From: Tistrella mobilis
Lineage (GTDB): Bacteria; Pseudomonadota; Alphaproteobacteria; Tistrellales; Tistrellaceae
Assembly: GCF_039634785.1 (NCBI RefSeq)
Contig: NZ_JBBIAB010000025.1
Coordinates: forward strand, 1 to 64,000
DNA: 64,000 bases
Reading direction: 5' to 3'
The position numbers and the translations under genes were made by a program. Positions 1 through 64,000 of this stretch are shown here, one piece after another (the stretch's first letter is position 1; each line of letters opens with the position of its first letter). The notes under the pieces were generated by a model. The model worked only from the letters and a program-made list of their open reading frames with translations, searched no databases and was not told the origin of the DNA.

Positions 1-207
1 CCAATCGCTTCGCCCAAGGCCCCACACGGTTCCATCCATCCCTCCCAAGCCAACAACGTCGACAATGAGAGATTCAGACTTTTTCCGTCCTGTCACGCAC
101 AGTTTCACCCGATTGCCCTGGCCAGCCCCGCTCTCCCCATAGCCCCCCACCCCCCCCCCTGCTAGAGTGCCAGCCCCATCCCGCACGCCTGCCCCGGAGC
201 CGTCACG
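1..207. other. Non-coding leader of the window
   Basis: No open reading frame with recognisable content. The stretch contains a run of C residues around 145-160 and should carry the promoter of the MATE gene that follows, but I see no convincing -35/-10 pair, operator or terminator. Confidence 0.4.
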
Positions 208-1629
208 ATGTCCGCCCCCACCCCCCGTTCTCAGGCGCCGGCCGGCCGTGGCAAGCCGCGGGTGTCGCCCTTCTCGCCCAAGGCGCCGGTGCAGCCGTTG
301 TGGAAGCCCTATCTGGCGTTTCTGGTGCCGATGATCGGCAGCAATCTGCTGCAGGCGGCCTCGGGCAGCCTGAACAACATCTATGTCGGGCAGATGCTGG
401 GGGTGTCGGCGCTGGCGGCGGTGACGTCGTATTTTCCGCTGATGTTCTTCATGATCTCGCTGATCATCGGGCTGGGCGCAGGCGCTGCGGTGTTGATCGG
501 GCAGGCCTTCGGTGCCGGCGAGACCGGGCAGATCAAGGCGATCGCGGCCACGACGTTGAGCGTGGTGGTGGCGGCCGGGCTGCTGGTGGCCGTTTTCGGG
601 GGCACGGCCACCACCGCGATCCTCAGCCTGCTGGGCACGCCGCCCGATGTGCTGCCGCAGGCGGTGGCCTATGCGCGGATCATGCTGATCGCAACCCCCG
701 GCATCTTCCTCTATCTGCTCGCGACATCCATGCTGCGGGGCGTGGGCGACACGATCACGCCGCTCTTCACCCTTGGCCTCGCCACGCTGATCGGCATGGT
801 GCTGACCCCGGCGCTGATCCGCGGCTGGGCCGGGCTGCCGCAGATGGGGGTGACCTCACCGGCCTGGGCCTCGATCATCTCGATGACCATCGCCACCACC
901 TGGATGGTGATCCATCTGCGCCGCCGCAACCACCCGCTGGCGCCGGACGGGGTGTTCCTGCGGGCGCTGGGCTTCAACCGCGCCCTGCTCGCCAAGGTGC
1001 TGCGCATCGGCCTGCCCACCGGCATCATGCTGGTGCTGATCTCGCTTTCCGAAATCCTGATCCTGTCGCTGGTCAACCGCTTCGGCTCGGATGCGACCGC
1101 ATCCTATGGCGCGATCACCCAGATCGTGAACTATGTCCAGTTCCCGGCGATCTCGATCGGCATCACCGCCTCGATCTTCGGCGCCCAGGCGATCGGCGCC
1201 GGGCGCACCGACCGGCTGTCCGAAATCCTGCGCACCGCGCTCACCTTCAATCTGGTGCTGACCGGCAGCCTGGTGGTGCTGGTCTATGTGTTCTCAGGCC
1301 CCCTGCTCGGCCTGTTCCTGGCCGATCCGGCGGTGGTCGCGGAGGCCCGCACCCTGTTGCACATCGTGGTCTGGGCGCTGGTGATCTATGGCATGGGCAT
1401 GGCCACGTCCAGCCTGATGCGGGCCAGCGGCATGGTGCTGCTGCCGACCCTGGTTTCGGGCACCGCCATCCTGGCCATCGGCCTGCCGGTCGGCTGGGCG
1501 CTCTCGGCGCAGATCGGCATCGAGGGGGTGTGGATGTCGTATCCGGTCGCCTTCTGCCTGCTGGCGGCGGGGCAATCGGCGCTCTATCACCTGGTGTGGA
1601 AGAAGCGGCCGATCCGGCGGCTGGTCTGA
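208..1629 (+). CDS. MATE family multidrug/cation antiporter
   Basis: A 473-residue polytopic inner-membrane protein, the usual length for the MATE (NorM/DinF-like) family, which exports cationic or bulky compounds using Na+ or H+ gradients. About twelve hydrophobic segments in two homologous halves are visible. The first half begins after a basic, Pro-rich cytosolic leader of about 30 residues with the segment containing IGSNLLQAASGSLNNIYVG, typical of MATE helix 1. The chosen ATG is preceded by GGAG about nine bases upstream. It is followed in the same direction by an acetyltransferase and a beta-lactamase-like hydrolase, which loosely suggests a xenobiotic-handling neighbourhood. The substrate cannot be told from sequence. 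Confidence 0.9.
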   Translation: MSAPTPRSQAPAGRGKPRVSPFSPKAPVQPLWKPYLAFLVPMIGSNLLQAASGSLNNIYVGQMLGVSALAAVTSYFPLMFFMISLIIGLGAGAAVLIGQAFGAGETGQIKAIAATTLSVVVAAGLLVAVFGGTATTAILSLLGTPPDVLPQAVAYARIMLIATPGIFLYLLATSMLRGVGDTITPLFTLGLATLIGMVLTPALIRGWAGLPQMGVTSPAWASIISMTIATTWMVIHLRRRNHPLAPDGVFLRALGFNRALLAKVLRIGLPTGIMLVLISLSEILILSLVNRFGSDATASYGAITQIVNYVQFPAISIGITASIFGAQAIGAGRTDRLSEILRTALTFNLVLTGSLVVLVYVFSGPLLGLFLADPAVVAEARTLLHIVVWALVIYGMGMATSSLMRASGMVLLPTLVSGTAILAIGLPVGWALSAQIGIEGVWMSYPVAFCLLAAGQSALYHLVWKKRPIRRLV

Positions 1630-1725
1630 CGGGCGGGAAAGCCTTGCCCCGGCATGGCCGCTGACCTAACATCCCGCCCCATGAGCATCATGACCGCCAG
1701 ACCCAGCGCGAACCTGTTTCCAGCC

Positions 1726-1740
1726 TGAACATATCGTTCA
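1726..1740. promoter_or_regulatory. Inverted repeat upstream of the acetyltransferase gene
   Basis: Perfect 5-bp dyad TGAAC / GTTCA separated by ATATC, 70-84 bp before the preferred start of the CatB-like gene. The AT-rich centre and symmetric arms look like a binding site for a dimeric regulator. The cognate regulator is not identifiable here. Confidence 0.35.
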
Positions 1741-1809
1741 AGGCTGTCGTACCATCATGCCCGGCGCATGGCGGAAATACAGGACGACGCGCAGCGGAAT
1801 GCTCAATCA

Positions 1810-2460
1810 ATGACCACACCCTTTCTGACCAATGCCTTCGACAGCCCGTATAAGGGCCGCGAAATCCGCGACCAGATCACCAACCCCAACATCATCGCCG
1901 GCCGGTTCAGCTATTATTCCGGCTGGTATCATGGCCACGGTTTCGACCACTGTGCCCGCTATCTGATGCCCGACCGCGATGATGTCGACCGGCTGATCAT
2001 CGGCTCGTTCTGCTCCATCGGCACCGGCGCCGCCTTCATCATGGCCGGCAATCAGGGGCACCGGGCCGACTGGATCTCCACCTTCCCCTTCTTCTGGTGG
2101 ACGGGCGAGGCCGCCTTCGCCGGGGCGGAGAACGGCTACCGGCCGGCGGGGGATACGGTGGTCGGCAGCGATGTCTGGATCGGCGCGGAAGCGGTGATCA
2201 TGCCGGGCATCACCATCGGCCATGGCGCGGTGATCGCAACCCGCGCAGTGGTCACCCGCGATGTCGCCCCCTACACCATCGTCGCCGGCAATCCGGCCCG
2301 GCCGGTGCGGCAGCGCTTCGACGACGAGGCCGTGGCCATGCTGCTGGAGATGGCGTGGTGGGACTGGCCGCTGGACGAGATCCGGCAGGCCATGCCGCTG
2401 CTCTGCTCGGGCGATGTGGCGGGGCTCTACGGCTTGTGGCGAAACACACGCCAGGCGTGA
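1810..2460 (+). CDS. CatB/Vat-type xenobiotic O-acetyltransferase
   Basis: Left-handed beta-helix (hexapeptide repeat) acetyltransferase using acetyl-CoA, similar to type B chloramphenicol and streptogramin acetyltransferases. The N-terminus (FDSPYKG, then [13 protein letters not shown] and CARYL) is the family signature. NQGHRADW holds the likely catalytic His (residue 84), and hexapeptide rungs such as [17 protein letters not shown] follow before the [11 protein letters not shown] end. The reading frame opens at 1768, but family proteins begin a few residues before the FDSP motif, so the ATG at 1810 (216 residues) is preferred; neither start has a strong ribosome site. The true acceptor may be any hydroxylated small molecule; resistance is not proven. 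Confidence 0.88.
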
Positions 2461-2466
2461 CCGCAG

Positions 2467-2496
2467 GATGCCCGGCCGTTGATCCGGCCGGGCATC
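2467..2496 (+). terminator. Perfect 12-bp hairpin after the acetyltransferase stop
   Basis: GATGCCCGGCCG and CGGCCGGGCATC pair perfectly around the six-base loop TTGATC, seven bases after the stop codon and 17 bases before the next start. No T-tract follows, so it may be a rho-assisted terminator, an mRNA 3'-end stabiliser or an attenuator for the downstream hydrolase. Confidence 0.5.
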
Positions 2497-2513
2497 GCCC
2501 CAACTCCAGTTCC

Positions 2514-3536
2514 ATGACCGGATATCTGCCCTCCCGCCGCCGGCTGATCACCGGCGGCCTCGCGCTCGCCGCCGCCACCGTCATCGCCCCGCGGGCCGGG
2601 CGGGCGGCGGCGCCCGCGCTCGCCCGGCTGCTCGACGATGCCCGGCGCCTGACCGGCCTGCACACGCTGATCGTGGCGCAGGCGGGCGAGGTTCTGGCCG
2701 AACGGGTCTATCGCGGCCCGCCGGCCGCGCGACCGGTGAACGTCAAATCGCTGTCGAAAAGCATCATCGCCCTGCTGACCGGCATCGCGATCGATCGCGG
2801 CGTGCTGACCGGCACCGGCCAGAAGGTCGCAGACCTGCTGCCCGCCGACCTGCCGGACGATCCCGATCCGCGGCTGGATCGGCTGACCATCGGCCATCTT
2901 CTGTCGATGCAGGCCGGGCTGGAGCGGACCTCCGGCCCCTATTACGGCGCCTGGGTCGAAAGCCGGAACTGGGTGCGCACGGCGCTCGCCCGGCCCTTCG
3001 TGGCGGAGCCCGGCGGGTGGATGCTCTATTCCACCGGCAATTCGCATCTGCTGTCAGCGATCCTGACCCGCACCAGCGGCGAGAGCACGCTGGCGCTGGC
3101 CCGCGACTGGCTGGGGGATCCGCTCGACATCACCATCCCGCCCTGGACCCGCGATCCGCAGGGCGTCTATATGGGCGGCAACCAGATGGCGCTGTCGCCC
3201 CGCGCCCTGCTTGCCATCGGCGAGATGCTCCGCCGGGGCGGGGTTGCGGCAGACGGAACCCGGCTGGTGTCGGAGGGGTGGATCCGCGAGATGTGGACGC
3301 CCCGCACCACCTCGCCCTTCACCGGCGATGCCTATGGCTATGGCTGGTTCCTGCGTGAGACGGGCGCCCGGCCGGCGGTCTATGGCTGGGGCTATGGCGG
3401 GCAGCTGCTCTATCTGCTGCCCGGCATCGACATGGTCGTCGTGATCACCTCGGACCCCGACACGCCATCCGGGCGCACCGGTTATGTCGACGAGCTGCAC
3501 GGGCTGGTGGCCGGGATCGTGCGGACTGCAACGTGA
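2514..3536 (+). CDS. Exported serine beta-lactamase-family hydrolase (class C/esterase type)
   Basis: A 340-residue protein with a twin-arginine-like leader (SRRRLITGG followed by an Ala-rich core), suggesting Tat export to the periplasm. The beta-lactamase/transpeptidase fold signatures are visible: SLSK (Ser79, Lys82) as the SxxK nucleophile motif, LYSTGN as the second motif, and WGYGGQ in place of KTG near the C-terminus. This pattern (a GYGG rather than KTG box) is typical of EstB-like esterases and 6-aminohexanoate-oligomer hydrolases more than true AmpC enzymes. The open frame extends upstream into the previous gene, but the ATG at 2514 begins the signal sequence. A beta-lactamase activity is possible but not supported directly. 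Confidence 0.85.
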   Translation: MTGYLPSRRRLITGGLALAAATVIAPRAGRAAAPALARLLDDARRLTGLHTLIVAQAGEVLAERVYRGPPAARPVNVKSLSKSIIALLTGIAIDRGVLTGTGQKVADLLPADLPDDPDPRLDRLTIGHLLSMQAGLERTSGPYYGAWVESRNWVRTALARPFVAEPGGWMLYSTGNSHLLSAILTRTSGESTLALARDWLGDPLDITIPPWTRDPQGVYMGGNQMALSPRALLAIGEMLRRGGVAADGTRLVSEGWIREMWTPRTTSPFTGDAYGYGWFLRETGARPAVYGWGYGGQLLYLLPGIDMVVVITSDPDTPSGRTGYVDELHGLVAGIVRTAT

Positions 3537-3543
3537 AACATCG

Positions 3544-3555
3544 AAGACCGGTCTT
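3544..3555. other. 12-bp perfect palindrome
   Basis: AAGACCGGTCTT, eight bases after the stop of the serine hydrolase gene. It may be an operator or a weak processing/termination element; no T-tract follows. Confidence 0.25.
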
Positions 3556-3672
3556 GACGTGATCACCCACGCAGGCGCAGGCTTACCGGCTGGGGGGAAA
3601 CAGCCAATCACCTGAGCGCCGCCGGCCCGATCATCGCTGCATCATGCGGGGCGGATCGCGGTTTTTGTCCGG

Positions 3673-3696
3673 CTCCTGACGGAATGTCGTCAGGAG
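3673..3696 (+). promoter_or_regulatory. Hairpin sequestering a Shine-Dalgarno sequence
   Basis: CTCCTGACG (3673-3681) pairs perfectly with CGTCAGGAG (3688-3696) around a six-base loop. The right arm contains the only strong ribosome-binding site (AGGAGG, 3692-3697) before the NTF2-like gene, so folding would hide it. This is the geometry of an RNA thermometer, riboswitch expression platform or protein-bound translational operator. Confidence 0.5.
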
Positions 3697-3708
3697 GTGA
3701 CCGGCATC

Positions 3709-3735
3709 ATGTCCGTCCACGTCCATCAGATGTGA
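3709..3735 (+). CDS. Possible eight-codon leader peptide
   Basis: ATG at 3709 lies 11 bases after the hidden AGGAGG and encodes MSVHVHQM before TGA at 3733-3735. The ATG at 3738 of the next frame begins two bases later, the spacing expected for translational coupling by re-initiation. It is too short for homology evidence and may simply be chance. Confidence 0.3.
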   Translation: MSVHVHQM

Positions 3736-3737
3736 CC

Positions 3738-4175
3738 ATGCCACGAAACCGATCGCTGCCCGGACCGACCGTCATGCCCGATGCACCCCTGATGTCCCGC
3801 CTGTCGAACCTGGCCACGCCCCTTGTCCTCGACTGGATCGAGGCCGTGAACGAGGATGATTTCGACAGTTTCCGCCAGCTGTTCACCGAAGGCGCCGAGG
3901 TGGTCCGGGGCGACCGGCTGATCCATGGCCGGCCGTCGATCGGCGCCTGGGCGGCGCACGAGATCTTCGCCATCCGCCTGCGCTTCACCCCGATCGACTG
4001 GCAGGAAGCCGGGGCGGAGGTTGCGGTCAGGGTGGCGGTGGCGGGCGATTTCGACCCGACCGGCCTGCCCGACCCGGTGGTCATTCTGCTGCGCTTCACG
4101 CTGGCGGCCGACGGCATCAGCCGGCTGGTGGTGGCACCGGTCGGTGCACCGATACCCGGCCCGGCCGGGTTCTGA
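3738..4175 (+). CDS. NTF2-like / SnoaL-like protein
   Basis: A small protein of about 145 residues with the cone-shaped NTF2-like fold pattern: an N-terminal helix (LVLDWIEAVNEDDFDSFRQL), the turn FTEGAEVVRG, a helix, then alternating strands ending LVVAPVGAPI. Such proteins are small-molecule isomerases, hydrolases or ligand-binding subunits; no catalytic signature decides here. The frame can also open at 3684, inside the loop of the upstream hairpin; the ATG at 3738 follows the leader peptide stop closely and is preferred, with 3774 as another option. It lies 15 bases upstream of a LysR gene and is probably cotranscribed with it. Confidence 0.6.
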   Translation: MPRNRSLPGPTVMPDAPLMSRLSNLATPLVLDWIEAVNEDDFDSFRQLFTEGAEVVRGDRLIHGRPSIGAWAAHEIFAIRLRFTPIDWQEAGAEVAVRVAVAGDFDPTGLPDPVVILLRFTLAADGISRLVVAPVGAPIPGPAGF

Positions 4176-4190
4176 CCGCCGGAGACGAGC

Positions 4191-5129
4191 TTGCGCCGCT
4201 TCCTGCCCAGCCTGTCTGCCCTCCACGCCTTCGATGCGGCGGTGCGCTATCTGAGCTTCACCAAGGCGGCAGAGGATCTGTGCATCACCCAGAGCGGCAT
4301 CAGCCGCCAGATCCGCAATCTTGAAGAGTTTCTGGGCGTCACCCTGTTCGAACGCGCCGGCCCGCGCATCATCCTGACCGCAGCCGGCCGGGCCTATTAC
4401 GAGGAAATCTCGCATCTGCTGGACCGGATGGAGGAGGTCTCCATCGATGCGGTGCGCGGCCGGACCACCGAGGATTTCCTGCGCATCGGCATGTCGCCGA
4501 CGCTTGCCCGGCGCTGGGCCCTGCCGGTGCTGAAACATTTCGCCCGGGCCGAGCCCGAGATCCTGTTCGAGGTGGTGGCCTGCCCCAACACCCAGGATCC
4601 GACGGATTTCGACGCCAATCTGTTCTTCCTGCGCGGCGTGGGCAACTGGGCCGCCTGCCGTAGCCATCTGCTGTTCGAGGAAGACCTGGTGGTGGTCGGC
4701 GCCCCGGCCCTGCTGCCGGCCCAGGGCTTCCTCGCCGAAGACGATCTGCGGCGGATCACCCTGATCCAGAACGTCTCGCGGCCGAGCCTGTGGATGCACT
4801 GGCTGCGCGCGGCCGACATCCCCTTCACCGGGCCGATCCTTGGGCCGCGCTTCTCGGTCACCGACATGATCATCGAGGCGGCGATCGCCGGCATGGGGCT
4901 GGCGGTGGTGCCGGAAAGCTATGTCCTGGCGGAACTGGCCGACGGCCGGCTGAAACCCGCCTTCCCCCAGCGCTGTTCTTCAGGCGAAGGCTTCTATATG
5001 TGCTGCCCGGAAGCCTTCATGAGCCAGAACGGCGTCGCCGCCTTCCGCCGCTGGTTTCTGGCCGAGGCGCGGCGGCGGAACCTGCTGCCCGCGCCGCGCC
5101 CCACCGCCCGAGATGATCCGGCCGCGTGA
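4191..5129 (+). CDS. LysR-family transcriptional regulator (GcvA-like)
   Basis: 312 residues: an N-terminal winged helix-turn-helix (LSALHAFDAAVRYLSFTKAA, then SGISRQIRNLEEFLG) followed by a type 2 periplasmic-binding-like effector domain. The opening SLSALHAFDAA and the spacing resemble the GcvA subgroup, which often controls amino-acid metabolism. The start is TTG at 4191 with GGAG ten bases upstream; no ATG fits the family N-terminus. It converges with the amino-acid uptake/catabolism operon and is the only LysR gene adjoining it, so it is the best candidate to bind the LysR-type box at 11857-11875. That link is inference. Confidence 0.85.
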   Translation: MRRFLPSLSALHAFDAAVRYLSFTKAAEDLCITQSGISRQIRNLEEFLGVTLFERAGPRIILTAAGRAYYEEISHLLDRMEEVSIDAVRGRTTEDFLRIGMSPTLARRWALPVLKHFARAEPEILFEVVACPNTQDPTDFDANLFFLRGVGNWAACRSHLLFEEDLVVVGAPALLPAQGFLAEDDLRRITLIQNVSRPSLWMHWLRAADIPFTGPILGPRFSVTDMIIEAAIAGMGLAVVPESYVLAELADGRLKPAFPQRCSSGEGFYMCCPEAFMSQNGVAAFRRWFLAEARRRNLLPAPRPTARDDPAA

Positions 5130-5157
5130 TCACACGCACCGCAGGGATGCGCCGGCC

Positions 5158-6909
5158 TCAGCGATAGCCGTGATCGGCGCTGTCCAGCGCCATCGGATCC
5201 TCGCCGCGCCGGCGCAGCCAGGAATAGACCGGCGGCACCCGCTCGGCCAGGGATTCGATCCTGAGGTCGATGAAGCACGGCCCGTTCTTCCAGGCGAAGG
5301 CCTGGGCCAGGACGTCGTCGAGTTCGGCCCCCGTGCGCGCCGTCCAGGCCTTCAGCCCGAAGGCCTCGGCGATGGCCTGACCCTCCGGCGGCAGGAAATC
5401 GACGCCGAAACACTGATTGTGGCCCTTCAACCGGTGCAGGCCTTTGATCCAGCCATAGGTACCGTTGTTGAAGAGGATCAGGATCGCCGGCACCTGAAGC
5501 CGGACCAGGGTTTCCAGCTCGCCCACGCTCATGCCGAACGAGCCGTCGCCGAACAGGCCGATCGGCCGCTTGGCGGGATCCGCCGCCCAGGCGCCCACCG
5601 TCGCCGGCAGGGCCGAACCCAGCCCGCCGAAGGCGCGCGGGATGGCAAAGCGGGTCTCGCGGTCGTTGATCTTCAGGAAGCGGGTCATATAGGGCGTGGG
5701 GGTGCCGGCGTCGGAATAGATCAGCGCCGGGGCGCCCGAGGCTTCGAGCGCCCGGTTGAAGGCATGCACCGCCCGTTCGGGCCGCAGCGGCACCCGCTCG
5801 TCGGTCAGCAGCGGTGCCGCGCTCTGCCAGAAACGCGCGCGATCGGCATTCAGCTCGTCCACCCAGCCGCCGCGCCGGGCGGGATTGGTGTCGGTTTCCA
5901 TCTGCGACAACCGCTGGAAGACGAGTTTCGCATCGCCCTGCACCGAGAGCAGGTTTTCGTAATTATTGGCCATCACCTCGGGCGAGATGTCGATCTGGAC
6001 CAGCCGGCGGTTCAGCGTCACCTGCGGGAAGGTCCAGCCGATGGTGACCACCGATCCGATGCGCGAGCCCACGAAGATCGCGAGGTCGGATTTCTCCAGC
6101 GCCAGATTGGCATGGGGGTGATAGCCGTTGTCGCCGATCACCCCGATCGCCAGGCGATGATCGTCGGGGATCGAGCCCTGGCCGGTCATGGTGGTGCAGA
6201 TCGGGATGTCGTGGCGCTCGGCGAAGCCGGTGATCACATCGCCCGCATCGGCGCGGTTGACGCCGCCGCCGGCGATGATCAGCGGCCGTTCGGCGCGGGC
6301 GATCAGCTCCAGCAGGCGGGTCAGCTTGGTCTCGGGCGGCAGGGTCGGATAGGCCGGGAAGGTCCGGCATTCCTCTTCGACATGGAGCGAAATCCGCGCC
6401 GGATCGACCTCGGCCAGCAGCATGTCCTCGGGGATCTGGAGATGCACGGCGCCGGGCTTGCCCGAACAGGCGGCGCGGAAGGCGCGGCGGATGATTTCGG
6501 GCAGTTTTTCCGGCGACTTCACCTGCACCGACAGCTTGGTCACCGGCTCGAACAGCTTCGCGCAGTCAAGCTCGGTCAGCACGCCCCGGCCCTCGCCCGG
6601 CAGCGGGATGTCGATGGTCAGCAGGATCACAGGCACCGAGGATCCGTTGCTTTCGGCCACCGGCGGCAGCGAATACATCGCCCCGGCGCCCGAGGGGCAT
6701 TCGAACACGCCCGGCCGGTTGGTGAAGCGGCCATAGGCATCGGCCATGAAACCGGCGGAGCGTTCGTCGCGCGCCATCACATGGCGGATCTCGTCGGCGC
6801 GCAGCTGCAGCGCCTCGTAGAACGGCACATTGGTGTCGCCGGGCACGCCGAAGATGGTGTCAACGCCGTAACCGATCAGCATCTCGACCAGAATGTCTGC
6901 ACCACGCAT
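5158..6909 (-). CDS. Thiamine-diphosphate-dependent enzyme (acetolactate synthase-like)
   Basis: 583 residues in the order of the acetolactate synthase/benzoylformate decarboxylase family: N-terminal pyrimidine-binding domain (VDTIFGVPGDTNVPFYEAL, with the Glu of ARDERSAGFMADAYGR as the ThDP-activating residue), central domain, and C-terminal pyrophosphate domain with GDGSFGMS and a downstream LFNNGTYGW that complete the ThDP motif. The ATG at 6909 has AAAGGA six bases upstream; longer starts overlap the preceding gene. As the last gene of a five- or six-gene catabolic operon it probably acts on a 2-oxo acid formed by the oxidase upstream, as a carboligase or decarboxylase. The substrate is unknown. 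Confidence 0.85.
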   Translation of the reverse strand: MRGADILVEMLIGYGVDTIFGVPGDTNVPFYEALQLRADEIRHVMARDERSAGFMADAYGRFTNRPGVFECPSGAGAMYSLPPVAESNGSSVPVILLTIDIPLPGEGRGVLTELDCAKLFEPVTKLSVQVKSPEKLPEIIRRAFRAACSGKPGAVHLQIPEDMLLAEVDPARISLHVEEECRTFPAYPTLPPETKLTRLLELIARAERPLIIAGGGVNRADAGDVITGFAERHDIPICTTMTGQGSIPDDHRLAIGVIGDNGYHPHANLALEKSDLAIFVGSRIGSVVTIGWTFPQVTLNRRLVQIDISPEVMANNYENLLSVQGDAKLVFQRLSQMETDTNPARRGGWVDELNADRARFWQSAAPLLTDERVPLRPERAVHAFNRALEASGAPALIYSDAGTPTPYMTRFLKINDRETRFAIPRAFGGLGSALPATVGAWAADPAKRPIGLFGDGSFGMSVGELETLVRLQVPAILILFNNGTYGWIKGLHRLKGHNQCFGVDFLPPEGQAIAEAFGLKAWTARTGAELDDVLAQAFAWKNGPCFIDLRIESLAERVPPVYSWLRRRGEDPMALDSADHGYR

Positions 6910-6947
6910 CGTCGATCCTTTTGAGGCAAGGGTCATCGCGGGACCGG

Positions 6948-8219
6948 TCACCACCGGAAGCGCGTCGCAGCGAACGGCGCGGGCGACAGGGGTGGCGTGG
7001 ATCCGGTGACCAGGGCGGCGACCAGCGCCGCGCTTTTGGGGCCGGCGGCCAGGCCGACATGGCCATGGCCGAAGGCGTAGAAGACGTCGGGGCTGCGGCG
7101 GGCCACCGAAATCACCGGCAGCCCGTCGGGGGTGGAAGGGCGGTTGCCCATCCAGCGGCGCACCGGCAGATCGCGGGCAAGCCCCGGCCAGGTGGCGTAG
7201 AGATGGCGGAGCAGGATCTCCGCCCGGCGCCAGTCGGGCGGCGCCCCGGGCCCCGCCAGCTCCACCTGCCCCGCCGCGCGCAGCCCTTCGCGGGTGACCG
7301 TATTGGCCATCTTGCCGTCGCTCGGCATCACCGGCAGATGCGGCCCGCCCGGGGCGCCGCCGGTCAGCTGAACGTGATAGCCGCGCTCGGCCTCCAGCGG
7401 AACGCGGTCCCCCGCCGCGGCGGCAAGCCGTGCCGAGGCCATGCCCGCCGCCACCACCGCCCGGTCGCAGGCGATCGGCCCCTGATCGGTCTCGACCGCC
7501 CGCAGCCGGTCGCCATCGAAAGCGAAGCCGGTGGCCCGGGCGGCAACCCGGCGCACGCCGAGCCGCGCCGCATGCGCGGCCAGGGCGGCGACATAGGCGC
7601 CCGGATCGGCGCAGTTCGCCGCTGCCGGCACGTGGATGCCGAAGCCATAGGCCGGCGACAGCGCCGGCTCGAAGGCGCGGAGCGCCGCCGCATCCAGCTC
7701 CCGCCAGACCACGCCGGCGGTACGCCGCAGCCGCCAGGACAGGGCTTCGGCTGCAAAGGCCGCACGGTCGGGATAGACATAGAGCACGCCCCGCCGCTCA
7801 ATCAGCCCCGGCACCTCTGCCGCCGCGGCCAGGGCGGCATGGCGGTCGGGCGCGTCGTGCAGCAGGCCGGACAGGATGGCGGCGGTGCGCTCCACCCGCG
7901 CGGTGGTCATGCCGGCTGCCAGAAAACGCAGCAGCCAGGGGGTGAGCCGCGGCAGATGCCGCCAGCGGATGGTGAGCGGCCCGTCCCGGTCCAGCAGATA
8001 GCCCGGCACCTTGCGCCAGAGGCCCGGCACCGACATGGGGATGATCGAGGCGGGGGTGATGAAGGCGCCGTTGCCATAGCTCGCCGCCTGCTCGCCGCCC
8101 GGCTCGTCCGGGTCGACCAGGGTGACGGCCAGGCCGGCCTGGCGAAGGGCCAGCGCCGCGCACACGCCGACGATGCCGGCGCCGATGACGACGGCCTGCG
8201 TCTCGTTCGTCTGGGACAT
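6948..8219 (-). CDS. FAD-dependent amine/D-amino-acid oxidoreductase (DAO family)
   Basis: 423 residues beginning with an FAD-binding Rossmann motif (VVIGAGIVGVCAALALRQAG, then LVD) and the Ser/Tyr-rich region that follows it in DadA-type D-amino-acid dehydrogenases (EQAASYGNGAFITP). The C-terminal MGNRPSTPDGLPVIS and YAFGHGHVGLAAGP motifs, contacting FAD and substrate, are standard for DadA-like enzymes. It would oxidise a D- or N-substituted amino acid to the 2-oxo acid at the inner face of the membrane. AGGAAG precedes the start. The enolase-superfamily gene upstream could supply the D-configured substrate, and the ThDP gene downstream could consume the product. Confidence 0.87.
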   Translation of the reverse strand: MSQTNETQAVVIGAGIVGVCAALALRQAGLAVTLVDPDEPGGEQAASYGNGAFITPASIIPMSVPGLWRKVPGYLLDRDGPLTIRWRHLPRLTPWLLRFLAAGMTTARVERTAAILSGLLHDAPDRHAALAAAAEVPGLIERRGVLYVYPDRAAFAAEALSWRLRRTAGVVWRELDAAALRAFEPALSPAYGFGIHVPAAANCADPGAYVAALAAHAARLGVRRVAARATGFAFDGDRLRAVETDQGPIACDRAVVAAGMASARLAAAAGDRVPLEAERGYHVQLTGGAPGGPHLPVMPSDGKMANTVTREGLRAAGQVELAGPGAPPDWRRAEILLRHLYATWPGLARDLPVRRWMGNRPSTPDGLPVISVARRSPDVFYAFGHGHVGLAAGPKSAALVAALVTGSTPPLSPAPFAATRFRW

Positions 8220-8276
8220 CTCTGCTTCCTGGGGGCGCCGCCGCGGCGCCGGTATCAGGCCCGCAGCGGCGGCATG

Positions 8277-9398
8277 TCAGGCTTCGGCGAGGATGCGGGC
8301 ATTGCCGCGCACCGACTGTTCCGTCACCTCGATGCCGAGGCCGGGGCCGGTGGGGACGATCACCCTGCCATTGCGGTTGGGAACCCGCTCCAGCAGCACA
8401 TCCTCGGTCAGCACGTGATGGGGCATGTAGAATTCGCAGCCGAGCGACATGCCCGGCGTCGCGGCGATGAACTGGGTGCCGGCCGCAAGCGCGATGCCGC
8501 CTTCCCAGAGCGTGCCGCCATAGCCCGGCAGATGCAGCGCATCGGCAACCGCCATCAGCGCCTGCGCCTTCAGGATGCCGCCGGCTTTCATCAGCTTGAC
8601 CGAGACGGCATCGGCGGCACCCAGCCGGGCGATCTCCAGCAGGTCGCGGGCATCGAAACAGCTTTCATCGGCCAGGATCGGCGTGTCGAGGGCGGCCGCG
8701 AAGGAGGCCATCGCCGCCAGGCAGTCGCGCGGCACCGGCTGTTCGATGAAGGTGGGCCGGAACCGGTCGACATCGCGCAGGATGGCGATGGCCCCAAAGG
8801 GATCGAGCGCCTGGTTGTAGTCGAGCCGAAGATCGACCATCTCGCCGAAGGCGTCGCGGATCGCCTCCAGATGCGCCATGTCTTCGGCATGGGGCTTGAC
8901 CCCGGTCTTGACCTTGAAGATCCGGTTGCCGGCCGGAACCATGGCCTGCATGCGGGCGAAATCGGCGTCGAAATCGGGGTCCGCGATCGAGAAGGAGAGC
9001 GGAATCTCGTCCCGTACCCGGCCGCCCAGCAGCTCGGCGACCGACAGCCCCGACCGCTTGCCCAGAATGTCGAACAGCGCGGTCTCGATCGCGAGCTTGG
9101 CCTCGCCATGGCCGACCAGGGCCTTGTCCATCGCCCGGGTCAGCTCGCGGATGCGATTGACCGGCGCGCCGGTCACCAGCGGCCGCAGATAGATGTCGAT
9201 CGCGGCGAAGGCCGCTTCGGCCGTACCGGTGAACACCTCCCAGGGGGCCGCCTCGCCCCAGCCGACAAGGCCGGAGGTGGAGGTCGCCTCGACCAGGACG
9301 CGCTTGACCGTACCCTTGACGTTGCCGACGCCCTGCAGCCGGGCCATCGCGATCGGGCTTTCGATCAGGAAGACGCGCAGTCGTTCAATGCGCTCCAT
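8277..9398 (-). CDS. Enolase-superfamily enzyme, muconate-cycloisomerase/amino-acid racemase subgroup
   Basis: 373 residues with the complete MLE-subgroup catalytic set: KVK (Lys162/Lys164) on one face, metal ligands Asp193 (LDYNQ), Glu219 (IEQP) and Asp244 (ADES), and Lys268 (VKLMKAGG) on the other face. Two opposed lysines support a 1,1-proton transfer (racemase/epimerase) or cycloisomerase reaction. Placement between an amino-acid ABC importer and a DAO-type oxidase argues for an amino-acid derivative (N-acyl, betaine, cyclic amino acid or dipeptide) rather than muconate. That assignment is inference from context; a hydroxyproline- or proline-betaine-type substrate would fit but is not demonstrated. 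Confidence 0.85.
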   Translation of the reverse strand: MERIERLRVFLIESPIAMARLQGVGNVKGTVKRVLVEATSTSGLVGWGEAAPWEVFTGTAEAAFAAIDIYLRPLVTGAPVNRIRELTRAMDKALVGHGEAKLAIETALFDILGKRSGLSVAELLGGRVRDEIPLSFSIADPDFDADFARMQAMVPAGNRIFKVKTGVKPHAEDMAHLEAIRDAFGEMVDLRLDYNQALDPFGAIAILRDVDRFRPTFIEQPVPRDCLAAMASFAAALDTPILADESCFDARDLLEIARLGAADAVSVKLMKAGGILKAQALMAVADALHLPGYGGTLWEGGIALAAGTQFIAATPGMSLGCEFYMPHHVLTEDVLLERVPNRNGRVIVPTGPGLGIEVTEQSVRGNARILAEA

Positions 9399-9407
9399 GG
9401 CTTGGTC

Positions 9408-10193
9408 CTAGATGGCTTTGTGGAAATGGCTGAGGAACTGGCGGGTGGCGTCCTGGCGGGGATCGCCGATCACCTGGGCGGCGGGGCCGTCTTCGACCAC
9501 CACGCCGTCGCGCATGAACACCACCCGGTCCGATACCTCGCGCGCGAAGGCGATCTCGTGGGTCACGATCACCATGGTCATGCCGTCGGCGGCGAGTTTC
9601 AGGATCGTCGCCAGCACCTCGCCCACCAGTTCGGGATCGAGTGCCGAGGTCGCCTCGTCGAACAGCATCACCTCGGGTTCCATGGCCAGCGCCCGGGCGA
9701 TCGCCACCCGCTGCTTCTGGCCGCCCGACAGCGTGTCGGGCATCTGCCCGGCCCGGTCGGCCAGGCCCACTTTTTCAAGCTGGGCCAGCGCCATCTGCCG
9801 CGCCTCGGCCTTGGGCCGGCGCCGCACCTGAACCGGGGCCTCCATCACGTTCTGGAGCACGGTCATATGCGGGAAGAGGTTGAAGTTCTGAAACACCATG
9901 CCGGTGCGCGCCCGGAAACCCGCCAGCTCGCGATGCGAGGGCAACGGCGCACCGCTGCCGAAGACGAAACGGGCATCGCCGACGCGGATGCTGCCGCGAT
10001 CGGGCGTCACCAGCAGGTTCATGCAGCGGAGCAGGGTGGACTTGCCCGAGCCCGACGGTCCGATCAGCGAGACCACGCCGCCCGCGGGCACGGTGAAGCC
10101 GATATCGCGCAGCACGGCCAGGGGCCCGAAGGATTTCTGCAGGCCGGCGATCTCGATCTTGGTGTCTTGCGGCGCGGTTTCAGCGGCGGTCAT
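9408..10193 (-). CDS. Polar amino-acid ABC transporter, ATP-binding subunit
   Basis: 261 residues of the GlnQ/HisP type. Walker A GPSGSGKST, Q-loop (MVFQNFNLFPHMTV), signature LSGGQKQRVAIARAL, Walker B (VMLFDEATSALDPELV) and switch His (VTHEIAFA) are all intact. Its start codon overlaps the stop of the permease gene by four bases (ATGA), so the two are translationally coupled. It energises uptake through the permease at 10190-10852 with the binding protein at 10925. Confidence 0.94.
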   Translation of the reverse strand: MTAAETAPQDTKIEIAGLQKSFGPLAVLRDIGFTVPAGGVVSLIGPSGSGKSTLLRCMNLLVTPDRGSIRVGDARFVFGSGAPLPSHRELAGFRARTGMVFQNFNLFPHMTVLQNVMEAPVQVRRRPKAEARQMALAQLEKVGLADRAGQMPDTLSGGQKQRVAIARALAMEPEVMLFDEATSALDPELVGEVLATILKLAADGMTMVIVTHEIAFAREVSDRVVFMRDGVVVEDGPAAQVIGDPRQDATRQFLSHFHKAI

Positions 10194-10852
10194 GACCGGC
10201 TCCCCAGCCTGCGCTCCCGATGGCGGACGAACAGCGTCAGCGGGAACAGGATGACGAAATAGGCGACCGCGATCGCGGTATAGGTCTCGAGCGGCCGGAA
10301 GCTGTCATGGGCGGCCATCTGGCCCTGATAGACCAGATCGGGCACCGCCAGCACCGAGACCAGCGAGGTGTTCTTGAACTGCAGGATCGACTGGTTCATC
10401 AGCGCCGGGATCATGCGCCGGAGCGCCTGGGGCAGGATGATCCGCCGCATGGTCAGCGCCGGCGTCATACCCAGCGCCGCCCCCGCCTCGCTTTGGCCGG
10501 GATCGATCGAAACGATGCCGCCGCGGATGATCTCGGCATAGAAGGCACCGCCATAGCAGGACAGCGCGATCAGCGCCGCGCTGGTGGCGCTGAGTTCGAT
10601 ACCCGCCAGGATCGGCAGGGCGTAGTAGCACCAGATCAGCTGCACCAGGATCGGCGTGCAGCGGAAAACCTCGATGAAGGCGAGGCTGGCCAGGCGCAGC
10701 GGCGCGAAACGGCAGAGCAGTCCCAGCGCACCGACCAGCCCGACCGCAAGGCCGCCGGCCACGATGGCCACGGTGAACGACACCGTCACCCACAGCCCGT
10801 CGAGGAAGAGCCAGCGATAGCCCCACAACAGGCCGAAATCCCACTCGTACAT
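10190..10852 (-). CDS. Polar amino-acid ABC transporter, permease subunit
   Basis: 220 residues, five or so membrane helices, with the HisM/HisQ-type EAA loop (GQSEAGAALGMTPALTMRRI) that docks on the ATPase. The signature FRCTPILVQLIW is typical of polar amino-acid permeases. Many systems of this class have two different permease genes; only one is present here, so a homodimer is expected. It is 72 bases downstream of the binding-protein gene. Confidence 0.93.
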   Translation of the reverse strand: MYEWDFGLLWGYRWLFLDGLWVTVSFTVAIVAGGLAVGLVGALGLLCRFAPLRLASLAFIEVFRCTPILVQLIWCYYALPILAGIELSATSAALIALSCYGGAFYAEIIRGGIVSIDPGQSEAGAALGMTPALTMRRIILPQALRRMIPALMNQSILQFKNTSLVSVLAVPDLVYQGQMAAHDSFRPLETYTAIAVAYFVILFPLTLFVRHRERRLGSRS

Positions 10853-10924
10853 CCGGATCTCCCGGTCCAGGGTGGCAGCGGATCCGCGGCGGCGGCAGCC
10901 GGCCCCGCCGCGGATCCGGGGAGA

Positions 10925-11767
10925 TCAGACGTCGAAACCGGGCGGGAAGTCGGACTGTTTCACGCCCACCAGCTGCATATTGCGGATGATCGCGTCCTTG
11001 ATGAAGCCGCTCGCACGGTTGGCCTTGATCCAGCCGTCGACGAACTGCCGCCAGGACTGGTCGTCCTCGCGCCGGAAACCGGCATTCGAGGTGGTGTAGT
11101 CGGCCGGCGTCGGGATGATCAGCTTGCCGATCTTCGGGTTCTTGGCCCGAAGCGACAGGCCCAGCACCAGCACCAGGCATTGCGCATCCGCCCGCCCCGA
11201 TTGCAGGGCGGCGGTGGCGTCGCTCTGGTTCTTCAGGCGCACGACGGTGGCGTTGGGCGCATGCCGCGTGACGGCCGCATCATGCGACGAGCCGGCATCG
11301 ACCGCGATCCGGATTTCGGGCTTGTTCACGTCTTCCCAGCTGGTCGCCTCCAATCCGTCTTTCGCGACCAGCGAAAAGGCGTTGTTGAACACCGGCACCG
11401 AGAAGTCGATGACCTTCTGCCGCTCGGGCGTCGGGTTCAGGCCGAAGAAGACATCGACCTTGTCGGCCTGAAGATCCAGCACCGAATTGCCCCAGGTCGT
11501 CTCCAGCACCGACAGCTCAAGACGCAGATCGTCGGCGAGCTTCTTGCAGATATCGATATAAAAGCCCTGCCAGCTGCCGTCGGTCAGGCTCTTCTTGTAA
11601 TAGGGGGCTCCGTCCGGCACGCCGCCGATGCGCAGAACTCCCGAATTCTTCACCCGCTGGAAGGAACCATCGGCCGCAAAGGCCTGCCCCATCCCGATTT
11701 TCAGCCCTGCCGCAGCCGAGACCATGCCCGCGCCGAGGAAGGTGTTGAACCGCCTGCGATTCATCAT
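10925..11767 (-). CDS. Amino-acid ABC transporter, periplasmic binding protein
   Basis: About 280 residues of the SBP_bac_3 family, with a Tat-like leader (NRRRFNTFLGAG followed by a hydrophobic core and AFAAD cleavage region). Family motifs include VLRIGGVPDGAPYY, GFYIDICKKLADDL and DVFFGLNPTPERQKVIDFS. An ATG also exists at 11776, but AGGAG lies only two bases from it; the ATG at 11767 is 11 bases from that site and starts the basic signal region. First gene of the operon, directly behind a predicted promoter and LysR-type box. Specificity for a polar or modified amino acid is inferred from family and neighbours. Confidence 0.9.
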   Translation of the reverse strand: MMNRRRFNTFLGAGMVSAAAGLKIGMGQAFAADGSFQRVKNSGVLRIGGVPDGAPYYKKSLTDGSWQGFYIDICKKLADDLRLELSVLETTWGNSVLDLQADKVDVFFGLNPTPERQKVIDFSVPVFNNAFSLVAKDGLEATSWEDVNKPEIRIAVDAGSSHDAAVTRHAPNATVVRLKNQSDATAALQSGRADAQCLVLVLGLSLRAKNPKIGKLIIPTPADYTTSNAGFRREDDQSWRQFVDGWIKANRASGFIKDAIIRNMQLVGVKQSDFPPGFDV

Positions 11768-11808
11768 ATCCCGCATGTCTCCTGACCTTCATTTTTATTT
11801 GTAGGTCG

Positions 11809-11837
11809 AGTATGGGATCATCCAGCCGGCATCACAA
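11809..11837 (-). promoter_or_regulatory. Predicted sigma-70 promoter of the amino-acid uptake/catabolism operon
   Basis: On the minus strand TTGTGA (11837-11832) and CATACT (11814-11809) are separated by 17 bases, each matching four of six consensus positions. The expected start point is near 11803, about 35 bases before the chosen start codon. The LysR-type box then sits at about -63, the classical recognition-site position. Confidence 0.5.
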
Positions 11838-11856
11838 CGCATGAACATTGGGCATT

Positions 11857-11875
11857 GCATGACGAAAAATCATGC
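11857..11875. promoter_or_regulatory. LysR-type box (T-N11-A) upstream of the catabolic operon
   Basis: GCATGACGAAAAATCATGC is a perfect 6-bp dyad with a 7-bp AT-rich centre and contains the T-N11-A core expected for LysR proteins. It is upstream of the predicted -35 element. The likely ligand-responsive regulator is the GcvA-like LysR gene at the far end of the operon. Confidence 0.55.
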
Positions 11876-11913
11876 TACTGGCCGCGGAGCAGACCGGATT
11901 GTCCTCCAGGGGA

Positions 11914-12783
11914 TCAGAGGTTGCGCCCCGACCGGGCAAACATGAATATCTGGAAAATGCTCGACGCGAAGGTCATGACGCCGATCAGTGCGATGAGCAC
12001 CGAACTGGAGACGATTCTGTCGATCCAGTCAGGGCGCAGAATGACCGGAGTGCCCACCCCGAAATAGGCCACCTGCAGTTCGACCTCACCCCGTTCGGAC
12101 AGCGCGACCAGGCGCATCCCTTGTTCCGCCGACGGCGTGATATTGCCAAAGAGCGTGGCAGGCATGCCGGCTTTGAGAACCTGAACCGAGCTGCCCAAGG
12201 TGAAGTCGCCACGCTTCACCACCTCGGTGACGTCCCGGAACAGAGAATTGGCAATGCCGGTCTGCCGCACGTCCCACCTGCCGGCGCGCAGATAATCGCG
12301 GGCCCCCGTTGCCATATCACCGCCGATGCGCGCAGAGCCGACGAAGGTCAAAGCCCCCTGCCTGCCCCATATATCGGCGGGTACGACCAGAAAGGCGCGC
12401 TCGGGCACATCGGTCTCCTGACGTCGCCTGATCTCGATCTCCAGCCGCCCCTCGCCGTCGACCGAAACGGCCACCTCGTCGCTGTGGTGCCAGTGGATCG
12501 AAAGGTCCGTCCGCTCCACCACTTCGAAGAACGCCGCGCTACAGGCGGTATCCCGATCCGCCGCTTCCGCCGTCACCTGTCGCAAATCAGGTATCGCCCG
12601 TGGCAGACACAGGATGGAACGCGGGAAGTTCCAGGTGTTCTGGTCGCCTTGGAAGGTGATCGCTGCCCCCAGGGTCTCCGCCTCGATCTGGAACGAGCGG
12701 TCATTCGCGGTCGTCGCCAGAAAGACCACCGTCACCACGACCAGAACGCTGAAGCCCGAGACGAAGCGCCTCAGGAAGGCCAT
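11914..12783 (-). CDS. Unknown membrane-anchored periplasmic protein (cassette gene 1)
   Basis: 289 residues that I do not recognise. A hydrophobic N-terminal segment (FSVLVVVTVVFLATTA) and a C-terminal one (SSVLIALIGVMTFASSIFQI) flank about 230 residues of strand-rich sequence, suggesting a periplasmic domain held by two membrane anchors. Two Cys (LCLP and TACSA) could form a disulphide. The ATG at 12783 is preceded by AGGTGG eight bases upstream; a GTG at 12795 abuts the stop of the neighbouring gene, so the two are surely coupled. It belongs to a compact group of four exported unknowns. Confidence 0.65.
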   Translation of the reverse strand: MAFLRRFVSGFSVLVVVTVVFLATTANDRSFQIEAETLGAAITFQGDQNTWNFPRSILCLPRAIPDLRQVTAEAADRDTACSAAFFEVVERTDLSIHWHHSDEVAVSVDGEGRLEIEIRRRQETDVPERAFLVVPADIWGRQGALTFVGSARIGGDMATGARDYLRAGRWDVRQTGIANSLFRDVTEVVKRGDFTLGSSVQVLKAGMPATLFGNITPSAEQGMRLVALSERGEVELQVAYFGVGTPVILRPDWIDRIVSSSVLIALIGVMTFASSIFQIFMFARSGRNL

Positions 12784-12795
12784 GTATCGCACCAC

Positions 12796-13506
12796 CTATT
12801 CCTGCGGCAACCAGAGAATGAAATCGGTGGGCGGTGCAACTTTGCGCGCCACCATGCGAAGGATCTCGATCCGCGTGGGGCCGGCAAGACCGCCGACAGG
12901 CAGATCGCAGGCAGCGTCGAAAGCGCTTCGGGCCGGCAGATCGATCGCACGGCAGCGAATCGGCGTCTCACGCCCGGCGACATACAGATAGACCGCATCG
13001 GCCCGGAAGGAGTTGAGCAGGACGGTCAGCCTGTCACCGCCTTCACCGTTCCAGATCGCAAAGGACATGTCGCGCCCCAGCTCCGCGCCGCAGGCATTCC
13101 GGCTGAGACGGATCGACAGGCCGTCGGATCCGGCACCCAGAAGAACGTCGGCATGCACGGTCGGGAATGGAAGCTGAGCGATCCCACCAGACCAGTCAGC
13201 CGGAATCCTGTAGGTCGCCGTTGCCTCATAGAGCCCGTTGATCGTAAGAACAGATGCACAGATGTTTTCCCCCGCCCAACGCCGGGGGACGAAGCCACGC
13301 ATGGAGATATCGCCCTGTGCAGCAGCATAGACCTGAACACCGGTGACGACCGTACCGGAAATCAATGCGCTCGGCCGGACGATCTCCCTGAAGCCATTCT
13401 GGCCGAGTTCAAGTGCCGGTTCGTTCTGTGCCATTGCCTCCGACATGGGAATCAAGAGAGCCGCGAGAACGACAGACATGATCCTCTTCCGTAACGTCAC
13501 GGCCAT
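12796..13506 (-). CDS. Unknown secreted protein (cassette gene 2)
   Basis: 236 residues with a clear Sec signal peptide (basic MAVTLRKR, hydrophobic SVVLAALLIP, cleavage near AMAQ). The mature part is strand-rich, with four Cys (NICASV, NACGAE, IRCRAI, AACDLP) consistent with two disulphides, and no recognised family. Its stop is immediately followed by the start region of the membrane-anchored neighbour. Its start codon lies inside the antisense of the divergent protease-like gene: the two coding regions overlap by 29 bases. An internal ATG at 13479 shares CATG with that gene's start, but the 13506 start gives the better signal peptide. Confidence 0.7.
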   Translation of the reverse strand: MAVTLRKRIMSVVLAALLIPMSEAMAQNEPALELGQNGFREIVRPSALISGTVVTGVQVYAAAQGDISMRGFVPRRWAGENICASVLTINGLYEATATYRIPADWSGGIAQLPFPTVHADVLLGAGSDGLSIRLSRNACGAELGRDMSFAIWNGEGGDRLTVLLNSFRADAVYLYVAGRETPIRCRAIDLPARSAFDAACDLPVGGLAGPTRIEILRMVARKVAPPTDFILWLPQE

Positions 13507-14557
13507 AATCCTTTCGGCACTCGCCCTGTCGGCAATTTACGGAACATCCGCACAGGCACAAACCGTTTCGGTGAAAAACGGTGAAGGCGAGAACGGCTTC
13601 GGCTGGATGTTCGGTCAGGCAGGCACCTGCTATGCGGTGATGCCCCGCCATGTGGCAGGCATCTTTCCGCGGGTGACCATCTCCACGGCGGCCCCGGTGC
13701 AGACCGGGACAGGCACGGTGATTGCCCCCTTCTGGGAGGGGATCGACCTGGCGATCGCCGTCGTGCGGGGCATAGAAGAAGATCGCTGCACCGAGCGGCT
13801 GGATACTCTCAATATCGATTCTGCCGGCCGACGGGCTGCCGAAGCCAGCCTGCTGCGCCTTTCTCCCTCGGGAGAAGAAGAACGGGTGCCGCTGCGCATC
13901 ATGCGTCGTGACTACCTGACACTTGAGGCGAGGATCGAAGGCGGTCGCGAGATCATGCAAGGGACATCCGGCGCCTTCGCCTTTGTGGGTGAGACACCGA
14001 TCGGCATGGCCTATGCGTCGGCGGACCCCGGCCAGGCGACGTTCATGCGTTCGGAAGAGATCCTGATAAACCTGCGCCGCTTCCTGAACGAGCAGGGGGC
14101 CGCCTATGCGGCCCCGTCTGCAGCTGTCACGCTGCCGCCCGCCGACCCGTCCGCCCGGGGGGGATTGCAGCTGGTCGTCGCCAACAGTTCGACGCCGCCG
14201 ATCAATCCGCGCTTCGCTCCTGAAAATCTGGTCGGCGACGGGGTCTTCGTCTATGACGGTGTGCCGGGCGCACGGATCGTGTTCGGCTTCGCCACCGGCG
14301 ATGTCGCTGCGGTGCAACGTCTCCGGATAACCGCACCGACGACGGCAGGGTATGCCCTGCCCAGGACGATTATCGTCCAGTACTCCCTGGATGCCGAGGG
14401 GCGTCGGTTTCGGGAATGGACCCGTGGCCAGATGGCCCCTGATGGTCTGTTCGATACAGGTCAGATGGCGCCACGCAACATGCGTTGGGTCGCGCTCACC
14501 ATCCTTGATGCCTGGAGCACCGGGCCCGTGGCAATCGACGAGGTGATCGTCGACTAA
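13478..14557 (+). CDS. Secreted trypsin-like protease domain protein (cassette gene 3)
   Basis: 359 residues: signal peptide (AIILSALALSAIYG, cleavage near AQAQ), then a degenerate chymotrypsin-fold domain. The catalytic triad can be read as His in CYAVMPRHVAG, Asp in GIDLAIAVV and Ser in QGTSGAFAF (GTSG where GDSG is usual), with spacing typical of short bacterial S1/S1C peptidases. The C-terminal 140 residues (from about LVGDGVFVYDG through VQYSLD to VAIDEVIVD) look like a jelly-roll, discoidin-like binding module. ATG 13478 is chosen because it begins the signal peptide; longer in-frame starts are antisense to the neighbour. The target is unknown. Confidence 0.65.
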   Translation: MILFRNVTAIILSALALSAIYGTSAQAQTVSVKNGEGENGFGWMFGQAGTCYAVMPRHVAGIFPRVTISTAAPVQTGTGTVIAPFWEGIDLAIAVVRGIEEDRCTERLDTLNIDSAGRRAAEASLLRLSPSGEEERVPLRIMRRDYLTLEARIEGGREIMQGTSGAFAFVGETPIGMAYASADPGQATFMRSEEILINLRRFLNEQGAAYAAPSAAVTLPPADPSARGGLQLVVANSSTPPINPRFAPENLVGDGVFVYDGVPGARIVFGFATGDVAAVQRLRITAPTTAGYALPRTIIVQYSLDAEGRRFREWTRGQMAPDGLFDTGQMAPRNMRWVALTILDAWSTGPVAIDEVIVD

Positions 14558-14559
14558 GC

Positions 14560-15198
14560 TCATTCGAGCAACTTTATCGTGAATGGTACCGGGTCATCGA
14601 CAGCCCCCAAAGCGGCTGACCCCGAGATGGTACCGTCATCACCGATTGTGCCACGGGCATTTAGATAACTTGCCGTCAGAAAAATACCGTCGGCATTGAC
14701 GGTTACGAAGCATTCATTTCCTGCACTCGCGTTCACATAGCAACGTTTGTCGGGTGAATATTCGCCAACACCGATCCTCCAGTACCCGATCTTCTCCGGC
14801 GTGACGTTTCCATTCCATCGGTCACGAATAACAACGGTGTAACTGTCGTCCTTTACCGCTCTGCCGTCCAGACGAATTGAGAAGATCGGGCGGGTCTTGA
14901 GAAAGCTCTCCAGGGCCGTTCGCTTGACAGACGGGTTTGGTGACAGCAATCCGAAATCAAGCGCAAGCCGGGTCAGTTCCGGATCGTCGCTTTCCAGCAT
15001 GATCTGCATCGCAGCAAGACTTCGTGCAGGATCCGGATCATTGAGAAGTTCCTGATAAGGATTGAGCGCGGAAACGCGCTTGTCCACCAGGGCCCGCAAT
15101 TGTTCCGGGCTGAGGCTCTGTGCACCCGCCGTCTGGGCAGACATAGCCATGGCGGCTGCAAAGGTGAAGAGTACAACGCGACCGGTTCTGTTGAGCAT
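14560..15198 (-). CDS. Unknown secreted protein with HEAT-like helices (cassette gene 4)
   Basis: 212 residues with a signal peptide (VVLFTFAAAMAMSAQTAGAQ). Residues 25-95 read as short amphipathic helix pairs (LLNDPDPARSLAAMQIMLES, then DDPELTRLALDFGLLSP) resembling two HEAT-type repeats. The rest is strand-rich with two Cys (KRCYVN, NECFVT). The start at 15198 has AGAGG upstream; the frame remains open further upstream without a plausible signal. Base composition is clearly lower in GC than the surroundings. Only two bases separate its stop from that of the convergent protease-like gene. No function is assigned. Confidence 0.65.
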   Translation of the reverse strand: MLNRTGRVVLFTFAAAMAMSAQTAGAQSLSPEQLRALVDKRVSALNPYQELLNDPDPARSLAAMQIMLESDDPELTRLALDFGLLSPNPSVKRTALESFLKTRPIFSIRLDGRAVKDDSYTVVIRDRWNGNVTPEKIGYWRIGVGEYSPDKRCYVNASAGNECFVTVNADGIFLTASYLNARGTIGDDGTISGSAALGAVDDPVPFTIKLLE

Positions 15199-15289
15199 AC
15201 CACACCTCTTCGGGACCTGGTCACATATTAGACCAGATGGAGATCCGGTGGAACTGCCGAACAACGGAAGCTGTGCCGCAGCGTGTTCT

Positions 15290-16003
15290 TCAGTCACCGG
15301 ATCCATCCCCGCCATCGCCCCCGCCATCCCAGCCGCTCTCCGGCACATAGACCCCGCCATCGCGATAAGAGGGTGCCGGCAGTCCGGACGGCAGATCGGG
15401 GGTGACCTGCCGCTTCAGCAGCTGGCGCGCCCCCTGTGCCACCAGCCCCAGCGCCATCAGGGCGGTGCAGACGAGCGCCAGGCGGTCGGCACCGGTGCCC
15501 TCGGCCAGGATGGCGGGAATGGCGGCGAAGCCCGGGCCCGAGGCCAGGCGCCAGCCGGCCCCGACGAGGGCGGCCAGGATCGGGAGGGTGGCAAGGGCGG
15601 CAGACCCCCGCCCCACCCGCTCCGTCCGATGGCTGGCGAGGATCAGGAATGCGGTGTAGAGCAGCAGCACGGCCACGGTCAGCATGGCGCCGCCGGTGCC
15701 GGCCAGCATCATCTGCCGGTGGGTGATCACCAGATCGGCCAGCACCCCGGCACCGCCCGCGAGCAGCGTGGTCGCCAAAAGGGCCGAGGCGGCGGCGACG
15801 GCGGCCCGCGGCCGGCCACCGCGGGCCAGGCCATGGATGACCAGCTGATGGGCCGCCACCTGCACGCCGATGGCGAGCACGCCGGTCATCAGCACCAGAC
15901 CGGGTCGGGCGGTCCCTGCCCCGATCCCGGTCAGGACATGGAAGATCCCGACCGCGGCCGCCGCCAGCAAAGCCAGGGCGGCGAGGCGGCGCAGCAGGGC
16001 CAT
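15290..16003 (-). CDS. Multi-pass membrane protein with Gly/Asp-rich tail
   Basis: 237 residues with about six hydrophobic segments and no family I recognise. The final residues (SGWDGGGDGGDGSGD) form a short acidic Gly/Asp run, outside the membrane part, that could bind cations or serve as a flexible tail. ATG 16003 has GAGG six bases upstream and is preferred over 16015. It lies downstream of an ABC exporter on the same strand with a 38-base gap, so cotranscription is likely. Confidence 0.6.
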   Translation of the reverse strand: MALLRRLAALALLAAAAVGIFHVLTGIGAGTARPGLVLMTGVLAIGVQVAAHQLVIHGLARGGRPRAAVAAASALLATTLLAGGAGVLADLVITHRQMMLAGTGGAMLTVAVLLLYTAFLILASHRTERVGRGSAALATLPILAALVGAGWRLASGPGFAAIPAILAEGTGADRLALVCTALMALGLVAQGARQLLKRQVTPDLPSGLPAPSYRDGGVYVPESGWDGGGDGGDGSGD

Positions 16004-16041
16004 GACTGTCCTCATTGCCGGATCGCAGGATCGGGAGCCGC

Positions 16042-17949
16042 TCAGGCCCCCTGCAGCACGTCGGCCGGCTCATCCGCCTGGATGAACCCGCCCGACTGGC
16101 GATGCCAGAGCCGGGCATAGAGGCCGCCGGCGGCGATCAGCTGATCATGGGTGCCCTGTTCGACGATGCGGCCCTGATCCATCACCACCAGCCGGTCCAT
16201 GGCGGCGATGGTCGACAGGCGATGGGCGATGGCGATGACGGTCTTGCCCTCCATCAGCCGGTCGAGATTGGCCTGGATCGCGGCCTCGACCTCGGAATCG
16301 AGCGCCGCCGTCGCCTCGTCGAGGATCAGGATCGGCGCATCCTTGAGCATGGCGCGGGCGATGGCGACCCGCTGGCGCTGGCCGCCCGAGAGCTTCACCC
16401 CGCGCTCGCCCACATGGGCGTCATAGCCGCGGCGGCCATGGCTGTCGACCAGGGTTGCGATGAAATCATCGGCCTCGGCCCGGCGGGCGGCGCGGATCAT
16501 CTCGTCATCGGTCGCGTCGGGGCGGCCATAGACGATGTTGTCGCGCACCGAGCGATGCAGCAGCGAGGTATCCTGCGTCACCACGCCGATCGCGGCGCGC
16601 AGCGAATCCTGGGTGACGCCGGCGATGTCGGTGCCGTCGATGGTGATCCGGCCCTGTTCGACATCGTAGAAACGCAGCAGCAGGTTCACCACCGTCGACT
16701 TGCCGGCACCCGACCGGCCGATCAGCCCGATCTTCTCGCCCGGCTTCACGGCCAGGTCGAAATCGCGCACCACCGGCCGGCGGCCGCCATAGTTGAAGCC
16801 GACATGCTGGAAACGGATTTCCCCCGTCACCGGCCCCAGCTCGCGCGCATCGGGGCGGTCGGCCACTTCATAGGGCAGCGAGATCGAGCCCATGCCGTCC
16901 TGGACGGTGCCGATATTCTCGAACAGCCCGGCCATTTCCCACATGATCCACTGCGACATGCCCATCAGGCGCAGGGTGAACGACACCGCCACCGCAATCT
17001 CGCCGACGCTCACCGCCTGCACCGTCCAGAGCCAGATGCCGAGCGCCGCCACCGAGGCGATCAGCATATAGTTCAGGCAGAGATTGCCGACCTGAACCAC
17101 GGTCGACATCCGCATCTGCAGATGCACGGTCTTGAGGAAGCTTTCCATGGCGTCGCGGGCATAGTCATCCTCGCGCCGGGCATGGGAGAACAGCTTGACG
17201 GTGGCGATGTTGGTGTAGCTGTCGACGATCCGCCCGGTCATCTCGGAGCGGGCATCGGCCTGGGCCTGAGAGACGGCGCGCATGCGCGGGATGAACCAGC
17301 GCAGCAAAGCGGCATAGAGCACGATCCAGGCAAGGAAGGGCAGCATCAGCCGCCAGTCGGCCGAGGCGGCGACGATCAGCGCGCCGGTCATGTAGACCAG
17401 CACGTAATTGCCCATGTCGAGCAGCTTGATCACCGTCTCGCGCACCGCAAGCGAGGTCTGCATCAGCTTGGTGGCGACCCGGCCGGCGAACTCGTCCTGG
17501 AAATAGCTCATCGACTGGCGCACCAGATAGCGGTGCAGGCTCCAGCGGATGCGCATCGGGAAATTGCCGAGCAGGGTCTGGTGAATGATCAGCGAATTGC
17601 CGAGCGCGATCGCCGGCATCACCACCAGCACCAGCACCGCCATGCCGGCGAGCTTCCAGCCTTCGGCGGCGAACAGCCCCTCGGGCGTGTTCGCCTGCAG
17701 CAGGTCGACCAGCGAGCCCATGAACGAGAACAGCGCCACCTCGGCCAGCGCGATGGCGGTTGAGAGCAGCGCCATCACGATCAGCCAGGGTTCCGCCCCC
17801 CGGGTGTAATGGCGGCAGAAGGCGACCAGCCCGCGCGGCGGCTGGGTGGGTGCCGCCGGCGGATAGGGGTCGAGCCGGGACTCGAACCACCGCATGATCC
17901 GGCTGGCCGGGGACCGGCCGTTCAGGCGGCCGGTATCGATCGGAGACAT
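16042..17949 (-). CDS. ABC exporter, fused membrane and ATPase domains (MsbA-like)
   Basis: 635 residues: an N-terminal ABC transmembrane type 1 domain (about residues 50-340) and a C-terminal nucleotide-binding domain with Walker A IGRSGAGKST, Q-loop VTQDTSLLH, signature LSGGQRQRVAIARAM, Walker B LILDEATAALDSE and switch His IAHRLST. It should act as a homodimer exporting a lipid, peptide or drug. ATG 17949 is chosen over 17994 because family proteins carry only a short basic leader. The substrate cannot be deduced. Confidence 0.9.
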   Translation of the reverse strand: MSPIDTGRLNGRSPASRIMRWFESRLDPYPPAAPTQPPRGLVAFCRHYTRGAEPWLIVMALLSTAIALAEVALFSFMGSLVDLLQANTPEGLFAAEGWKLAGMAVLVLVVMPAIALGNSLIIHQTLLGNFPMRIRWSLHRYLVRQSMSYFQDEFAGRVATKLMQTSLAVRETVIKLLDMGNYVLVYMTGALIVAASADWRLMLPFLAWIVLYAALLRWFIPRMRAVSQAQADARSEMTGRIVDSYTNIATVKLFSHARREDDYARDAMESFLKTVHLQMRMSTVVQVGNLCLNYMLIASVAALGIWLWTVQAVSVGEIAVAVSFTLRLMGMSQWIMWEMAGLFENIGTVQDGMGSISLPYEVADRPDARELGPVTGEIRFQHVGFNYGGRRPVVRDFDLAVKPGEKIGLIGRSGAGKSTVVNLLLRFYDVEQGRITIDGTDIAGVTQDSLRAAIGVVTQDTSLLHRSVRDNIVYGRPDATDDEMIRAARRAEADDFIATLVDSHGRRGYDAHVGERGVKLSGGQRQRVAIARAMLKDAPILILDEATAALDSEVEAAIQANLDRLMEGKTVIAIAHRLSTIAAMDRLVVMDQGRIVEQGTHDQLIAAGGLYARLWHRQSGGFIQADEPADVLQGA

Positions 17950-18034
17950 CAGAGGCGGGTCCTGTTCACGCGGGGGACGACGGCAAGCCCCCACATATAT
18001 GACCGCAGGGGCGCCGCGACCAGAGCCCCCGAGC

Positions 18035-18628
18035 CTAATCCACCCCGGTCGGGTCTGCGGTGAGGCTGGTCACGATCGCCCTGAGCCTGGTTTCGAACAG
18101 GCCGGGGTCGTCGAGCGCGCGGGCCAGAACCAGGGCCCCCTGGATGTCGGCGACCGCCGTGACCGCCCGGTCGCGCGCCGTGGCCGGGGCAAGCCCCATC
18201 GCGCCCAGCGCCGCGGCCAGGGCATCGATCCAGGCCGCGAAATAGCCGGCGACCGCCGCCGCGAAGCGGTCGCGCACACCGTCGAGCGCGAAGGCGCCGA
18301 CCAGGCAGATCCGCCGCCCGCCGCGGAAATACCGCCCGACCGCGGCCGCCGTTTCCTCGATCGCCGCCCGGGCGCGCCGGCGATCGCCCGAGGCGGCGGC
18401 GGTCTCTAGGGTCCGGAAGATCTCGTCCCGGAACCAGCGGTCGATATCGGCCAGCACGGCCGCGGCCATCTCTTCCTTTCCGCCGGGGAAGAAATTGTAC
18501 AGGCTGCCGCGGCCGAGCCCGGTGGCGGCACCGATCACCTGCAGGCTGGCCCCCTCATAGCCATGGGCGCGGAACACCTCGCCCAGAAGCGGGATGATGT
18601 CGCTGCGTTCCCTCACCAGCCGTGCCAT
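18035..18628 (-). CDS. TetR/AcrR-family repressor
   Basis: 197 residues with an N-terminal helix-turn-helix (IIPLLGEVFRAHGYEGASLQ, then ATGLGRGSLYNFFPGGKEEM) and an all-helical ligand domain. The sequence GSLYNFFPGGKEEM is typical of the YxiTR/LmrA-like group. It is 22 bases downstream of the DUF1348 gene and should be cotranscribed; the inverted repeat upstream of that gene is the probable operator, giving autoregulation. Confidence 0.88.
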   Translation of the reverse strand: MARLVRERSDIIPLLGEVFRAHGYEGASLQVIGAATGLGRGSLYNFFPGGKEEMAAAVLADIDRWFRDEIFRTLETAAASGDRRRARAAIEETAAAVGRYFRGGRRICLVGAFALDGVRDRFAAAVAGYFAAWIDALAAALGAMGLAPATARDRAVTAVADIQGALVLARALDDPGLFETRLRAIVTSLTADPTGVD

Positions 18629-18650
18629 GGCGTCGGGCTCCCCCTCTCTC

Positions 18651-19112
18651 CTACAGACCCAGATCGCTCAGGCCCGGATGATCATCCGGCCGCCGGCCCA
18701 GAGGCCAGTGGAATTTGCGGTCGGCCGCGGCGATCGGCAGATCGTTGATGCTGGCGATCCGGCGCTTCATCAGCCCGTCGGCGTCGAACTCCCAGTTCTC
18801 GTTGCCGTAGGAGCGGAACCAGTTGCCGCTGTCGTCATGCCATTCATAGGCGAAGCGCACCGCGATCCGATCCCCTGCCGTGGCCCAGAGTTCCTTGATC
18901 AGCCGGTAGTCGTGCTCACGGGTCCATTTCGCGGTCAGGAAGGCCACGATCTCCGCGCGGCCGCGCACGAAGCTTGCCCGATTACGCCACAGGCAGTCGG
19001 GCGTATAGGCGGCGGCCACCCGCTCGGGGTCGCGGCTGTTCCAGCCGTCTTCGGCGGCGCGCACCTTCGGGGCGGCGGTTTCGGCGGTGAAGGGTGGGAT
19101 GGGCGGGCGCAT
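18651..19112 (-). CDS. DUF1348 / NTF2-like protein
   Basis: 153 residues of the SnoaL-like DUF1348 family: [21 protein letters not shown] and [23 protein letters not shown], with the [10 protein letters not shown] tail, are characteristic. Function in the family is not established; the fold suggests a small pocket for a hydrophobic ligand. The ATG at 19112 has GGAG nine bases upstream; the frame opens earlier but lacks a better start. First gene of a two-gene unit with a TetR repressor, so probably induced by the compound that repressor binds. Confidence 0.85.
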
Positions 19113-19130
19113 GGGCGATCTCCGATGATC

Positions 19131-19165
19131 TGTACCGTTTGATAAAATCTGTATCGAACAGTACA
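19131..19165. promoter_or_regulatory. Near-perfect TetR-type operator
   Basis: Left arm TGTACCGTTTGATA (19131-19144) and right arm TATCGAACAGTACA (19152-19165) form a 14-bp inverted repeat matching at 12 positions around a seven-base spacer. It lies 18 bases upstream of the DUF1348 start, where the promoter must be, and is the natural autoregulatory site of the downstream TetR gene. Confidence 0.65.
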
Positions 19166-19230
19166 AACATGACGCCGCGAGTCAAGCCTGACGCAGCCCC
19201 GGGCAGCGGCTATGATGCGCAGCCGAGCCA

Positions 19231-19258
19231 TGCAGCATATGCAAGCCCTGATGCTGCA
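19231..19258. promoter_or_regulatory. Inverted repeat upstream of the XRE-SulP unit
   Basis: Perfect 8-bp dyad TGCAGCAT / ATGCTGCA with a 12-base spacer, about 80 bases before the XRE start. Possible operator or mRNA leader stem. Confidence 0.35.
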
Positions 19259-19270
19259 AACGCCGATACT

Positions 19271-19297
19271 GATGTTCTGGACATCACCTTTGAAGGT
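19271..19297. promoter_or_regulatory. Paired short dyads before the XRE gene
   Basis: GATGT/ACATC (five-base spacer, 19271-19285) is followed at once by ACCTT/AAGGT (two-base spacer, 19286-19297). Small XRE proteins usually bind such short dyads next to their own promoters, so autoregulation is likely. Confidence 0.4.
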
Positions 19298-19335
19298 ATT
19301 AACATGAGAATTGCCAGTCCGGACCGGAGGACCCC

Positions 19336-19596
19336 TTGATCACCGCGGCCCAGATGCGCGCAGCCCGCGCCCTGCTCGGCATCGACCAGCGTCAGCTGGC
19401 CGAGCTTGCCGGCGTGTCGCTCCCCACCATCCAGCGGATGGAGGCGAGCGAGGGAACGGTGCGCGGGGTCGTCGACACCCTGACCAAGGTGATCGAGGCC
19501 TTCGACCGGGCGGGTGTGGAATTGATCGGCGACGGGGCGCAGAGCCTCGGCCAGGGTCGCGGCGTGCGCCTGAAAGAGGCACCGCCCGGCCGTTGA
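19336..19596 (+). CDS. Small XRE-type helix-turn-helix regulator
   Basis: 86 residues dominated by a Cro/CI-type HTH (MRAARALLGIDQRQLAELAG, then VSLPTIQRMEAS). The start is TTG at 19336, supported by a perfect GGAGG five bases upstream. It precedes a SulP anion transporter by 79 bases. HTH genes of this size commonly sit before SulP genes in alphaproteobacteria, so local control of that transporter is the simplest role. Confidence 0.85.
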   Translation: MITAAQMRAARALLGIDQRQLAELAGVSLPTIQRMEASEGTVRGVVDTLTKVIEAFDRAGVELIGDGAQSLGQGRGVRLKEAPPGR

Positions 19597-19675
19597 CCGC
19601 CTGTCCCCGCCACCGGCCCCGATCGTGCACGTCCTGATCGTGCAAGGCTCGATCACGCAAAGGGATCCGGAACGG

Positions 19676-21391
19676 ATGGCCGCCTCAGCCCAGGGCCCGC
19701 GCCTGGCGGAGCTTTTCACCCCCAAACTCGTCACCGTGCTGCGCGAAGGCTATGGCCTGGGCGCGCTGCGCGCCGATGCGATCGCCGGCCTGACGGTCGC
19801 GATCGTCGCCCTGCCGCTGTCGATGGCGATCGCCATCGCTTCGGGTGTGGGGCCCGAACGCGGGCTTTATACCGCGATCATCGGCGGTTTCCTGGTCTCG
19901 GCGCTGGGTGGCAGCCGCTTCCAGATCGGCGGCCCGGCCGGCGCCTTCATCGTGCTGGTGGCGTCCACCGTCGCCGCCCATGGCGTCGACGGGCTGATCC
20001 TGGCGACGATGCTGTCGGGGTTGATCCTGCTTGCGATCGGGGCACTCCGGCTCGGCACCTTCATCAAATACATCCCCTATCCGGTGACGGTGGGCTTCAC
20101 CGCCGGCATTGCGGTGATCATCTTCTCAAGCCAGATCAAGGATCTGGCGGGGCTGCATCTGGCGGGCCCCGAACCCGCCGCCATCCTGCCCAAGCTCCGC
20201 GCGCTGGCCGATGCTGCGGGCACCGCCGGCCCGGCGGCGATCGCACTGGCCCTGGCCGCCATCCTGATCATCCAGGGCACCAGGCGCTTCGCGCCGCGCC
20301 TGCCCGGCATGCTGATCGCGGTGGTCGGCACCGCCCTGGTCGCCGCCCTCGCCGGCCTGCCGGTTGAGACCATCGGCAGCCGGTTCGGCGGCATCCCATC
20401 GATGCTGCCCGCCCCCGCCCTGCCGGCGCTCTCCGTCGAGAAGGTCATGGCCGTGCTGCCGGCCGCCCTCTCTTTCGCGCTGCTGGGCTCGATCGAAAGC
20501 CTGCTCTCGGCGGTGGTGGCCGATGCCATGACCGGCCGGCGCCACCGGTCGAACTGCGAACTGGTCGCCCAGGGTGTGGCCAACATCGCCTCGGCGCTGT
20601 TCGGCGGCATCTGCGTGACCGGCACCATCGCCCGCACGGCCACCAATGTCCGTTCGGGCGCACGCGGCCCGGTCTCGGGCATGCTGCACGCCCTGTTCCT
20701 GCTGGGCTTCATGGTGATCGCGGCGCCGCTTGCGGCCTATATTCCGCTTGCAGCACTGGCCGGCGTGCTGGCGGTGGTGTCGTGGAACATGATCGAGCGC
20801 CACGCGATCGGCATCCTGCTCCGCGCCTCACGCGGGGATGCCGCGGTACTGGCCGTCACCTTCCTGCTGACGGTGTTCGAGGATCTGACCGCCGGCATCG
20901 TCGCCGGCTTCTCGCTGGGCGCGCTGATCTTCCTGCATCGCATGGCCGGCACGGTGGCGGTGGAAACCGGCGTGCCGCTGATCGAACCCGACCGCGCCGA
21001 CAGCGACCGCCCGGAAACCGGCGGCCGCACCGCCTGGCAGCCGGCCGAAGGCGACGAGCGCGCAGTGGCCGTGCTGCGCATCTCGGGGGCCTTCTTCTTC
21101 GGCGCCGCAGCGACCGTCGGCGCCACGCTCGACAATGTCGGCGCCGCGGCCCCCAAAGCCTATGTGCTGGATATGAGCGCGGTGCCCCTGCTCGATTCCA
21201 CCGGCGCCGCCACCATCGACGGTTTCCGCCGCAAGGCCGACCGCCAGGGCGCCACCTTGTGGATCGCCGCCGCCCGCCCGGCCGTGCGCCACATGCTCCA
21301 CCGCCACGGGCTGACCCCGCCGGCGGTCCATTTCCGCGGCGATACAGGCACGGCGGTTGCCGCGGCGCGGCAGGCGCTGACCGCCGGATAG
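19676..21391 (+). CDS. SulP-family inorganic anion transporter with STAS domain
   Basis: 571 residues: an N-terminal membrane domain of about 10-14 helices (ADAIAGLTVAIVALPLSMAIA and IGGPAGAFIVLVAS are SulP signatures) and a C-terminal cytosolic STAS domain (VLRISGAFFFGAA, then LDMSAVPLLDSTGAATIDGF). Family members carry sulphate, bicarbonate or C4-dicarboxylates. The ATG at 19676 has AGGGA upstream; an in-frame ATG at 19625 adds residues not usual in the family. Its stop is three bases from that of the convergent LysR gene. Confidence 0.9.
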   Translation: MAASAQGPRLAELFTPKLVTVLREGYGLGALRADAIAGLTVAIVALPLSMAIAIASGVGPERGLYTAIIGGFLVSALGGSRFQIGGPAGAFIVLVASTVAAHGVDGLILATMLSGLILLAIGALRLGTFIKYIPYPVTVGFTAGIAVIIFSSQIKDLAGLHLAGPEPAAILPKLRALADAAGTAGPAAIALALAAILIIQGTRRFAPRLPGMLIAVVGTALVAALAGLPVETIGSRFGGIPSMLPAPALPALSVEKVMAVLPAALSFALLGSIESLLSAVVADAMTGRRHRSNCELVAQGVANIASALFGGICVTGTIARTATNVRSGARGPVSGMLHALFLLGFMVIAAPLAAYIPLAALAGVLAVVSWNMIERHAIGILLRASRGDAAVLAVTFLLTVFEDLTAGIVAGFSLGALIFLHRMAGTVAVETGVPLIEPDRADSDRPETGGRTAWQPAEGDERAVAVLRISGAFFFGAAATVGATLDNVGAAAPKAYVLDMSAVPLLDSTGAATIDGFRRKADRQGATLWIAAARPAVRHMLHRHGLTPPAVHFRGDTGTAVAAARQALTAG

Positions 21392-21400
21392 CGGTCAGCG
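21375..21400. terminator. Hairpin straddling convergent stop codons (SulP/LysR)
   Basis: CGCTGACCGC and GCGGTCAGCG form a perfect 10-bp stem with a six-base loop. The SulP TAG (21389-21391) and the LysR stop (21395-21397 on the minus strand) both fall inside. It has no T-tract on either strand, so it is at most a rho-assisted or bidirectional 3'-end structure. Confidence 0.45.
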
Positions 21401-22276
21401 GGCGCCGAGATGCGCCTCCAGCGCCGCCACGAACAGGCGGACCTTGGGCGGCACGAAGCGGGTGGTGGGGTGGATCGCCCAGATGGTCCAGGGTTCGGGC
21501 GCGCCGTCTTCAAGCGTCACCAACCGCAGACGGCCCTCGGCGACGTCTTCACGGGCGTTCCAGCCGGCGATGATGGCAAGGCCCAGCCCGTCGATGCAGG
21601 CCTCCTGCAGGGCATCGATCGAGGTGGCGGTGAAGCGGCCGCGCACCCGCTGGCGGAGCGTGCCGGCGGGCGCCGCAAAAGACCAATGGCCGGTGCCGGG
21701 TGTGGTGAGGCAGTCATGATCCGCAAGCTCCGCCACCCGGCGCGGCGTGCCGCGGAGGGCCAGATAGGCGGGCGAGGCCACCAGCAGCCGCGGATTGGGC
21801 GCCACCCGCCGCGCGATCAGGGTGCTGTCGCGCAGGGGCGCGATGCGGATCGCGAGATCCAGCCCCTGGGCCACGATGTCGACGACCGCATCGCTCGCCA
21901 CCAGCTCCACCTCCAGCGCCGGATTGTCGCGCAGGAAGCCGCCCATCATCGGCGCCACCACCTTGCGCGCAAAGGGCACCGAACTGGTGACGCGCAGCCG
22001 GCCCGCCGCCCCCGACGCGGCCGGGCGCACGGCGGCGCGGCCATCGGTCGCGTTTTCCAGCAGGGTCTGGGCATAGGGCCAGAAGGCCTCGCCCTCGGGC
22101 GTGAGGGACAGGGCGCGGGTGGTGCGGTGGACCAGCCGCACGCCGAGTTCGTCCTCCAGCGCCGCCAGCCGGCGCGAGGCGACCATCGGGCCGATGCCCA
22201 GCCGGCGGGCCGCCCCCGCCAGGCTGCCGGCCGCCACCGCCTCCACCAGCACCGCGACGTCGTTCAGGTCAATCAT
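21395..22276 (-). CDS. LysR-family regulator divergent to an MFS exporter
   Basis: 293 residues with a standard N-terminal winged HTH (SLAGAARRLGIGPMVASRRL) and an effector-binding domain. It is transcribed away from the MFS gene at 22372 with 95 bp between them, the usual arrangement for a LysR protein that controls the efflux pump. A dyad overlaps its own start codon, consistent with autorepression. Confidence 0.9.
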   Translation of the reverse strand: MIDLNDVAVLVEAVAAGSLAGAARRLGIGPMVASRRLAALEDELGVRLVHRTTRALSLTPEGEAFWPYAQTLLENATDGRAAVRPAASGAAGRLRVTSSVPFARKVVAPMMGGFLRDNPALEVELVASDAVVDIVAQGLDLAIRIAPLRDSTLIARRVAPNPRLLVASPAYLALRGTPRRVAELADHDCLTTPGTGHWSFAAPAGTLRQRVRGRFTATSIDALQEACIDGLGLAIIAGWNAREDVAEGRLRLVTLEDGAPEPWTIWAIHPTTRFVPPKVRLFVAALEAHLGAR

Positions 22277-22290
22277 ATCGTTTTCCGATA
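22276..22290. promoter_or_regulatory. LysR-type box in the divergent LysR/MFS region
   Basis: TATCG-N5-CGATA is a perfect dyad that includes a T-N11-A core and touches the first base of the LysR start codon. It could both repress the regulator and set expression of the exporter. Confidence 0.45.
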
Positions 22291-22371
22291 GGCAGGCTGA
22301 TCAATCGCGGCCGGTACCGCGGATCTTGAGGGTAGGCCAGATTAGCGGGGCCAACAAGATGCGAGGCGATC

Positions 22372-23568
22372 ATGACCGCAGGAACCGCAGCCGGCACGGC
22401 CGGCCAGGCCGCCCCGGCCACCGGGATCGGCCGGGGCCTGAGCTTCACCATGGCAGCCGCAACCGGGATTGCTGCCGCCAATATCTATTACAACCAGCCA
22501 TTGCTGGGGTTGATCGGGCAGGACCTCAGCGGCACCGCCACCGCGCTGGTGCCCACCGCCACCCAGCTGGGCTATGCCGCAGGGCTGTTCCTGCTGGTGC
22601 CGCTGGGCGATCTGGTAGAGCGGCGGCGGCTGATCACCCTGCAGTTCCTGGCCCTCGCCCTGGCCCTGGTCGGGGCGGCGCTGGCGCCCGATGCGCTGCT
22701 GCTGGTGGCGGCGTCGTTCGCGATCGGCCTTGCCGCCACCGTCGCCCAGCAGATCGTGCCCTTCGCCGCCCATCTGGCGGCGCCCGCACGCCGGGGGGCG
22801 GTGGTCGGCACGGTGATGTCGGGGCTGCTTGCCGGCATCCTGCTCAGCCGCACGCTGGCCGGATTCGTCGGCAGCCATGCCGGCTGGCGCGAGATGTTCT
22901 GGCTGGGCGTGCCGCTGGCGCTCGGCACCGCGGCCCTGCTCGCCTGGCGCCTGCCCCATGCCCCGGCCCGGCCGGCCGGGGGCCTGACCTGGGCTGCGTC
23001 GCTCCGCTCTCTCGCCGGGCTCTGGCGGGCGCATGGCGCGCTGCGCCGGGCGGCGGTGACCCAGGCGCTGCTCTTCGCCGCCTTCTCGGTGTTCTGGACA
23101 GTGCTCGCCTTCCGGTTGCAGGATCCGCGCTTCGGCCTGGGGGCGGATGCCGCCGGCGCCTTCGGCCTGGTCGGCATGGCCGGCGTGCTGGCCGCGCCCC
23201 TCGCCGGCCGCATCGCCGACCGCCGCGGCCCCGACCGGGTGATCCTGGCCGGCGCCCTCGGCACCCTCGCCGCCTGGGCCATCTTCGGCGCCTGGACCAG
23301 CCTCGCCGGCATGATCATCGGCGTCGTCCTGCTCGACTTCGCCGTCCAGGCGGCCCTGGTCTCCAACCAGCACGTCATCTTCGCCCTCGCCCCCGAGGCC
23401 CGCGCCCGGATCAACACCCTGTTCATGGGCGCCATGTTCCTGGGCGGCGCCACCGGCTCCGCCACGGCCACAGCGGCCTGGCAGGCGGGCGGGTGGACGG
23501 CGGTCACCATTCTGGGCGCGGGGTTTGCGGCGGTGGCGAGTGTGATGCGGCTGCGCCGCCGGCGCTGA
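22372..23568 (+). CDS. MFS transporter (drug/metabolite efflux)
   Basis: 398 residues, about twelve membrane helices. Family marks include [17 protein letters not shown] in helix 1, [11 protein letters not shown] as the loop 2-3 motif A equivalent, and [11 protein letters not shown] in the central repeat. Divergent from a LysR regulator; likely an exporter of an aromatic or drug-like compound. Confidence 0.9.
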
Positions 23569-23586
23569 CGCCCGATATGGGCGTCA
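23566..23586. terminator. Hairpin straddling convergent stop codons (MFS/HD-GYP)
   Basis: TGACGCCC and GGGCGTCA form a perfect 8-bp stem around GATAT. The left arm begins with the MFS TGA and the right arm ends with the response-regulator stop. No T-tract, so termination strength is uncertain. Confidence 0.45.
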
Positions 23587-24687
23587 CGCCTCGTCCGGAT
23601 CGGCAAACTCCGCCGCGATTTCGCGGAAGCGGTCGGCGAGGGTCAGGAAGGCGTCGACGATGTCGGGGTCGAAATGGGTGCCGCGGCCCTGGGTGATGAT
23701 GTCGACCGCGGTGTCGTGGGAATAGGCGGGCTTGTAGATCCGCCGGCAGATCAGCGCGTCATAGACATCGGCCACCGCCATCAGCCGGCCCGAGAGCGGG
23801 ATGGCATCGCCGGCCAGGCCGCGGGGGTAGCCGCTGCCGTCCCATTTTTCGTGATGGGTATGGGCGATCTCGCGGGCGTAGCGCAGGAAGGAATTGCCAT
23901 TGCCCGAGCCGATCCGGGCCTCGGCGGCGGCGATGGCGGCGCGGCCGAATTCGGCATGCTGCTTCATCACCTCGAATTCCTCGGGCGTCAGCCGGCCGGG
24001 CTTGAGCAGGATGGCGTCGGGCACGCCGACCTTGCCGATATCGTGCAGCGGGGCGGATTTGTAGAGCAGGTCGATGGTGGCATCGTCGAGGTCCGCGCGA
24101 AAGCGGGGATGATCCCTGAGGGCCAGCGCCAGTTCGCGGACATAGGTCTGGGTGCGGCGGATATGGTTGCCGGTCTCGTTGTCGCGGGTTTCGGCCAGCG
24201 AGGCGAGCGAGAAGATGGTCAGGTCGCGGACCAGGGCCAGTTCGCGGGTGCGCTCGTCCACCCGCCGCTCCAGCTCGGCATTCTGGCGCGCAAGCCGGGC
24301 ATTGGCTTCCCTGAGCGCCAGATGGGTGCGCACCCGGGCGCGCACGATCTCGGGCGAGAAGGGCTTGGTGATGAAGTCGACGCCGCCGGCCGCGAAGCCC
24401 GCGCGCTCGTCGCGCTCGTCGTGGAGTGCGGTCAGGAAGATGACCGGAATGTCGGCGGTGGCCGGATCGGCCTTCAGCCGCCGGCAGACCTCGTAGCCGT
24501 CCATGCCCGGCATCATCACGTCCATCAGCACCAGATCGGGCCGGCCCTCGGCCCCGGCGGCGATCTCCAGCGCCTTGGCGCCGCCGGTCGCGATGCGGGT
24601 GCGGTAGTCGTCCTTCAGCACCGCATTGATGATGGTGAGATTGGACGGCGTGTCGTCCACCAGCAGAATGGTCTTGCGGTCGGTCAT
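23584..24687 (-). CDS. Response regulator with HD-GYP c-di-GMP phosphodiesterase domain
   Basis: 367 residues: receiver domain (acidic pair DD at 11-12, phospho-acceptor Asp56 in [13 protein letters not shown], Lys108), a coiled-coil linker (about 125-155) and a C-terminal HD-GYP domain with LHDIGKVG (His215-Asp216) and [14 protein letters not shown]. The family hydrolyses cyclic di-GMP to GMP at a metal centre, lowering biofilm formation and raising motility. Its ATG overlaps the stop of the giant hybrid kinase by four bases, making the kinase's Hpt domain the obvious phosphodonor. Confidence 0.93.
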
Positions 24688-27600
24688 TCGTCCGCCTCCA
24701 GGGTGCCAGTGATCAGGGTTTCCTCGATCAGGGTGCTGGCCCCGTCGAAATCGAAGGCATCGATCCGCCCGCCCAGTGCCGCCAGCATGGCCGGGGGCAG
24801 GATTGCGGCAAGCGTGCCGCGCTCGGCCTCGAACAGGTCGGCGGCGGCGCCGTCGCTGTCGCGCAGCAGGGCGGCCAACCGTGCAAGCGCATCATGCGCC
24901 CGGGCGACGGCGGCGGCATCGGCCGGTGGCGGCGGGTCCGGCTCAGCATCCTCCAGCCCCGCCAGGGGCCGGATGACTTCGGCTGCGGCATCGAAGGCCG
25001 ATTCAAGCGCCGCGACCGCCGCCTCGGGATCATCCCCCGGCGTGGTGAGCGCCGCTTCCATGCGGCGTGCGGCGTCGGCAAGGGTCGTGACGCCCAGATT
25101 GGCGGCGACACCGGCGAGCGCATGAGCGATCATCCGCGCCTCTGCCGCATCGCCGGACCCGAGGGCGGTGCGGATCCGGCCCGCGGCATCGGCATGATCG
25201 GCCAGCAGGCGCAGCAGCAGGTCACGATAGAGCCGGGCATTCCCGGCCAGGCGACGCAGGGCCGCCTCTACCTCGATGCCGGCAAGCGGCGGCAGGGCCG
25301 CCAGATCGCGCGGCGCCGGCAGGACCGGCAGCAGGCCCGCCAGATCGCCGCCGGGGCGGACGAAACCCGCCACCACCGCCATCAGCCGCTCCGGATCGAC
25401 CGGCTTGGTGACGCAGTCGTTCATACCCGCCTCCAGGCAGCGCTGGCGTTCCTCGGCCAGGGCATGGGCGGTCATCGCCACGATCGGCAGATCCGCCAGG
25501 CCGGGGGTCGCCCGGATCGCCCGCGTCGCCTCGTAGCCGTCCATCACCGGCATCTGCAGGTCCATCAGCACCAGATCGTGCACCGGCGGCCGCGGCCCCG
25601 CCACCAGCCGGTCCAGCGCCGCCCGGCCGTCGGTTTCGACATCGACAACCAGCCCTGCGGCCTCCAGCAGCTCCAGCGCCACCTGCTGGTTGAGGGCGTT
25701 GTCCTCTACCAGCAGCACCCGCCCGCCCCTGAGATCGGGCAGAAGCTGGGCGGTGGTCGCGCGGAGATCGTCGCCGCCGCCGTCGTCGAAGACATGCATG
25801 ATGGTGTCGAACAGGGTAGAGGCGTTGAAGGGCTTGCCCAGCACCGCCCGGATGCCCGCCGCCTCGGCCGACTGGCGCAGATCGTCGCGCCCGAAGGCGG
25901 TGATCATCACGATCGGCGGCACCGGCGCGCCCGCTTCGGCCGCCGCCTGGCCGATCAGCCCGGCGGTGGCGAGCCCGTCGAGCCCGGCCCCCAGCCGCCA
26001 GTCGAGCAGGACCAGGCCATAGGGATCCTCCACCTCGCGGCCGCGGGCGAGCGCTTCCAGCCCCGCCTCCCCCGAGGACACGGCCACCACCCGGAAAGCC
26101 ATGCCCTCCAGCATGCCGGTCAAGACCTGGCGGGCGAGCGGGTTGTCGTCGATCACCAGCACATGCAGGCCGCGCAGATCCGGCCGTGCCGTGATCCGCG
26201 ACCAGCGGGCACGGCTGCGGCCGAAGGCGGCATCGAAGGTGAAGACACTGCCGACACCGGGCGTGCTCTCAACCGTCACCTCGCCATCCATCATCCGGAC
26301 CAGGCGGCGGCTGATGCTGAGGCCGAGCCCGGTGCCGCCATAGCGCCGGGTGATGGAGCCGTCGGCCTGGGTGAAGGGCTCGAACAGATGCGACATCTGA
26401 TCAGGCGTCATGCCGATGCCGGTGTCGCGCACCGCGAAGCGCAGCCGGTGGCCATCGGCATCGGAGGTCACCAGCCGGACCGAGACCACCACCTCGCCGG
26501 TCTCGGTGAACTTGACCGCATTGCCGGCCAGATTGATCAGCACCTGGCCCAGACGGAGCGGATCGCCCAGCAGCGTGCCGGGCACGTCGGGGGCGACGTC
26601 GAAGATGAATTCCAGCCGCTTCTCTTCCGCGCGATGGCCGATCACGGTCGCAAGATTGCCGAGCACGTCGTCGAGGCGGAAATCCACCGCCTCCAGCTCC
26701 AGCCGGCCGTTCTCGATCTTCGAGAAGTCGAGGATGTCGTTGATGATGCCGAGCAGCCCGTCGGCCGCCCCCTGGATCTTCTGCAGATAGTCGCGCTGGC
26801 GGGGGGTGAGATCGGTCTTGAGCGCCAGATGGGTCATGCCGATCACGGCATTCATCGGCGTGCGGATTTCATGGCTCATATTGGCCAGGAAGTCGCTCTT
26901 CAACCGGCTGGCCTGCTCGGCCAGATCGCGGGCGCGGGCCAGTTCGCCGGCCGCCCGGCGGCGGGGGGTGATGTCGCGCACGAAGACCACGCCATGCCAG
27001 GCGCCGTGCAGGCGGAAGGCGGACAGGCTGAACTCCACCGGCAGTTCGGTGCCGTCGGCGCGCCGCGCCTCGATCTCGCGGGTGCGCGTCCAGGGGGTGT
27101 CGCCGGAATCGGCCATGGCGTGGGCTGCCCCCGCCCTCAGCGCCGCCCGGTGGCGGTCGGGCGTGATCAGGTCGTGGACATTGCGCCCCACCGCATCGGC
27201 CGCGGCATAGCCGAAGAGCTGCTCCGCCGCCGGGTTCCACAACAGAACATGCTCGTGAGAATCGATCATGACGATGGCATCGAAGGCCGAGGCGATGATG
27301 CCACGGAGCGTCGCCTCGCTCGCCTCCAGCGCCCGTTCCGCGCGCACCCGGTCGGTGACGTCGGTTGCGACACACAGCACCCCGTCGGCGGTGGAGGGGG
27401 AGCGCACCACATTGACCGAACGCCCGTCGGGCAGGGTGAGGAAAGTGGCCAGCGTGCCGGTGCTGGGGGCGCCCAGAAAGGCATCCCAGCGCCGGCGCGC
27501 GACGGCCTCCGGATCGTCGGTCGGCCCGTAGACGCCTTCGGTTGCGAAGCGGCGGACGACGTCCATCATCGCCATGCCGGGCCGGGCGAGGTCTGCCGGC

Positions 27601-29444
27601 ACACCGAACAGGCTGGCGAAGCCGGGGTTCACGAAGCGCAGCCGGCCGTCGGGCCCGATCAGATAGACGGCGCCGGGCAGCAGATCCAGGATCATCCGCA
27701 GCCGCGCCGTGGCCTCGGCACTCTCCTCTTCCGCGCGCGCCCGCTCGGCGACCTCTGCCTTCAGGCGCCGGTTCCAGATGCCGAAGATCGCGAGCGCCGC
27801 CAGGATCGCGGCCGCGGGCGGCAGAATCCAGGGCAGCACGACCGACAGATCCAGCCGCTGTTCGAACCGCCCCTCCTGCCAGCGGGCGGTGATGGCGTTG
27901 AGCGTGCCGGTGTCGAGATCGGCACCCGCCACCCGCAGGATACCGGCCAGCATGTGGCTGTCGGCCAGGACCGCCAGGCCGAAGACGACATCATTGCCGC
28001 CCGGCAGACCGGTCAGTTTCAGATTGCCCAGGCCCAGCCGGCGGATCTCCCAGCTGGCCACCGCAAGCTCTGCCGCGGCCACATCGGCGGCACCGCCGGC
28101 CACGGCCTTGAGCGCCGCCTCGGCCGTCGGCCATCGGGTGACGACCAGCCCCGGTGCGATACCTTTCACCGCCGCCGCGACCGCACTGCCGTCGACCACC
28201 GCGACCCGCCGCCCGAACAGGTCACCCGCCGCCTGGATCGGCTTGGTGTCGATCCGGTCGACCAGCACCCAGGGGGTGCGGGCATGGGCGACCGGAAAGA
28301 CGATGCCGTCTTCCACCTCGCGCAGATGGCCGAGGCTCGCCACCGCATCGACCCGGCCTTCATACAGCAGACGACGCGCCTCGGCCGGGCTGTCGGCCGG
28401 CACCAGATCGATGGTGAAACCGGCGGCGGTGGCGATGTGGTCGAGCACATCGGCGGCGATGCCGGCATGGTGGCCATTGCGGTCGATGAAGCCGAGCGGT
28501 GCGGTCCCGCGGGTGGCCGCGACCGTCAGCACCCGGTGGCGGGCGATCCAGTCGGACTGACGATCATCCAGGCGCGGCCGCGCCACATCCAGCATGCCGA
28601 CGGCGACCGAAGACAGCCACCGGCCGCGGATCTCGCGGTGCTGTTCGGGTGTCAATGCGCGGATGCCGGCCGACAGAATTCCGGTCAGCGGCGGCAGGTT
28701 GCGGGTGACGGCGATGGACAGCGCGCCGGTGTTGAGATCGGTCACGGCGCCGATCTGCAGCCCGTCCAGCCGGCGGTGGCGGATGATCCAGCTCGCGGCC
28801 GCCATTTCGCCGACATAGGCGGCGGCCTGGCCCGAGGCGACCATGTCGAGCGCCGCGGCGGTATCGGCGACCAGGGCGAGCCGGATGGCGGGATAGCCGG
28901 CGGCGAGATGCTCGGTGGTGGCATAGCCGCGTTCCATGGCGACGGTCTCGCCCGCCAGGTCGTCCAGGGATGTCGGCGGCAGGCGGTCGCGCGGAGAGAC
29001 GATCACCGCCCGGCTGGTGACATAGGCGGTGGTGAAGCTCATCGCCGCTTCACGCGCCGGCGTGCGGTTCATGCTGGCCAGGGCATCGATCTGCCCGGCG
29101 CTCAGGGCAGTGATGGCGGCGTTCCAGTCGGGAAAGCGGACCTCGCGGATCCGGGCGCCCACCGCGCGGGCGATGGCGGCCACGTAATCGGCGCTCATCC
29201 CCTCCCAGCTGCCGTCTGCGGTGACGCTGTCATAGGGTGGCCAGCCGGCCTCCACCACCCCAAAGGTGACCGGACCGTAAGCGGCAAGCCAGGCCTGCTG
29301 CGCCGGATCCAGAACCGGCCCGGCCGCGCCCGCATTTGCGTCAACAGCCTGTCCCTGCCGCCCGACGATGCAGAGCAGCACGACCACCAGGCTCAGGATG
29401 ACGCCCCGGACGGACACGCCGATGCTCCGCAGGTCACTACACAT
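24684..29444 (-). CDS. Hybrid sensor histidine kinase with two periplasmic binding domains (BvgS/EvgS-like)
   Basis: 1586 residues. Order: signal/anchor helix (10-30), two tandem SBP_bac_3 sensor domains (about 50-285 and 290-530), membrane helix (about 540-560), two PAS domains (about 585-830, the second containing VRDIT), HisKA with His858 in [10 protein letters not shown], HATPase ([16 protein letters not shown]), receiver 1 (Asp1148, LLDWRLG), receiver 2 (Asp1295, LMDLQMP) and Hpt (His1441, [12 protein letters not shown]). This His-Asp-Asp-His phosphorelay with Venus-flytrap sensors follows BvgS/EvgS, with an added PAS and receiver. The ligand is probably a small amino-acid-like or organic molecule. 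Couples to the HD-GYP regulator, so it should set cyclic di-GMP. Confidence 0.93.
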
Positions 29445-29613
29445 TGGCCATCATGTGACCGGTACGGGGGGATGAAAAGCGAATTCGGAGGGCGACCGGC
29501 GTCTGTGTGCACCAACCTCAGGGCGGATCAGCGCGCCTGTGTTGAAAATTGCATCTATGATGCGACAATCATCGGCACACGGCGATCATCGCCACAAACC
29601 GAAAGCCCCGGCC

Positions 29614-30027
29614 ATGCCACTCCCCGGACGACATATCCTGCCCATGCTCGCCATGCCGGCCCTGCTCATGGGTCTTGCAGCCATGCCGGCGCAGGCGGAA
29701 GACGCCGCCGCCCGCTACCGCTCGATCTTTACCATCAATGGTCAGCCGCAGGCGGTGATGCTGACGCTCGACGGGGCGCAGGGCCCGGACCGCCGGCTGC
29801 GCCTGGCCTTCGGCGCACCGCGTAACTGCATCATCGATTTCGAAGCCGCCGGCAGGCGGGAGGGCGCGCAGAGCTTCGCCGCGCGGCGCGCATCGCCCGG
29901 CAGCTGGTGCGAACGCCAGCTGGGAGAGATGGCCGAGGTCCGTGTGCTCGGGATTGAGGGCGACGAGATCAGCTACGAGTTCCGGACCGCCCGCGCCCCG
30001 GCCGAACGGCATGTGGGTCTGAAATAG
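29614..30027 (+). CDS. Small secreted protein of unknown function
   Basis: 137 residues with a Sec signal peptide (MPLPGRHILPMLAMPALLMG, cleavage near AQAED). The mature part of about 110 residues is strand-rich with two Cys (RNCIID and SWCERQ), probably disulphide-linked in the periplasm. No family recognised. The frame opens at 29539 but ATG 29614 begins the signal sequence. It is monocistronic between a divergent hybrid kinase and a convergent GntR gene. Confidence 0.6.
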   Translation: MPLPGRHILPMLAMPALLMGLAAMPAQAEDAAARYRSIFTINGQPQAVMLTLDGAQGPDRRLRLAFGAPRNCIIDFEAAGRREGAQSFAARRASPGSWCERQLGEMAEVRVLGIEGDEISYEFRTARAPAERHVGLK

Positions 30028-30061
30028 CCGCGGGCGGGCGCGCGCGCCTTGCGGGACCCGC

Positions 30062-30751
30062 TCAGGCCGTCTTGAGCACGCTGGGCGGGATGGCGGCGAT
30101 GAAGTCGGTCAGATTGTCGCCCAGCAGGGTGACGTGATCGCGCATCGCCGCCTGGGCACCTGCGGAATCGGCGGTCAGAATCGCGTTCAGCACCCGCTCG
30201 TGCTCGTCCAGCGTTGCGGTCATCCGGCCGGGCAGGAAGGTGACGTAGCGGCGATAGGGCGACACGCGGTTGCGCAGCGCCAGCGTCTGCTCGGCGATGA
30301 ATTCGGAATTCGAGGCATCGTAGATCGCCTCGTGGAATTCCCGGTTGACCTCGTAGAAGGCCTCGGGCTCGTCGTCCTGGATCACCCGGACCAGGCGCTC
30401 GTGGATGGCCTGAAGGTTGCGGCGCTGGGCGGCATTGGCGCGGCGCGCGGCAAAGCTGGCGCAGAGGCCTTCCAGCTCGGCCATGATCTGGAACATCTCC
30501 AGCAGCATCGAAATCGACACGGTGGACACCGTCGCCCCCTGGCGGGAACGCATCTCGATCAGCCCGGCGGCGGCTAGCGCATGCAGGGCCTCGCGCACCG
30601 GGGTCCGCGACACGTTGAAGCGCTCGGCCAGTTCCACCTCGTCCAGCCGGTCGCCGGGGCGCAGCTCGCCACGGACGATCTGCTGTTCCAGGCTGCGGCG
30701 CAGGCTTTCGGCACGGGTTTCGGTCACCACGGGCACCGTCTTGATCTTCAT
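30062..30751 (-). CDS. GntR-family regulator, FCD (FadR-type) domain
   Basis: 229 residues: N-terminal winged HTH (LRPGDRLDEVELAERFNVSR, then TPVREALHALAAAGL) and an all-helical FCD domain with the usual metal-site His residues (REFHEAIYD, DEHERVLN, MRDHVTLL). FCD regulators sense organic acids. It lies downstream of the HD-oxygenase-like gene on the same strand and divergent from the importer operon, and the dyad at 31668-31683 matches the family operator pattern. Confidence 0.92.
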   Translation of the reverse strand: MKIKTVPVVTETRAESLRRSLEQQIVRGELRPGDRLDEVELAERFNVSRTPVREALHALAAAGLIEMRSRQGATVSTVSISMLLEMFQIMAELEGLCASFAARRANAAQRRNLQAIHERLVRVIQDDEPEAFYEVNREFHEAIYDASNSEFIAEQTLALRNRVSPYRRYVTFLPGRMTATLDEHERVLNAILTADSAGAQAAMRDHVTLLGDNLTDFIAAIPPSVLKTA

Positions 30752-30843
30752 GACACCATCTTCTTCGGAGCGCGTGCGGATCCGCTCGGGGGAGACGGCG
30801 GAGCGCTACCGCCCCGCGGACAATACCGGTTTTATCGTCGCCG

Positions 30844-30876
30844 TGCACGCAGAACTGCCGGATGAGCATGCGTGCA
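30844..30876. other. Inverted repeat between GntR and HD genes
   Basis: TGCACGCA and TGCGTGCA, a perfect 8-bp dyad with a 17-base spacer, just after the HD gene stop and about 90 bases before the GntR start. Either an intercistronic stem or a regulatory site for gntR. Confidence 0.3.
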
Positions 30877-30889
30877 GCTATCTTCTGCA

Positions 30890-31501
30890 TCAGTCGGGGA
30901 CGAAATTCCGCGGCCGCGACATCACCTGACGCACCAGCGGTTCGAAATCCGCCAGGGTCAGGGACCGGTAGTCGCGATCGAAGGCCGCCTGATCATAGAG
31001 TTCGCAGAATTCGGCGGTGAAGCCGAACAGGCGATGACCCCGGTATTTCTCGCGCGCATCGCGGTCGCGGCCCAGGAAGTGCCAGTAGTAATAGCCCTGG
31101 AAGCTGCCGTGATGGCGGACCATCCAGTAGAGATCGTCGGTGACATAGGGGCGCAGCATCGCCGCCCCGGCCTCGGGATGATTGGCGGGTGCAACGGCAT
31201 CGCCGACATCGTGGAACAGGGCCGCGAAGACATAAAGCTCGTCCCGGCCGTCGCGCAGGGCGCGGGTGGCCGTTTGCAGGGAATGGTCGAGCCGGTCGAT
31301 CGGGAAGCCCAGATGCGGGGTGGCCAGCCCGGCCAGCAGCCGCAGATACAGATCCGGCGTGGCCTGGCGATGCCGCGCCATGTGGCGCTCCTGGATCTCG
31401 TAATCCCGGGCCTGACTGTCGCGGATGCTGCGATAATCCGCCCGCTCGTCGGGCGTGAAGGGCAGCGCCGGGCTGCCGGCGGCGGGCGGTACGTCGACCA
31501 T
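30890..31501 (-). CDS. HD-domain protein, candidate PhnZ/MIOX-like diiron oxygenase
   Basis: 203 residues. Potential metal ligands are His73 (LDHSLQTA), His97-Asp98 (ALFHDVGD), His108 (NHPEAGAAML), His130/131 (VRHHGSFQGYY) and Asp170 (ELYDQAAFD). The 24-residue gap between the first His and the HD pair, the helix following NHPEAG, and the late Asp resemble the mixed-valence diiron oxygenases PhnZ and TmpB more than ordinary HD phosphohydrolases, but the resemblance was judged by eye. ATG 31501 has AGGAG nine bases upstream; the longer frame (31609) lacks one. Divergent from an importer/aldolase/TauD operon and followed by its probable GntR regulator. Confidence 0.7.
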   Translation of the reverse strand: MVDVPPAAGSPALPFTPDERADYRSIRDSQARDYEIQERHMARHRQATPDLYLRLLAGLATPHLGFPIDRLDHSLQTATRALRDGRDELYVFAALFHDVGDAVAPANHPEAGAAMLRPYVTDDLYWMVRHHGSFQGYYYWHFLGRDRDAREKYRGHRLFGFTAEFCELYDQAAFDRDYRSLTLADFEPLVRQVMSRPRNFVPD

Positions 31502-31936
31502 GTCGCCATCTCCTGCATGCAGATCTGAACTTTTTGTATCGGGAAGCGCACCGTCTGTCCAGATACGGCCGGCATCTTCCTGCCTTTTTCCTGAGCACAT
31601 GTGCATCATTGCCTAAATTACAGGCTGATATGGCGTCATATGGCCATTTTTTATGCGATATTCGGCGTTCTTGCATACAAGAATGCCGGGATACGCATTC
31701 GTAAAAGCCCCGTCGACAGCGCAGTCTGCCGCCGATTGCCGGCAGGACCGTCACGCCACCGTCATGGTTCGCCGCGTCTGGCACGGCCGTTGCAACGCTC
31801 CGGCAGGGTGCCGCAGAGGCAGCACCCGCATGACATGGCATGCAGACAGGTTCCGCAACCCGGACCGCAGGCCCATGGTCGACATCACCGCCGCCACGCC
31901 TTCAACGGCCCCCGACGATCGAGGAGACCAGACGAC
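31502..31936. other. 435-bp divergent regulatory region
   Basis: No gene supported. It separates the HD-GntR unit from the importer operon and is AT-richer than its surroundings. It holds the TTCTTG/CAAGAA dyad (31668-31683), a TTGTATC half-site near 31534, a GCACATGTGC palindrome (31595-31604), and AGGAG before the binding-protein start. Confidence 0.5.
31668..31683. promoter_or_regulatory. Candidate GntR/FCD operator
   Basis: TTCTTGCATACAAGAA is a perfect 6-bp dyad around CATA. Its core TTGCATACAA differs at one base from the TTGTATACAA pattern bound by many FCD-type GntR proteins. It lies about 255 bases before the importer operon and 170 bases from the HD gene, so one site could serve both directions. 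Confidence 0.5.
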
Positions 31937-32977
31937 ATGGCTTTCGCACCCCTCTTCGCGAAAGGCGCCCGCCGGGCCGCCGTCGCCCTTGCGCTTGCGG
32001 CACCGCTGCTGGCGGCCGCGACCCTTGGCGGCGCCCAGGATGCCCGGGCGGCAGAGAAGGCCTCGCTCCGGCTGAAATGGCTGCCCCAGGCGCAGTTCGC
32101 CGGCTTCTACGTCGCGAAGGCCAAGGGCTTCTACGAAGCCGAAGGCATCGACCTGACCATCAATCCGGGCGGCCCCAACCTGAATGCCGAGGCGCTGGTC
32201 GCCTCGGGCGCCGACACCTTCGGCCTGACGGGCGGCGTGGAAAGCCATCTGGCGGCGGTGGACAAGGGCATGCCCCTGGTCGCGATCGGCGTTTCGCATC
32301 AGAAGACGCCCTATGCCTTCGTCACCAAGCCCGACAGCGGCATCAAGACGCTCGCCGACTTCAAGGGGAAGAAGGTCTCCACCTGGTATACCGGCGCGCA
32401 ATACACGCTGAAGGCGATGCTCGCCACCGGCGGCGTCGGCGAGGGCGATTTCACCCTGATGCCGCAGTCCGTGTCGCTGAACCCGTTCATCGACGGCGAG
32501 GTCGATGTCGCGACCGCGACGCTCTACAACGAGCTGAACACGCTGAAGTCGCGCGGCCTGACCGATCTGGTGCTGTTCCAGCCCGATGATTTCGGCATCA
32601 CCGTGCAGCGCGACACGCTGGTCACCACCACCGACACCGTCAAGGACAAGCCGGCGCTGGTGCAGGGCTTCCTCACCGCCACGCTCAAGGGCTGGAAGTA
32701 TGCGCTGGAGCACAAGGCCGAGGCGATCGACATCATGATGAAGGCCGATCCCGGCATGGATCGCAAGCATCAGGAAGCGATGATCGAGGCCATCCAGGAC
32801 GTGATGGTCTATGGCAAGGGCGCCAGCGACGGCCTGCTCGCGATCGATTTCGACAGCCTGCAGAAGCAGCACGACATCCTGCTCGCCAACGGCGTGATGA
32901 AGGCTCCGGTCGATCTGAAGGCCGCGTTCGACCCCTCCTTCTGGGACAAGGTCCCGGCCGAAGACAAGAAGCTCTGA
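31937..32977 (+). CDS. NMT1/THI5-type ABC transporter binding protein
   Basis: 346 residues with a Sec signal peptide ending near ARAAEK. The mature start LRLKWLPQAQFAGFYVAKAK followed by GFYEAEGIDLTINPGGP is typical of NMT1-like binding proteins for pyrimidine, riboflavin, aromatic or sulphonate ligands. ATG 31937 has AGGAG ten bases upstream. It heads a six-gene operon with two distinct permeases and oxidative enzymes; specificity is unknown, and the wording of the family (thiamine precursor) should not be over-read. Confidence 0.88.
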   Translation: MAFAPLFAKGARRAAVALALAAPLLAAATLGGAQDARAAEKASLRLKWLPQAQFAGFYVAKAKGFYEAEGIDLTINPGGPNLNAEALVASGADTFGLTGGVESHLAAVDKGMPLVAIGVSHQKTPYAFVTKPDSGIKTLADFKGKKVSTWYTGAQYTLKAMLATGGVGEGDFTLMPQSVSLNPFIDGEVDVATATLYNELNTLKSRGLTDLVLFQPDDFGITVQRDTLVTTTDTVKDKPALVQGFLTATLKGWKYALEHKAEAIDIMMKADPGMDRKHQEAMIEAIQDVMVYGKGASDGLLAIDFDSLQKQHDILLANGVMKAPVDLKAAFDPSFWDKVPAEDKKL

Positions 32978-32991
32978 GAGCGGAAAGGCGG

Positions 32992-33888
32992 ATGATGCCC
33001 CCCTCCTCCACCAGCACCGCGATGGCACCCTCGTCGTCTTCCGTCTCCTCCCCCGCCGCGGCGCCGGCCGTGGCGGGGGAGAAGCCGCCCCTGCTTGAAC
33101 TGGTCAATCTGTGGAAGCGGTTCGGCGACGGCCCGGCGCAGGTGACCGCGGTCTCGAACGTCAACCTGAAGATCCGTGAAGGCGAGTTCGTCTGCCTGGT
33201 CGGGCCATCGGGCTGCGGCAAATCCACCCTGTTCAACATGGTGGGCGGGCTGCTGCCGGCCGATGACGACGGCTCGATCCTGATGCATGGCCGGCCGATG
33301 GCCGATGGCGCCCTGCTGGGCAAGGTGTCGTTCATGCCGCAGCGCGATCTTCTGTTCGCCTGGCGCAATGTGGTCGACAACGCCATCCTGGGGCTGGAGG
33401 TGGAGGGCACGCCCAAGGCCGCCGCCCGCGCCAGGGCGCTGGAGATGCTGCCGGATTTCGGCCTGAAGGGCTTTGAGAAACACTATCCGCATCAGCTGTC
33501 GGGCGGCATGCGCCAGCGGGTGGCGCTGATGCGCACCTTCCTGTTCGAGCGCGACATGATCCTGCTCGACGAACCCTTCGGCGCGCTGGATGCGTTGACC
33601 CGGGCGATGATGCAGCGCTGGCTGCTCGACATCTGGGCGCGCTATCGGCGCACGGTGCTGTTCATCACCCACGACATCGACGAAGCGATCTTCCTGGGCG
33701 ACCGGGTGGTGGTGATGACCGCCCGCCCCGGCACGATCAAATGCGACGAGGTGATCGAGCTGCCGCGCCCGCGCGATGCCGGCATCGTCACCTCGCCCGA
33801 ATTCATCGACATCAAGCGCCGCCTGCTGGGCGCGATCGAGGAGGAAGCCCGCAAGAGCTTCGTCTCCACGACCGGGGGTGCGGGATGA
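32992..33888 (+). CDS. ABC importer ATPase (nitrate/sulphonate/taurine type)
   Basis: 298 residues with an unusual Ser/Pro/Ala-rich leader of about 30 residues before the ATPase fold. Walker A VGPSGCGKST, Q-loop MPQRDLLFAW, signature LSGGMRQRVALMRTF, Walker B MILLDEPFGALDALTR and switch His FITHDIDEAI mark the TauB/SsuB-like class. Its stop overlaps the start of the first permease (ATGA). Confidence 0.92.
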   Translation: MMPPSSTSTAMAPSSSSVSSPAAAPAVAGEKPPLLELVNLWKRFGDGPAQVTAVSNVNLKIREGEFVCLVGPSGCGKSTLFNMVGGLLPADDDGSILMHGRPMADGALLGKVSFMPQRDLLFAWRNVVDNAILGLEVEGTPKAAARARALEMLPDFGLKGFEKHYPHQLSGGMRQRVALMRTFLFERDMILLDEPFGALDALTRAMMQRWLLDIWARYRRTVLFITHDIDEAIFLGDRVVVMTARPGTIKCDEVIELPRPRDAGIVTSPEFIDIKRRLLGAIEEEARKSFVSTTGGAG

Positions 33889-34667
33889 GCGCCGCCCGGG
33901 CATCCGGCGGACCGGCGAGGCAGCTCTGGCAGGCGGTGCGGCTGCCGATCCTGAGCATCGTCATCCTGGCCGTGCTCTGGGAGGGCGTCACCCGGATCTT
34001 CGCGGTCCCGGCCTCGTTCTTCCCGCCGTTGTCGGTGGTGCTGGCCGATGCCGCCTCGGTCTGGTCCTATCTGCTGCGCAGCACCGGCCGCACCTTCCTT
34101 GAAACCGTGCTGGGCTTCCTGACCGGATCGGCCTTTGGCATCTTCTGCGGCGTGGTCTTCGCCTATTCCCGCAATCTGGAGCGGGCGCTGTTTCCGCTGT
34201 TCGTGGTGTCGCAGACCATCCCGGTCATCGCCTTCGGCGCGCTGGTGATCATCTGGTTCGGCAATACCATCCTGTCGAAGGTGATCATCGCCTTCTACGT
34301 GACCTTCTTCCCCGTCACCGTGAACACCCATCGCGGCCTGCTGGGCTGCGACCCGCAGAAGGTGGCGCTGATGAAGAGCTTCGGCGCCGGCGAATGGACC
34401 ATCTTCCGCAAGCTGCGCTTCCCCACCGCCCTGCCGGTGATCGCGGTGGCGCTCAGGCTCGGCATCTCGCTCAGCCTGATCGGCGCGATCGTGGGCGAAT
34501 GGTTCGGCGACACGGTGGGGCTGGGCGTGATGCTGATCCAGGCGATGTACACCGAAGCCGTGCCGCGGCTCTGGGCGATCATCCTTGCCTGCGGCCTGCT
34601 GGGCTCCGCCCTCTATGCCGTGGTCTCCCTGTTCGAAAGGAAGTTCATATGGTGGCGGCAGGATTGA
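33885..34667 (+). CDS. ABC importer permease 1
   Basis: 260 residues, about six membrane helices and a cytosolic EAA-type loop (KVALMKSFGAGEWTIFRKLRFP) of the SsuC/TauC family. Translationally coupled to the ATPase gene upstream by a four-base overlap. Confidence 0.9.
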   Translation: MSAARASGGPARQLWQAVRLPILSIVILAVLWEGVTRIFAVPASFFPPLSVVLADAASVWSYLLRSTGRTFLETVLGFLTGSAFGIFCGVVFAYSRNLERALFPLFVVSQTIPVIAFGALVIIWFGNTILSKVIIAFYVTFFPVTVNTHRGLLGCDPQKVALMKSFGAGEWTIFRKLRFPTALPVIAVALRLGISLSLIGAIVGEWFGDTVGLGVMLIQAMYTEAVPRLWAIILACGLLGSALYAVVSLFERKFIWWRQD

Positions 34668-35419
34668 ACATCGGCGCGGTTCTGCGCGAGCGGGTCCTGC
34701 CGGTGGTCCTGGGCCTGGCGGTCATCGGCGGCATCTGGGAGACCGCCATATGGGCCTTCGACGTGAAGCCCTATGTGCTGCCCTCGCTCACCGCCATCTT
34801 CGGCGCCACCATCGACGACCTGCCGATGATGCTGACCGCCCTGCAGGCGACGCTTTATGAAGCGGGCCTCGGCTATGCGCTCGGCACCGCCATCGGGGTG
34901 GGGCTGGCCATGCTGATGGTGTTTCTGCCGCCGATCGAGCGCGCGGTCATGCCGGTGGTGGTGGCGATCAATTCAGTGCCGGTGGTGGCCTATACCCCGC
35001 TCGCGCTGATCTGGCTGGGTATCGGCCCGGCCTCGAAGATCGCCATGGTGACGCTGGCGGTGGGGTTCGTGATCCTGGTCAACACGCTGCACGGGCTGAA
35101 GCGGCCGGAAGAGGCCTCGATCAATCTGATGCGCAGCTTCGGCGCCGGGCCGCTCACCATCATGATGAAGCTGCGGGTGCCGGCGGCCCTGCCCTCGGTT
35201 GTGAACGGGCTTCGGGTCGCGGTGGTCCGCGCGGTGCTGATCGCGATCGTGTCTGAAATGCTGGGCGCCTATGCCGGCATCGGCTGGGTGATCTTTCAGG
35301 CCACCCAGCAGGTGGATTTCCTGCTGGTCTGGGCCGGCGTGCTCACCGCATCGGTCGCCAGCATGATCCTGTACCTGCTGCTGGTCTGGGTCGACCGCAA
35401 GCTGGTCTGGTGGCAGTGA
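34649..35419 (+). CDS. ABC importer permease 2
   Basis: 256 residues, paralogue of permease 1 with EAA-type loop EASINLMRSFGAGPLTIMMK. ATG 34649 lies inside the end of permease 1 with GAAAGGAAG just upstream; the 19-base overlap indicates coupling. The presence of two permeases predicts a heterodimeric channel. Confidence 0.9.
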   Translation: MVAAGLNIGAVLRERVLPVVLGLAVIGGIWETAIWAFDVKPYVLPSLTAIFGATIDDLPMMLTALQATLYEAGLGYALGTAIGVGLAMLMVFLPPIERAVMPVVVAINSVPVVAYTPLALIWLGIGPASKIAMVTLAVGFVILVNTLHGLKRPEEASINLMRSFGAGPLTIMMKLRVPAALPSVVNGLRVAVVRAVLIAIVSEMLGAYAGIGWVIFQATQQVDFLLVWAGVLTASVASMILYLLLVWVDRKLVWWQ

Positions 35420-35437
35420 TTTCCTGAAAACGAGGAC

Positions 35438-36205
35438 ATGATGTCCGTCTCCGACCATCCCGCGACCGAAGACGAGCTGCGCCGTCAGCTGGCCGCCTGC
35501 TATCGCCTCGTCGCCCATTTCGGCATGGACGACCTGATCTACAACCACATTTCCGCCCGGGTGCCGGGAAGCGATCACCACTTCCTGATCAACCCCTATG
35601 GCATGTTCTTCCGCGAGATCACGGCAAGCTCGCTGCTCAAGATCGATCTTGAGGGCAACAAGCTGTGCAATGGCGCGGGCGAGGTCAACCGGGCCGGGTT
35701 CGTGATCCATGCCGCCATCCACCGCGCCCGCGCCGATGCGATCTGCGTGCTGCATCTGCATTCGGACGCGGCAACCGCGGTTTCGGCCCTGCCCGAGGGG
35801 CTGCTGCCGGTCAGCCAGTTCGCGATGCATTTCCACAACCGGATCGGCATCCACCCCTATGAAGGCGTGGCGCTGGATCTGGAGGAACAGGACCGGCTGG
35901 TGGCCGATATCGGGCCGCACCGGGTGCTGCTACTGCGCAATCACGGCTTCCTGACCGTGGGCCAGACGATCCCCGAGGCCTTCATGCTGGCCTATTACTT
36001 CGAACGCGCGGCCCGGATCCAGCTGAAGGCCCAGGCGGCCGCGGCGGCATCCGGCGGCAGCCTGGCCCTGCCGCCGCCCGAGGTCTCGGAAAAGGCCGCC
36101 CGCCAGTTCACCGAATTCGCCGGCGACATCAAACGCCCGGGCTTTCGCGAATGGCCGGGCTTCCTGCGCCTGCTCGACGACGTGGCCCCCGGCTACGCCG
36201 ACTGA
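35438..36205 (+). CDS. Class II aldolase/adducin-family protein
   Basis: 255 residues of the zinc-dependent aldolase fold: DLIYNHISARVPG near the N-terminus, metal-binding HLHS in CVLHLHSDAATA and a later His in LLLRNHGFLTVG. This is the L-fuculose-phosphate-aldolase/ribulose-phosphate-epimerase superfamily. It may cleave or decarboxylate the product of the dioxygenase encoded next. It is the fifth gene of the importer operon, 18 bases after permease 2. Confidence 0.88.
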   Translation: MMSVSDHPATEDELRRQLAACYRLVAHFGMDDLIYNHISARVPGSDHHFLINPYGMFFREITASSLLKIDLEGNKLCNGAGEVNRAGFVIHAAIHRARADAICVLHLHSDAATAVSALPEGLLPVSQFAMHFHNRIGIHPYEGVALDLEEQDRLVADIGPHRVLLLRNHGFLTVGQTIPEAFMLAYYFERAARIQLKAQAAAAASGGSLALPPPEVSEKAARQFTEFAGDIKRPGFREWPGFLRLLDDVAPGYAD

Positions 36206-36250
36206 CGACGACCGACAATTCCCCCACGTCTGCACGGAAGGATCAGTCTC

Positions 36251-37093
36251 ATGGAGATCAAGGAACTCTCGCCCGTGATCGGCGTCGAGATCCTGGGCGT
36301 CGACGCCTCGGCGCCGATTTCCGATGCCATGGTCGCGGAGATGCGCGACCTGCTGAACACGCATTCGGTGCTGCTGCTGCGCGGCCAGAACCTGACCGAG
36401 GCCCGGCACGTCGCCTTCTCGCGCCATTTCGGCGATCTGCAGATCCACGTGCTGACCCAGTACCTGACGACGGCACATCCCGAAATCTATGTGCTGTCCA
36501 ACGTCAAGGAAGCCGGCCGCTCGATCGGCAACCACAAGGAGGGCTGGAACTGGCACTCCGACTGGTCCTATCTGGAGATCCCCTGCTTCGGATCCGTGCT
36601 CTACGCCCGCGAATGCCCGCCGGAAGGTGCCGATACCCTGTTCTCGTCGATGCATGCCGCCTGGGAGGCGCTCGACCCCGAGATGCAGGCGAAGATCCGC
36701 CATCTGAAGGCGGTGCATTCCTATGCCGGCTATTACGACAAGGCCTTCGGCGATCGCGAGCCGCTGACCGATGCCCAGCGCGCCGCCACCCCGGATGTCG
36801 TGCACCCGGTGGTGCGCACCCATCCCGAGACCGGCCGGCTGTCGCTCTATGTGGGCGAGGATATCGTGAAGGAGATCCTGGACCTGCCGGCGGACGAGGC
36901 GGCCGCCCTGCTCGCCACGCTCAACGCCCATGCGATTTCCGACGAATTCGTCTACCGCCACAAATGGCAGGAAGGCGATCTGCTGATCTGGGACAACCGC
37001 TGCACCATGCACAAGGCGACCCCCTATGACGACGTGAAGTACCGGCGGATCATGCACCGGACCACGATCAAGGGGACCGACCGGCCGGTCTGA
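36251..37093 (+). CDS. TauD/TfdA-family Fe(II)/2-oxoglutarate dioxygenase
   Basis: 280 residues with the facial triad His102-Asp104 (NWHSDWSY) and His253 (TMHKATPYDD), plus the 2-oxoglutarate-binding Arg in YRRIMHRT. The enzymes hydroxylate substrates next to a hetero atom and release sulphite, phenol, or a hydroxylated phosphonate. Final gene of the operon; together with the HD protein it recalls the PhnY-PhnZ or TmpA-TmpB pairs, where a TauD-like hydroxylase acts before an HD diiron oxygenase. Substrate not established. Confidence 0.9.
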   Translation: MEIKELSPVIGVEILGVDASAPISDAMVAEMRDLLNTHSVLLLRGQNLTEARHVAFSRHFGDLQIHVLTQYLTTAHPEIYVLSNVKEAGRSIGNHKEGWNWHSDWSYLEIPCFGSVLYARECPPEGADTLFSSMHAAWEALDPEMQAKIRHLKAVHSYAGYYDKAFGDREPLTDAQRAATPDVVHPVVRTHPETGRLSLYVGEDIVKEILDLPADEAAALLATLNAHAISDEFVYRHKWQEGDLLIWDNRCTMHKATPYDDVKYRRIMHRTTIKGTDRPV

Positions 37094-37221
37094 CCGGCCG
37101 GGTCCACCCGCCGCAGAAGCTGCGCCGCATGCCGCCCCGTTCGCCCGGACGGGGCGGCATCTGCGTCTCTGCCCATATGTGACAATTGCCTGCATTTTAG
37201 GCGTCTGATCATTCAATGAGC

Positions 37222-37237
37222 GTGCACCATGCTGCAC
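37222..37237. promoter_or_regulatory. Possible NtrC-type activator site
   Basis: GTGCACCATGCTGCAC is a 5-bp dyad about 50 bases upstream of the -24 element, loosely like the GCACC...GGTGC NtrC pattern. Only one half fits well, so this is tentative. Confidence 0.3.
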
Positions 37238-37287
37238 CGCCGTGGCCGACCAGGGTTTTTCGGGTGAGTTTTCCGTGACTTCCGAAA

Positions 37288-37303
37288 TTGGCGCGAAGTT
37301 TGC
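37288..37303 (+). promoter_or_regulatory. Sigma-54 (RpoN) promoter of the ammonium transporter gene
   Basis: TTGGCGCGAAGTTTGC carries GG at -24 (37290-37291) and GC at -12 (37302-37303) with exactly ten bases between, matching TTGGCACG-N4-TTGC at nearly all positions. The predicted start is near 37315, leaving a leader of about 90 bases. Confidence 0.75.
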
Positions 37304-37406
37304 CTTAAGGGGCGGTGGCCGCGTCCGGGCCTGTCCGGCCCGCCGATGAAGACCGACTTTCGACCGCTTCGCAGTCATGCAGTTCCTCGAGGACCAGGGG
37401 ATAGTA

Positions 37407-38759
37407 ATGAAGCACCTGAAAACCCTACTCGCTGCGGCGCCCGCCCTCGCCTTGTCGGCGCTGCCGGCCTGGGCGCAGGATGCGGCACCCGCAGCCGCAG
37501 AGGCGGCCACCGAGGCCGCCGTGACGATGGACAAGGGCGATACCGCCTGGATGATGGTCTCCACCATCCTGGTCCTCTTCATGATCCTGCCGGGTCTGGC
37601 ACTGTTCTATGGCGGCCTGGTGCGCGCCAAGAACATGCTCTCGGTGCTGATGCAGTGCACCATGATCACCGGCGTGGTGATCATCGTCTGGACGCTCTGG
37701 GGCTATTCGATGGCCTTCGGCGATGCCCCCAGCATGTTCTGGGGCGGGCTCGACAAGGCCTTCCTCGCCGGCGTCACCATGGACAGCGTCGCCGCCACCT
37801 TCACCGACGGCGTGGTGATCCCGGAATACGTGTTCATCTGCTTCCAGATGACCTTCGCCTGCATCACCCCGGCGCTGATCGTCGGCGCCTTCGCCGAGCG
37901 CATGCGCTTCACGGCGGTGGTGCTGTTCGTCATCCTGTGGGTCACCTTCGTCTACTTCCCGATCGCCCACATGGTGTGGGATTCGGACGGCATGCTCTTC
38001 GCCTGGGGCGCGCTGGATTTCGCCGGCGGCACGGTCGTGCACATCAATGCCGGCATCGCGGGCCTGGTGGGCTGCATCATGGTCGGCAAGCGCACCGGTC
38101 TCGGCCGTGACATGATGGCCCCGCATTCGATGACCCTGACCATGGTCGGTGCTTCGATCCTGTGGGTCGGCTGGTTCGGCTTCAACGCCGGTTCCAACCT
38201 GGAAGCCACCGGCGGTGCCGCACTTGCCATGATCAACACCTTCACCGCCACCGCCGGCGCGCTGGTCGCCTGGGTGGTGATCGAAAGCCTCGCCCGCGGC
38301 AAGGCCTCGATGCTGGGCGCCGCCTCGGGCATCGTCGCCGGCCTGGTCGCCGTCACCCCGGCCGCCGGCCTGATCGGCCCGGTGGGCGCGATCGTGCTCG
38401 GCATCATCGCCTCGGCGATCTGCTACTTCTTCGTGACCGTGGTGAAGAACAAGCTTGGCTATGACGACAGCCTGGACGTGTTCGGCGTGCACGGCATCGG
38501 CGGCATCGTCGGCGCGGTCGGCACCGGCGTGTTCACCAGCGCGTCGCTCGGCGGCATCGGCTATGCCGACGGCGTGACCATGGCCGACCAGGTCTGGACC
38601 CAGATCCTGGCCGTGCTGGTCACCATCGCCTGGTCGGGCATCGGCAGCCTGATCCTCTACAAGATCGTCGATCTGATCGTCGGCCTGCGGGTCAGCAAGG
38701 AATCCGAGACCGAGGGCCTGGACCTGTCCAGCCATGGCGAGGCCGCCTACCACAACTGA
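37407..38759 (+). CDS. amtB: Ammonium transporter
   Basis: 450 residues: signal-like N-terminus (LLAAAPALALSALPAWAQ) and eleven membrane helices of the Amt/MEP/Rh family. The conserved pore His can be read in GGTVVHINAG and the second in FGVHGIGG; the FYGGLVRAKN and WVGWFGFNAGS motifs are invariant family marks. It brings ammonium into the cell under nitrogen limitation. The start at 37407 has AGGGG upstream. Unlike many bacteria, no glnK (PII) gene adjoins it in this window, although the strong sigma-54 promoter indicates nitrogen control. Confidence 0.95.
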   Translation: MKHLKTLLAAAPALALSALPAWAQDAAPAAAEAATEAAVTMDKGDTAWMMVSTILVLFMILPGLALFYGGLVRAKNMLSVLMQCTMITGVVIIVWTLWGYSMAFGDAPSMFWGGLDKAFLAGVTMDSVAATFTDGVVIPEYVFICFQMTFACITPALIVGAFAERMRFTAVVLFVILWVTFVYFPIAHMVWDSDGMLFAWGALDFAGGTVVHINAGIAGLVGCIMVGKRTGLGRDMMAPHSMTLTMVGASILWVGWFGFNAGSNLEATGGAALAMINTFTATAGALVAWVVIESLARGKASMLGAASGIVAGLVAVTPAAGLIGPVGAIVLGIIASAICYFFVTVVKNKLGYDDSLDVFGVHGIGGIVGAVGTGVFTSASLGGIGYADGVTMADQVWTQILAVLVTIAWSGIGSLILYKIVDLIVGLRVSKESETEGLDLSSHGEAAYHN

Positions 38760-38798
38760 TCCCGCCGCCCCGCCAGGGGCTGGTCAGTACAACCGGAA

Positions 38799-38829
38799 CC
38801 CCCGCCATCCATCGGATGGCGGGGGTTTT
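38799..38829 (+). terminator. Strong intrinsic terminator after the ammonium transporter gene
   Basis: CCCCCGCCATCC and GGATGGCGGGGG form a perfect 12-bp stem with a three-base loop (ATC), followed by TTTT. It lies 39 bases after the amtB stop and just before the convergent alcohol dehydrogenase stop. Confidence 0.9.
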
Positions 38830-38831
38830 CG

Positions 38832-40001
38832 TCAGGGCCGCAGCATCACCTTCACGCAGCCATCGGCCTTGTCGCGGAAGGTGGCGTAGAGATCGGGCCC
38901 GGCATCCAGCCCAGCCTGATGGGTGACGACGAAAGAGGGATCGAAGCGGCCCGAGGTGATCAGCTCCATCAGCCGCGGCAGATAGCGCTGCACCGGCGTC
39001 TGGGCCATGCGGAAGGTCAGGCCGCGATTGATCGCCGAGCCCATCGGGATCTTGTCGAGCAGCCCGCCATAGACGCCCACGATCGAGACCGTGCCGAAAT
39101 TGCGGCAGCACTGGATCGCCTGACGCAGCACATGCGGCCGGTCGGTGCCCATGAAGGCTGCGACCTTCACCCGGTCGATCACGGCATCAAGCCCGCTTCT
39201 GGTCTCGGGCTCGGTGCCGACCGCGTCGATACAGGCATCGGCGCCGCGGCCGCGGGTCAGTTCCTGAACCCGGTCGTAGATGTCCTCGGCCATGAAGTCG
39301 AGCGTCAGCGCCCCGGCGGCCTGCGCCATGGCCAGACGCTCGGGCACGGTGTCGATGGCGATCACCCGGCCGGCCCCCAGCAGAAAGGCGCTGCGGATCG
39401 CCATCTGCCCGACCGGCCCGCAGCCCCAGACGGCAATGGTGTCGTCGGGCTGGATGTCGCAGAACTCGGCCGCCATATAACCGGTGGGGAAGATGTCCGA
39501 CAGGAACAGCGCCTGTTCATCGGGCATGCTGTCCGGCACCCGGATCGGCCCGATATCGGCATAGGGCACGCGCAGATATTCCGCCTGCCCCCCGGCATAG
39601 CCGCCCAGCAGGTGGGAGTAGCCGAACAGCCCCGCCGGGGACTGCCCCCAGAGCTTCTTCGCATCGGCCGCATTGGGGTTGGAGCGCTCGCAGCCCGAGA
39701 AGAAACCCCGCCGGCAGAAGAAGCATTCGCCGCAGGAGATGGTGAACGGCACCACCACCCGATCGCCGACCGACAGCGCCTGATTGTCGCGCCCGACCTC
39801 TACCACCTCGCCCATCGCTTCATGCCCCAGCACGTCGCCATGATGCATCGACGGCATCACCCCGTCGAAGAGATGCAGGTCCGATCCGCAGATCGCGCAG
39901 GAGCTGACGCGGATGATCGCGTCCCGGCCGTGTTCGATGGCGGGATCGGGAACGGTTTCGCAGCGGATATCGCCCTTGCCGTGCCAGGTGAGCGCCTTCA
40001 T
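38832..40001 (-). CDS. Zinc-dependent alcohol/formaldehyde dehydrogenase
   Basis: 389 residues of the medium-chain dehydrogenase family. The catalytic zinc ligands are in CAICGSDLH and GHEAMGEV; the structural zinc Cys cluster is [15 protein letters not shown]; the NAD(P) fold has [12 protein letters not shown]. The [10 protein letters not shown] and long [14 protein letters not shown] insertion resemble glutathione-independent formaldehyde dehydrogenase-like enzymes. ATG 40001 has GAGG eight bases upstream; an upstream extension in the frame lacks homology and a ribosome site. The exact aldehyde or alcohol is not defined. Confidence 0.9.
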
Positions 40002-40208
40002 CTCGACCTCGTTTCGCGTTGAACGAGGGGCGCGGCCGACCCGCGCCCCGTTGGACGACAACGACGCGCCGGACCGGCTGTTCCCGGGCCGCCCCTGCCG
40101 GGCGATACCGCAGATGCGAAAGCCGTTGACAGCGCCCACGCCACGGCCTGGAGTGGAGCATGCCCCCGCGAGATCGCCCCATCCGCTCCCGACATCATCC
40201 GGACGCCG

Positions 40209-40553
40209 ATGCCCAATCTGCTCTCACCCCTGCCGCCCCGCTCGATCGACGAGGCCTTCACCGAGATCCTGACCCGCCCCGGCATCCGCATCGAGCGGAT
40301 CGTGTCGTGGGGCCAGGCCACGCCCGAGGGGGAGTGGTACGATCAGGGCTGGGATGAATGGGTGCTGCTGCTGACCGGATCGGCCGGGCTGCTGATCGAG
40401 GGCCAGGGCGAAACCGTGCTCGGCCCGGGCGACCATGTGATGCTGCCCGCCCGGCTGCGCCACCGGGTCAGCTGGACCGACGATCACCAGCCGACGGTGT
40501 GGCTGGCGGTGCATCTGGGCACCGAGATGGCGGGCAGCGAGGGGGCGGGGTAA
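40209..40553 (+). CDS. Small cupin-domain protein
   Basis: 114 residues of a single cupin beta-barrel: [17 protein letters not shown] (motif 1 region) and [15 protein letters not shown] (motif 2, one His). Metal ligands are incomplete compared with enzymatic cupins, so a binding or regulatory role is likely. It precedes the universal stress protein gene by 33 bases in the same direction. Confidence 0.8.
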
Positions 40554-40586
40554 GGTTCAGCCGACGCTGCGACCAAGGAGGACATC

Positions 40587-41474
40587 ATGCCGACCCCTGC
40601 CGCCCCCCATCCGCTTGCCCGCATTCTGCTCGCCACCGATCTCAGCGCCCGCAGCGATCGGGCGCTCGACCGGGCGGTGGCGCTGGCCCGCGAGACCGGG
40701 GCGGCGCTGACGGTGCTGCATGTGAGCGAGGCCGACGCTGCCGAAGAGATCGACACCGAAGACCGGCTGCGACAGGCCGAAGCCCGGCTGCTGGCCGATC
40801 TGCCGGCGGCCGTGCTGGCGGAGATCGGCGCCCCGTCCGGCCCCGTCACCATCCGCACCCGGGTGGCGGATGGCGACCCGGCGGCGGTGATCCGCCGGAT
40901 CGCCGAAGACGACGGCTTCGATCTGATCGTCACCGGCCTTGCCCGCAGCGAGCCCCTGGGCCGGCTGCTGCTGGGCGATACGGTGGACCGGCTGCTGCGC
41001 CGATCGGCCGTGCCGGTGCTGGTGGTGCGGCGGCGGGCGACCGGCCCCTATCGCCGGATGCTGATCGCCACCGATCTTTCGGCCCCTGCCCGCCGGGCGG
41101 CCGAGGCGGCGCTGACCCTGCTGCCCGAGGTGCCGGCCACGGTGATCCACGCCTTCGAAACCCCGTTTCAGAAGATCTCGACCGATCCGGCCGTTCAGAT
41201 CCGCGCGCATGGCGATACCGCGGCACGCCGGCTGACGGATGAAATCGACGCGCTGGCGGTGCCGACCGCCCGGCTCGACGGGCTGACGCGCATCGTGCTG
41301 CCCGGGCCGGCAGACGATGCGGTGGCGACTGAACTGGCCCGCGACCATGCCGATCTGGTGGTGCTGGGCACCCGCGGCCAGGGCGTGGTGGCCGAGGCGG
41401 TGCTGGGCAGCATGGCCAAACGCATCCTGGCGAGGGTGGAGCCCGACGTTCTGGTCGTGCCGCGCGGCCACTGA
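40587..41474 (+). CDS. Tandem-domain universal stress protein
   Basis: 295 residues with two Usp domains (about 10-145 and 150-295). Each begins with a strand-loop ILLATDLSARS or MLIATDLSAPA, and the second ends GTRGQGVVAEAVLGSMAKRI, the ATP-binding G-2x-G-9x-G(S/T) motif; the first has TGLARSEPLGRLLLGDTVDRL. AAGGAGG precedes the start. Such proteins support survival during energy or oxidative stress. Confidence 0.92.
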   Translation: MPTPAAPHPLARILLATDLSARSDRALDRAVALARETGAALTVLHVSEADAAEEIDTEDRLRQAEARLLADLPAAVLAEIGAPSGPVTIRTRVADGDPAAVIRRIAEDDGFDLIVTGLARSEPLGRLLLGDTVDRLLRRSAVPVLVVRRRATGPYRRMLIATDLSAPARRAAEAALTLLPEVPATVIHAFETPFQKISTDPAVQIRAHGDTAARRLTDEIDALAVPTARLDGLTRIVLPGPADDAVATELARDHADLVVLGTRGQGVVAEAVLGSMAKRILARVEPDVLVVPRGH

Positions 41475-41755
41475 TCGGCAGCTGCCGTCAAGCGGCGGCG
41501 TGGCGCATGTAAACCGCCATTTGCAGAGCAGAATTCGCGACATGAAACGCGGTATGTGACCTTCACTTCATATGGTTAAAAATCAGGAAATCCGGGGCGT
41601 AAAGCATCATCTGGCGCACAGCTTAACAGCCGTTGTGTGACGATCGGGGTTTACTGTTGCGTGATGCAAAGCTTTGGTGAAGGATGATGAGGCACGGGCC
41701 TGACCAGGCCCGTGTTGACCCCTGTCCGACATATCCTTCCCGGGACGTCCTTACG
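41475..41755 (+). other. 281-bp intergenic region
   Basis: No open frame with support. AT-rich stretch around 41560-41600 should contain the IalB promoter. A perfect 10-bp hairpin follows at 41693-41714. Confidence 0.4.
41693..41714 (+). other. Perfect 10-bp stem in the leader of the IalB-like gene
   Basis: CACGGGCCTG and CAGGCCCGTG separated by two bases, about 40 bases before the start codon. Too far from a T-tract for a terminator; may stabilise the mRNA leader or act as an operator. Confidence 0.4.
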
Positions 41756-42325
41756 ATGATGCAGCGCGGCTCCACCGCCCGTCTGGTTCTTCTTGCCGCC
41801 ACGCTTGCGGCGACCCTCGGCCTGGCGGGCACCGCCGGCGCGGTGGCGCAGAGCGCGCCCGCCGCAAAGCCGGCCGATGCCCCCGCCCCCGCCGAACCGC
41901 AGAAGGTGGACGGCTCGGCCCCGGCCTGGACGGTGACCTGCGTGTCGCGCGGGCGCGCCGCCGCGGCCGACTGCACCATGGAGCAGCGGCTGTTCAACAG
42001 CGATAACGGCCAGCTGATGTCGGTGGCGGTGGTCAGCGTGCCGGGCGAAAGCCGCAAGCCCGAGCTGGTGCTGCAGCTGCCGACCGGCCTGACCCTGACC
42101 GAGCCCGTGACCCTGGCGGTGGATGACGGCACGCCGGTGCCGGTGACCGTGCGGTCCTGCGACGGCCGCGGCTGCTTCGCGGCCCTGCCGCTCAGCGGCG
42201 ATCTTCTGAAAGCGATGCGCGCCGGCAAGGTGATGTCGGTCCGTGCCGTCGCCGGCAACGGCGCCGTGCTGACCTTCCCCCATATGCTGATCGATTTCAC
42301 CGCCGCCTTCGACGCGGTGAAGTGA
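41756..42325 (+). CDS. Invasion-associated locus B (IalB)-like exported protein
   Basis: 189 residues: signal peptide (LVLLAATLAATLGLAGTAGA, cleavage near VAQS), a Pro/Ala-rich linker, then the IalB domain with WTVTCVSRG, DCTMEQRLF, VTVRSCDGRGCFAALPL. Four Cys give the usual two disulphides. First identified near Bartonella invasion genes, the family is widespread in alphaproteobacteria as a periplasmic protein of unclear function. Located 98 bases before the giant autotransporter gene in the same direction, possibly cotranscribed with it. Confidence 0.88.
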   Translation: MMQRGSTARLVLLAATLAATLGLAGTAGAVAQSAPAAKPADAPAPAEPQKVDGSAPAWTVTCVSRGRAAAADCTMEQRLFNSDNGQLMSVAVVSVPGESRKPELVLQLPTGLTLTEPVTLAVDDGTPVPVTVRSCDGRGCFAALPLSGDLLKAMRAGKVMSVRAVAGNGAVLTFPHMLIDFTAAFDAVK

Positions 42326-42423
42326 GTTCAGAGGCCCGCCCCGTGCGGCCGGGCAATTGCGGACGACAGACCTGAACGGCGGCGGCGCAGACCGCCGGGC
42401 CGACGACACGAGAGGCAAGACCG

Positions 42424-45400
42424 ATGGCGAAGTCGGGTTCCTTCCTGAATTGCGGGAACATGACGGCCATCGGGGCCCTCCTCGGTCTCGGCGTCACGGG
42501 ATGCCTGATCACAGGAGCCATGATCACGGTCGGGCCGGCATTTGCCGGCAATGCCGAGGTCTCGACCGGGCCGGCCTATTATTATGTCAACCAGCAGCCC
42601 TCGCCCGGCACCGGATCCAAGGGATCGAACGCCAGCTTCAACGGCTTCAGCTGCGACAAGCCCGATAGTGGCGGCCAGGGCCCGACCGGCACCGCCGTGA
42701 CCGCGACCGTCACGCCCGGCATCTCCACCACCACCGCCTATGGCGGCACGCTGGTGGTCGCCGGCAGCACCGGCGGTACCGGTGGCACGGGTGGTTCCGA
42801 CAAGACCGGCGTCTGCGGCAATGGCCGCGGCGGCGGCACCGGCGGCACGGGCGGTGCCGTCACCGTCACGCTGAACGGCGCCAGCAGCGACGTCTATCCC
42901 ATCGCCAACACCACCATCGTCGCCTACAGCCAGGGCGGGACCGGCGGCACCGGCGGCAACACCAACGATCCCGGCGCCCATGGCGGCGATGGCGGGTCGG
43001 GCGGTGCCGGCGGCACGGTCACCGTCACCAACAACATGGCGCTCAACATCCAGGGCGGTTCGTCGTCGCTGGGGATCGTGGCCCAAAGCGCCGGCGGCCA
43101 GGGCGGCGACGGTGGCAACAACAATGGCGGCCTCTGGGGCAATGGCGGCGACGGCGTGCCCGGCGGTGCCGGCGGCAACGTCACCATCACCAACAATGCC
43201 GCGATCACCACCGCGGCCGGCACCCCGCTCGCCGCCCAGTCGATCGGCGGTTTCGGCGGCGATGGCGGCAGCAGCAACGGCACCTTCGGCGGCTATAGCG
43301 GCGGCGGCGGCTATGGCGGCAATGCCGGGCTGGTCACGATCAACAATATCGGCGTGCTGACGGTCGGCACGGCCGCGAACCCCTCGGCCGCGGCCGGTGC
43401 GACCGCGATCTATGCCCAGTCCGTCGGCGGCGGCGGCGGCAATGCCGGTGTCGCGGCCGGGCTGGTGGCGCTGGGTGCCGATGGCGGCAAGGCCGGATCG
43501 GGCAGCCTGGTCACGGTCAACAATTCCAGCACCATCACCGCCTATGGCCCATCCTCGGTGGGCATCTTCGCCCAATCGGTGGGCGGCGCCGGCGGCAGCG
43601 GCGGCATGGCCTTCTCGGCTTCAGGCAGCAGTGCTTCGGTCGCGGTCGGCGGGTCGGGCGGCGATGGCGGATCGGGCGGGTCGGTGGCGGTGAACAACAC
43701 CGCCGATATCTGCACCGGCAATGGCTGCATCCCCTCGCTCGCCACCACCCCCGTCACCACCGACTCGGCCGGCGGCGCGGTCGGCGTGCTGGCGCAGTCG
43801 GTGGGCGGCGGCGGCGGTGTCGGCGGCATGGGTCTCTCGGGCTCAGGCTCGGGCCTCGCCTTCGCGGTCGGCGGCTCGGGCGGCGGCGGCGGCAATGCCG
43901 GCTCGGTCGCCGTGCTCAGCACCGGTTCGATCACGACGGTCGAGGTGAACTCGGCCGGTATCCTCGCCCAGTCGGTGGGCGGCGGCGGCGGTGTCGGCGG
44001 CGGTGCGGTCGCGCTCTCGGCCAGTTCCGGACAGAGCGCCTCGCTCTCCCATGGCGGATCGGGCGGCAGCGGCGGTTCGGCCGGGTCGGTCGCGGTCAAC
44101 TGCAACAGCTTCAGCGGCGATTCCTCCGCCGCCGGCGCCTGCAGCGGCCAGGGCCGGCTGGGCGGGTTGACCACGGGCAAGACCATCTCGACCGTCGGCG
44201 ACGGCTCGTCGGCCATTGCCGGCCAGTCGATCGGCGGTGGCGGCGGCTCCGGCGGCTATGCGGTCTCGCTGGCCGCCGGCTTCCAGGGCAGTTTCGCGCT
44301 GTCTTACGGCGGCAAGGGCGGCAAGGGCGGCAATGGCGGCCAGGTCTATGTCAGCCCCAACGGCATCACGCTGACCACCACCGGCGTCGGCGCCTCGGCC
44401 CTGGTCGGCCAGTCGATCGGCGGCGGCGGCGGTGGCGGCGGCTCGACGGTCGATGCCAGCCTGGCGGTCGCGAACAGTGCCCTCAGCTTCGGCGTCGGCG
44501 GATCGGGCGGCGCCGCGGGTGCCGGCAGCACGGTGATCGTCGAGAACACCGGCAGCGTCATCACCACCTCGGGCGACAGCTCGCACGGCATTCTGGCCCA
44601 GTCCATCGGCGGCGGCGGCGGCTCCGGCGGCTCGGCGCTGGGGCTTTCGGCCAGCCCGCAGCTGGCGGTGTCGCTGGGTGTCGGCGGGTCGGGCGGCGCC
44701 GGCGGTGCCGCGGGCGCGGTCACCGCCCACAATTATGCCGCCAACAGCAGCCAGACCGCTGCGATCACCACCTATGGCTATGGCGCCAGCGCCATTCTGG
44801 CGCAGTCGATCGGCGGTGGCGGCGGCAATGGCGGCTACACCACCTCGGGCGCGCTCAGCTATTCCAGCGGCGCTTCGGCCGCGATCGGCGGTGCCGGCGG
44901 CAGCGGCAATAATGGCGGCACGGTCCAGGTGGTCAACACCGGGCTGATCAACACCTATGGCGGCGGTGCCGCGGCGATCGCCGCCCAGTCGATCGGCGGC
45001 GGCGGCGGTTCGGGCGGCTATGCGGTCGCAGGTTCGATCAGCGGCTCGGTTTCGGCCAATATCGGCGCCGGCGGCAGCGGCGCCTCGGGCGGTGCCGGCG
45101 GTGCGGTGACCCTGGTCAATCAGGCCGCCGTGACGGTTTCGGCCGCCAGCACCGGCAACGCCCCTGCCCTTCTGGCGCAGTCGATCGGCGGCGGCGGCGG
45201 CTCGGGTGGCTTCTCAGGCGCCGCCGGTCTCAGCTCGAACGGCACCGCCAGCATGGCGGTGGGCGGCGGCGGCGGCAATGGCGGCACCGGCGGCACGGTC
45301 ACCGTCGACAATTATTCGGCCCTCACCGTCACCGGGCCGCTCTCGCCCGGCGTGGTCGCCCAGTCGATGGGCGGCAATGGCGGCTCGGGCGGTTTCGCCA

Positions 45401-48400
45401 TCGCCGGCTCCTTCGGCGAAAGCGGCGCGGTCTCGGCCGCGATCGGCGGCGGCGGCGGCAAGGGCGGCCGCGCCAGCCAGGTGACCGTCACCATCCAGGG
45501 CGGCGGGCGCGTCTCGACCACCGGCCATCAGTCTGCCGGCGTTCTGGCCCAGTCGATCGGCGGTGCCGGCGGCAATGGCGGCTGGGACATCGCCGGCAGC
45601 CTGGGCGGGCTGGGTTCGGCCGGCGTCAGCCTGGGCGGCAGCGGCGGCGGCGGCGGTGCCGCGGGCGGCGTGACCATTGCCACCTACGACACCATCACCA
45701 CCACCGGCCTTCTGTCGCACGGCATCGTGGCACAGTCGATCGGCGGCAGCGGCGGCCTCGGCGGCTTCAGCGCCGGTGCGGCGGGATCGACCATCGCGGC
45801 CCCGGCCGTCGCGGTCGGCGGCTATGGCGGCAGCGGCGGCACCGGCGGCACGGTTACGGTCAACACCTATACCGGCATCTCGACCGCAGGCGATCTTGCC
45901 ACGGCAATCATCGCCCAGTCGATCGGCGGCACCGGCGGCAGCGGTGGCGCCGCCTATTCCGGCTCGGTGTCGACCGGCAACCCGGCCTCGAAGATCTCGG
46001 TCGGTGCGGCCGGCGCCACCGGCGGCAGCGGCGGATCGGGCCAGAATGGCGGCGCGGTCTCGGTGACGGTCGCCAACAACCTGGTCACCAGCGGGTTCGA
46101 CGCCTATGGCATCATCGCCCAGTCTATCGGCGGCGGCGGCGGCAATGGCGGCAATGCCTCGGCCTTCGCGGCCTCGGCCTCGGGCGGCGGCGAGAAGTCG
46201 GAAAGCGGTTCGGCCTCGGTCGCGATCGGCGGGTCGGGTGCGGCCGGCGGCAATGCCGGCGCGGTCGCGGTCACGCTCTCCGGCAGCATCCAGACCGGCA
46301 TGGCCGGTGTCGCGCCGGGCAATCCGGGCGCCGGTGACCGCTCGGTCGCCATCCTGGCCCAGTCGGTGGGCGGCAGCGGCGGCAATGGCGGATCGGCCTA
46401 TGCCAATGCGATTTCAGGCACGGGCGCCATTTCGGTCGCGGTCGGCGGCGGCGGCGGCACGGGCGGCACCGGCGGCAAGGTCACGGTCTGCGGCAATGTC
46501 AGCTCGGGCAGCTGCAGCAATCCCTGGGGTGGCGTCACCGCCACCGGCGGCAGCATTCTGACCTATGGCAACCACGCAAGCGCCATCTACGCCCAGTCGG
46601 TGGGCGGTGGCGGCGGCCGCGGCGGCTATTCGGAAAGCAGTGCGTCCAGCAACAAATACGCCGCCTCGCTGGCGGTGGGCGGCTTCGGCGGCGGCGGCGG
46701 CAATGCCGATGCGGTGACGGTGGTCGCCGGCGGCACGCTCGCCACCACCGGTGCCGGGTCGACGGCGATCTTCGCCCAGTCGGTCGGCGGCGGCGGCGGC
46801 GATGGCGGCACGGCCACCGCTTCGGCCACCGGCCAGCAGGGCGGCGCACTGGATGGCGGTGTCGCGGCCTATACCGGCACCGGCTTCGCCCAGCAGACCA
46901 ATACCGGTGCGGCGGTCGCGACCGCCGCCCAGTTCTCGCAGAGCGGCCCGGCCGCTTCGACCGACGAGGAAGCCGATAACGGCGTCGGCGCCTCGCTCGC
47001 CATCGGCGGCGCCGGCGGCAAGGCCGGCAATGGCGGCGCCGTGCTGGTCAGCAGCGTCGCCACCGTCACCACCTCGGGCATGCTGTCGAACGGCATCACC
47101 GCGCAGTCGGTGGGCGGTGGCGGCGGCAATGGCGGCTCGGCCACCACCAATGCGGCCGGCGGCAATTATGCCGGCTCCATCAGCCTGGGCGGCACCGGTG
47201 GTGGCGGCGGCGCCGGGTCGACCGCAACGGTCGTGAACACCGGCAGCATCACCACCAGCGGCCTGCAATCGGCGGCGATCTTCGCCCAGTCGGTCGGCGG
47301 CGGCGGCGGCAATGGCGGGGCGGCCTCCAGCACGGTCGAAAGCGGCGGTTCGGGCGCGCTCTCCTTCGGCCTCGGCGGATCGGGCGGCGGCGGCGGTGCG
47401 GCCAATCTGGTCACCGTGCTGAATTTCGGCACGCTCAGGACCACGGGCATCAATTCGGCCGGCATCTTCGCCCAGTCGGTGGGCGGCGGCGGCGGCAATG
47501 GCGGCGGCGCCACCACGGCGGCCACCGCGGCCCCGGCCTCGGACGACGACGAGGAAGACGGCTCGACCAGCGCCTCCACCGGCTCCGTGCCGACCTCGGG
47601 TTCCGGTCAGTCGAACAGCAGCCACAATTCGGCCTCGGCCGGCAAGACCGGCTCCACCTCTCAGGGCAGCCAGGCGGGCGCCGATGGCGGCTATGCCGCC
47701 GGCCTCGCGATCGGCGGCTCGGGCGGCGGCGGTGCGGCCGGCGGCGGCATCGTGGTCACCAACTCGGCCAGCATCACCACCGGCACCTCCGACGGCAAGG
47801 GCGGGCTCAATTCGCAGGCGATCTTCGCCCAGTCGGTCGGCGGCGGTGGCGGCAATGGCGGTTCGGCCAGTTCCAACGCCGATGCCGGCAAGGCCAGCGT
47901 CGCGCTTTCGATGGGCGGTACCGGCGGCGGCGCCGGCGCGGGCGGTGCGGTGAATGTCGGCCTCGGCGGCGGCACGCTCACCACCTATGGCGCCAATGCG
48001 GCGGCGGTCTATGCCCAGTCGGTGGGCGGCGGCGGCGGCAATGGCGGCTCGTCCAGCTCCACCACCGGCTCGGGCGGCTCGGCCTCGGTGGCGCTCGGCC
48101 TCGGCGGCTCGGGTGCCGGGGGCGGCGCCGGCGGCAGCGTGAATGTCTGCGGCAGCATTTCGAACAACATCTGCAACGGCGATCAGGCGCGCCCCACCTC
48201 CATCACCACCTGGGGCGATCTCTCCTACGGCATCTATGTCCAGTCGGTGGGCGGCGGCGGCGGCAATGGCGGCGCGGTCACCACCTCGGCCACCGCCGGC
48301 CAGGCGGATGACAGCGAACCCGGCGCCAGTGTCTCCAGCGGCTCCACCGGGACCTCTGCCTCCACCTCCAAGGGTGTGGCGATGTCGGCCGGCCTCGGCG

Positions 48401-51400
48401 GCTCGGGCGGCGGCGGCGGGTCCGGCGGCACGGTTTCGGTGAACAGCGCCACGACCATCCAGACCGCGGGCGCCCATGCAACCGCGATCTACGCCCAGTC
48501 GGTGGGCGGCGGCGGCGGCACCGGCGCCTCGGCCACCACCAATGCCAATAGCGGCGCCTATGCCACCAGCTTCGCGCTCGGCGGATCCGGCGGCAATGGC
48601 GGGGCCGGCGGCGCCGTCTATGTCGTGAATGACGGCACGCTCGCCACCTACGGCTTCCTCTCGCACGGCATCTTCGCCCAGTCGGTCGGCGGCGGCGGCG
48701 GCGATGCCGGCGGCGCATCCTCGACCTCCGCCCAGGGGGGTGAAGCCTCGCTCGCCATGGCCCTCGGCGGATCGGGCGGCGGCGGCCAGAACGGCCAGGG
48801 CGTCACGGTCACCAGCCGCGGCGTGATCACCACGGCGGCCGGCGCCGCGCATGCGATCGTCGCCCAGTCTGTTGGCGGCGGCGGCGGCCTCGGCGGCTCG
48901 GCACAGTCCAGCGCGTCGGGCGGCAAGATTTCGGCGCCGGTCACCCTCGGCGGCGGCGGCGGCATTTCCGGGTCGGGCGGAACCGTCAGCGTTTACATCA
49001 CCCGCGACATCACCGCCTCGGGCATCGGCAGCGGCGCGGTCATCGCCCAGTCGATCGGCGGCGGCGGCGGCATTTCCGACATCATCGACATCACCAGCGC
49101 CACCCGCGCCTCGGCTTCGGCCAGCCTGACGCTCGGTTCGTCGTCGAGCAATGCCGGCGACGGCGGCAAGATCCTGGTCAGCACCGGCGGCGGCACCTCG
49201 GCGCTGATCCAGACCGGCGGCGACAATGCCAGCGCGCTGGTCGTGCAGTCGATCGGCGGTGGCGGCGGCATCGCAACCTTCAGCGCCGGCAAGATTTCGG
49301 GCGCGGTTTCGCCCACCTTCACCCTCGGCGCCAGCCGGGGCGGCGGCAGCGGCGGCACCAGTGCGGCCGATGCGGTGATGCTGACCCTGGGCGACAGCGG
49401 CGGCACCACCTCGATCGAAACCTGGGGCCGCAATTCGATGGGTGTCGCGGTCCAGTCGATCGGCAGCGGCGGCGGCATCGCCGGCTTTGCGACCACCTCG
49501 GCCGGCAGCACCACCGCCACGGCGCAGCTCGGCCAGTCGGGCGGCGGCGGCAATGGCCGCGCGGTTACGCTGTCGGGAACGGCCAGCATCATCACCCATG
49601 CCGACAATGCAATCGGCGCGGTGGTCCAGTCCGTCGCCGGCGGCGGCGGTGTCGCCCTCGCCGCGGCCGGCCCCGGGGCCATCTTCTCGGGCAGCACGCG
49701 GCTCGGCGCCACCGGTGGCGGCACGGGTGACGGCGGCACGGTGAACGTCAACCTGACCGGCGGACGGATCGTCACCAACGGCTTCAACGCCCATGGTCTG
49801 GTCGTCCAGTCGATCGCGGGCGGCGGCGGCCTTTCCGGTATCCGCACCACCAGCCTCACGCTCGGCGGCGTGGTGGCCGGCTATGGCAACACGGTCACGG
49901 TCGCCAGTTCGTCGGCCATCACCACCTATGGTACCTCCGCCTCGGGCATCATCGCGCAGTCGATCGGCGGCGGCGGCGGTATCGGCACCAGCGACGGCCA
50001 GGTCAGCTTCGCCAGCGCGCCCAGCGGATCGAATTCCCGCCAGGTCCTGGTCACCACCACCGGGGCCGGCGCGGTCCAGACACAAGGGGCCACCTCTTTC
50101 GGCATCCTGGCGCAGTCGATCGGCGGTGGCGGCGGCGCGGTCTTCGGGCCGAACCGGCTGTTCGGCGCAACCTTCGGCGCCTCTGTCGCCTATGCCGAGA
50201 GTATCGGCGTCGATGTCGGCGCCAATGTCATCACGACGGGTATGGCCTCGGTCGCCGTGCTCGGCCAGTCGATCGGCGGCGGCGGCGGCGTGGTCGCCTC
50301 CACCGCGGCGGATGCGGGTTTCACCTCTTACGGCACCGGCCTGAACGGCGCCAATGCCAGCGGGCTGAACGCAGGCACCGTCGCCATCACCACCCGCAAC
50401 CAGACCATCGCCACCGCCGGCGCCAATGCCGCGGCGGTGGTGGGCCAGGCGGTGGGCGCAGGCGGCGCCTTCTTCACCCAGGCCAATACCGCAAGCCAGG
50501 GCTCGGTCGGCATCACCGCCTGGCTCGGCACCGTCAATGGCAGCGGCAATGGCGGCGCCGACGTGGCCGACGCGATCAAGATCGCGCTGGGTGCAGGCGG
50601 CACCACCACCATCGACACCTCGGGCGCCAACGCCTTCGGCGCGGTCGCCCAGGCGGTCGGCGGCGGCGGCGGCATCATCGCGATGTCCAACCAGGCGACC
50701 GGCGGCACCATCAACGGCGCCAATCTGGGCCAGCGCGGCGGCAGCGGCAGCGGTATGGCCACCACCCTGACCGGCACCGCGAATATCGTGACCCGCGGCA
50801 CCAATGCGCTGGGTGCGGTTGCCCAGTCGGTCAGCAATGGCGGCGGCATCGTCGTGGTCTCGGGCCAGGCGGGGGCGGCCTTCACCGGCAATGTCCGGCT
50901 GGGCGCCATCGGCGGCAGCGGCAGCAACGGCCGGACGGTCACCGTGAACCTGACCAATGGCAGCATCGCCACCGGCGGTGCCTATGCCCATGGTCTGGTG
51001 GCCCAGTCCATCGCCGGCGGCGGCGGCATTTCCGGCGTGCTCACCAACGACGTGACGCTGGGCGGCGTGGTCGCCGGCAATGGCGGCGCCGTCAGCGTCG
51101 CAAGCTCAGCGGCGGTCACCACCTACGGCACGGCGGCAGCCGGCATCGTCGCCCAGTCGATCGGCGGCGGTGGCGGGCTCGCCATCGGCACCGGCGCCGT
51201 CACCTTCGCCAATACGCCCAGCGGGTCGAATGCCAGCCAGGTGACCGTCACCACTTCCGGCGGTGGCGCGGTTCAAACCCAGGGCGCCACCTCTTTCGGC
51301 ATTCTGGCGCAGTCGGTGGGCGGCGGCGGCGGCGCGATCTTCGGGCCGACGGCCCTTCTCAGCACCAATCTCGGGACCGGCATCGGCTATGCCGGCAATA

Positions 51401-54400
51401 TCGGCATCGATGCCGGCGCGAACGTCGTCACCTCGGGCACGGGTTCGGTCGCCATCCTGGTTCAGTCGATCGGCGGCGGCGGCGGCGTGATCGCCTCCAC
51501 CACCTCGAATGCCGGCTTCGTCAATTACGGGACGGGGCTGAACAGCGCCGGCAACGGCAATCTGAACGCCGGCACCGTCGCCGTCACCACCCGCAACCAC
51601 ACCATCGCGACCTCGGGCGCCAATGCCGCAGCCGTGGTGGGCCAGGCCGTGGGTGCCAGCGGCGTGTTCTTCACCCAGGCGAACAGCGCCAGCCAGGGCG
51701 CGGTCAACGTCACCGGCTATCTGGGCACCGTCAGTGCGGGCGGCAATGGCGGCGCGGATGTCGCCGACGCGATCAAGGTCACGCTCGGCGCCGGCGGTCT
51801 CACCACCATCGACACCTCGGGCGCCAATGCCTTCGGCGCGATCGCCCAGTCGGTGGGCGGCGGTGGCGGCATCGTCGCGATTGCCACCCAGGCGACCGGC
51901 GGCACGGTCAAGGGCGCCATTCTGGGCCAGCGCGGCGGCAGCGGCACGGGCCTTGCCACCACGCTGACCGGCACCGCGAATATCGTGACCCGCGGCACCA
52001 ATGCGCTGGGCGCGGTCGCCCAGTCGATCAGCACCGGCGGCGGCATCTTCGTGGTGTCGGGCCAGTCGGGGGCGACCTTCACCGGCAATGTCCGGCTGGG
52101 CGCCACCGGCGGCAGCGGCAGCGATACCCGTGCGGTGAATGTCAACCTGTCGGGCGGCAGCATCGCCACCGGCGGCGCCTATGCCCATGGTCTGGTGGCC
52201 CAGTCCATCGCCGGCGGCGGCGGCATTTCCGGCGTGCTCACCAACGACGTGACGCTGGGCGGCGTGCTGGCCGGCAAGGGCGGCACGGTCGCCGTCTCCA
52301 GTTCGGCAGCCGTCACCACCTATGGCACGGCGGCGGCCGGCATCGTCGCCCAGTCGATCGGCGGCGGTGGCGGGCTTGCCATCGGCACCGGCGCCGTCAC
52401 CTTCGCCAATACGCCCAGCGGGTCGAATGCCGGCCAGGTGACCGTCACCACCTCCGGCGGCGGCGCGGTTCAAACCCAGGGCGCCACCTCTTTCGGCATT
52501 CTGGCGCAGTCGGTCGGCGGCGGCGGCGGCGCGATCTTCGGGCCGACGTCTCTCCTCAGCACCAATCTCGGCACCGGCATCGGCTATGCCGGCAATATCG
52601 CGGTCGATGCGGGCGCGAACGTCGTCACCTCGGGCGCGGGCTCGGTCGCCATCCTGGGTCAGTCGATCGGCGGCGGCGGCGGCGTGATCGCCTCCACCAC
52701 CGCGAATGACGGCTTCGTCAATTACGGGACGGGCCTGAACAGCGCCGGTAACGGCAATCTGAACGCCGGCACCGTCGCCGTCACCACCCGCAACCAGACC
52801 ATCGCGACCTCGGGCGTGAACGCCGCAGCCGTGGTCGGCCAGTCGGTGGGCGCCGGCGGCGTGTACTTCACCCAGGCCAATACCGTCAGCCAGGGCACGA
52901 TCAACGTCAGCGGCTATCTGGGCACGGTCAGTGCGGGCGGCAATGGCGGCGCCAATGTCGCCGATGCGATCAAGGTGACGCTGGGTGCAGGGGGTGTGAC
53001 CACCATCGACACCTCGGGCGCCAATGCCTTCGGCGCGGTCGCACAGTCGGTGGGCGGCGGCGGCGGCATCGTCGCCATCTCCACCCGCGCCAGTTATGGC
53101 AACGCCAAGGGGGTGCAGCTCGGCCAGCGCGGTGGCAACGGCATGGGCATGGCGACCACGGTGACGGGTGCCGCCAGCATCGTCACCCGCGGCAACAACG
53201 CCTTCGGCATCGTCGCGCAGTCGGTCAGCAATGGCGGCGGCATCCTGGCCGTGGCGACCCCCGGGCTGGAGTTCTTCACCGGCACGGCAATCCTCGGCGC
53301 CCGCGGCGGCAGCGGCAACAATGCCGGCAATGCCACCGTCAACCTCTCGGGCGGCGGCGGCATCACCACCACCGGCGTGTTTGCCCATGGCATCGTCGCC
53401 CAGTCGATCGCGGGCGGCGGCGGCATCTCGACGCTGAACACCGATACGGTGCAGATGGGCGGCGGCACGGCCGGCATCGCCGGGGTCGCCAGCGTCACGG
53501 CGCTGGCACCGGTTGCGACGTCCGGCATCGGCGCCAGCGCCATCGTCGCCCAGTCGATCGGCGGCGGCGGCGGCCTGGCGCTCACCAGCTACAATGCCCA
53601 GTTCATCAGCACCACCGGCGGCAGCGATGCCAGCACGGTGGGGGTCACCACCACCGGCAATGGCTGGCTGCAGACCACCGGCAATCTGGGCTTCGGCATC
53701 CTGGCCCAGTCGATCGGCGGCGGCGGCGGTGCCTTCATCGCCCCCAATCACGGCGTCATCGCCAGCTTCGGCGCCTCGGCCGCCTATGCGGGCGGGGTCT
53801 ATGTCGATGCCGGGGCGAATGTGGTGACCACCGGCCAGGGCTCCACCGCCATTCTCGCCCAGTCGGTGGGCGGCGGCGGCGGCGTCATCGCCTCCAGCTT
53901 CGCCGATGCCGCCTATACCAGCTATGTCGCCAATGTCTATGGCAGCAGCGGCGGCAGTGACTATGGCAACAATGTCGCCGTCACCACCCATGGCCAGACC
54001 ATCGCAACCTCGGGCGCCAATGGCGCGGCGGTGATCGCCCAGTCGGTGGGCGGCAGCGGCGTGTATTACGCCCAGACCAACACCGCCGCCCAGGGCAGCA
54101 TCCATGCCACCTTCAACCTGGGCAGCGGGGTCGGCAGCGGCAATGGCGGCGTCAGCCAGACCGATTCGGTCAAGGTGACGCTGGGCAGCGGCGGCGCCAC
54201 CACCATCGACACCTCGGGCGCCAATGCCTTCGGCGTGGTCGCACAGTCGGTGGGGGCCGGCGGCGGCATCTATGCCATCGCCACCCAGTCGACCGGCGGG
54301 TCGATCGACAGCAGCCGGCTCGGCGCCCGTGGCGGCGGCGGTGTCGGCCTCGCCGCCACCGTCACCGGGGCGGCGAACATCACCACCCGCGGCACCAATG

Positions 54401-57400
54401 CGCTGGGCGTGGTCGCGCAGTCGATCAGCGGCGGCGGCGGCATCGCCGTGGTCGCCGGCCAGTCGGGCAGCACGGGCTATTCGGGGCCGGTGACGCTCGG
54501 CACCTATACCGGCGGCGGCGGCAATGGCGGGGTGGTCAATGTCAACCTCTCCGGCGGCAGCATCACCACCGGCGGCGTCTTCGCCCCGGGCCTGGTGGCG
54601 CAGTCGATCGCCGGTGGCGGCGGCATTTCGGGCGTTCACAGCAGCGGTGTCTATCTGGGCGGCTATGTTGCCGGCAACGGCAACACGGTCACCGTCAGCA
54701 GCGGTGCCGCCATCGGCACGATCGGCAATGCCTCGGCCGGCATCGTCGCCCAGTCGATCGGCGGCGGCGGCGGTCTCGCCCTCGCCAATGGCGGCAATGC
54801 CGTCATCCTGAACGCGCCCAGCGGCTCCAACGCCTCGCAGGTGAGGGTCACCACCACCGGCAGCGGATCGGTCCAGACTCAAGGGGCCACGGCCTTCGGC
54901 ATTCTGGCGCAGTCGATCGGCGGTGCCGGCGGCGCGGTGTTCAGCCCGGTGAACCAGGCCACGGCCGGCTTCGGCGCCGGCATCGCCTATGGCGGCAGCA
55001 TCGTCATCGACACGGCGGCGAATGTCGTCACTTCGGGCGCCGGCTCGGCGGGCATCGTCGGCCAGTCGATCGGCGGTGGCGGCGGCGTGATCGCCTCGGC
55101 CTTCTCCAATGCCAACGTCACCAGCTATGGCGTTACCCTGAACGCCGCCAACGCCAGCGGGCTGAACGGCAACACCGTCGCCGTCACCACGCGCACCCAG
55201 ACCATCGCAACCGCCGGCGCCAATGCCGCGGGCGTGATCGCCCAGTCGATCGGCGCCGGCGGCACCTATTTCACCCAGGCAAATGCCGCCTCGCAGGGGG
55301 CGGTGCACACCGCGATCAATCTCGGCACCCCGGTCGGCAAGGGCGATGGCGGCCAGAACACCACCTATTCCACCAACGTCACCCTGGGCGCCGGCGGCGT
55401 CACCACCATCGATACCTCGGGTGCCAATGCCTATGGCGTGGTCGGCCAGTCGATCGGCGGCGGCGGCATCGTCTCCATCGCCACCCTGTCGAGCGGCGGC
55501 TGGATCGATGCCGGCATCATCGGCCAGCGCGGCGGCGGCGGATCGGCCATGCCGACCAGCGTCAGCGGCACCGCGAACATCGTCACCCGCGGCACCAATG
55601 CCGCCGGCGTGATCGTGCAGTCGATCTCGGGCGGCGGCGGCGTCGCCAGCCTGTCCTCTCAGTCCGGCGCCTGGTTCTCGGGGATGGTGACGCTCGGCGC
55701 CACCGGCGGCAACGGCGCCAATGCCAACACCGCCTATGGCTATCTGGCGGCCGGCAGCGTCACCACCAGCGGCGCCTTCGCCCCCGGCCTGGTGGTGCAG
55801 TCGATCGCGGGCGGCGGCGGCATCGCGGGCATCCATACCGATGCCGTTCGCCTGGGCGGGCCGCTCAATGGCAATGGCGGCACGGTCTCGGCAACAAGCT
55901 CGGCGCTGATCACCACCTATGGCGGCGCCTCTCCCGGCATCGTCGCCCAGTCGATCGGCGGCGGCGGCGGTCTCGCCCATGGCGCCGGCCAGGTCTATTT
56001 CAACTCGGCCGTCAGCGGCTCCAATGCCGGCAATGTCTGGCTGACCACCGGCACCGGCGGCACGGTGCAGACCGTCGGCAGTGTGTCCTATGGCATCCTC
56101 GCCCAGTCGGTGGGCGGTGCCGGTGGCGCGGTGTTCTCGGAATACCGCCAGCTTTCGGCCAATTTCGGCTCGGCCATCGCCTATGGCAGCGCCGTGACGC
56201 TGAACGTGCCGACCAGCGTCATCACCAACGGTGTCGGCTCCACCGCCATCCTGGCCCAGTCGGTCGGCGGCGGCGGCGGCGTGGTCGCCTCGGTCTTCGC
56301 CGATGCCAATGTCACCAATTATGGCATCGGCAATATGGGCGGCGGCGGCAGCAATCTGAACGGTGGCGCCGTCTCCATCACCACCCAGAACCAGACCATC
56401 GCCACGACGGCAGCCAATGCAACGGCCGTGGTCGCGCAGTCGGTGGGCGACAACGGCATCTTCTTCACCCAGACCAACACCGCCGCGCAGTCTTCCGCTT
56501 CGGTCAACCTGCAGCTCGGCGCGGTGCGCGGTTCGGGCAATGGCGGGCCGTCGCAGAATGATGCGGTGGCGGGCTATCTGGGCAATGCGGTCATCCAGAC
56601 CTCGGGCGCCAATTCGCTCGGCGTGCTGGTGCAGTCGGTGGGCGGCGGCGGCGGTTTCGCCTCGATCGCAACCCAGGCCTCGGGCGGCAGCATCAATGCC
56701 CGCCTCGGCCAGCAGGGTGGCGCGGGTTCCGCCCAGGACATCACCATCACCGGCGCGCCCAAGGTGCTGACCCAGGGCGTCAACGCGGCCGGCGTGGTCG
56801 CCCAGGCGATCACCGGCGGCGGCGGCGTGATGGCGGTGTCCGGCACCAGCGGTGCGGTCTTCTCGGGCAGCGTCTATCTGGGCGGCACGGGCGGCGGCAC
56901 CAGCGGCAATGCCGCGGTCTCCATGACCCTCAGCGGCGGCAGCATCCAGACCGGCGGCAGCTTCGCGCCGGGCCTGGTCGCCCAGGTGATCTCGGGCGGC
57001 GGCGGCCTCTCGGCCATCAACGCCACCTCGGTCAATCTGGGCGGGACGGTCGCCAGCAAGTCGAACACGCTGACGGTGACCAATGGCGCGGCCATCACCA
57101 CCACCGGTGCCGCCTCTCCCGGTCTCGTCGCCCAGTCGATCGGCGGCGGCGGCGGTCTGGCGCTGGCTGCCACCGGGGCCAGCGTCCGGGTCGGCAACAA
57201 GGCGAGCGGCGCCGACGGCAGCAACATCACCATCACCAGCAATGGCCAGATCTACACCACCGGCGTGAACTCCTTCGGCATTCTGGCGCAGAGCGTCGGC
57301 TCCGGCGGCGGCACGGTGCTCACCACCGGCGGCACGGTCTCGGCGGCGGCCAATGCGTCCAGCAAGGCCAGCGCCGGCAGCGTCACGGTCGGCGTCAACG

Positions 57401-59400
57401 CGCCCATCACCACCACCGGGGCGGGTGCCCATGGCGTGGTCGCCCAGTCCGCCGCCGGCGGCGGCGGCATCGTCACCAACGGCACCACCACCCTGTTCCT
57501 GTCGGGCAATGGCGGTGGCAGCAGCCATGCCGTCTCGGTCTATGTCTATGCCCCGATCACGGTCAGCGGCGCCGGTGCCAGCGCGGTGGTGGCGCATTCC
57601 ACCACCGACCCGGTGGTGGAGATTGCCGAAGGCGTGGTGGTCACCGGCGCGGCCGACGGCCATGCCCTGCTGCTCGACGGCCCGATCAACGAGGTCACCA
57701 ATGCCGGCACGCTGCAGACCCTCGCCGGCGGCGACGGGCTGGTGATCGACAGCCGGATCGGCGACACCACCGTCACCAACAAGGGCACGCTGACCGGCAG
57801 CATCAAGCTCAGCGACGGCGGCGCCAATCTGCTGACCAACCAGGCCGGCGGCACGATCAATTCGGGGGCGAGCATCGACCTGGGCGGCACCGGCAGCTTC
57901 ATCAATCACGGCCGGCTGCAATCGGCGACCGCGGGCGTGGTCACGACCACGATCAATGGCGGCTTCACCCAGTCTGCCGATGGCGAGCTGCAGCTGCGCG
58001 TCGATCATGCGACCGGCAAGGCCGACGGGCTGCACATCACCGGCGCTGCCAGCATGGACGGCAAGCTGTCGCTCGCCACGATCAACAGCGGTTCGGTGAA
58101 GCCGGGCCGGCTGGCGATCGCCGATGTCCTGGTCTCGGATACCGGGCTGGCCGCGGGCAATCTGGAGCTTTCGGCCCCCGCCAGCGCGATCCTGAGCTAC
58201 AGCCTGACCAACACCGATGGCCGGCTGGGCATCCAGGCCGATGCCGATTTCACGCCCGAGGGCCTCAGCGGCTTCGGCCGGCGGATCGGTGAGCTGCTGG
58301 GCCGGGTCCAGAGCGAGGCGGCCTCGGAATATTCCAAGGCGATCACCGCCGGGCTGGTCTCGATCAGCGACACGGCGACCCTTGATCGCGGCTATCGCAG
58401 CGTCGGCGATACGGGGGCGGCCAGCGTGCCCCAGAGCATGCTCACCGCCAGCACGCGCGCCATGCAGACGGTGACCGGCCGGCTCGACAGCTGGCGGATG
58501 GGGGCGGCAGCGGCGGCGCCCGGCAGCCGGGAGGCGGCACTCGACCAGACGGCGACCGCGCCCGGGGGTGGCAATACGGCCGGAGGACGGGCCTGGATGA
58601 CGCCGGAAGGCGCCTATGAAACCGGCGGCGGTTTCGACGGGCATTATTTCGGCACCACCATCGGCATCGATGGCGGCGCCGATGACGGCAGCTTCCTGGT
58701 CGGCGGCGCCTTCACCTATGGCGAGACCAGCTACGACCTGGACGGGCTCTCGGCCAGCGGCACCGGCAAGCAGTACGGGGTGAGCGTCTATGGTCTGCGT
58801 CGCTTCGGCGAGGCCTATGCCTCGGTCATCGGCTATGCCGCGACGGGCGATACCCGCTACACCCGCGATCTGCGCTTCCTGGGCATGCCCCGCGCGGCCG
58901 TGACCCGTTTCGACGGCACCACGCTGGGTGCGCGGCTGGAGGTGGGCTACGCCCTGCCGCTGACCGCAGGGCTGAAGATCACCCCCTTCGCGGCGGTGGA
59001 GCCGACCCGTCTGCATCTGGACGAGGCCCGCGACAGCTTCGGCAATGGCGGCGGCGTGGTCTACGAGGCCTCGGACACGATCTCGATGCCGATGACGCTG
59101 GGCTTCCAGATCGGCGGCCCGGTGACGTTCGAGGACGGCAGCCGGATCGAGCCCTTCTTCCGCGCCGGCTGGAAGCACGAATTCCGGCCCGAGCGCGACA
59201 TCACCCGCCATCTGGCCGAACTGCCCGGGATCGGCTTCCAGGGCAGCGATGTCGAGGTGCCGGAAGATGCCGCCGTGCTCAGGGCCGGCGTGCAGTATCG
59301 CCTGGACGAGGATTTCGACCTGCAGCTGAGCGTCGACTCCGAGCTGTCGGAAGAACGCCGCTCGGTCGGCGGGACCCTGTCGCTGCGCTATCGCTGGTAG
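42424..59400 (+). CDS. Giant glycine-rich autotransporter adhesin (5658 residues)
   Basis: One uninterrupted frame of 5659 codons. Long signal peptide (cleavage near GPAFA-GN, residue 41), a passenger of about 5350 residues with some 80 copies of an [AV]QS[IV]GGGGG motif, and a C-terminal autotransporter beta-barrel (about 5390-5658) ending LSLRYRW with an aromatic last residue. Each motif follows a pattern of two short strands (for example VTVTNxGxITTxG) as in beta-helical adhesins. First half: irregular repeats with acidic and Cys-pair inserts. Second half: seven super-repeats of about 399 residues. It should be secreted through the outer membrane by its own barrel and extend as a fibre mediating adhesion or aggregation. 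GAGAGG lies upstream of the ATG. Size and regularity are exceptional; function is inferred. Confidence 0.9.
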   Translation: MAKSGSFLNCGNMTAIGALLGLGVTGCLITGAMITVGPAFAGNAEVSTGPAYYYVNQQPSPGTGSKGSNASFNGFSCDKPDSGGQGPTGTAVTATVTPGISTTTAYGGTLVVAGSTGGTGGTGGSDKTGVCGNGRGGGTGGTGGAVTVTLNGASSDVYPIANTTIVAYSQGGTGGTGGNTNDPGAHGGDGGSGGAGGTVTVTNNMALNIQGGSSSLGIVAQSAGGQGGDGGNNNGGLWGNGGDGVPGGAGGNVTITNNAAITTAAGTPLAAQSIGGFGGDGGSSNGTFGGYSGGGGYGGNAGLVTINNIGVLTVGTAANPSAAAGATAIYAQSVGGGGGNAGVAAGLVALGADGGKAGSGSLVTVNNSSTITAYGPSSVGIFAQSVGGAGGSGGMAFSASGSSASVAVGGSGGDGGSGGSVAVNNTADICTGNGCIPSLATTPVTTDSAGGAVGVLAQSVGGGGGVGGMGLSGSGSGLAFAVGGSGGGGGNAGSVAVLSTGSITTVEVNSAGILAQSVGGGGGVGGGAVALSASSGQSASLSHGGSGGSGGSAGSVAVNCNSFSGDSSAAGACSGQGRLGGLTTGKTISTVGDGSSAIAGQSIGGGGGSGGYAVSLAAGFQGSFALSYGGKGGKGGNGGQVYVSPNGITLTTTGVGASALVGQSIGGGGGGGGSTVDASLAVANSALSFGVGGSGGAAGAGSTVIVENTGSVITTSGDSSHGILAQSIGGGGGSGGSALGLSASPQLAVSLGVGGSGGAGGAAGAVTAHNYAANSSQTAAITTYGYGASAILAQSIGGGGGNGGYTTSGALSYSSGASAAIGGAGGSGNNGGTVQVVNTGLINTYGGGAAAIAAQSIGGGGGSGGYAVAGSISGSVSANIGAGGSGASGGAGGAVTLVNQAAVTVSAASTGNAPALLAQSIGGGGGSGGFSGAAGLSSNGTASMAVGGGGGNGGTGGTVTVDNYSALTVTGPLSPGVVAQSMGGNGGSGGFAIAGSFGESGAVSAAIGGGGGKGGRASQVTVTIQGGGRVSTTGHQSAGVLAQSIGGAGGNGGWDIAGSLGGLGSAGVSLGGSGGGGGAAGGVTIATYDTITTTGLLSHGIVAQSIGGSGGLGGFSAGAAGSTIAAPAVAVGGYGGSGGTGGTVTVNTYTGISTAGDLATAIIAQSIGGTGGSGGAAYSGSVSTGNPASKISVGAAGATGGSGGSGQNGGAVSVTVANNLVTSGFDAYGIIAQSIGGGGGNGGNASAFAASASGGGEKSESGSASVAIGGSGAAGGNAGAVAVTLSGSIQTGMAGVAPGNPGAGDRSVAILAQSVGGSGGNGGSAYANAISGTGAISVAVGGGGGTGGTGGKVTVCGNVSSGSCSNPWGGVTATGGSILTYGNHASAIYAQSVGGGGGRGGYSESSASSNKYAASLAVGGFGGGGGNADAVTVVAGGTLATTGAGSTAIFAQSVGGGGGDGGTATASATGQQGGALDGGVAAYTGTGFAQQTNTGAAVATAAQFSQSGPAASTDEEADNGVGASLAIGGAGGKAGNGGAVLVSSVATVTTSGMLSNGITAQSVGGGGGNGGSATTNAAGGNYAGSISLGGTGGGGGAGSTATVVNTGSITTSGLQSAAIFAQSVGGGGGNGGAASSTVESGGSGALSFGLGGSGGGGGAANLVTVLNFGTLRTTGINSAGIFAQSVGGGGGNGGGATTAATAAPASDDDEEDGSTSASTGSVPTSGSGQSNSSHNSASAGKTGSTSQGSQAGADGGYAAGLAIGGSGGGGAAGGGIVVTNSASITTGTSDGKGGLNSQAIFAQSVGGGGGNGGSASSNADAGKASVALSMGGTGGGAGAGGAVNVGLGGGTLTTYGANAAAVYAQSVGGGGGNGGSSSSTTGSGGSASVALGLGGSGAGGGAGGSVNVCGSISNNICNGDQARPTSITTWGDLSYGIYVQSVGGGGGNGGAVTTSATAGQADDSEPGASVSSGSTGTSASTSKGVAMSAGLGGSGGGGGSGGTVSVNSATTIQTAGAHATAIYAQSVGGGGGTGASATTNANSGAYATSFALGGSGGNGGAGGAVYVVNDGTLATYGFLSHGIFAQSVGGGGGDAGGASSTSAQGGEASLAMALGGSGGGGQNGQGVTVTSRGVITTAAGAAHAIVAQSVGGGGGLGGSAQSSASGGKISAPVTLGGGGGISGSGGTVSVYITRDITASGIGSGAVIAQSIGGGGGISDIIDITSATRASASASLTLGSSSSNAGDGGKILVSTGGGTSALIQTGGDNASALVVQSIGGGGGIATFSAGKISGAVSPTFTLGASRGGGSGGTSAADAVMLTLGDSGGTTSIETWGRNSMGVAVQSIGSGGGIAGFATTSAGSTTATAQLGQSGGGGNGRAVTLSGTASIITHADNAIGAVVQSVAGGGGVALAAAGPGAIFSGSTRLGATGGGTGDGGTVNVNLTGGRIVTNGFNAHGLVVQSIAGGGGLSGIRTTSLTLGGVVAGYGNTVTVASSSAITTYGTSASGIIAQSIGGGGGIGTSDGQVSFASAPSGSNSRQVLVTTTGAGAVQTQGATSFGILAQSIGGGGGAVFGPNRLFGATFGASVAYAESIGVDVGANVITTGMASVAVLGQSIGGGGGVVASTAADAGFTSYGTGLNGANASGLNAGTVAITTRNQTIATAGANAAAVVGQAVGAGGAFFTQANTASQGSVGITAWLGTVNGSGNGGADVADAIKIALGAGGTTTIDTSGANAFGAVAQAVGGGGGIIAMSNQATGGTINGANLGQRGGSGSGMATTLTGTANIVTRGTNALGAVAQSVSNGGGIVVVSGQAGAAFTGNVRLGAIGGSGSNGRTVTVNLTNGSIATGGAYAHGLVAQSIAGGGGISGVLTNDVTLGGVVAGNGGAVSVASSAAVTTYGTAAAGIVAQSIGGGGGLAIGTGAVTFANTPSGSNASQVTVTTSGGGAVQTQGATSFGILAQSVGGGGGAIFGPTALLSTNLGTGIGYAGNIGIDAGANVVTSGTGSVAILVQSIGGGGGVIASTTSNAGFVNYGTGLNSAGNGNLNAGTVAVTTRNHTIATSGANAAAVVGQAVGASGVFFTQANSASQGAVNVTGYLGTVSAGGNGGADVADAIKVTLGAGGLTTIDTSGANAFGAIAQSVGGGGGIVAIATQATGGTVKGAILGQRGGSGTGLATTLTGTANIVTRGTNALGAVAQSISTGGGIFVVSGQSGATFTGNVRLGATGGSGSDTRAVNVNLSGGSIATGGAYAHGLVAQSIAGGGGISGVLTNDVTLGGVLAGKGGTVAVSSSAAVTTYGTAAAGIVAQSIGGGGGLAIGTGAVTFANTPSGSNAGQVTVTTSGGGAVQTQGATSFGILAQSVGGGGGAIFGPTSLLSTNLGTGIGYAGNIAVDAGANVVTSGAGSVAILGQSIGGGGGVIASTTANDGFVNYGTGLNSAGNGNLNAGTVAVTTRNQTIATSGVNAAAVVGQSVGAGGVYFTQANTVSQGTINVSGYLGTVSAGGNGGANVADAIKVTLGAGGVTTIDTSGANAFGAVAQSVGGGGGIVAISTRASYGNAKGVQLGQRGGNGMGMATTVTGAASIVTRGNNAFGIVAQSVSNGGGILAVATPGLEFFTGTAILGARGGSGNNAGNATVNLSGGGGITTTGVFAHGIVAQSIAGGGGISTLNTDTVQMGGGTAGIAGVASVTALAPVATSGIGASAIVAQSIGGGGGLALTSYNAQFISTTGGSDASTVGVTTTGNGWLQTTGNLGFGILAQSIGGGGGAFIAPNHGVIASFGASAAYAGGVYVDAGANVVTTGQGSTAILAQSVGGGGGVIASSFADAAYTSYVANVYGSSGGSDYGNNVAVTTHGQTIATSGANGAAVIAQSVGGSGVYYAQTNTAAQGSIHATFNLGSGVGSGNGGVSQTDSVKVTLGSGGATTIDTSGANAFGVVAQSVGAGGGIYAIATQSTGGSIDSSRLGARGGGGVGLAATVTGAANITTRGTNALGVVAQSISGGGGIAVVAGQSGSTGYSGPVTLGTYTGGGGNGGVVNVNLSGGSITTGGVFAPGLVAQSIAGGGGISGVHSSGVYLGGYVAGNGNTVTVSSGAAIGTIGNASAGIVAQSIGGGGGLALANGGNAVILNAPSGSNASQVRVTTTGSGSVQTQGATAFGILAQSIGGAGGAVFSPVNQATAGFGAGIAYGGSIVIDTAANVVTSGAGSAGIVGQSIGGGGGVIASAFSNANVTSYGVTLNAANASGLNGNTVAVTTRTQTIATAGANAAGVIAQSIGAGGTYFTQANAASQGAVHTAINLGTPVGKGDGGQNTTYSTNVTLGAGGVTTIDTSGANAYGVVGQSIGGGGIVSIATLSSGGWIDAGIIGQRGGGGSAMPTSVSGTANIVTRGTNAAGVIVQSISGGGGVASLSSQSGAWFSGMVTLGATGGNGANANTAYGYLAAGSVTTSGAFAPGLVVQSIAGGGGIAGIHTDAVRLGGPLNGNGGTVSATSSALITTYGGASPGIVAQSIGGGGGLAHGAGQVYFNSAVSGSNAGNVWLTTGTGGTVQTVGSVSYGILAQSVGGAGGAVFSEYRQLSANFGSAIAYGSAVTLNVPTSVITNGVGSTAILAQSVGGGGGVVASVFADANVTNYGIGNMGGGGSNLNGGAVSITTQNQTIATTAANATAVVAQSVGDNGIFFTQTNTAAQSSASVNLQLGAVRGSGNGGPSQNDAVAGYLGNAVIQTSGANSLGVLVQSVGGGGGFASIATQASGGSINARLGQQGGAGSAQDITITGAPKVLTQGVNAAGVVAQAITGGGGVMAVSGTSGAVFSGSVYLGGTGGGTSGNAAVSMTLSGGSIQTGGSFAPGLVAQVISGGGGLSAINATSVNLGGTVASKSNTLTVTNGAAITTTGAASPGLVAQSIGGGGGLALAATGASVRVGNKASGADGSNITITSNGQIYTTGVNSFGILAQSVGSGGGTVLTTGGTVSAAANASSKASAGSVTVGVNAPITTTGAGAHGVVAQSAAGGGGIVTNGTTTLFLSGNGGGSSHAVSVYVYAPITVSGAGASAVVAHSTTDPVVEIAEGVVVTGAADGHALLLDGPINEVTNAGTLQTLAGGDGLVIDSRIGDTTVTNKGTLTGSIKLSDGGANLLTNQAGGTINSGASIDLGGTGSFINHGRLQSATAGVVTTTINGGFTQSADGELQLRVDHATGKADGLHITGAASMDGKLSLATINSGSVKPGRLAIADVLVSDTGLAAGNLELSAPASAILSYSLTNTDGRLGIQADADFTPEGLSGFGRRIGELLGRVQSEAASEYSKAITAGLVSISDTATLDRGYRSVGDTGAASVPQSMLTASTRAMQTVTGRLDSWRMGAAAAAPGSREAALDQTATAPGGGNTAGGRAWMTPEGAYETGGGFDGHYFGTTIGIDGGADDGSFLVGGAFTYGETSYDLDGLSASGTGKQYGVSVYGLRRFGEAYASVIGYAATGDTRYTRDLRFLGMPRAAVTRFDGTTLGARLEVGYALPLTAGLKITPFAAVEPTRLHLDEARDSFGNGGGVVYEASDTISMPMTLGFQIGGPVTFEDGSRIEPFFRAGWKHEFRPERDITRHLAELPGIGFQGSDVEVPEDAAVLRAGVQYRLDEDFDLQLSVDSELSEERRSVGGTLSLRYRW
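43060..49269 (+). repeat. Irregular glycine-rich repeats in the autotransporter (about 31 units)
   Basis: About 31 units of roughly 55-90 residues, each with AQS[VI]GGGGGxGG followed, usually, by a second Gly-rich string such as GGSGGGGGxGG and a short xVxVxNxGxITTxG strand pair. Lengths vary because of Cys-pair and Asp/Glu/Ser-rich insertions. At the DNA level the units contain GGC runs but few long exact repeats. Confidence 0.85.
49273..57657 (+). repeat. Seven super-repeats of about 1197 bp (399 residues), each with seven sub-motifs
   Basis: Anchored on the FFTQAN-type motif, units start at 49273, 50470, 51667, 52864, 54064, 55267 and 56461, giving spacings of 1197, 1197, 1197, 1200, 1203 and 1194 bp. 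Within every unit the seven sub-motifs keep a fixed order: TTIDTSGANAFG, ANIVTRGTNALG, GSIATGGAYAHG, AAVTTYGTAAAG, GAVQTQGATSFG, ANVVTSGTGSVA, QTIATSGANAAA, each followed by xQSxxGGGG. The second to fourth units are very similar in DNA; the last unit decays near its end (VVAHSTTDPV). Confidence 0.9.
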
Positions 59401-59421
59401 GTGCCGGGCCTATACCGATCG

Positions 59422-60606
59422 TCACGTCCGCGAGCGGCCCGGGATGATCCCGGGCCGTTCGCTTTTGATCCCGAACAGCAGGCGGGTGAGCGCGGTGGCC
59501 GCAAGCGCCCGGGCCAGCCCCCAGGAGACGAGCCCGGAAACCGCCACGATGGCCAGATACTTGACCAGCGGCTGCCCCGACCAGCCGAGCAGCAGATAGC
59601 CCAGCACCACGATCACCGTCTGATGGACGATGTAGAAGGGAAAGGCGAGCCGCGAGAAGCCGCTGAGCCCCGGGACGGGACGGGCCAGATGCCGGCCGGC
59701 CCAGCCGAGCAGGCCGAGGATGGTGGCCCATTCGGCGACCCCCCGCAGCAGCCGGCGCAGGGCGGGCACCGGCAGCGCCCCGGTCATCCAGGCCGCGACC
59801 GCCAGTACAGTTGCAACCGCAGCTATGATCAGAAGCAGGCGACAATGACGTTCGGCTGCTGCCCCCAGCGCCGGCGACAGCGCGAACCAGCCGCCCAGCA
59901 GGATCAGCAGGCCGAAATGCAGGTGATTGGCCCAGTCCCCCGCCAGCGCATGGGTGCTGGGAAAGCCAGGGCGGAGCAGGATTTCGGCCAGCAGGACCGG
60001 CAGACCTGGCGCAAGCAGGGCAAGCGGCCCCGCTGCCGCCACCCGCATGCCGGCACGATCCAGCAGCGCCCGCACCCCGGGCCGGCGCGCAATCAGGAAG
60101 ACCGGCAGCAGCGCCAGGGCATAGACCAGCAGATAGGCCAGGAACCAGAGATGGTGCCAGCTGAAATTCGCCGCCGGATAGCAGCATTCGAAGATCGAGG
60201 GATAGAAGCCCGGAAAGCCGGTGCCCGGGGCAAGGTCGATCGGGCTCGACCGGCCATCGAGCCCCGTGGCCAGACGCTCGACATAGACCTGCGGCGGCAC
60301 CACCAGCAGAATGCCGGCAACCAGCGGCAGGGCCAGGCGCTCCAGCCGTTCGCGCACATAGCGCCCGGGACCGCGCGCCGACAGGCTGTGCATGGCGGTG
60401 ATGCCCGCCAGAAAGAACAGCAGCGGCATCTGCCCGATATTGAACACCCCGATCAGCACATCGGCCGCGGCATAGCGCCCGGCATCCTTCATATGCCACG
60501 GATCGCTGTCGAACAGCCGGGCGGTGTGGAACAGGATCAGGCCAAGGATCACCAGATTGCGCAGGTGATCGATCGCGCGCGAACGTCCGAGGGCGGGTCC
60601 GGCCAT
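59422..60606 (-). CDS. Membrane acyltransferase 3 family protein
   Basis: 394 residues with about ten membrane helices. N-terminal RAIDHLRNLVILGLILFHTARLF matches the acyltransferase-3 opening, with the catalytic-type His in LFHTARL; later features are FLAGITAMHSL and FPFYIVHQTVIVVLGY near the end. Such proteins O-acylate extracellular sugars, peptidoglycan or lipids. ATG 60606 has AAGGTG upstream. The last 14 codons contain the convergent terminator of the autotransporter. It is divergent from a TetR gene whose probable operator lies in the intergenic region. Confidence 0.85.
   Translation of the reverse strand: MAGPALGRSRAIDHLRNLVILGLILFHTARLFDSDPWHMKDAGRYAAADVLIGVFNIGQMPLLFFLAGITAMHSLSARGPGRYVRERLERLALPLVAGILLVVPPQVYVERLATGLDGRSSPIDLAPGTGFPGFYPSIFECCYPAANFSWHHLWFLAYLLVYALALLPVFLIARRPGVRALLDRAGMRVAAAGPLALLAPGLPVLLAEILLRPGFPSTHALAGDWANHLHFGLLILLGGWFALSPALGAAAERHCRLLLIIAAVATVLAVAAWMTGALPVPALRRLLRGVAEWATILGLLGWAGRHLARPVPGLSGFSRLAFPFYIVHQTVIVVLGYLLLGWSGQPLVKYLAIVAVSGLVSWGLARALAATALTRLLFGIKSERPGIIPGRSRT
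59430..59466 (+). terminator. Intrinsic terminator of the autotransporter gene
   Basis: GCGAGCGGCCCGGGAT (59430-59445) pairs with ATCCCGGGCCGTTCGC (59447-59462) at 15 of 16 positions, followed by TTTT. It begins 30 bases after the autotransporter stop and lies inside the last codons of the convergent acyltransferase gene. Confidence 0.85.
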
Positions 60607-60640
60607 GGTGTCACCTTGTGGGGCTGTTCCTTTGCGTGTA

Positions 60641-60662
60641 TCATTCTTGAATGAATGATTCA
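60641..60662. promoter_or_regulatory. TetR-type operator between acyltransferase and TetR genes
   Basis: Two overlapping dyads: TCATTC-TT-GAATGA (60641-60654) and TGAATGATTCA (60652-60662). The TGAATGA/TCATTCA half-sites are common in TetR operators. It sits between the divergent starts and so could repress both. Confidence 0.6.
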
Positions 60663-60703
60663 ATTAAAATGGCGATCGCGCCCGTATCCCGTCGGGCAGC
60701 GCG

Positions 60704-61423
60704 ATGCGCGTGAAGAAGCCCGGACGTCTTGAGGACATCGCCGCGGCGGCGCTGGCCGTTTTCACCCGCCAGGGCTATCGGCTGACCCAGATGGCCGATG
60801 TGGCGCGCGAGGCCGGGCTGTCGGCGGGGGCGCTCTACAGCTATGTCGCGGGCAAGGAGGCGCTGTTCGAACTGGCGCTGGCCGAGGCCCAGGGCCTGAC
60901 ACCGGCCGGTGCCGACCGGTTCGAGGCACGGGGCCTGGCTGCGGCCGCGGCAGCCCTGGTTGCGGCGGCGCGGTCACGCCTGCACCGGCCGGCACTGGAC
61001 GCAGCCCTTGCCGGCGGCCGTGCCGGCCCGGACGAGATCCGCGCGGTGGCGACCGAGATGCTGGCACTGCTCGCCACCCATCGCCGGCTGATCTGGCTGC
61101 TGGATCGCTGCGCGACCGAGATCCCCGAGGTGGCATCCTTCTACGGCACCGAACTCCGTGGCCGCTATTTCCGCGACATGACCCGTTTCGCCGCCCTGGC
61201 GGCCGGCGAGGCGGAACCCGGCCCCGCCACCCATGCCCGGGCCCGGGCCCTGGTGGAGATGGCGGCCTGGATGGCCATGCACCGCCTGCGTGACCCGGCG
61301 CCGCCGGCCGTGGACGATGCCACCGCCCATGCGGCGGTGGTCGAGATCATGCTCGCCAGCCTGGCCCCCTGCCCTGCCGATACGCCCCGATCTGCGGGGG
61401 GTGAGCCCGCTACAGGGGTTTGA
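60704..61423 (+). CDS. TetR/AcrR-family repressor
   Basis: 239 residues with an N-terminal HTH (IAAAALAVFTRQGYRLTQMA, then AREAGLSAGALYSYVAGKEA) and a ligand-binding helical domain. It is divergent from the acyltransferase gene and overlaps the 3' end of the convergent CopD-like gene by 14 bases. The start ATG at 60704 fits the family N-terminus; no strong ribosome site is visible. Confidence 0.88.
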   Translation: MRVKKPGRLEDIAAAALAVFTRQGYRLTQMADVAREAGLSAGALYSYVAGKEALFELALAEAQGLTPAGADRFEARGLAAAAAALVAAARSRLHRPALDAALAGGRAGPDEIRAVATEMLALLATHRRLIWLLDRCATEIPEVASFYGTELRGRYFRDMTRFAALAAGEAEPGPATHARARALVEMAAWMAMHRLRDPAPPAVDDATAHAAVVEIMLASLAPCPADTPRSAGGEPATGV

Positions 61424-61817
61424 GCACCGCCATCAGCACGATGACGGCAATGCAGCCTGCGACGGCCGGGGCGGCATGGCGGGCAAGGCCGGGCGGCAGA
61501 TGGGCCCGGTCGACCAGCATCCGCCGCAAGGTGCCGGCCAGCAGGCCGTGCAGCCCCGACAGAACCATCACAGCCACCAGCTTGACCAGCAGCCAGCCAT
61601 CGGGGAACCAGCCCCCCAGGCTGGCGATGGCGATGCCCGCCGCCCAGACCACCACCATCGCCGGCACGGTGATGGCCTGGTCCCAGGCGCGCAATCGGGT
61701 GATCAGCGGTTCGGCCGGGCGGCCGCAGCACAGCCCCAGGGCCAGAACCAGCATGCCGCCGGTCCACAGAATCGCCGCCATCAGATGAACGGCCTTCAGC
61801 AGCAGCAGCGGGCTCAT
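61410..61817 (-). CDS. Small membrane protein, CopD/HemJ-like
   Basis: 135 residues with about four helices; His in LLKAVHLMAAILWTGGM and the downstream pattern resemble the CopD/DUF2269-like group of small integral membrane proteins, some haem- or copper-linked. The ATG overlaps the stop of the DUF3817 gene by four bases (ATGA), indicating coupling. The precise role is not assigned. Confidence 0.65.
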   Translation of the reverse strand: MSPLLLLKAVHLMAAILWTGGMLVLALGLCCGRPAEPLITRLRAWDQAITVPAMVVVWAAGIAIASLGGWFPDGWLLVKLVAVMVLSGLHGLLAGTLRRMLVDRAHLPPGLARHAAPAVAGCIAVIVLMAVLKPL

Positions 61818-62113
61818 GCGGCGATCTCCGCCGCCCGGCGCCGGATCAGCCGATCGTTGATCAGGGCGCCGAAGGGCACGACCGCGCCTCCGAGCAGCTG
61901 CGCCAGTTCCAGCGGCCGCCAGCCTGCCACCGGCGCCGAAGCGATCAGCGCCCAGGTCCAGGCAAGAAAGGCCAGGCCGTGAACCGGGCCCATCACCTGT
62001 ACCGCCAGCGGCCAGCCGGCCAGATGCTTCAGCGGCACCGCAACCAGCACCAGCAGAACCAGCGTCGTGCCCTCCGCCAACGCGGCGCGTCTCAATCCCT
62101 GCAAGGCGGTCAT
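61814..62113 (-). CDS. DUF3817-family membrane protein
   Basis: 99 residues with three helices: RRAALAEGTTLVLLVLVAVP then GPVHGLAFLAWTW, the conserved core of DUF3817. Family function unknown. ATG 62113 has AAGGGG upstream; the longer frame is unsupported. First gene of a two-gene operon with the CopD-like protein, and divergent from a GlxA-type regulator. Confidence 0.75.
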   Translation of the reverse strand: MTALQGLRRAALAEGTTLVLLVLVAVPLKHLAGWPLAVQVMGPVHGLAFLAWTWALIASAPVAGWRPLELAQLLGGAVVPFGALINDRLIRRRAAEIAA

Positions 62114-62241
62114 GCCTGCCCCTTCCCTCCCAATGATCAACTGCGGCAGCATGCCGCCATTGGCGGGCTTGCAGCCAGTGGCAGGAATGACAAAGATCGA
62201 TGGGTTTCCGCCATAGACGACAGGCTGCAACCGGAGCCGCC

Positions 62242-63192
62242 ATGCCGCCCCATCACCTTGCCGTGCTCGCCTTCGACGGCGTGCTGCCCTTCGACCTTGC
62301 GACGGCCGTGGAGACCTTCGCCCGCGCGCGGCTGGACGACGGCACGCCGCCCTATCGGATCACGGTCGCAGCCTCCCATGCCGAGGTGGCGGCAGAGGGC
62401 TATGGTTTAAGGGTGCCGCAGGGTCTGGCCTCCGTCGGCGACGCGGCCACCGTGATCGTGCCGGGCATGGCGGAGCCGCGCAGCCCCGCCGATCCGGCCA
62501 TTCTGGCGGCGTTGGCCCGGGCCCGGCACCGCGGCGCGCGGATCGCATCGATCTGCACCGGCGCCTTCGTGCTGGCCGCCGCCGGACTGCTCGACGGCCG
62601 GCGCGCGACCACCCATTGGCAGGCGGCGGGGCTGCTGACCCGGATGTACCCGAAGGTGGCGGTCGATCCGGCCGTGCTCTATGTCGACGAGGGCGATGTG
62701 CTGACCTCGGCCGGGGCGGCGGCGGGGCTGGACCTCTGCCTGCACATGATCCGACGCGATTTCGGCGCCCGGGTCGCCGCCCGCACCGCCAGGGCAGCGG
62801 TGGTGCCGCTGGAACGTGCCGGCGGCCAGGCCCAGTTCATCCAGGACGACCCGCCCGCCGCCGCAGGGCTGGCGCCCCTGCTGGACTGGATGCGCGCCAA
62901 TCTGGACCAGCGGCTGGAGGTGGAGCGCCTTGCGGCCCGCGCGGGGATGAGCCCGCGCACCTTCGCGCGTCGCTTTCGTGCCGAAACCGGCACCACCCCC
63001 CTGCAATGGCTGCTGACCGCCCGCATCCGCCGCGCCCAGCTGCTGCTGGAAACCACCGGCCGGTCGATCGAACGGGTCGCCACCGAAGCCGGTTTCGACA
63101 GTGCCGTCACCTTCCGCCAGCGCTTCCGGCAGGTGGCCGGGGTGACGCCCAGCGACTGGCGGCGCAGCTTCGGAACGTCACGCAGCGGCTGA
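62242..63192 (+). CDS. GlxA-type AraC regulator (DJ-1/PfpI plus AraC HTH)
   Basis: 316 residues: an N-terminal class I amidotransferase-like domain (LAVLAFDGVLPFDLATAVE, then SICTGAFVLAAAGLLDGR with the Cys of the nucleophile elbow, and ATTHWQ) and a C-terminal double HTH of the AraC family (LAARAGMSPRTFARRFRAET and IERVATEAGFDSAVTFRQRF). The DJ-1-like part binds a ligand rather than catalysing. ATG 62242 has GGAG nine bases upstream. Divergent from the DUF3817-CopD pair, which it may control. Confidence 0.9.
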   Translation: MPPHHLAVLAFDGVLPFDLATAVETFARARLDDGTPPYRITVAASHAEVAAEGYGLRVPQGLASVGDAATVIVPGMAEPRSPADPAILAALARARHRGARIASICTGAFVLAAAGLLDGRRATTHWQAAGLLTRMYPKVAVDPAVLYVDEGDVLTSAGAAAGLDLCLHMIRRDFGARVAARTARAAVVPLERAGGQAQFIQDDPPAAAGLAPLLDWMRANLDQRLEVERLAARAGMSPRTFARRFRAETGTTPLQWLLTARIRRAQLLLETTGRSIERVATEAGFDSAVTFRQRFRQVAGVTPSDWRRSFGTSRSG

Positions 63193-63285
63193 CACTCAAC
63201 AATCGTTGAATTTCCTCAACCTGCAACTTCCCGTCGTGCAATCGCGTGATAAGATCACTCGGTCTGCACATGTCCTTTGCAAAAT

Positions 63286-63315
63286 GGTCCACCATTTCGG
63301 GGTCCACCATTTCGG
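63286..63315. repeat. Tandem duplication of a 15-bp unit
   Basis: GGTCCACCATTTCGG occurs twice head to tail (63286-63300 and 63301-63315), 31 bases before the lipase-like gene. It could be a regulatory site pair or a replication slippage product. Confidence 0.75.
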
Positions 63316-63345
63316 GGCAGAGGACGCCTTGGGGGGAAGACATCC

Positions 63346-64000
63346 ATGGCCTATGATCTCAACCAGACGGTGTTCTCACTCAGTCTGGCATCGAATGCCG
63401 TCGCCGATATCAAGGCGACGACTTCGGGCTACAACACCGAGCTGACCGCCTATATGGCGGCCGGGCTGAATGGCGGCACGCTGCAGGATCTGTCGAGCGA
63501 CGGCGCCTTCGCCAACTATCAGGGCCCGGCCTGGCCGGGCTTTTTCCCGACCATGAACAGCCAGCTGGCGGGCGGTGACTGGCAGGTGGTCTGGGGGCCC
63601 TGCGTCTGGGTGGCGCCGCTGAAGCACGGCTCGAAGATCCTGTCGCTCTATGCCACGAATTCGATGTATGTCGGCTGGAGCCCGTCGCTCAACACCTATG
63701 TGGTGGCGATCGCGGCGACCAATGCCGAAAACGTCATGGACTGGGTCGACGAAGACTTCGACGTCTACGCCCGCACCACCTCGACCTGGCCGCCGGCGAT
63801 CCCGTTCACCGAAAAGCGGCACGAGGTGCTGCCCGAGAGCACGCCGCAGATCTCCGCCGGCACCGCCACCGGCATCAGCGCCCTTTTGGGCATGACCGAT
63901 CCGAAACAGGGCTCGCTACAAAGCTTCCTGGCATCCAAGGCCGACAGCAGCGCCACGCTCTGGTTCACCGGCCACAGCCTGGCCGGCGCGCTCTCCCCCA
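63346..64000 (+). CDS. Lipase (class 3)-like protein, 5' part only
   Basis: At least 218 residues, running off the window end. There is no signal peptide. The nucleophile elbow TGHSLAGAL (Ser of GHSLAG) occurs at the very end, as in class 3 (fungal lipase-type) alpha/beta hydrolases, and the preceding WVDEDFDVYA and FTEKRHEV stretches are compatible with the core before that elbow. ATG 63346 has GGGGGG upstream. Asp/His of the triad would lie beyond the window. Confidence 0.7.
   Translation, partial: MAYDLNQTVFSLSLASNAVADIKATTSGYNTELTAYMAAGLNGGTLQDLSSDGAFANYQGPAWPGFFPTMNSQLAGGDWQVVWGPCVWVAPLKHGSKILSLYATNSMYVGWSPSLNTYVVAIAATNAENVMDWVDEDFDVYARTTSTWPPAIPFTEKRHEVLPESTPQISAGTATGISALLGMTDPKQGSLQSFLASKADSSATLWFTGHSLAGALSP

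Follow-up and report, generated by a model that had tools for sequence, protein, structure and literature searches.

Autotransporters of the type Va class pass the inner membrane by way of a Sec leader, insert a C-terminal barrel in the outer membrane and thread the passenger out C-end first. Many of them undergo processing, and adhesion, aggregation and spacing are the usual roles of such fibres. Where a passenger is a beta-helix, it rises about 0.48 nm per coil. A giant of this class, BigE, is a 10,429-residue autotransporter according to the available text of Celik et al. (2012; PMC3419190). Stacked polyglycine-II helices of three to four GGX triplets have been predicted for the mycobacterial PE_PGRS proteins; in the available portion of the review, the PGRS helices are described as a surface-exposed flat sandwich (Berisio and Delogu, 2022; PMC9436101). 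Known polyproline-II (PPII) bundles include the snow flea antifreeze protein, gp38 of phage S16 and ALK/LTK, among others, and the list of them in the available part of PMC13243192 holds no autotransporter. The locus described here lies in a 64,000-nt stretch of Tistrella mobilis DNA (contig NZ_JBBIAB010000025.1, positions 1 to 64,000; hereafter, the window) and encodes an autotransporter whose passenger is predicted to bring a beta-helix and a polyglycine-II bundle together.

As the first-pass annotation had claimed, one frame of 5,658 codons occupies positions 42424-59400 of the plus strand, with an ATG start and no internal stop (ORF listing and translation; Table 1). A ribosome-binding-like AGAGG precedes the ATG. 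The claimed signal peptide could likewise be read by eye as a putative leader whose start is charged, whose core is hydrophobic and which shows an A-F-A motif resembling a cleavage site behind residue 41. Residue 27 is the last of a lipobox-like VTGC; a lipoprotein leader was considered on that ground and dismissed, the congener having no such motif. The C-terminal barrel ending in Trp was confirmed, since PF03797 matched over its full profile with an E-value of 4.9e-41 (141.6 bits vs. a cut-off of 26) and the chain closes with LSLRYRW, an aromatic terminal residue. A protein search against barrels and passengers, which had been recommended at the outset, succeeded for the barrel but gave no passenger family in Pfam or NCBIfam: PF03797 is the sole Pfam domain of the 5,658-aa protein, NCBIfam assigned the protein to no family, and no protease domain appeared in either search. 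Residues 1-1400 showed no PE domain and no other Pfam family. Glycine makes up 25.3% of the whole protein and 25.8% of the passenger, which has a pI of about 5.3.

Table 1. Features of the autotransporter locus, in window coordinates.
Feature	Position	Strand	Remark
IalB-family gene	41684..42325	+	PF06776, E 1.6e-26; 98 nt upstream of the ATG, co-directional
Whole autotransporter gene	42424..59400	+	5,658 aa, about 514 kDa
Putative leader/signal peptide, residues 1-41	42424..42546	+	Sequence reading
N-terminal (distal) cap, residues 42-219	42547..43080	+	Cys77/Cys131 pair
Distal shaft, residues 220-2342	43081..49449	+	AQS units ~61 aa apart, two GGX-triplet loops each
Modelled part of distal shaft, residues 600-1102	44221-45729	+	Predicted beta-helix and polyglycine-II bundle
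Six tandem higher-order repeats, residues 2343-4735	49450..56628	+	395-402 aa, seven units each
Modelled repeats 2-3, residues 2742-3539	50647-53040	+	Structure model
Seventh, partial repeat, residues 4736-5006	56629..57441	+	Counterpart of Ancylobacter terminal units
Beta-helix end, autochaperone-like region and linker, residues 5007-5390	57442..58593	+	Putative role, from position
Autotransporter beta-barrel PF03797, residues 5391-5638	58594..59337	+	Pfam
Intrinsic terminator-like hairpin	59430..59462	+	15 pairs, directly past the stop

Ten of the 12 cysteines fall into five close pairs (77/131, 430/435, 560/573, 1356/1364 and 1909/1917) located in insert loops, and these pairs likely represent disulphide-closed loops on the shaft. 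Codon usage over the whole gene was skewed, with no TTA, no CTA and five TCA codons and a GC3 of 88.5%. Antisense ORFs of up to 2,701 aa, including the minus-strand ORF at 51106-59211, are explained by the near absence of these three codons, and antisense coding was rejected. Upstream, a universal stress protein gene (40587-41474) precedes the IalB-family gene, and all three Tistrella genomes retain the two genes; searches at the levels of family and order gave no genomes beyond these three. An IalB operon conserved beyond Tistrella was rejected, as tblastn recovered neither this gene nor the stress protein gene at the nine loci of relatives.

In the congener, represented by a four-contig assembly, the same frame is open and measures 5,659 aa. 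Counted from the homologous ATG, the window protein (5,658 aa) and its congener counterpart (5,655 aa) are 96.8% identical, and the two genes differ by three in-frame indels (5, 1 and 1 codons) over 17 kb. The overall dN/dS was 0.129; it fell to 0.059 in the N half and was 0.18 in the repeat half and 0.13 in the barrel. The strong selection suspected in the first-pass annotation is thus upheld; the gene is real, intact and under purifying selection, and is not a product of chance. A third copy is carried by plasmid pTM2 of T. mobilis KA081020-065 (NC_017966.1, 670636-687767), in a record with broken frames, mainly three same-strand CDSs of 503, 3,955 and 772 aa. In protein, these pieces are still 94-98% identical. 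As annotated there, separate CDSs follow one another, and some of them lie on the other strand. The frame changes lie near residues 470, 4334 and 4895, the one near residue 4334 next to a repeat of about 163 nt, and may be either errors of the record or real. The collapse or frameshift that the first-pass annotation had named as a refutation is seen in the KA081020-065 record but is absent from the window genome and from the congener. Of a 24-kb stretch upstream of the window gene, 85% matches pTM2, at 95%, suggesting that the window gene is probably on a megaplasmid as well.

Of the 79 AQS-like motifs in the passenger, 31 belong to the N half and 48 to the C half. The total agrees with the earlier count of about 80, but the strict string AQSxGGGGG occurs only 34 times. 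These motifs are organized in two zones. In the outer zone (residues 220-2342), tandem units of the form [A/V/G]QS-x-GGGGG-x-GG recur at intervals of about 61 aa and each carry a second GGX loop, so that strands alternate with GGX-triplet loops in which glycine recurs at period 3; the inner zone shows a sharp 399-residue period. The sequence GGxGGxGG followed QSx in 26 of 32 N-half motifs vs. none of 49 C-half motifs, the totals exceeding those above because a slightly looser motif pattern was used in the periodicity test. The lag-3 glycine contrast of the N half had a z of 7.0, a value reached by none of 500 local shuffles, and it exceeded the shuffles in all six relatives tested (z 5.0-7.9). 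No such contrast was detected in the repeat half (z 0.5), and three control long autotransporters lacking AQS units showed no triplet periodicity (z -1.3, -3.0 and -3.4).

The six full repeats and the partial seventh are 44-88% identical to one another, and a DNA-level tandem repeat scan scored only short repeats. In a tree of the repeats, copies 1-6 each paired with the same-numbered copy of the congener, repeat 7 was identical in both species, and no repeat had been gained or lost between the two. The pairing by position indicates that the array predates the species split and has had no turnover since; a recent or unstable array is ruled out by these observations.

The closest relatives outside the genus were the orthologue-like AQS-repeat autotransporters of Ancylobacter polymorphus pB (WP_244451219.1, 2,974 aa), A. 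vacuolatus and Xanthobacteraceae bacterium 501b, in which about 45% of residues are identical along a span of some 2,700. These orthologues, of 2,974 aa and with open frames of 3,019 and 3,023 aa, have their unit spacings in the same order, parallel to the Tistrella N half, and possess the barrel nearest to that of Tistrella (34% over 411 residues). In Ancylobacter, the cysteine pairs 69/122, 416/420 and 544/557 correspond to 77/131, 430/435 and 560/573. The orthologues differ from the Tistrella gene in their neighbourhood and, at about 3,000 aa, in the lack of the six 399-residue repeats. The last six Ancylobacter units plus linker found their best match at Tistrella residues 4737-5238 (37-39% identity), which marks repeats 1-6 as the Tistrella extra; the simpler reading of these alignments is that the six repeats were gained in the Tistrella line and not lost in Ancylobacter. 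The close homologue of the same architecture that the first-pass annotation had named as a refutation is thus found in part, in orthologues at about 45% identity that are annotated by the barrel alone and for which the searches made revealed no characterisation.

Larger proteins of the same kind occur on plasmids of Sphingobium sp. TKS (WP_145907795.1, 7,174 aa) and S. baderi (WP_323810871.1, 7,137 aa), and Novosphingobium sp. RL4 has a 6,093-aa frame. These giants share the AQSxGGGGGxGG units at 61-62 aa, a PF03797-type C-end and the GGX periodicity. Their units are regular nearly throughout, and no 399-residue block was seen in the spacings. In both Sphingobium records (L070, 1-24878; L071, 3178-31191), a SapC-family gene lies upstream and the giant is followed by a 6,525-bp hypothetical-protein gene; the three possibly form a partner set. 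Further plasmid proteins of this kind are those of Martelella (2,258 and 2,245 aa) and Sinorhizobium meliloti (1,922 aa), and the named examples were drawn from a plasmid-only collection, from which frequency on plasmids vs. chromosomes cannot be read. Genes for a LytTR regulator and a histidine kinase lie directly upstream of the AQS region in Martelella sp. AD-3 (L063, 8088-10034) and S. meliloti Ak57 (L068, 4801-6605).

A profile of the N half (E ≤ 1e-20) matched in at least four of 385 genomes of the class, three of them Tistrella, and in at least six of 398 genomes of a phylum-wide sample, all six from Alphaproteobacteria; only three to four candidates per genome were scored, so the counts are lower bounds. 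A tblastn search of plasmids with the glycine-rich part, run with the low-complexity filter on, matched Tistrella only. Among the 385 class genomes, PF03797 frames of ≥3,000 aa are present in at least nine and frames of ≥5,500 aa in at least four. Autotransporter frames of 5,652 and 5,563 aa at two further alphaproteobacterial loci (L051 and L052) have quite different passengers without AQS units. Frames of about 5,500 aa from other places were discarded as relatives, an AQS series being present in none of the ten readable loci out of 12 with long frames. The AQS-GGGGG family is undescribed but not small, and of a known kind, the type Va autotransporters.

The structure of residues 600-1102 was predicted with AlphaFold2 from a 12-row alignment in which some rows were repeat copies taken from the same proteins. 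Among five models, the best had a mean pLDDT of 91.7 and a pTM of 0.85, and the other four had mean pLDDT values of 65-78. It was all beta, each unit contributing five strands together with two glycine loops, one of about 9 and one of about 12 residues; DSSP assigned the loops to neither helix nor strand, being blind to polyglycine-II vs. coil. Foldseek alone gave no match at E ≤ 0.001, the first row being the springtail antifreeze protein 7jjv (E 0.033, prob 0.69), and phage S16 gp38 and the PE_PGRS structures were absent among the best Foldseek rows, which excludes nothing. When the 117 chains ranked by Foldseek were re-scored with VIA-align, the N-half model aligned with the SRRP beta-helix (Z 14.8, rmsd 3.0, 215 residues) and the Fap2 autotransporter (Z 14.7, rmsd 3.9, 208 residues). 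It also aligned, through other residues than in the beta-helix matches, with 125 of the 126 residues of 7jjv (Z 12.0, rmsd 1.6 Å, model range 2-272), a putative side-by-side PPII arrangement drawn from one predicted model. The range 2-272 covers about 4.4 units and thus supplies about nine glycine loops for the nine helices of 7jjv. The glycine-rich composition may, of itself, draw the predictor toward bundles in its training set.

The model of repeats 2-3 (pLDDT 83.6, pTM 0.91) was a beta-helix whose best match was the Vag8 passenger (Z 21.3, rmsd 3.2, 342 residues), and pertactin was matched with a Z of 13.8. A sequence search of solved structures found no relative of passenger or barrel, and a viral fold library gave no match at E ≤ 0.001. 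In both modelled regions, then, the passenger is predicted to fold as a right-handed beta-helix. Eight units aligned with about 230-270 residues of solved beta-helices and, in the inner half, about 13 units with about 350, spans that suggest one coil per unit. At that rate the approximately 80 units would build a fibre near 40 nm in length, and at two coils per unit one of about 80 nm.

The reading that we favour, and think somewhat probable, is that this gene encodes a type Va autotransporter forming a very long, rigid, monomeric outer-membrane fibre, in which a polyglycine-clad distal shaft is mounted on a stalk lengthened by duplication and would act in adhesion or spacing. The putative leader would direct the chain through Sec, the PF03797 barrel would insert in the outer membrane, and the passenger would be threaded out C-end first and fold coil by coil into a right-handed beta-helix, as modelled. 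Residues about 2343-5006 would form a membrane-proximal stalk of plain beta-helix, which tandem duplication of the 399-residue block would have lengthened in Tistrella. Between residues 220 and 2342, the two loops of each AQS unit, with three to four GGX triplets each, are predicted to lie side by side as polyglycine-II helices, and the model and the triplet periodicity suggest that the resulting bundle runs along the beta-helix. Such a bundle would explain why the GGX triplets need to be in register and why constraint is strongest in the distal half. The completed fibre would help cells to adhere or aggregate, or would hold them at a distance from one another or from a surface. To the more specific proposal we give an even chance: a composite passenger fold in which a beta-helix with two GGX strands per coil carries a two-layer polyglycine-II bundle over some 30 units as a glycine-lined rigid shaft, in a family that is thin in Alphaproteobacteria, often on plasmids, and tuned in reach by stalk blocks (here, six of 399 residues).

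The main competitor accepts the beta-helix autotransporter but regards the glycine loops as flexible, disordered decorations and not as packed polyglycine-II helices. The lower confidence of four of the five N-half models, the DSSP assignment (which fits polyglycine-II and coil equally) and a Foldseek E-value for 7jjv no better than 0.033 are all consistent with disorder. Loops of this sort would hardly be expected to show a triplet periodicity that is kept in six of six relatives, lengths near 9 and 12 residues that correspond to three and four triplets, a solved bundle superposed over 125 residues at 1.6 Å, or a dN/dS of 0.059 in the N half, and we consider disorder unlikely, if a serious contender. 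Somewhat less likely still is a passenger that does not remain anchored but is cut off and released, to serve as a secreted polymer or as part of a matrix; processing is common among autotransporters, but the searches of Pfam and NCBIfam revealed no protease domain in this passenger.

A packed polyglycine-II face might instead act as an ice- or hydration-binding surface, like that of the springtail antifreeze protein to which the model was matched. The match to 7jjv, however, concerns backbone arrangement and glycine composition, and the hosts of the family are mesophilic bacteria from soil, sludge and plants, so that we regard this as the least credible of the readings. Hardly more credible is a decaying gene or an assembly artefact, in which repeats have produced the length by chance and the cell never makes the protein in full. 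The split CDSs of KA081020-065, with the repeat of about 163 nt at one break, point in that direction; against it stand the intact frame in both the window genome and the congener, repeats that pair by position in two species (an old array, assembled alike twice), a dN/dS of 0.13 and the identity still retained by the three KA081020-065 pieces. The anchored fibre with a polyglycine-clad shaft remains our preferred reading.

If this reading is correct, a family so far named by its barrel alone carries one of the largest polyglycine-II assemblies known, one that is built into a beta-helix, and the extreme glycine content has a reason. The passenger would also show how nature can build fibres that are stiff and poor in charge, and would give a clear example of stalk length altered by duplicating a 399-residue block while constraint on the distal part remained strong. 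Searches of the open-licence literature found no paper tying polyglycine-II to autotransporters; a single paper naming both PGII and autotransporter, on gastric cancer, appears irrelevant. No study of the AQS family, no paper on a Tistrella autotransporter and no occurrence of the string AQSIGGGGG were found in the literature searched, most subscription journals being outside its scope. The first-pass annotation had proposed a cell-surface fibre not described before; an uncharacterised fibre is still the best reading, but larger proteins of the same kind exist. Its emphasis on size did not hold, since the Sphingobium proteins and BigE (as given in the available text of PMC3419190) are longer and other Alphaproteobacteria have unrelated passengers of similar size (about 5,600 aa). 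It did not include the two zones of the passenger, the 399-residue higher-order repeat or the polyglycine-II signature.

Among solved structures, the passengers of Vag8, pertactin and Fap2 are right-handed beta-helices like the Tistrella passenger model, Vag8 and pertactin being the best-matching folds for the repeat half, but they are smaller and AQS/GGX units are not in evidence in them. The nine-helix polyproline-II backbone of 7jjv superposes on the glycine loops of the model, but belongs to a stand-alone, 126-residue ice-binding protein. The PE_PGRS proteins, likened here by description only, are not autotransporters, and the available part of PMC9436101 describes no parallel beta-helix core for them. 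BigE, as described in the available text of PMC3419190, resembles the Tistrella protein in being a type Va giant that grew as blocks of its passenger were replicated, with internal repeats of 69 residues besides; the likeness is one of description only, and BigE differs in its betaproteobacterial relatives and in its eight-fold segment of ~309 residues (220-528). Compared with these systems, the novelty of the Tistrella protein would reside in the predicted composite of beta-helix and polyglycine-II and in its two-zone build, and not in its length.

Follow-up and report, generated by a model that had tools for sequence, protein, structure and literature searches.

A two-level repeat of seven blocks and seven ordered sub-units in a giant type Va autotransporter of Tistrella, and its probable origin by lineage-specific amplification

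How a protein comes to be repeated on two levels at once, and what such an order builds, is the question raised by one gene in a 64,000-nt stretch of Tistrella DNA (the window, meaning the whole stretch analysed), whose product a sequence-only reading had described as seven super-units of seven ordered sub-motifs. This product is a type Va autotransporter of Tistrella (Alphaproteobacteria): passenger and PF03797 barrel (E 6.5e-41; 141 bits, cut-off 26) share one polypeptide, and the C-terminal end reads ...RYRW. No match for the passenger was found in Pfam and NCBIfam. The seven-block array extends from aa 2275 to 5058 and constitutes the C-terminal half of a larger passenger, the first half of which covers aa 221-2274 (Table 1).

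To describe the repeat quantitatively, sub-units were delimited by cutting at the QS motif. The recurring anchor register was exactly as previously read (49273, 50470, 51667, 52864, 54064, 55267 and 56461, with spacings of 1197, 1197, 1197, 1200, 1203 and 1194), and its description as FFTQAN-type needs amending at the first anchor, which reads ATFSAGK. The proposed ~57 residues per sub-motif is right as a mean and conceals that each type has its own length (68, 58, 60, 50, 52, 51 and 60 aa for sub-units a-g), near-constant across all blocks. Leave-one-block-out HMMs, trained on six blocks at a time, correctly assigned 48 of the 49 sub-units of the left-out blocks; the sole misclassified sub-unit was the last of block 7, whose f position was also marginal. 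The constant order of seven sub-motifs was thereby recovered with one amendment, namely that the last block consists of abcde followed by two terminal sub-units of another kind (Y and Z). Sub-unit alignment scores peaked at distances of 7, 14 and 21 (168.9, 156.2 and 145.1, versus 55-70 at other distances). Shuffling the order of the 49 sub-units, which preserves the first-level repeat, gave a distance-7 score of 72.9 ± 5.4 (maximum 97); since none of 20,000 such shuffles reached the observed score, the two-level order is real and independent of the first-level repeat. Self-comparison at 399 residues likewise agreed with the sequence-only reading (protein identity 0.39 versus 0.124, sd 0.007, in shuffles). 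A two-level repeat of seven blocks by seven fixed-order sub-units is thus confirmed. Pairwise block identity was 43-87% in protein and 56-90% in DNA, the upper ends of both ranges belonging to U2/U3, the closest pair, whose high-identity DNA tract continues into the first part of U4. A second-level period was also looked for in the N-terminal half (aa 221-2274) and none was found; this half contains one-level repeats of about 61 aa.

Table 1 Features of the autotransporter locus, in window coordinates
Feature	Position	Strand	Remark
IalB-family gene (PF06776)	41684..42325	+	directly upstream of autotransporter
Giant type Va autotransporter gene, 5,658 aa	42424..59400	+	single ORF, PF03797 barrel at C-terminus
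Putative N-terminal signal peptide, ~aa 1-42 (...TVGPAFA/GNAEVS)	42424..42549	+	translation read by eye
N-type passenger, 30 one-level sub-units, aa 221-2274	43084..49245	+	predicted β-helix with polyglycine-II arms
Block U1, sub-units abcdefg	49246..50445	+	
Block U2	50446..51642	+	in AlphaFold2 model
U2 sub-unit a	50446-50649	+	
U2 sub-unit b	50650-50823	+	
U2 sub-unit c	50824-51003	+	
U2 sub-unit d	51004-51153	+	
U2 sub-unit e	51154-51309	+	
U2 sub-unit f	51310-51462	+	
U2 sub-unit g	51463-51642	+	
Block U3	51643..52839	+	87% aa, 90% nt identity to U2
Block U4	52840..54039	+	
Block U5	54040..55242	+	
Block U6	55243..56436	+	
Block U7, terminal block abcdeYZ	56437..57597	+	
Linker / probable autochaperone region, passenger repeats to barrel	57598..58593	+	position; without Pfam match
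Autotransporter β-barrel domain PF03797	58594..59337	+	E 6.5e-41

The nearest records are those of Tistrella itself, namely plasmid pTM2 of T. mobilis KA081020-065 and a second genome of the genus (G001), in which the ortholog is full-length, a single ORF and 95.3% identical in DNA; the same seven blocks occur in the window, in G001 and in pTM2. It is exceedingly improbable that the block number is an artefact in which a shorter gene was wrongly assembled. Long near-repeats readily invite such errors, and the pTM2 record indeed combines a 164-nt segment present twice with a split reading frame, but blocks differing mutually by 10-44% in DNA stand in the same order, with block-wise orthology, in three separately sequenced genomes. 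The pTM2 copy (L018:2422-19553) is read in three frames of 503, 3,955 and 772 aa, with the duplicated segment (~164 nt) at one junction, while each of the two other Tistrella genomes has one intact frame; the split reflects either an error in sequencing or a gene that is broken.

Between the two species the whole gene is under purifying selection (dN/dS 0.13). The N-type region is strongly conserved (dN 0.008, dN/dS 0.06), and among long stretches of the protein this N-terminal region, rather than the array, shows the highest conservation; in the array, block dN/dS ranges from 0.01 (U7) up to 0.33. U2 differs most between the species (dN 0.067, dS 0.22); at its start (~200 nt), identity is 99-100% between the two other Tistrella copies and 82-86% between these and the window copy. 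This comparison suggests that the sequence there was exchanged or has diverged locally. Conversion between the neighbouring blocks U2 and U3 was considered and rejected: over whole blocks, orthologs are as close as or closer than neighbours, and there is therefore no sign of wholesale homogenisation of the pair.

To characterize the fold of the array, a two-block AlphaFold2 model was built on an alignment of 12 block pairs, from which rows of the plasmid record were left out. The model (pLDDT 88.4, pTM 0.93) shows 92.7% agreement of secondary structure between positions exactly 399 residues apart, in line with the earlier expectation that each super-unit would be a fixed solenoid segment of common fold. 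Foldseek alone returned no significant match for this model (best E 0.3); structural realignment identified the β-helices of Vag8 (Z 21.6 over 318 residues), Fap2 (Z 13.7) and P22 tailspike (Z 11.0). Approximately 13 sub-units of the model align with P22 tailspike residues 123-539, a segment that comprises 13 β-helix turns. Furthermore, an N-type AlphaFold2 model of 8.2 sub-units (pLDDT 85.8, pTM 0.83) aligned with Vag8 at Z 19.7 over 211 residues (rmsd 2.4 Å), its 8.2 sub-units falling on 218 Vag8 residues, or ~26 per sub-unit. A β-helix passenger is predicted from these two matches to Vag8.

Rungs were counted from the secondary structure of the models together with alignment spans. Because the P22 and Vag8 spans fit one rung per sub-unit, with which the predicted strand layout is compatible, it is well supported at the level of models that each sub-unit ending GxxAQS(I/V)GGGGG forms one right-handed β-helix rung, and each block would hence comprise seven. 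A rung of ~26 residues would be made of the strands VTVxN, ITT and GxxAQS, the remainder of the sub-unit being an excursion; predicted excursion lengths for a-g are about 42, 32, 34, 24, 26, 25 and 34 residues. The sequence-only reading had instead suggested that each 57-residue sub-motif equals three rungs of 19 residues, by which a block would be 21 rungs and about 10 nm long. The arithmetic is suitable (21 x 19 = 399) and 19-residue repeats are known in AIDA-I type autotransporters, but sub-unit lengths run from 50 to 68 with no multiples of 19, the predicted strands lack a 19-residue periodicity (autocorrelation −0.05 at lag 19) and reach 21 residues, and the P22/Vag8 spans fit one rung per sub-unit. 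We consider this division, which the AlphaFold2 models contradict, very unlikely.

The 30 N-type sub-units, mostly 61-68 aa, each contain QS(I/V)GGGGGxGG and GGxGGxGGxGG segments. In the N-type model the excursion has a hairpin of two short strands between two Gly stretches, GGGGGxGG (9 residues) and GGxGGxGGxxGG (12 residues), neither of which is β; the rungs have generally high pLDDT. Foldseek placed a springtail antifreeze protein (7jjv, E 2.6e-3), a polyproline-II bundle, first for this model and the snow flea antifreeze protein lower in the list; shared Gly composition inflates such matches. A search of PDB sequences with the N-type profile gave no match. A published precedent for GGX repeats folding as polyglycine-II sandwiches is provided by PE_PGRS (PMC10216338). 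On the model, the excursions of the N-terminal 30 rungs probably run on two polyglycine-II arms. We tentatively propose, as a possibility short of an even chance, a composite in which the N-terminal half is a β-helix with a β-hairpin on two polyglycine-II arms at every rung (their spacing matching the 4.8 Å rung rise), forming a finned rod, and in which the Tistrella stalk was lengthened in whole seven-rung quanta. A β-helix with polyglycine-II arms is without description in the open literature searched, where no paper paired polyglycine II with an autotransporter; if real, this fold would extend to a large unnamed autotransporter family rich in Gly and show what its poly-Gly stretches do.

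To assess where the array came from, sub-units of relatives (the best 80 of at least 223 matches) were labelled with the a-g, N, Y and Z models. Tistrella reads as an N-type region followed by (abcdefg)6 abcdeYZ. Corresponding strings end in ...defgabcdeYZ in L019 (Burkholderiaceae), ...defgabcd??Z in L021 (Burkholderiales) and L023 (Paucibacter), ...def?bcdeYZ in L022, ...bcdeYZ in L020 (Sphingobium), and ...deYZ or similar in L025 (Variovorax), L035 (Aquabacter) and L038. Relatives in Sphingobium, Burkholderiales and Xanthobacteraceae thus hold approximately half to one and a half rounds of the block, and more than ~1.5 rounds was found in none of the relatives examined, a sample in which a distant multi-block relative could be missed since it comprises the best 80 of at least 223 matches. 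Distant loci, serving as a control (e.g., Synechococcus L034), gave random label letters. The Y and Z types of U7 also sit just before the linker in relatives, and N-terminal regions of close relatives are colinear with that of Tistrella at 41-48% identity; Tistrella bears both markers of the family, namely the GxxAQS(I/V)GGGGG ending of its sub-units and colinearity of the N-terminal order.

In a tree built on the bcde part of the blocks, U1-U6 form one group, U7 lies between this group and the relatives, and orthologous blocks of the two species pair throughout; the tree is weakened by its long branches (U7, L020), and the fork that unites U1-U6 is left open in it. A block profile (E <= 1e-30) matched only Tistrella in a sample of 385 class and 398 phylum genomes, and no comparable long second-level period was found in 79 related loci. 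One of these, L080 (a Rhizobiaceae MAG), has a single long-lag self match (lag 1951, identity 0.34, short overlap), perhaps an independent large internal duplication to judge by its sequence.

Based on the labels of relatives, the tree and the genome search, the block appears to have been present about once, to have been amplified in Tistrella before these species split, and to have stayed at seven since. We favor, at a probability of roughly 0.6, the reading that a membrane-proximal stalk module of seven rungs underwent lineage-specific tandem amplification to give the array, in a giant type Va autotransporter passenger that has one rung per sub-unit. The block would have originated close to the C-terminus of a passenger that was older and shorter; by tandem duplication, the Tistrella lineage would then have placed six copies before the original terminal block, with U2/U3 as the putative youngest duplication, and the number would have remained steady in the three genomes as the copies evolved separately. 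Higher-order repeat growth in a surface protein could here be followed from a starting state (relatives with half to 1.5 blocks) to an amplified one (Tistrella), in blocks that kept their sub-unit lengths while diverging, which makes it testable whether adhesin length evolves in fixed structural quanta.

It is established for the type Va class that the passenger adjoins the outer membrane with its C-terminal side, and for this reason we read the array as a stalk. Tistrella probably multiplied the block to lengthen the stalk that holds the protein tip off the cell. The array would add about 42 rungs of 0.48 nm each, or ~20 nm, within a ~38-nm rod of 79 rungs, lifting the older, more conserved N-terminal 30-rung region off the cell surface, and its pattern of long and short excursions would give a stalk ridge recurring every 3.4 nm. 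Contact, in a putative adhesin or aggregation factor, would be made by the N-terminal region with its predicted polyglycine-II arms; adhesion or aggregation as a purpose is inferred by analogy with the type Va class.

Alternatively, the array may be a multivalent binding surface, in which an identical excursion pattern in each block engages one common ligand, either a glycan or its own kind on an adjacent cell, for avidity rather than length. Sub-unit lengths and excursion pattern are near-exact even in blocks of only 43-64% identity, an aromatic/Gln stretch (FFTQAN type) is repeated in most a sub-units, and self-associating β-helix autotransporters exist (PMC9289746); purifying selection on the blocks is also compatible with a binding role. 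We nevertheless regard this alternative as rather unlikely, given that excursions are less conserved than cores both between species (dN/dS 0.25 versus 0.135) and between blocks (0.44-0.53 versus 0.52-0.71), as would be expected of a scaffold more than of a common binding face, and that the long stretch with the strongest conservation is the N-terminal region and not the array.

Among known systems, the closest solved fold is that of Vag8 (Bordetella pertussis autotransporter, PDB 7akv), a right-handed β-helix that, like pertactin, shares the type Va secretion class. Compared to Vag8 and pertactin, the Tistrella passenger is several times longer, has a Gly-rich excursion on every rung and adds a second-level seven-rung period. 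AIDA-I type autotransporters have a 19-residue repeat that is absent from Tistrella, with its sub-units of 50-68 residues and no 19-residue strand period. Nebulin super-repeats, in which seven ordered modules form each super-repeat of a two-level length scaffold, provide an analogy only, since protein, fold and organism are unrelated to the Tistrella autotransporter. Springtail and snow flea antifreeze proteins (7jjv, 2pne) and PE_PGRS polyglycine-II sandwiches (PMC10216338) share Gly-rich GGX segments, modelled as non-β in Tistrella, where unlike in those proteins they are 9- and 12-residue arms on predicted β-helix rungs. The same sub-unit as in Tistrella is found in QS(I/V)GGGGG Gly-rich autotransporters of Alpha-, Beta- and Gammaproteobacteria (L019-L097), the closest of which share its N-terminal order and terminal deYZ sub-units but, among the best 80 of at least 223 matches, have at most ~1.5 rounds of the block compared to seven. 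The Tistrella protein is thus a member of a large unnamed Gly-rich autotransporter family, set apart by the seven-fold amplification of seven rungs. No description of this array, and no paper pairing Tistrella with an autotransporter, was found in the open literature searched, whose coverage was limited.

The IalB-family gene also lies beside the ortholog in T. mobilis pTM2 and in the G001 locus, and an IalB relative occurs within the fetched loci of L051, L080, L089, L093 and L095. Opposite the repeat run two antisense ORFs, at 51106-59211 (-; 2,701 codons) and 46414-50991 (-; 1,525 codons), which are probably a by-product of G+C-rich Gly/Ala codons. Elsewhere in the window, positions 24684-29444 (-) encode a hybrid sensor kinase (1,586 aa) that combines periplasmic solute-binding domains with PAS, HisKA, receivers and Hpt.
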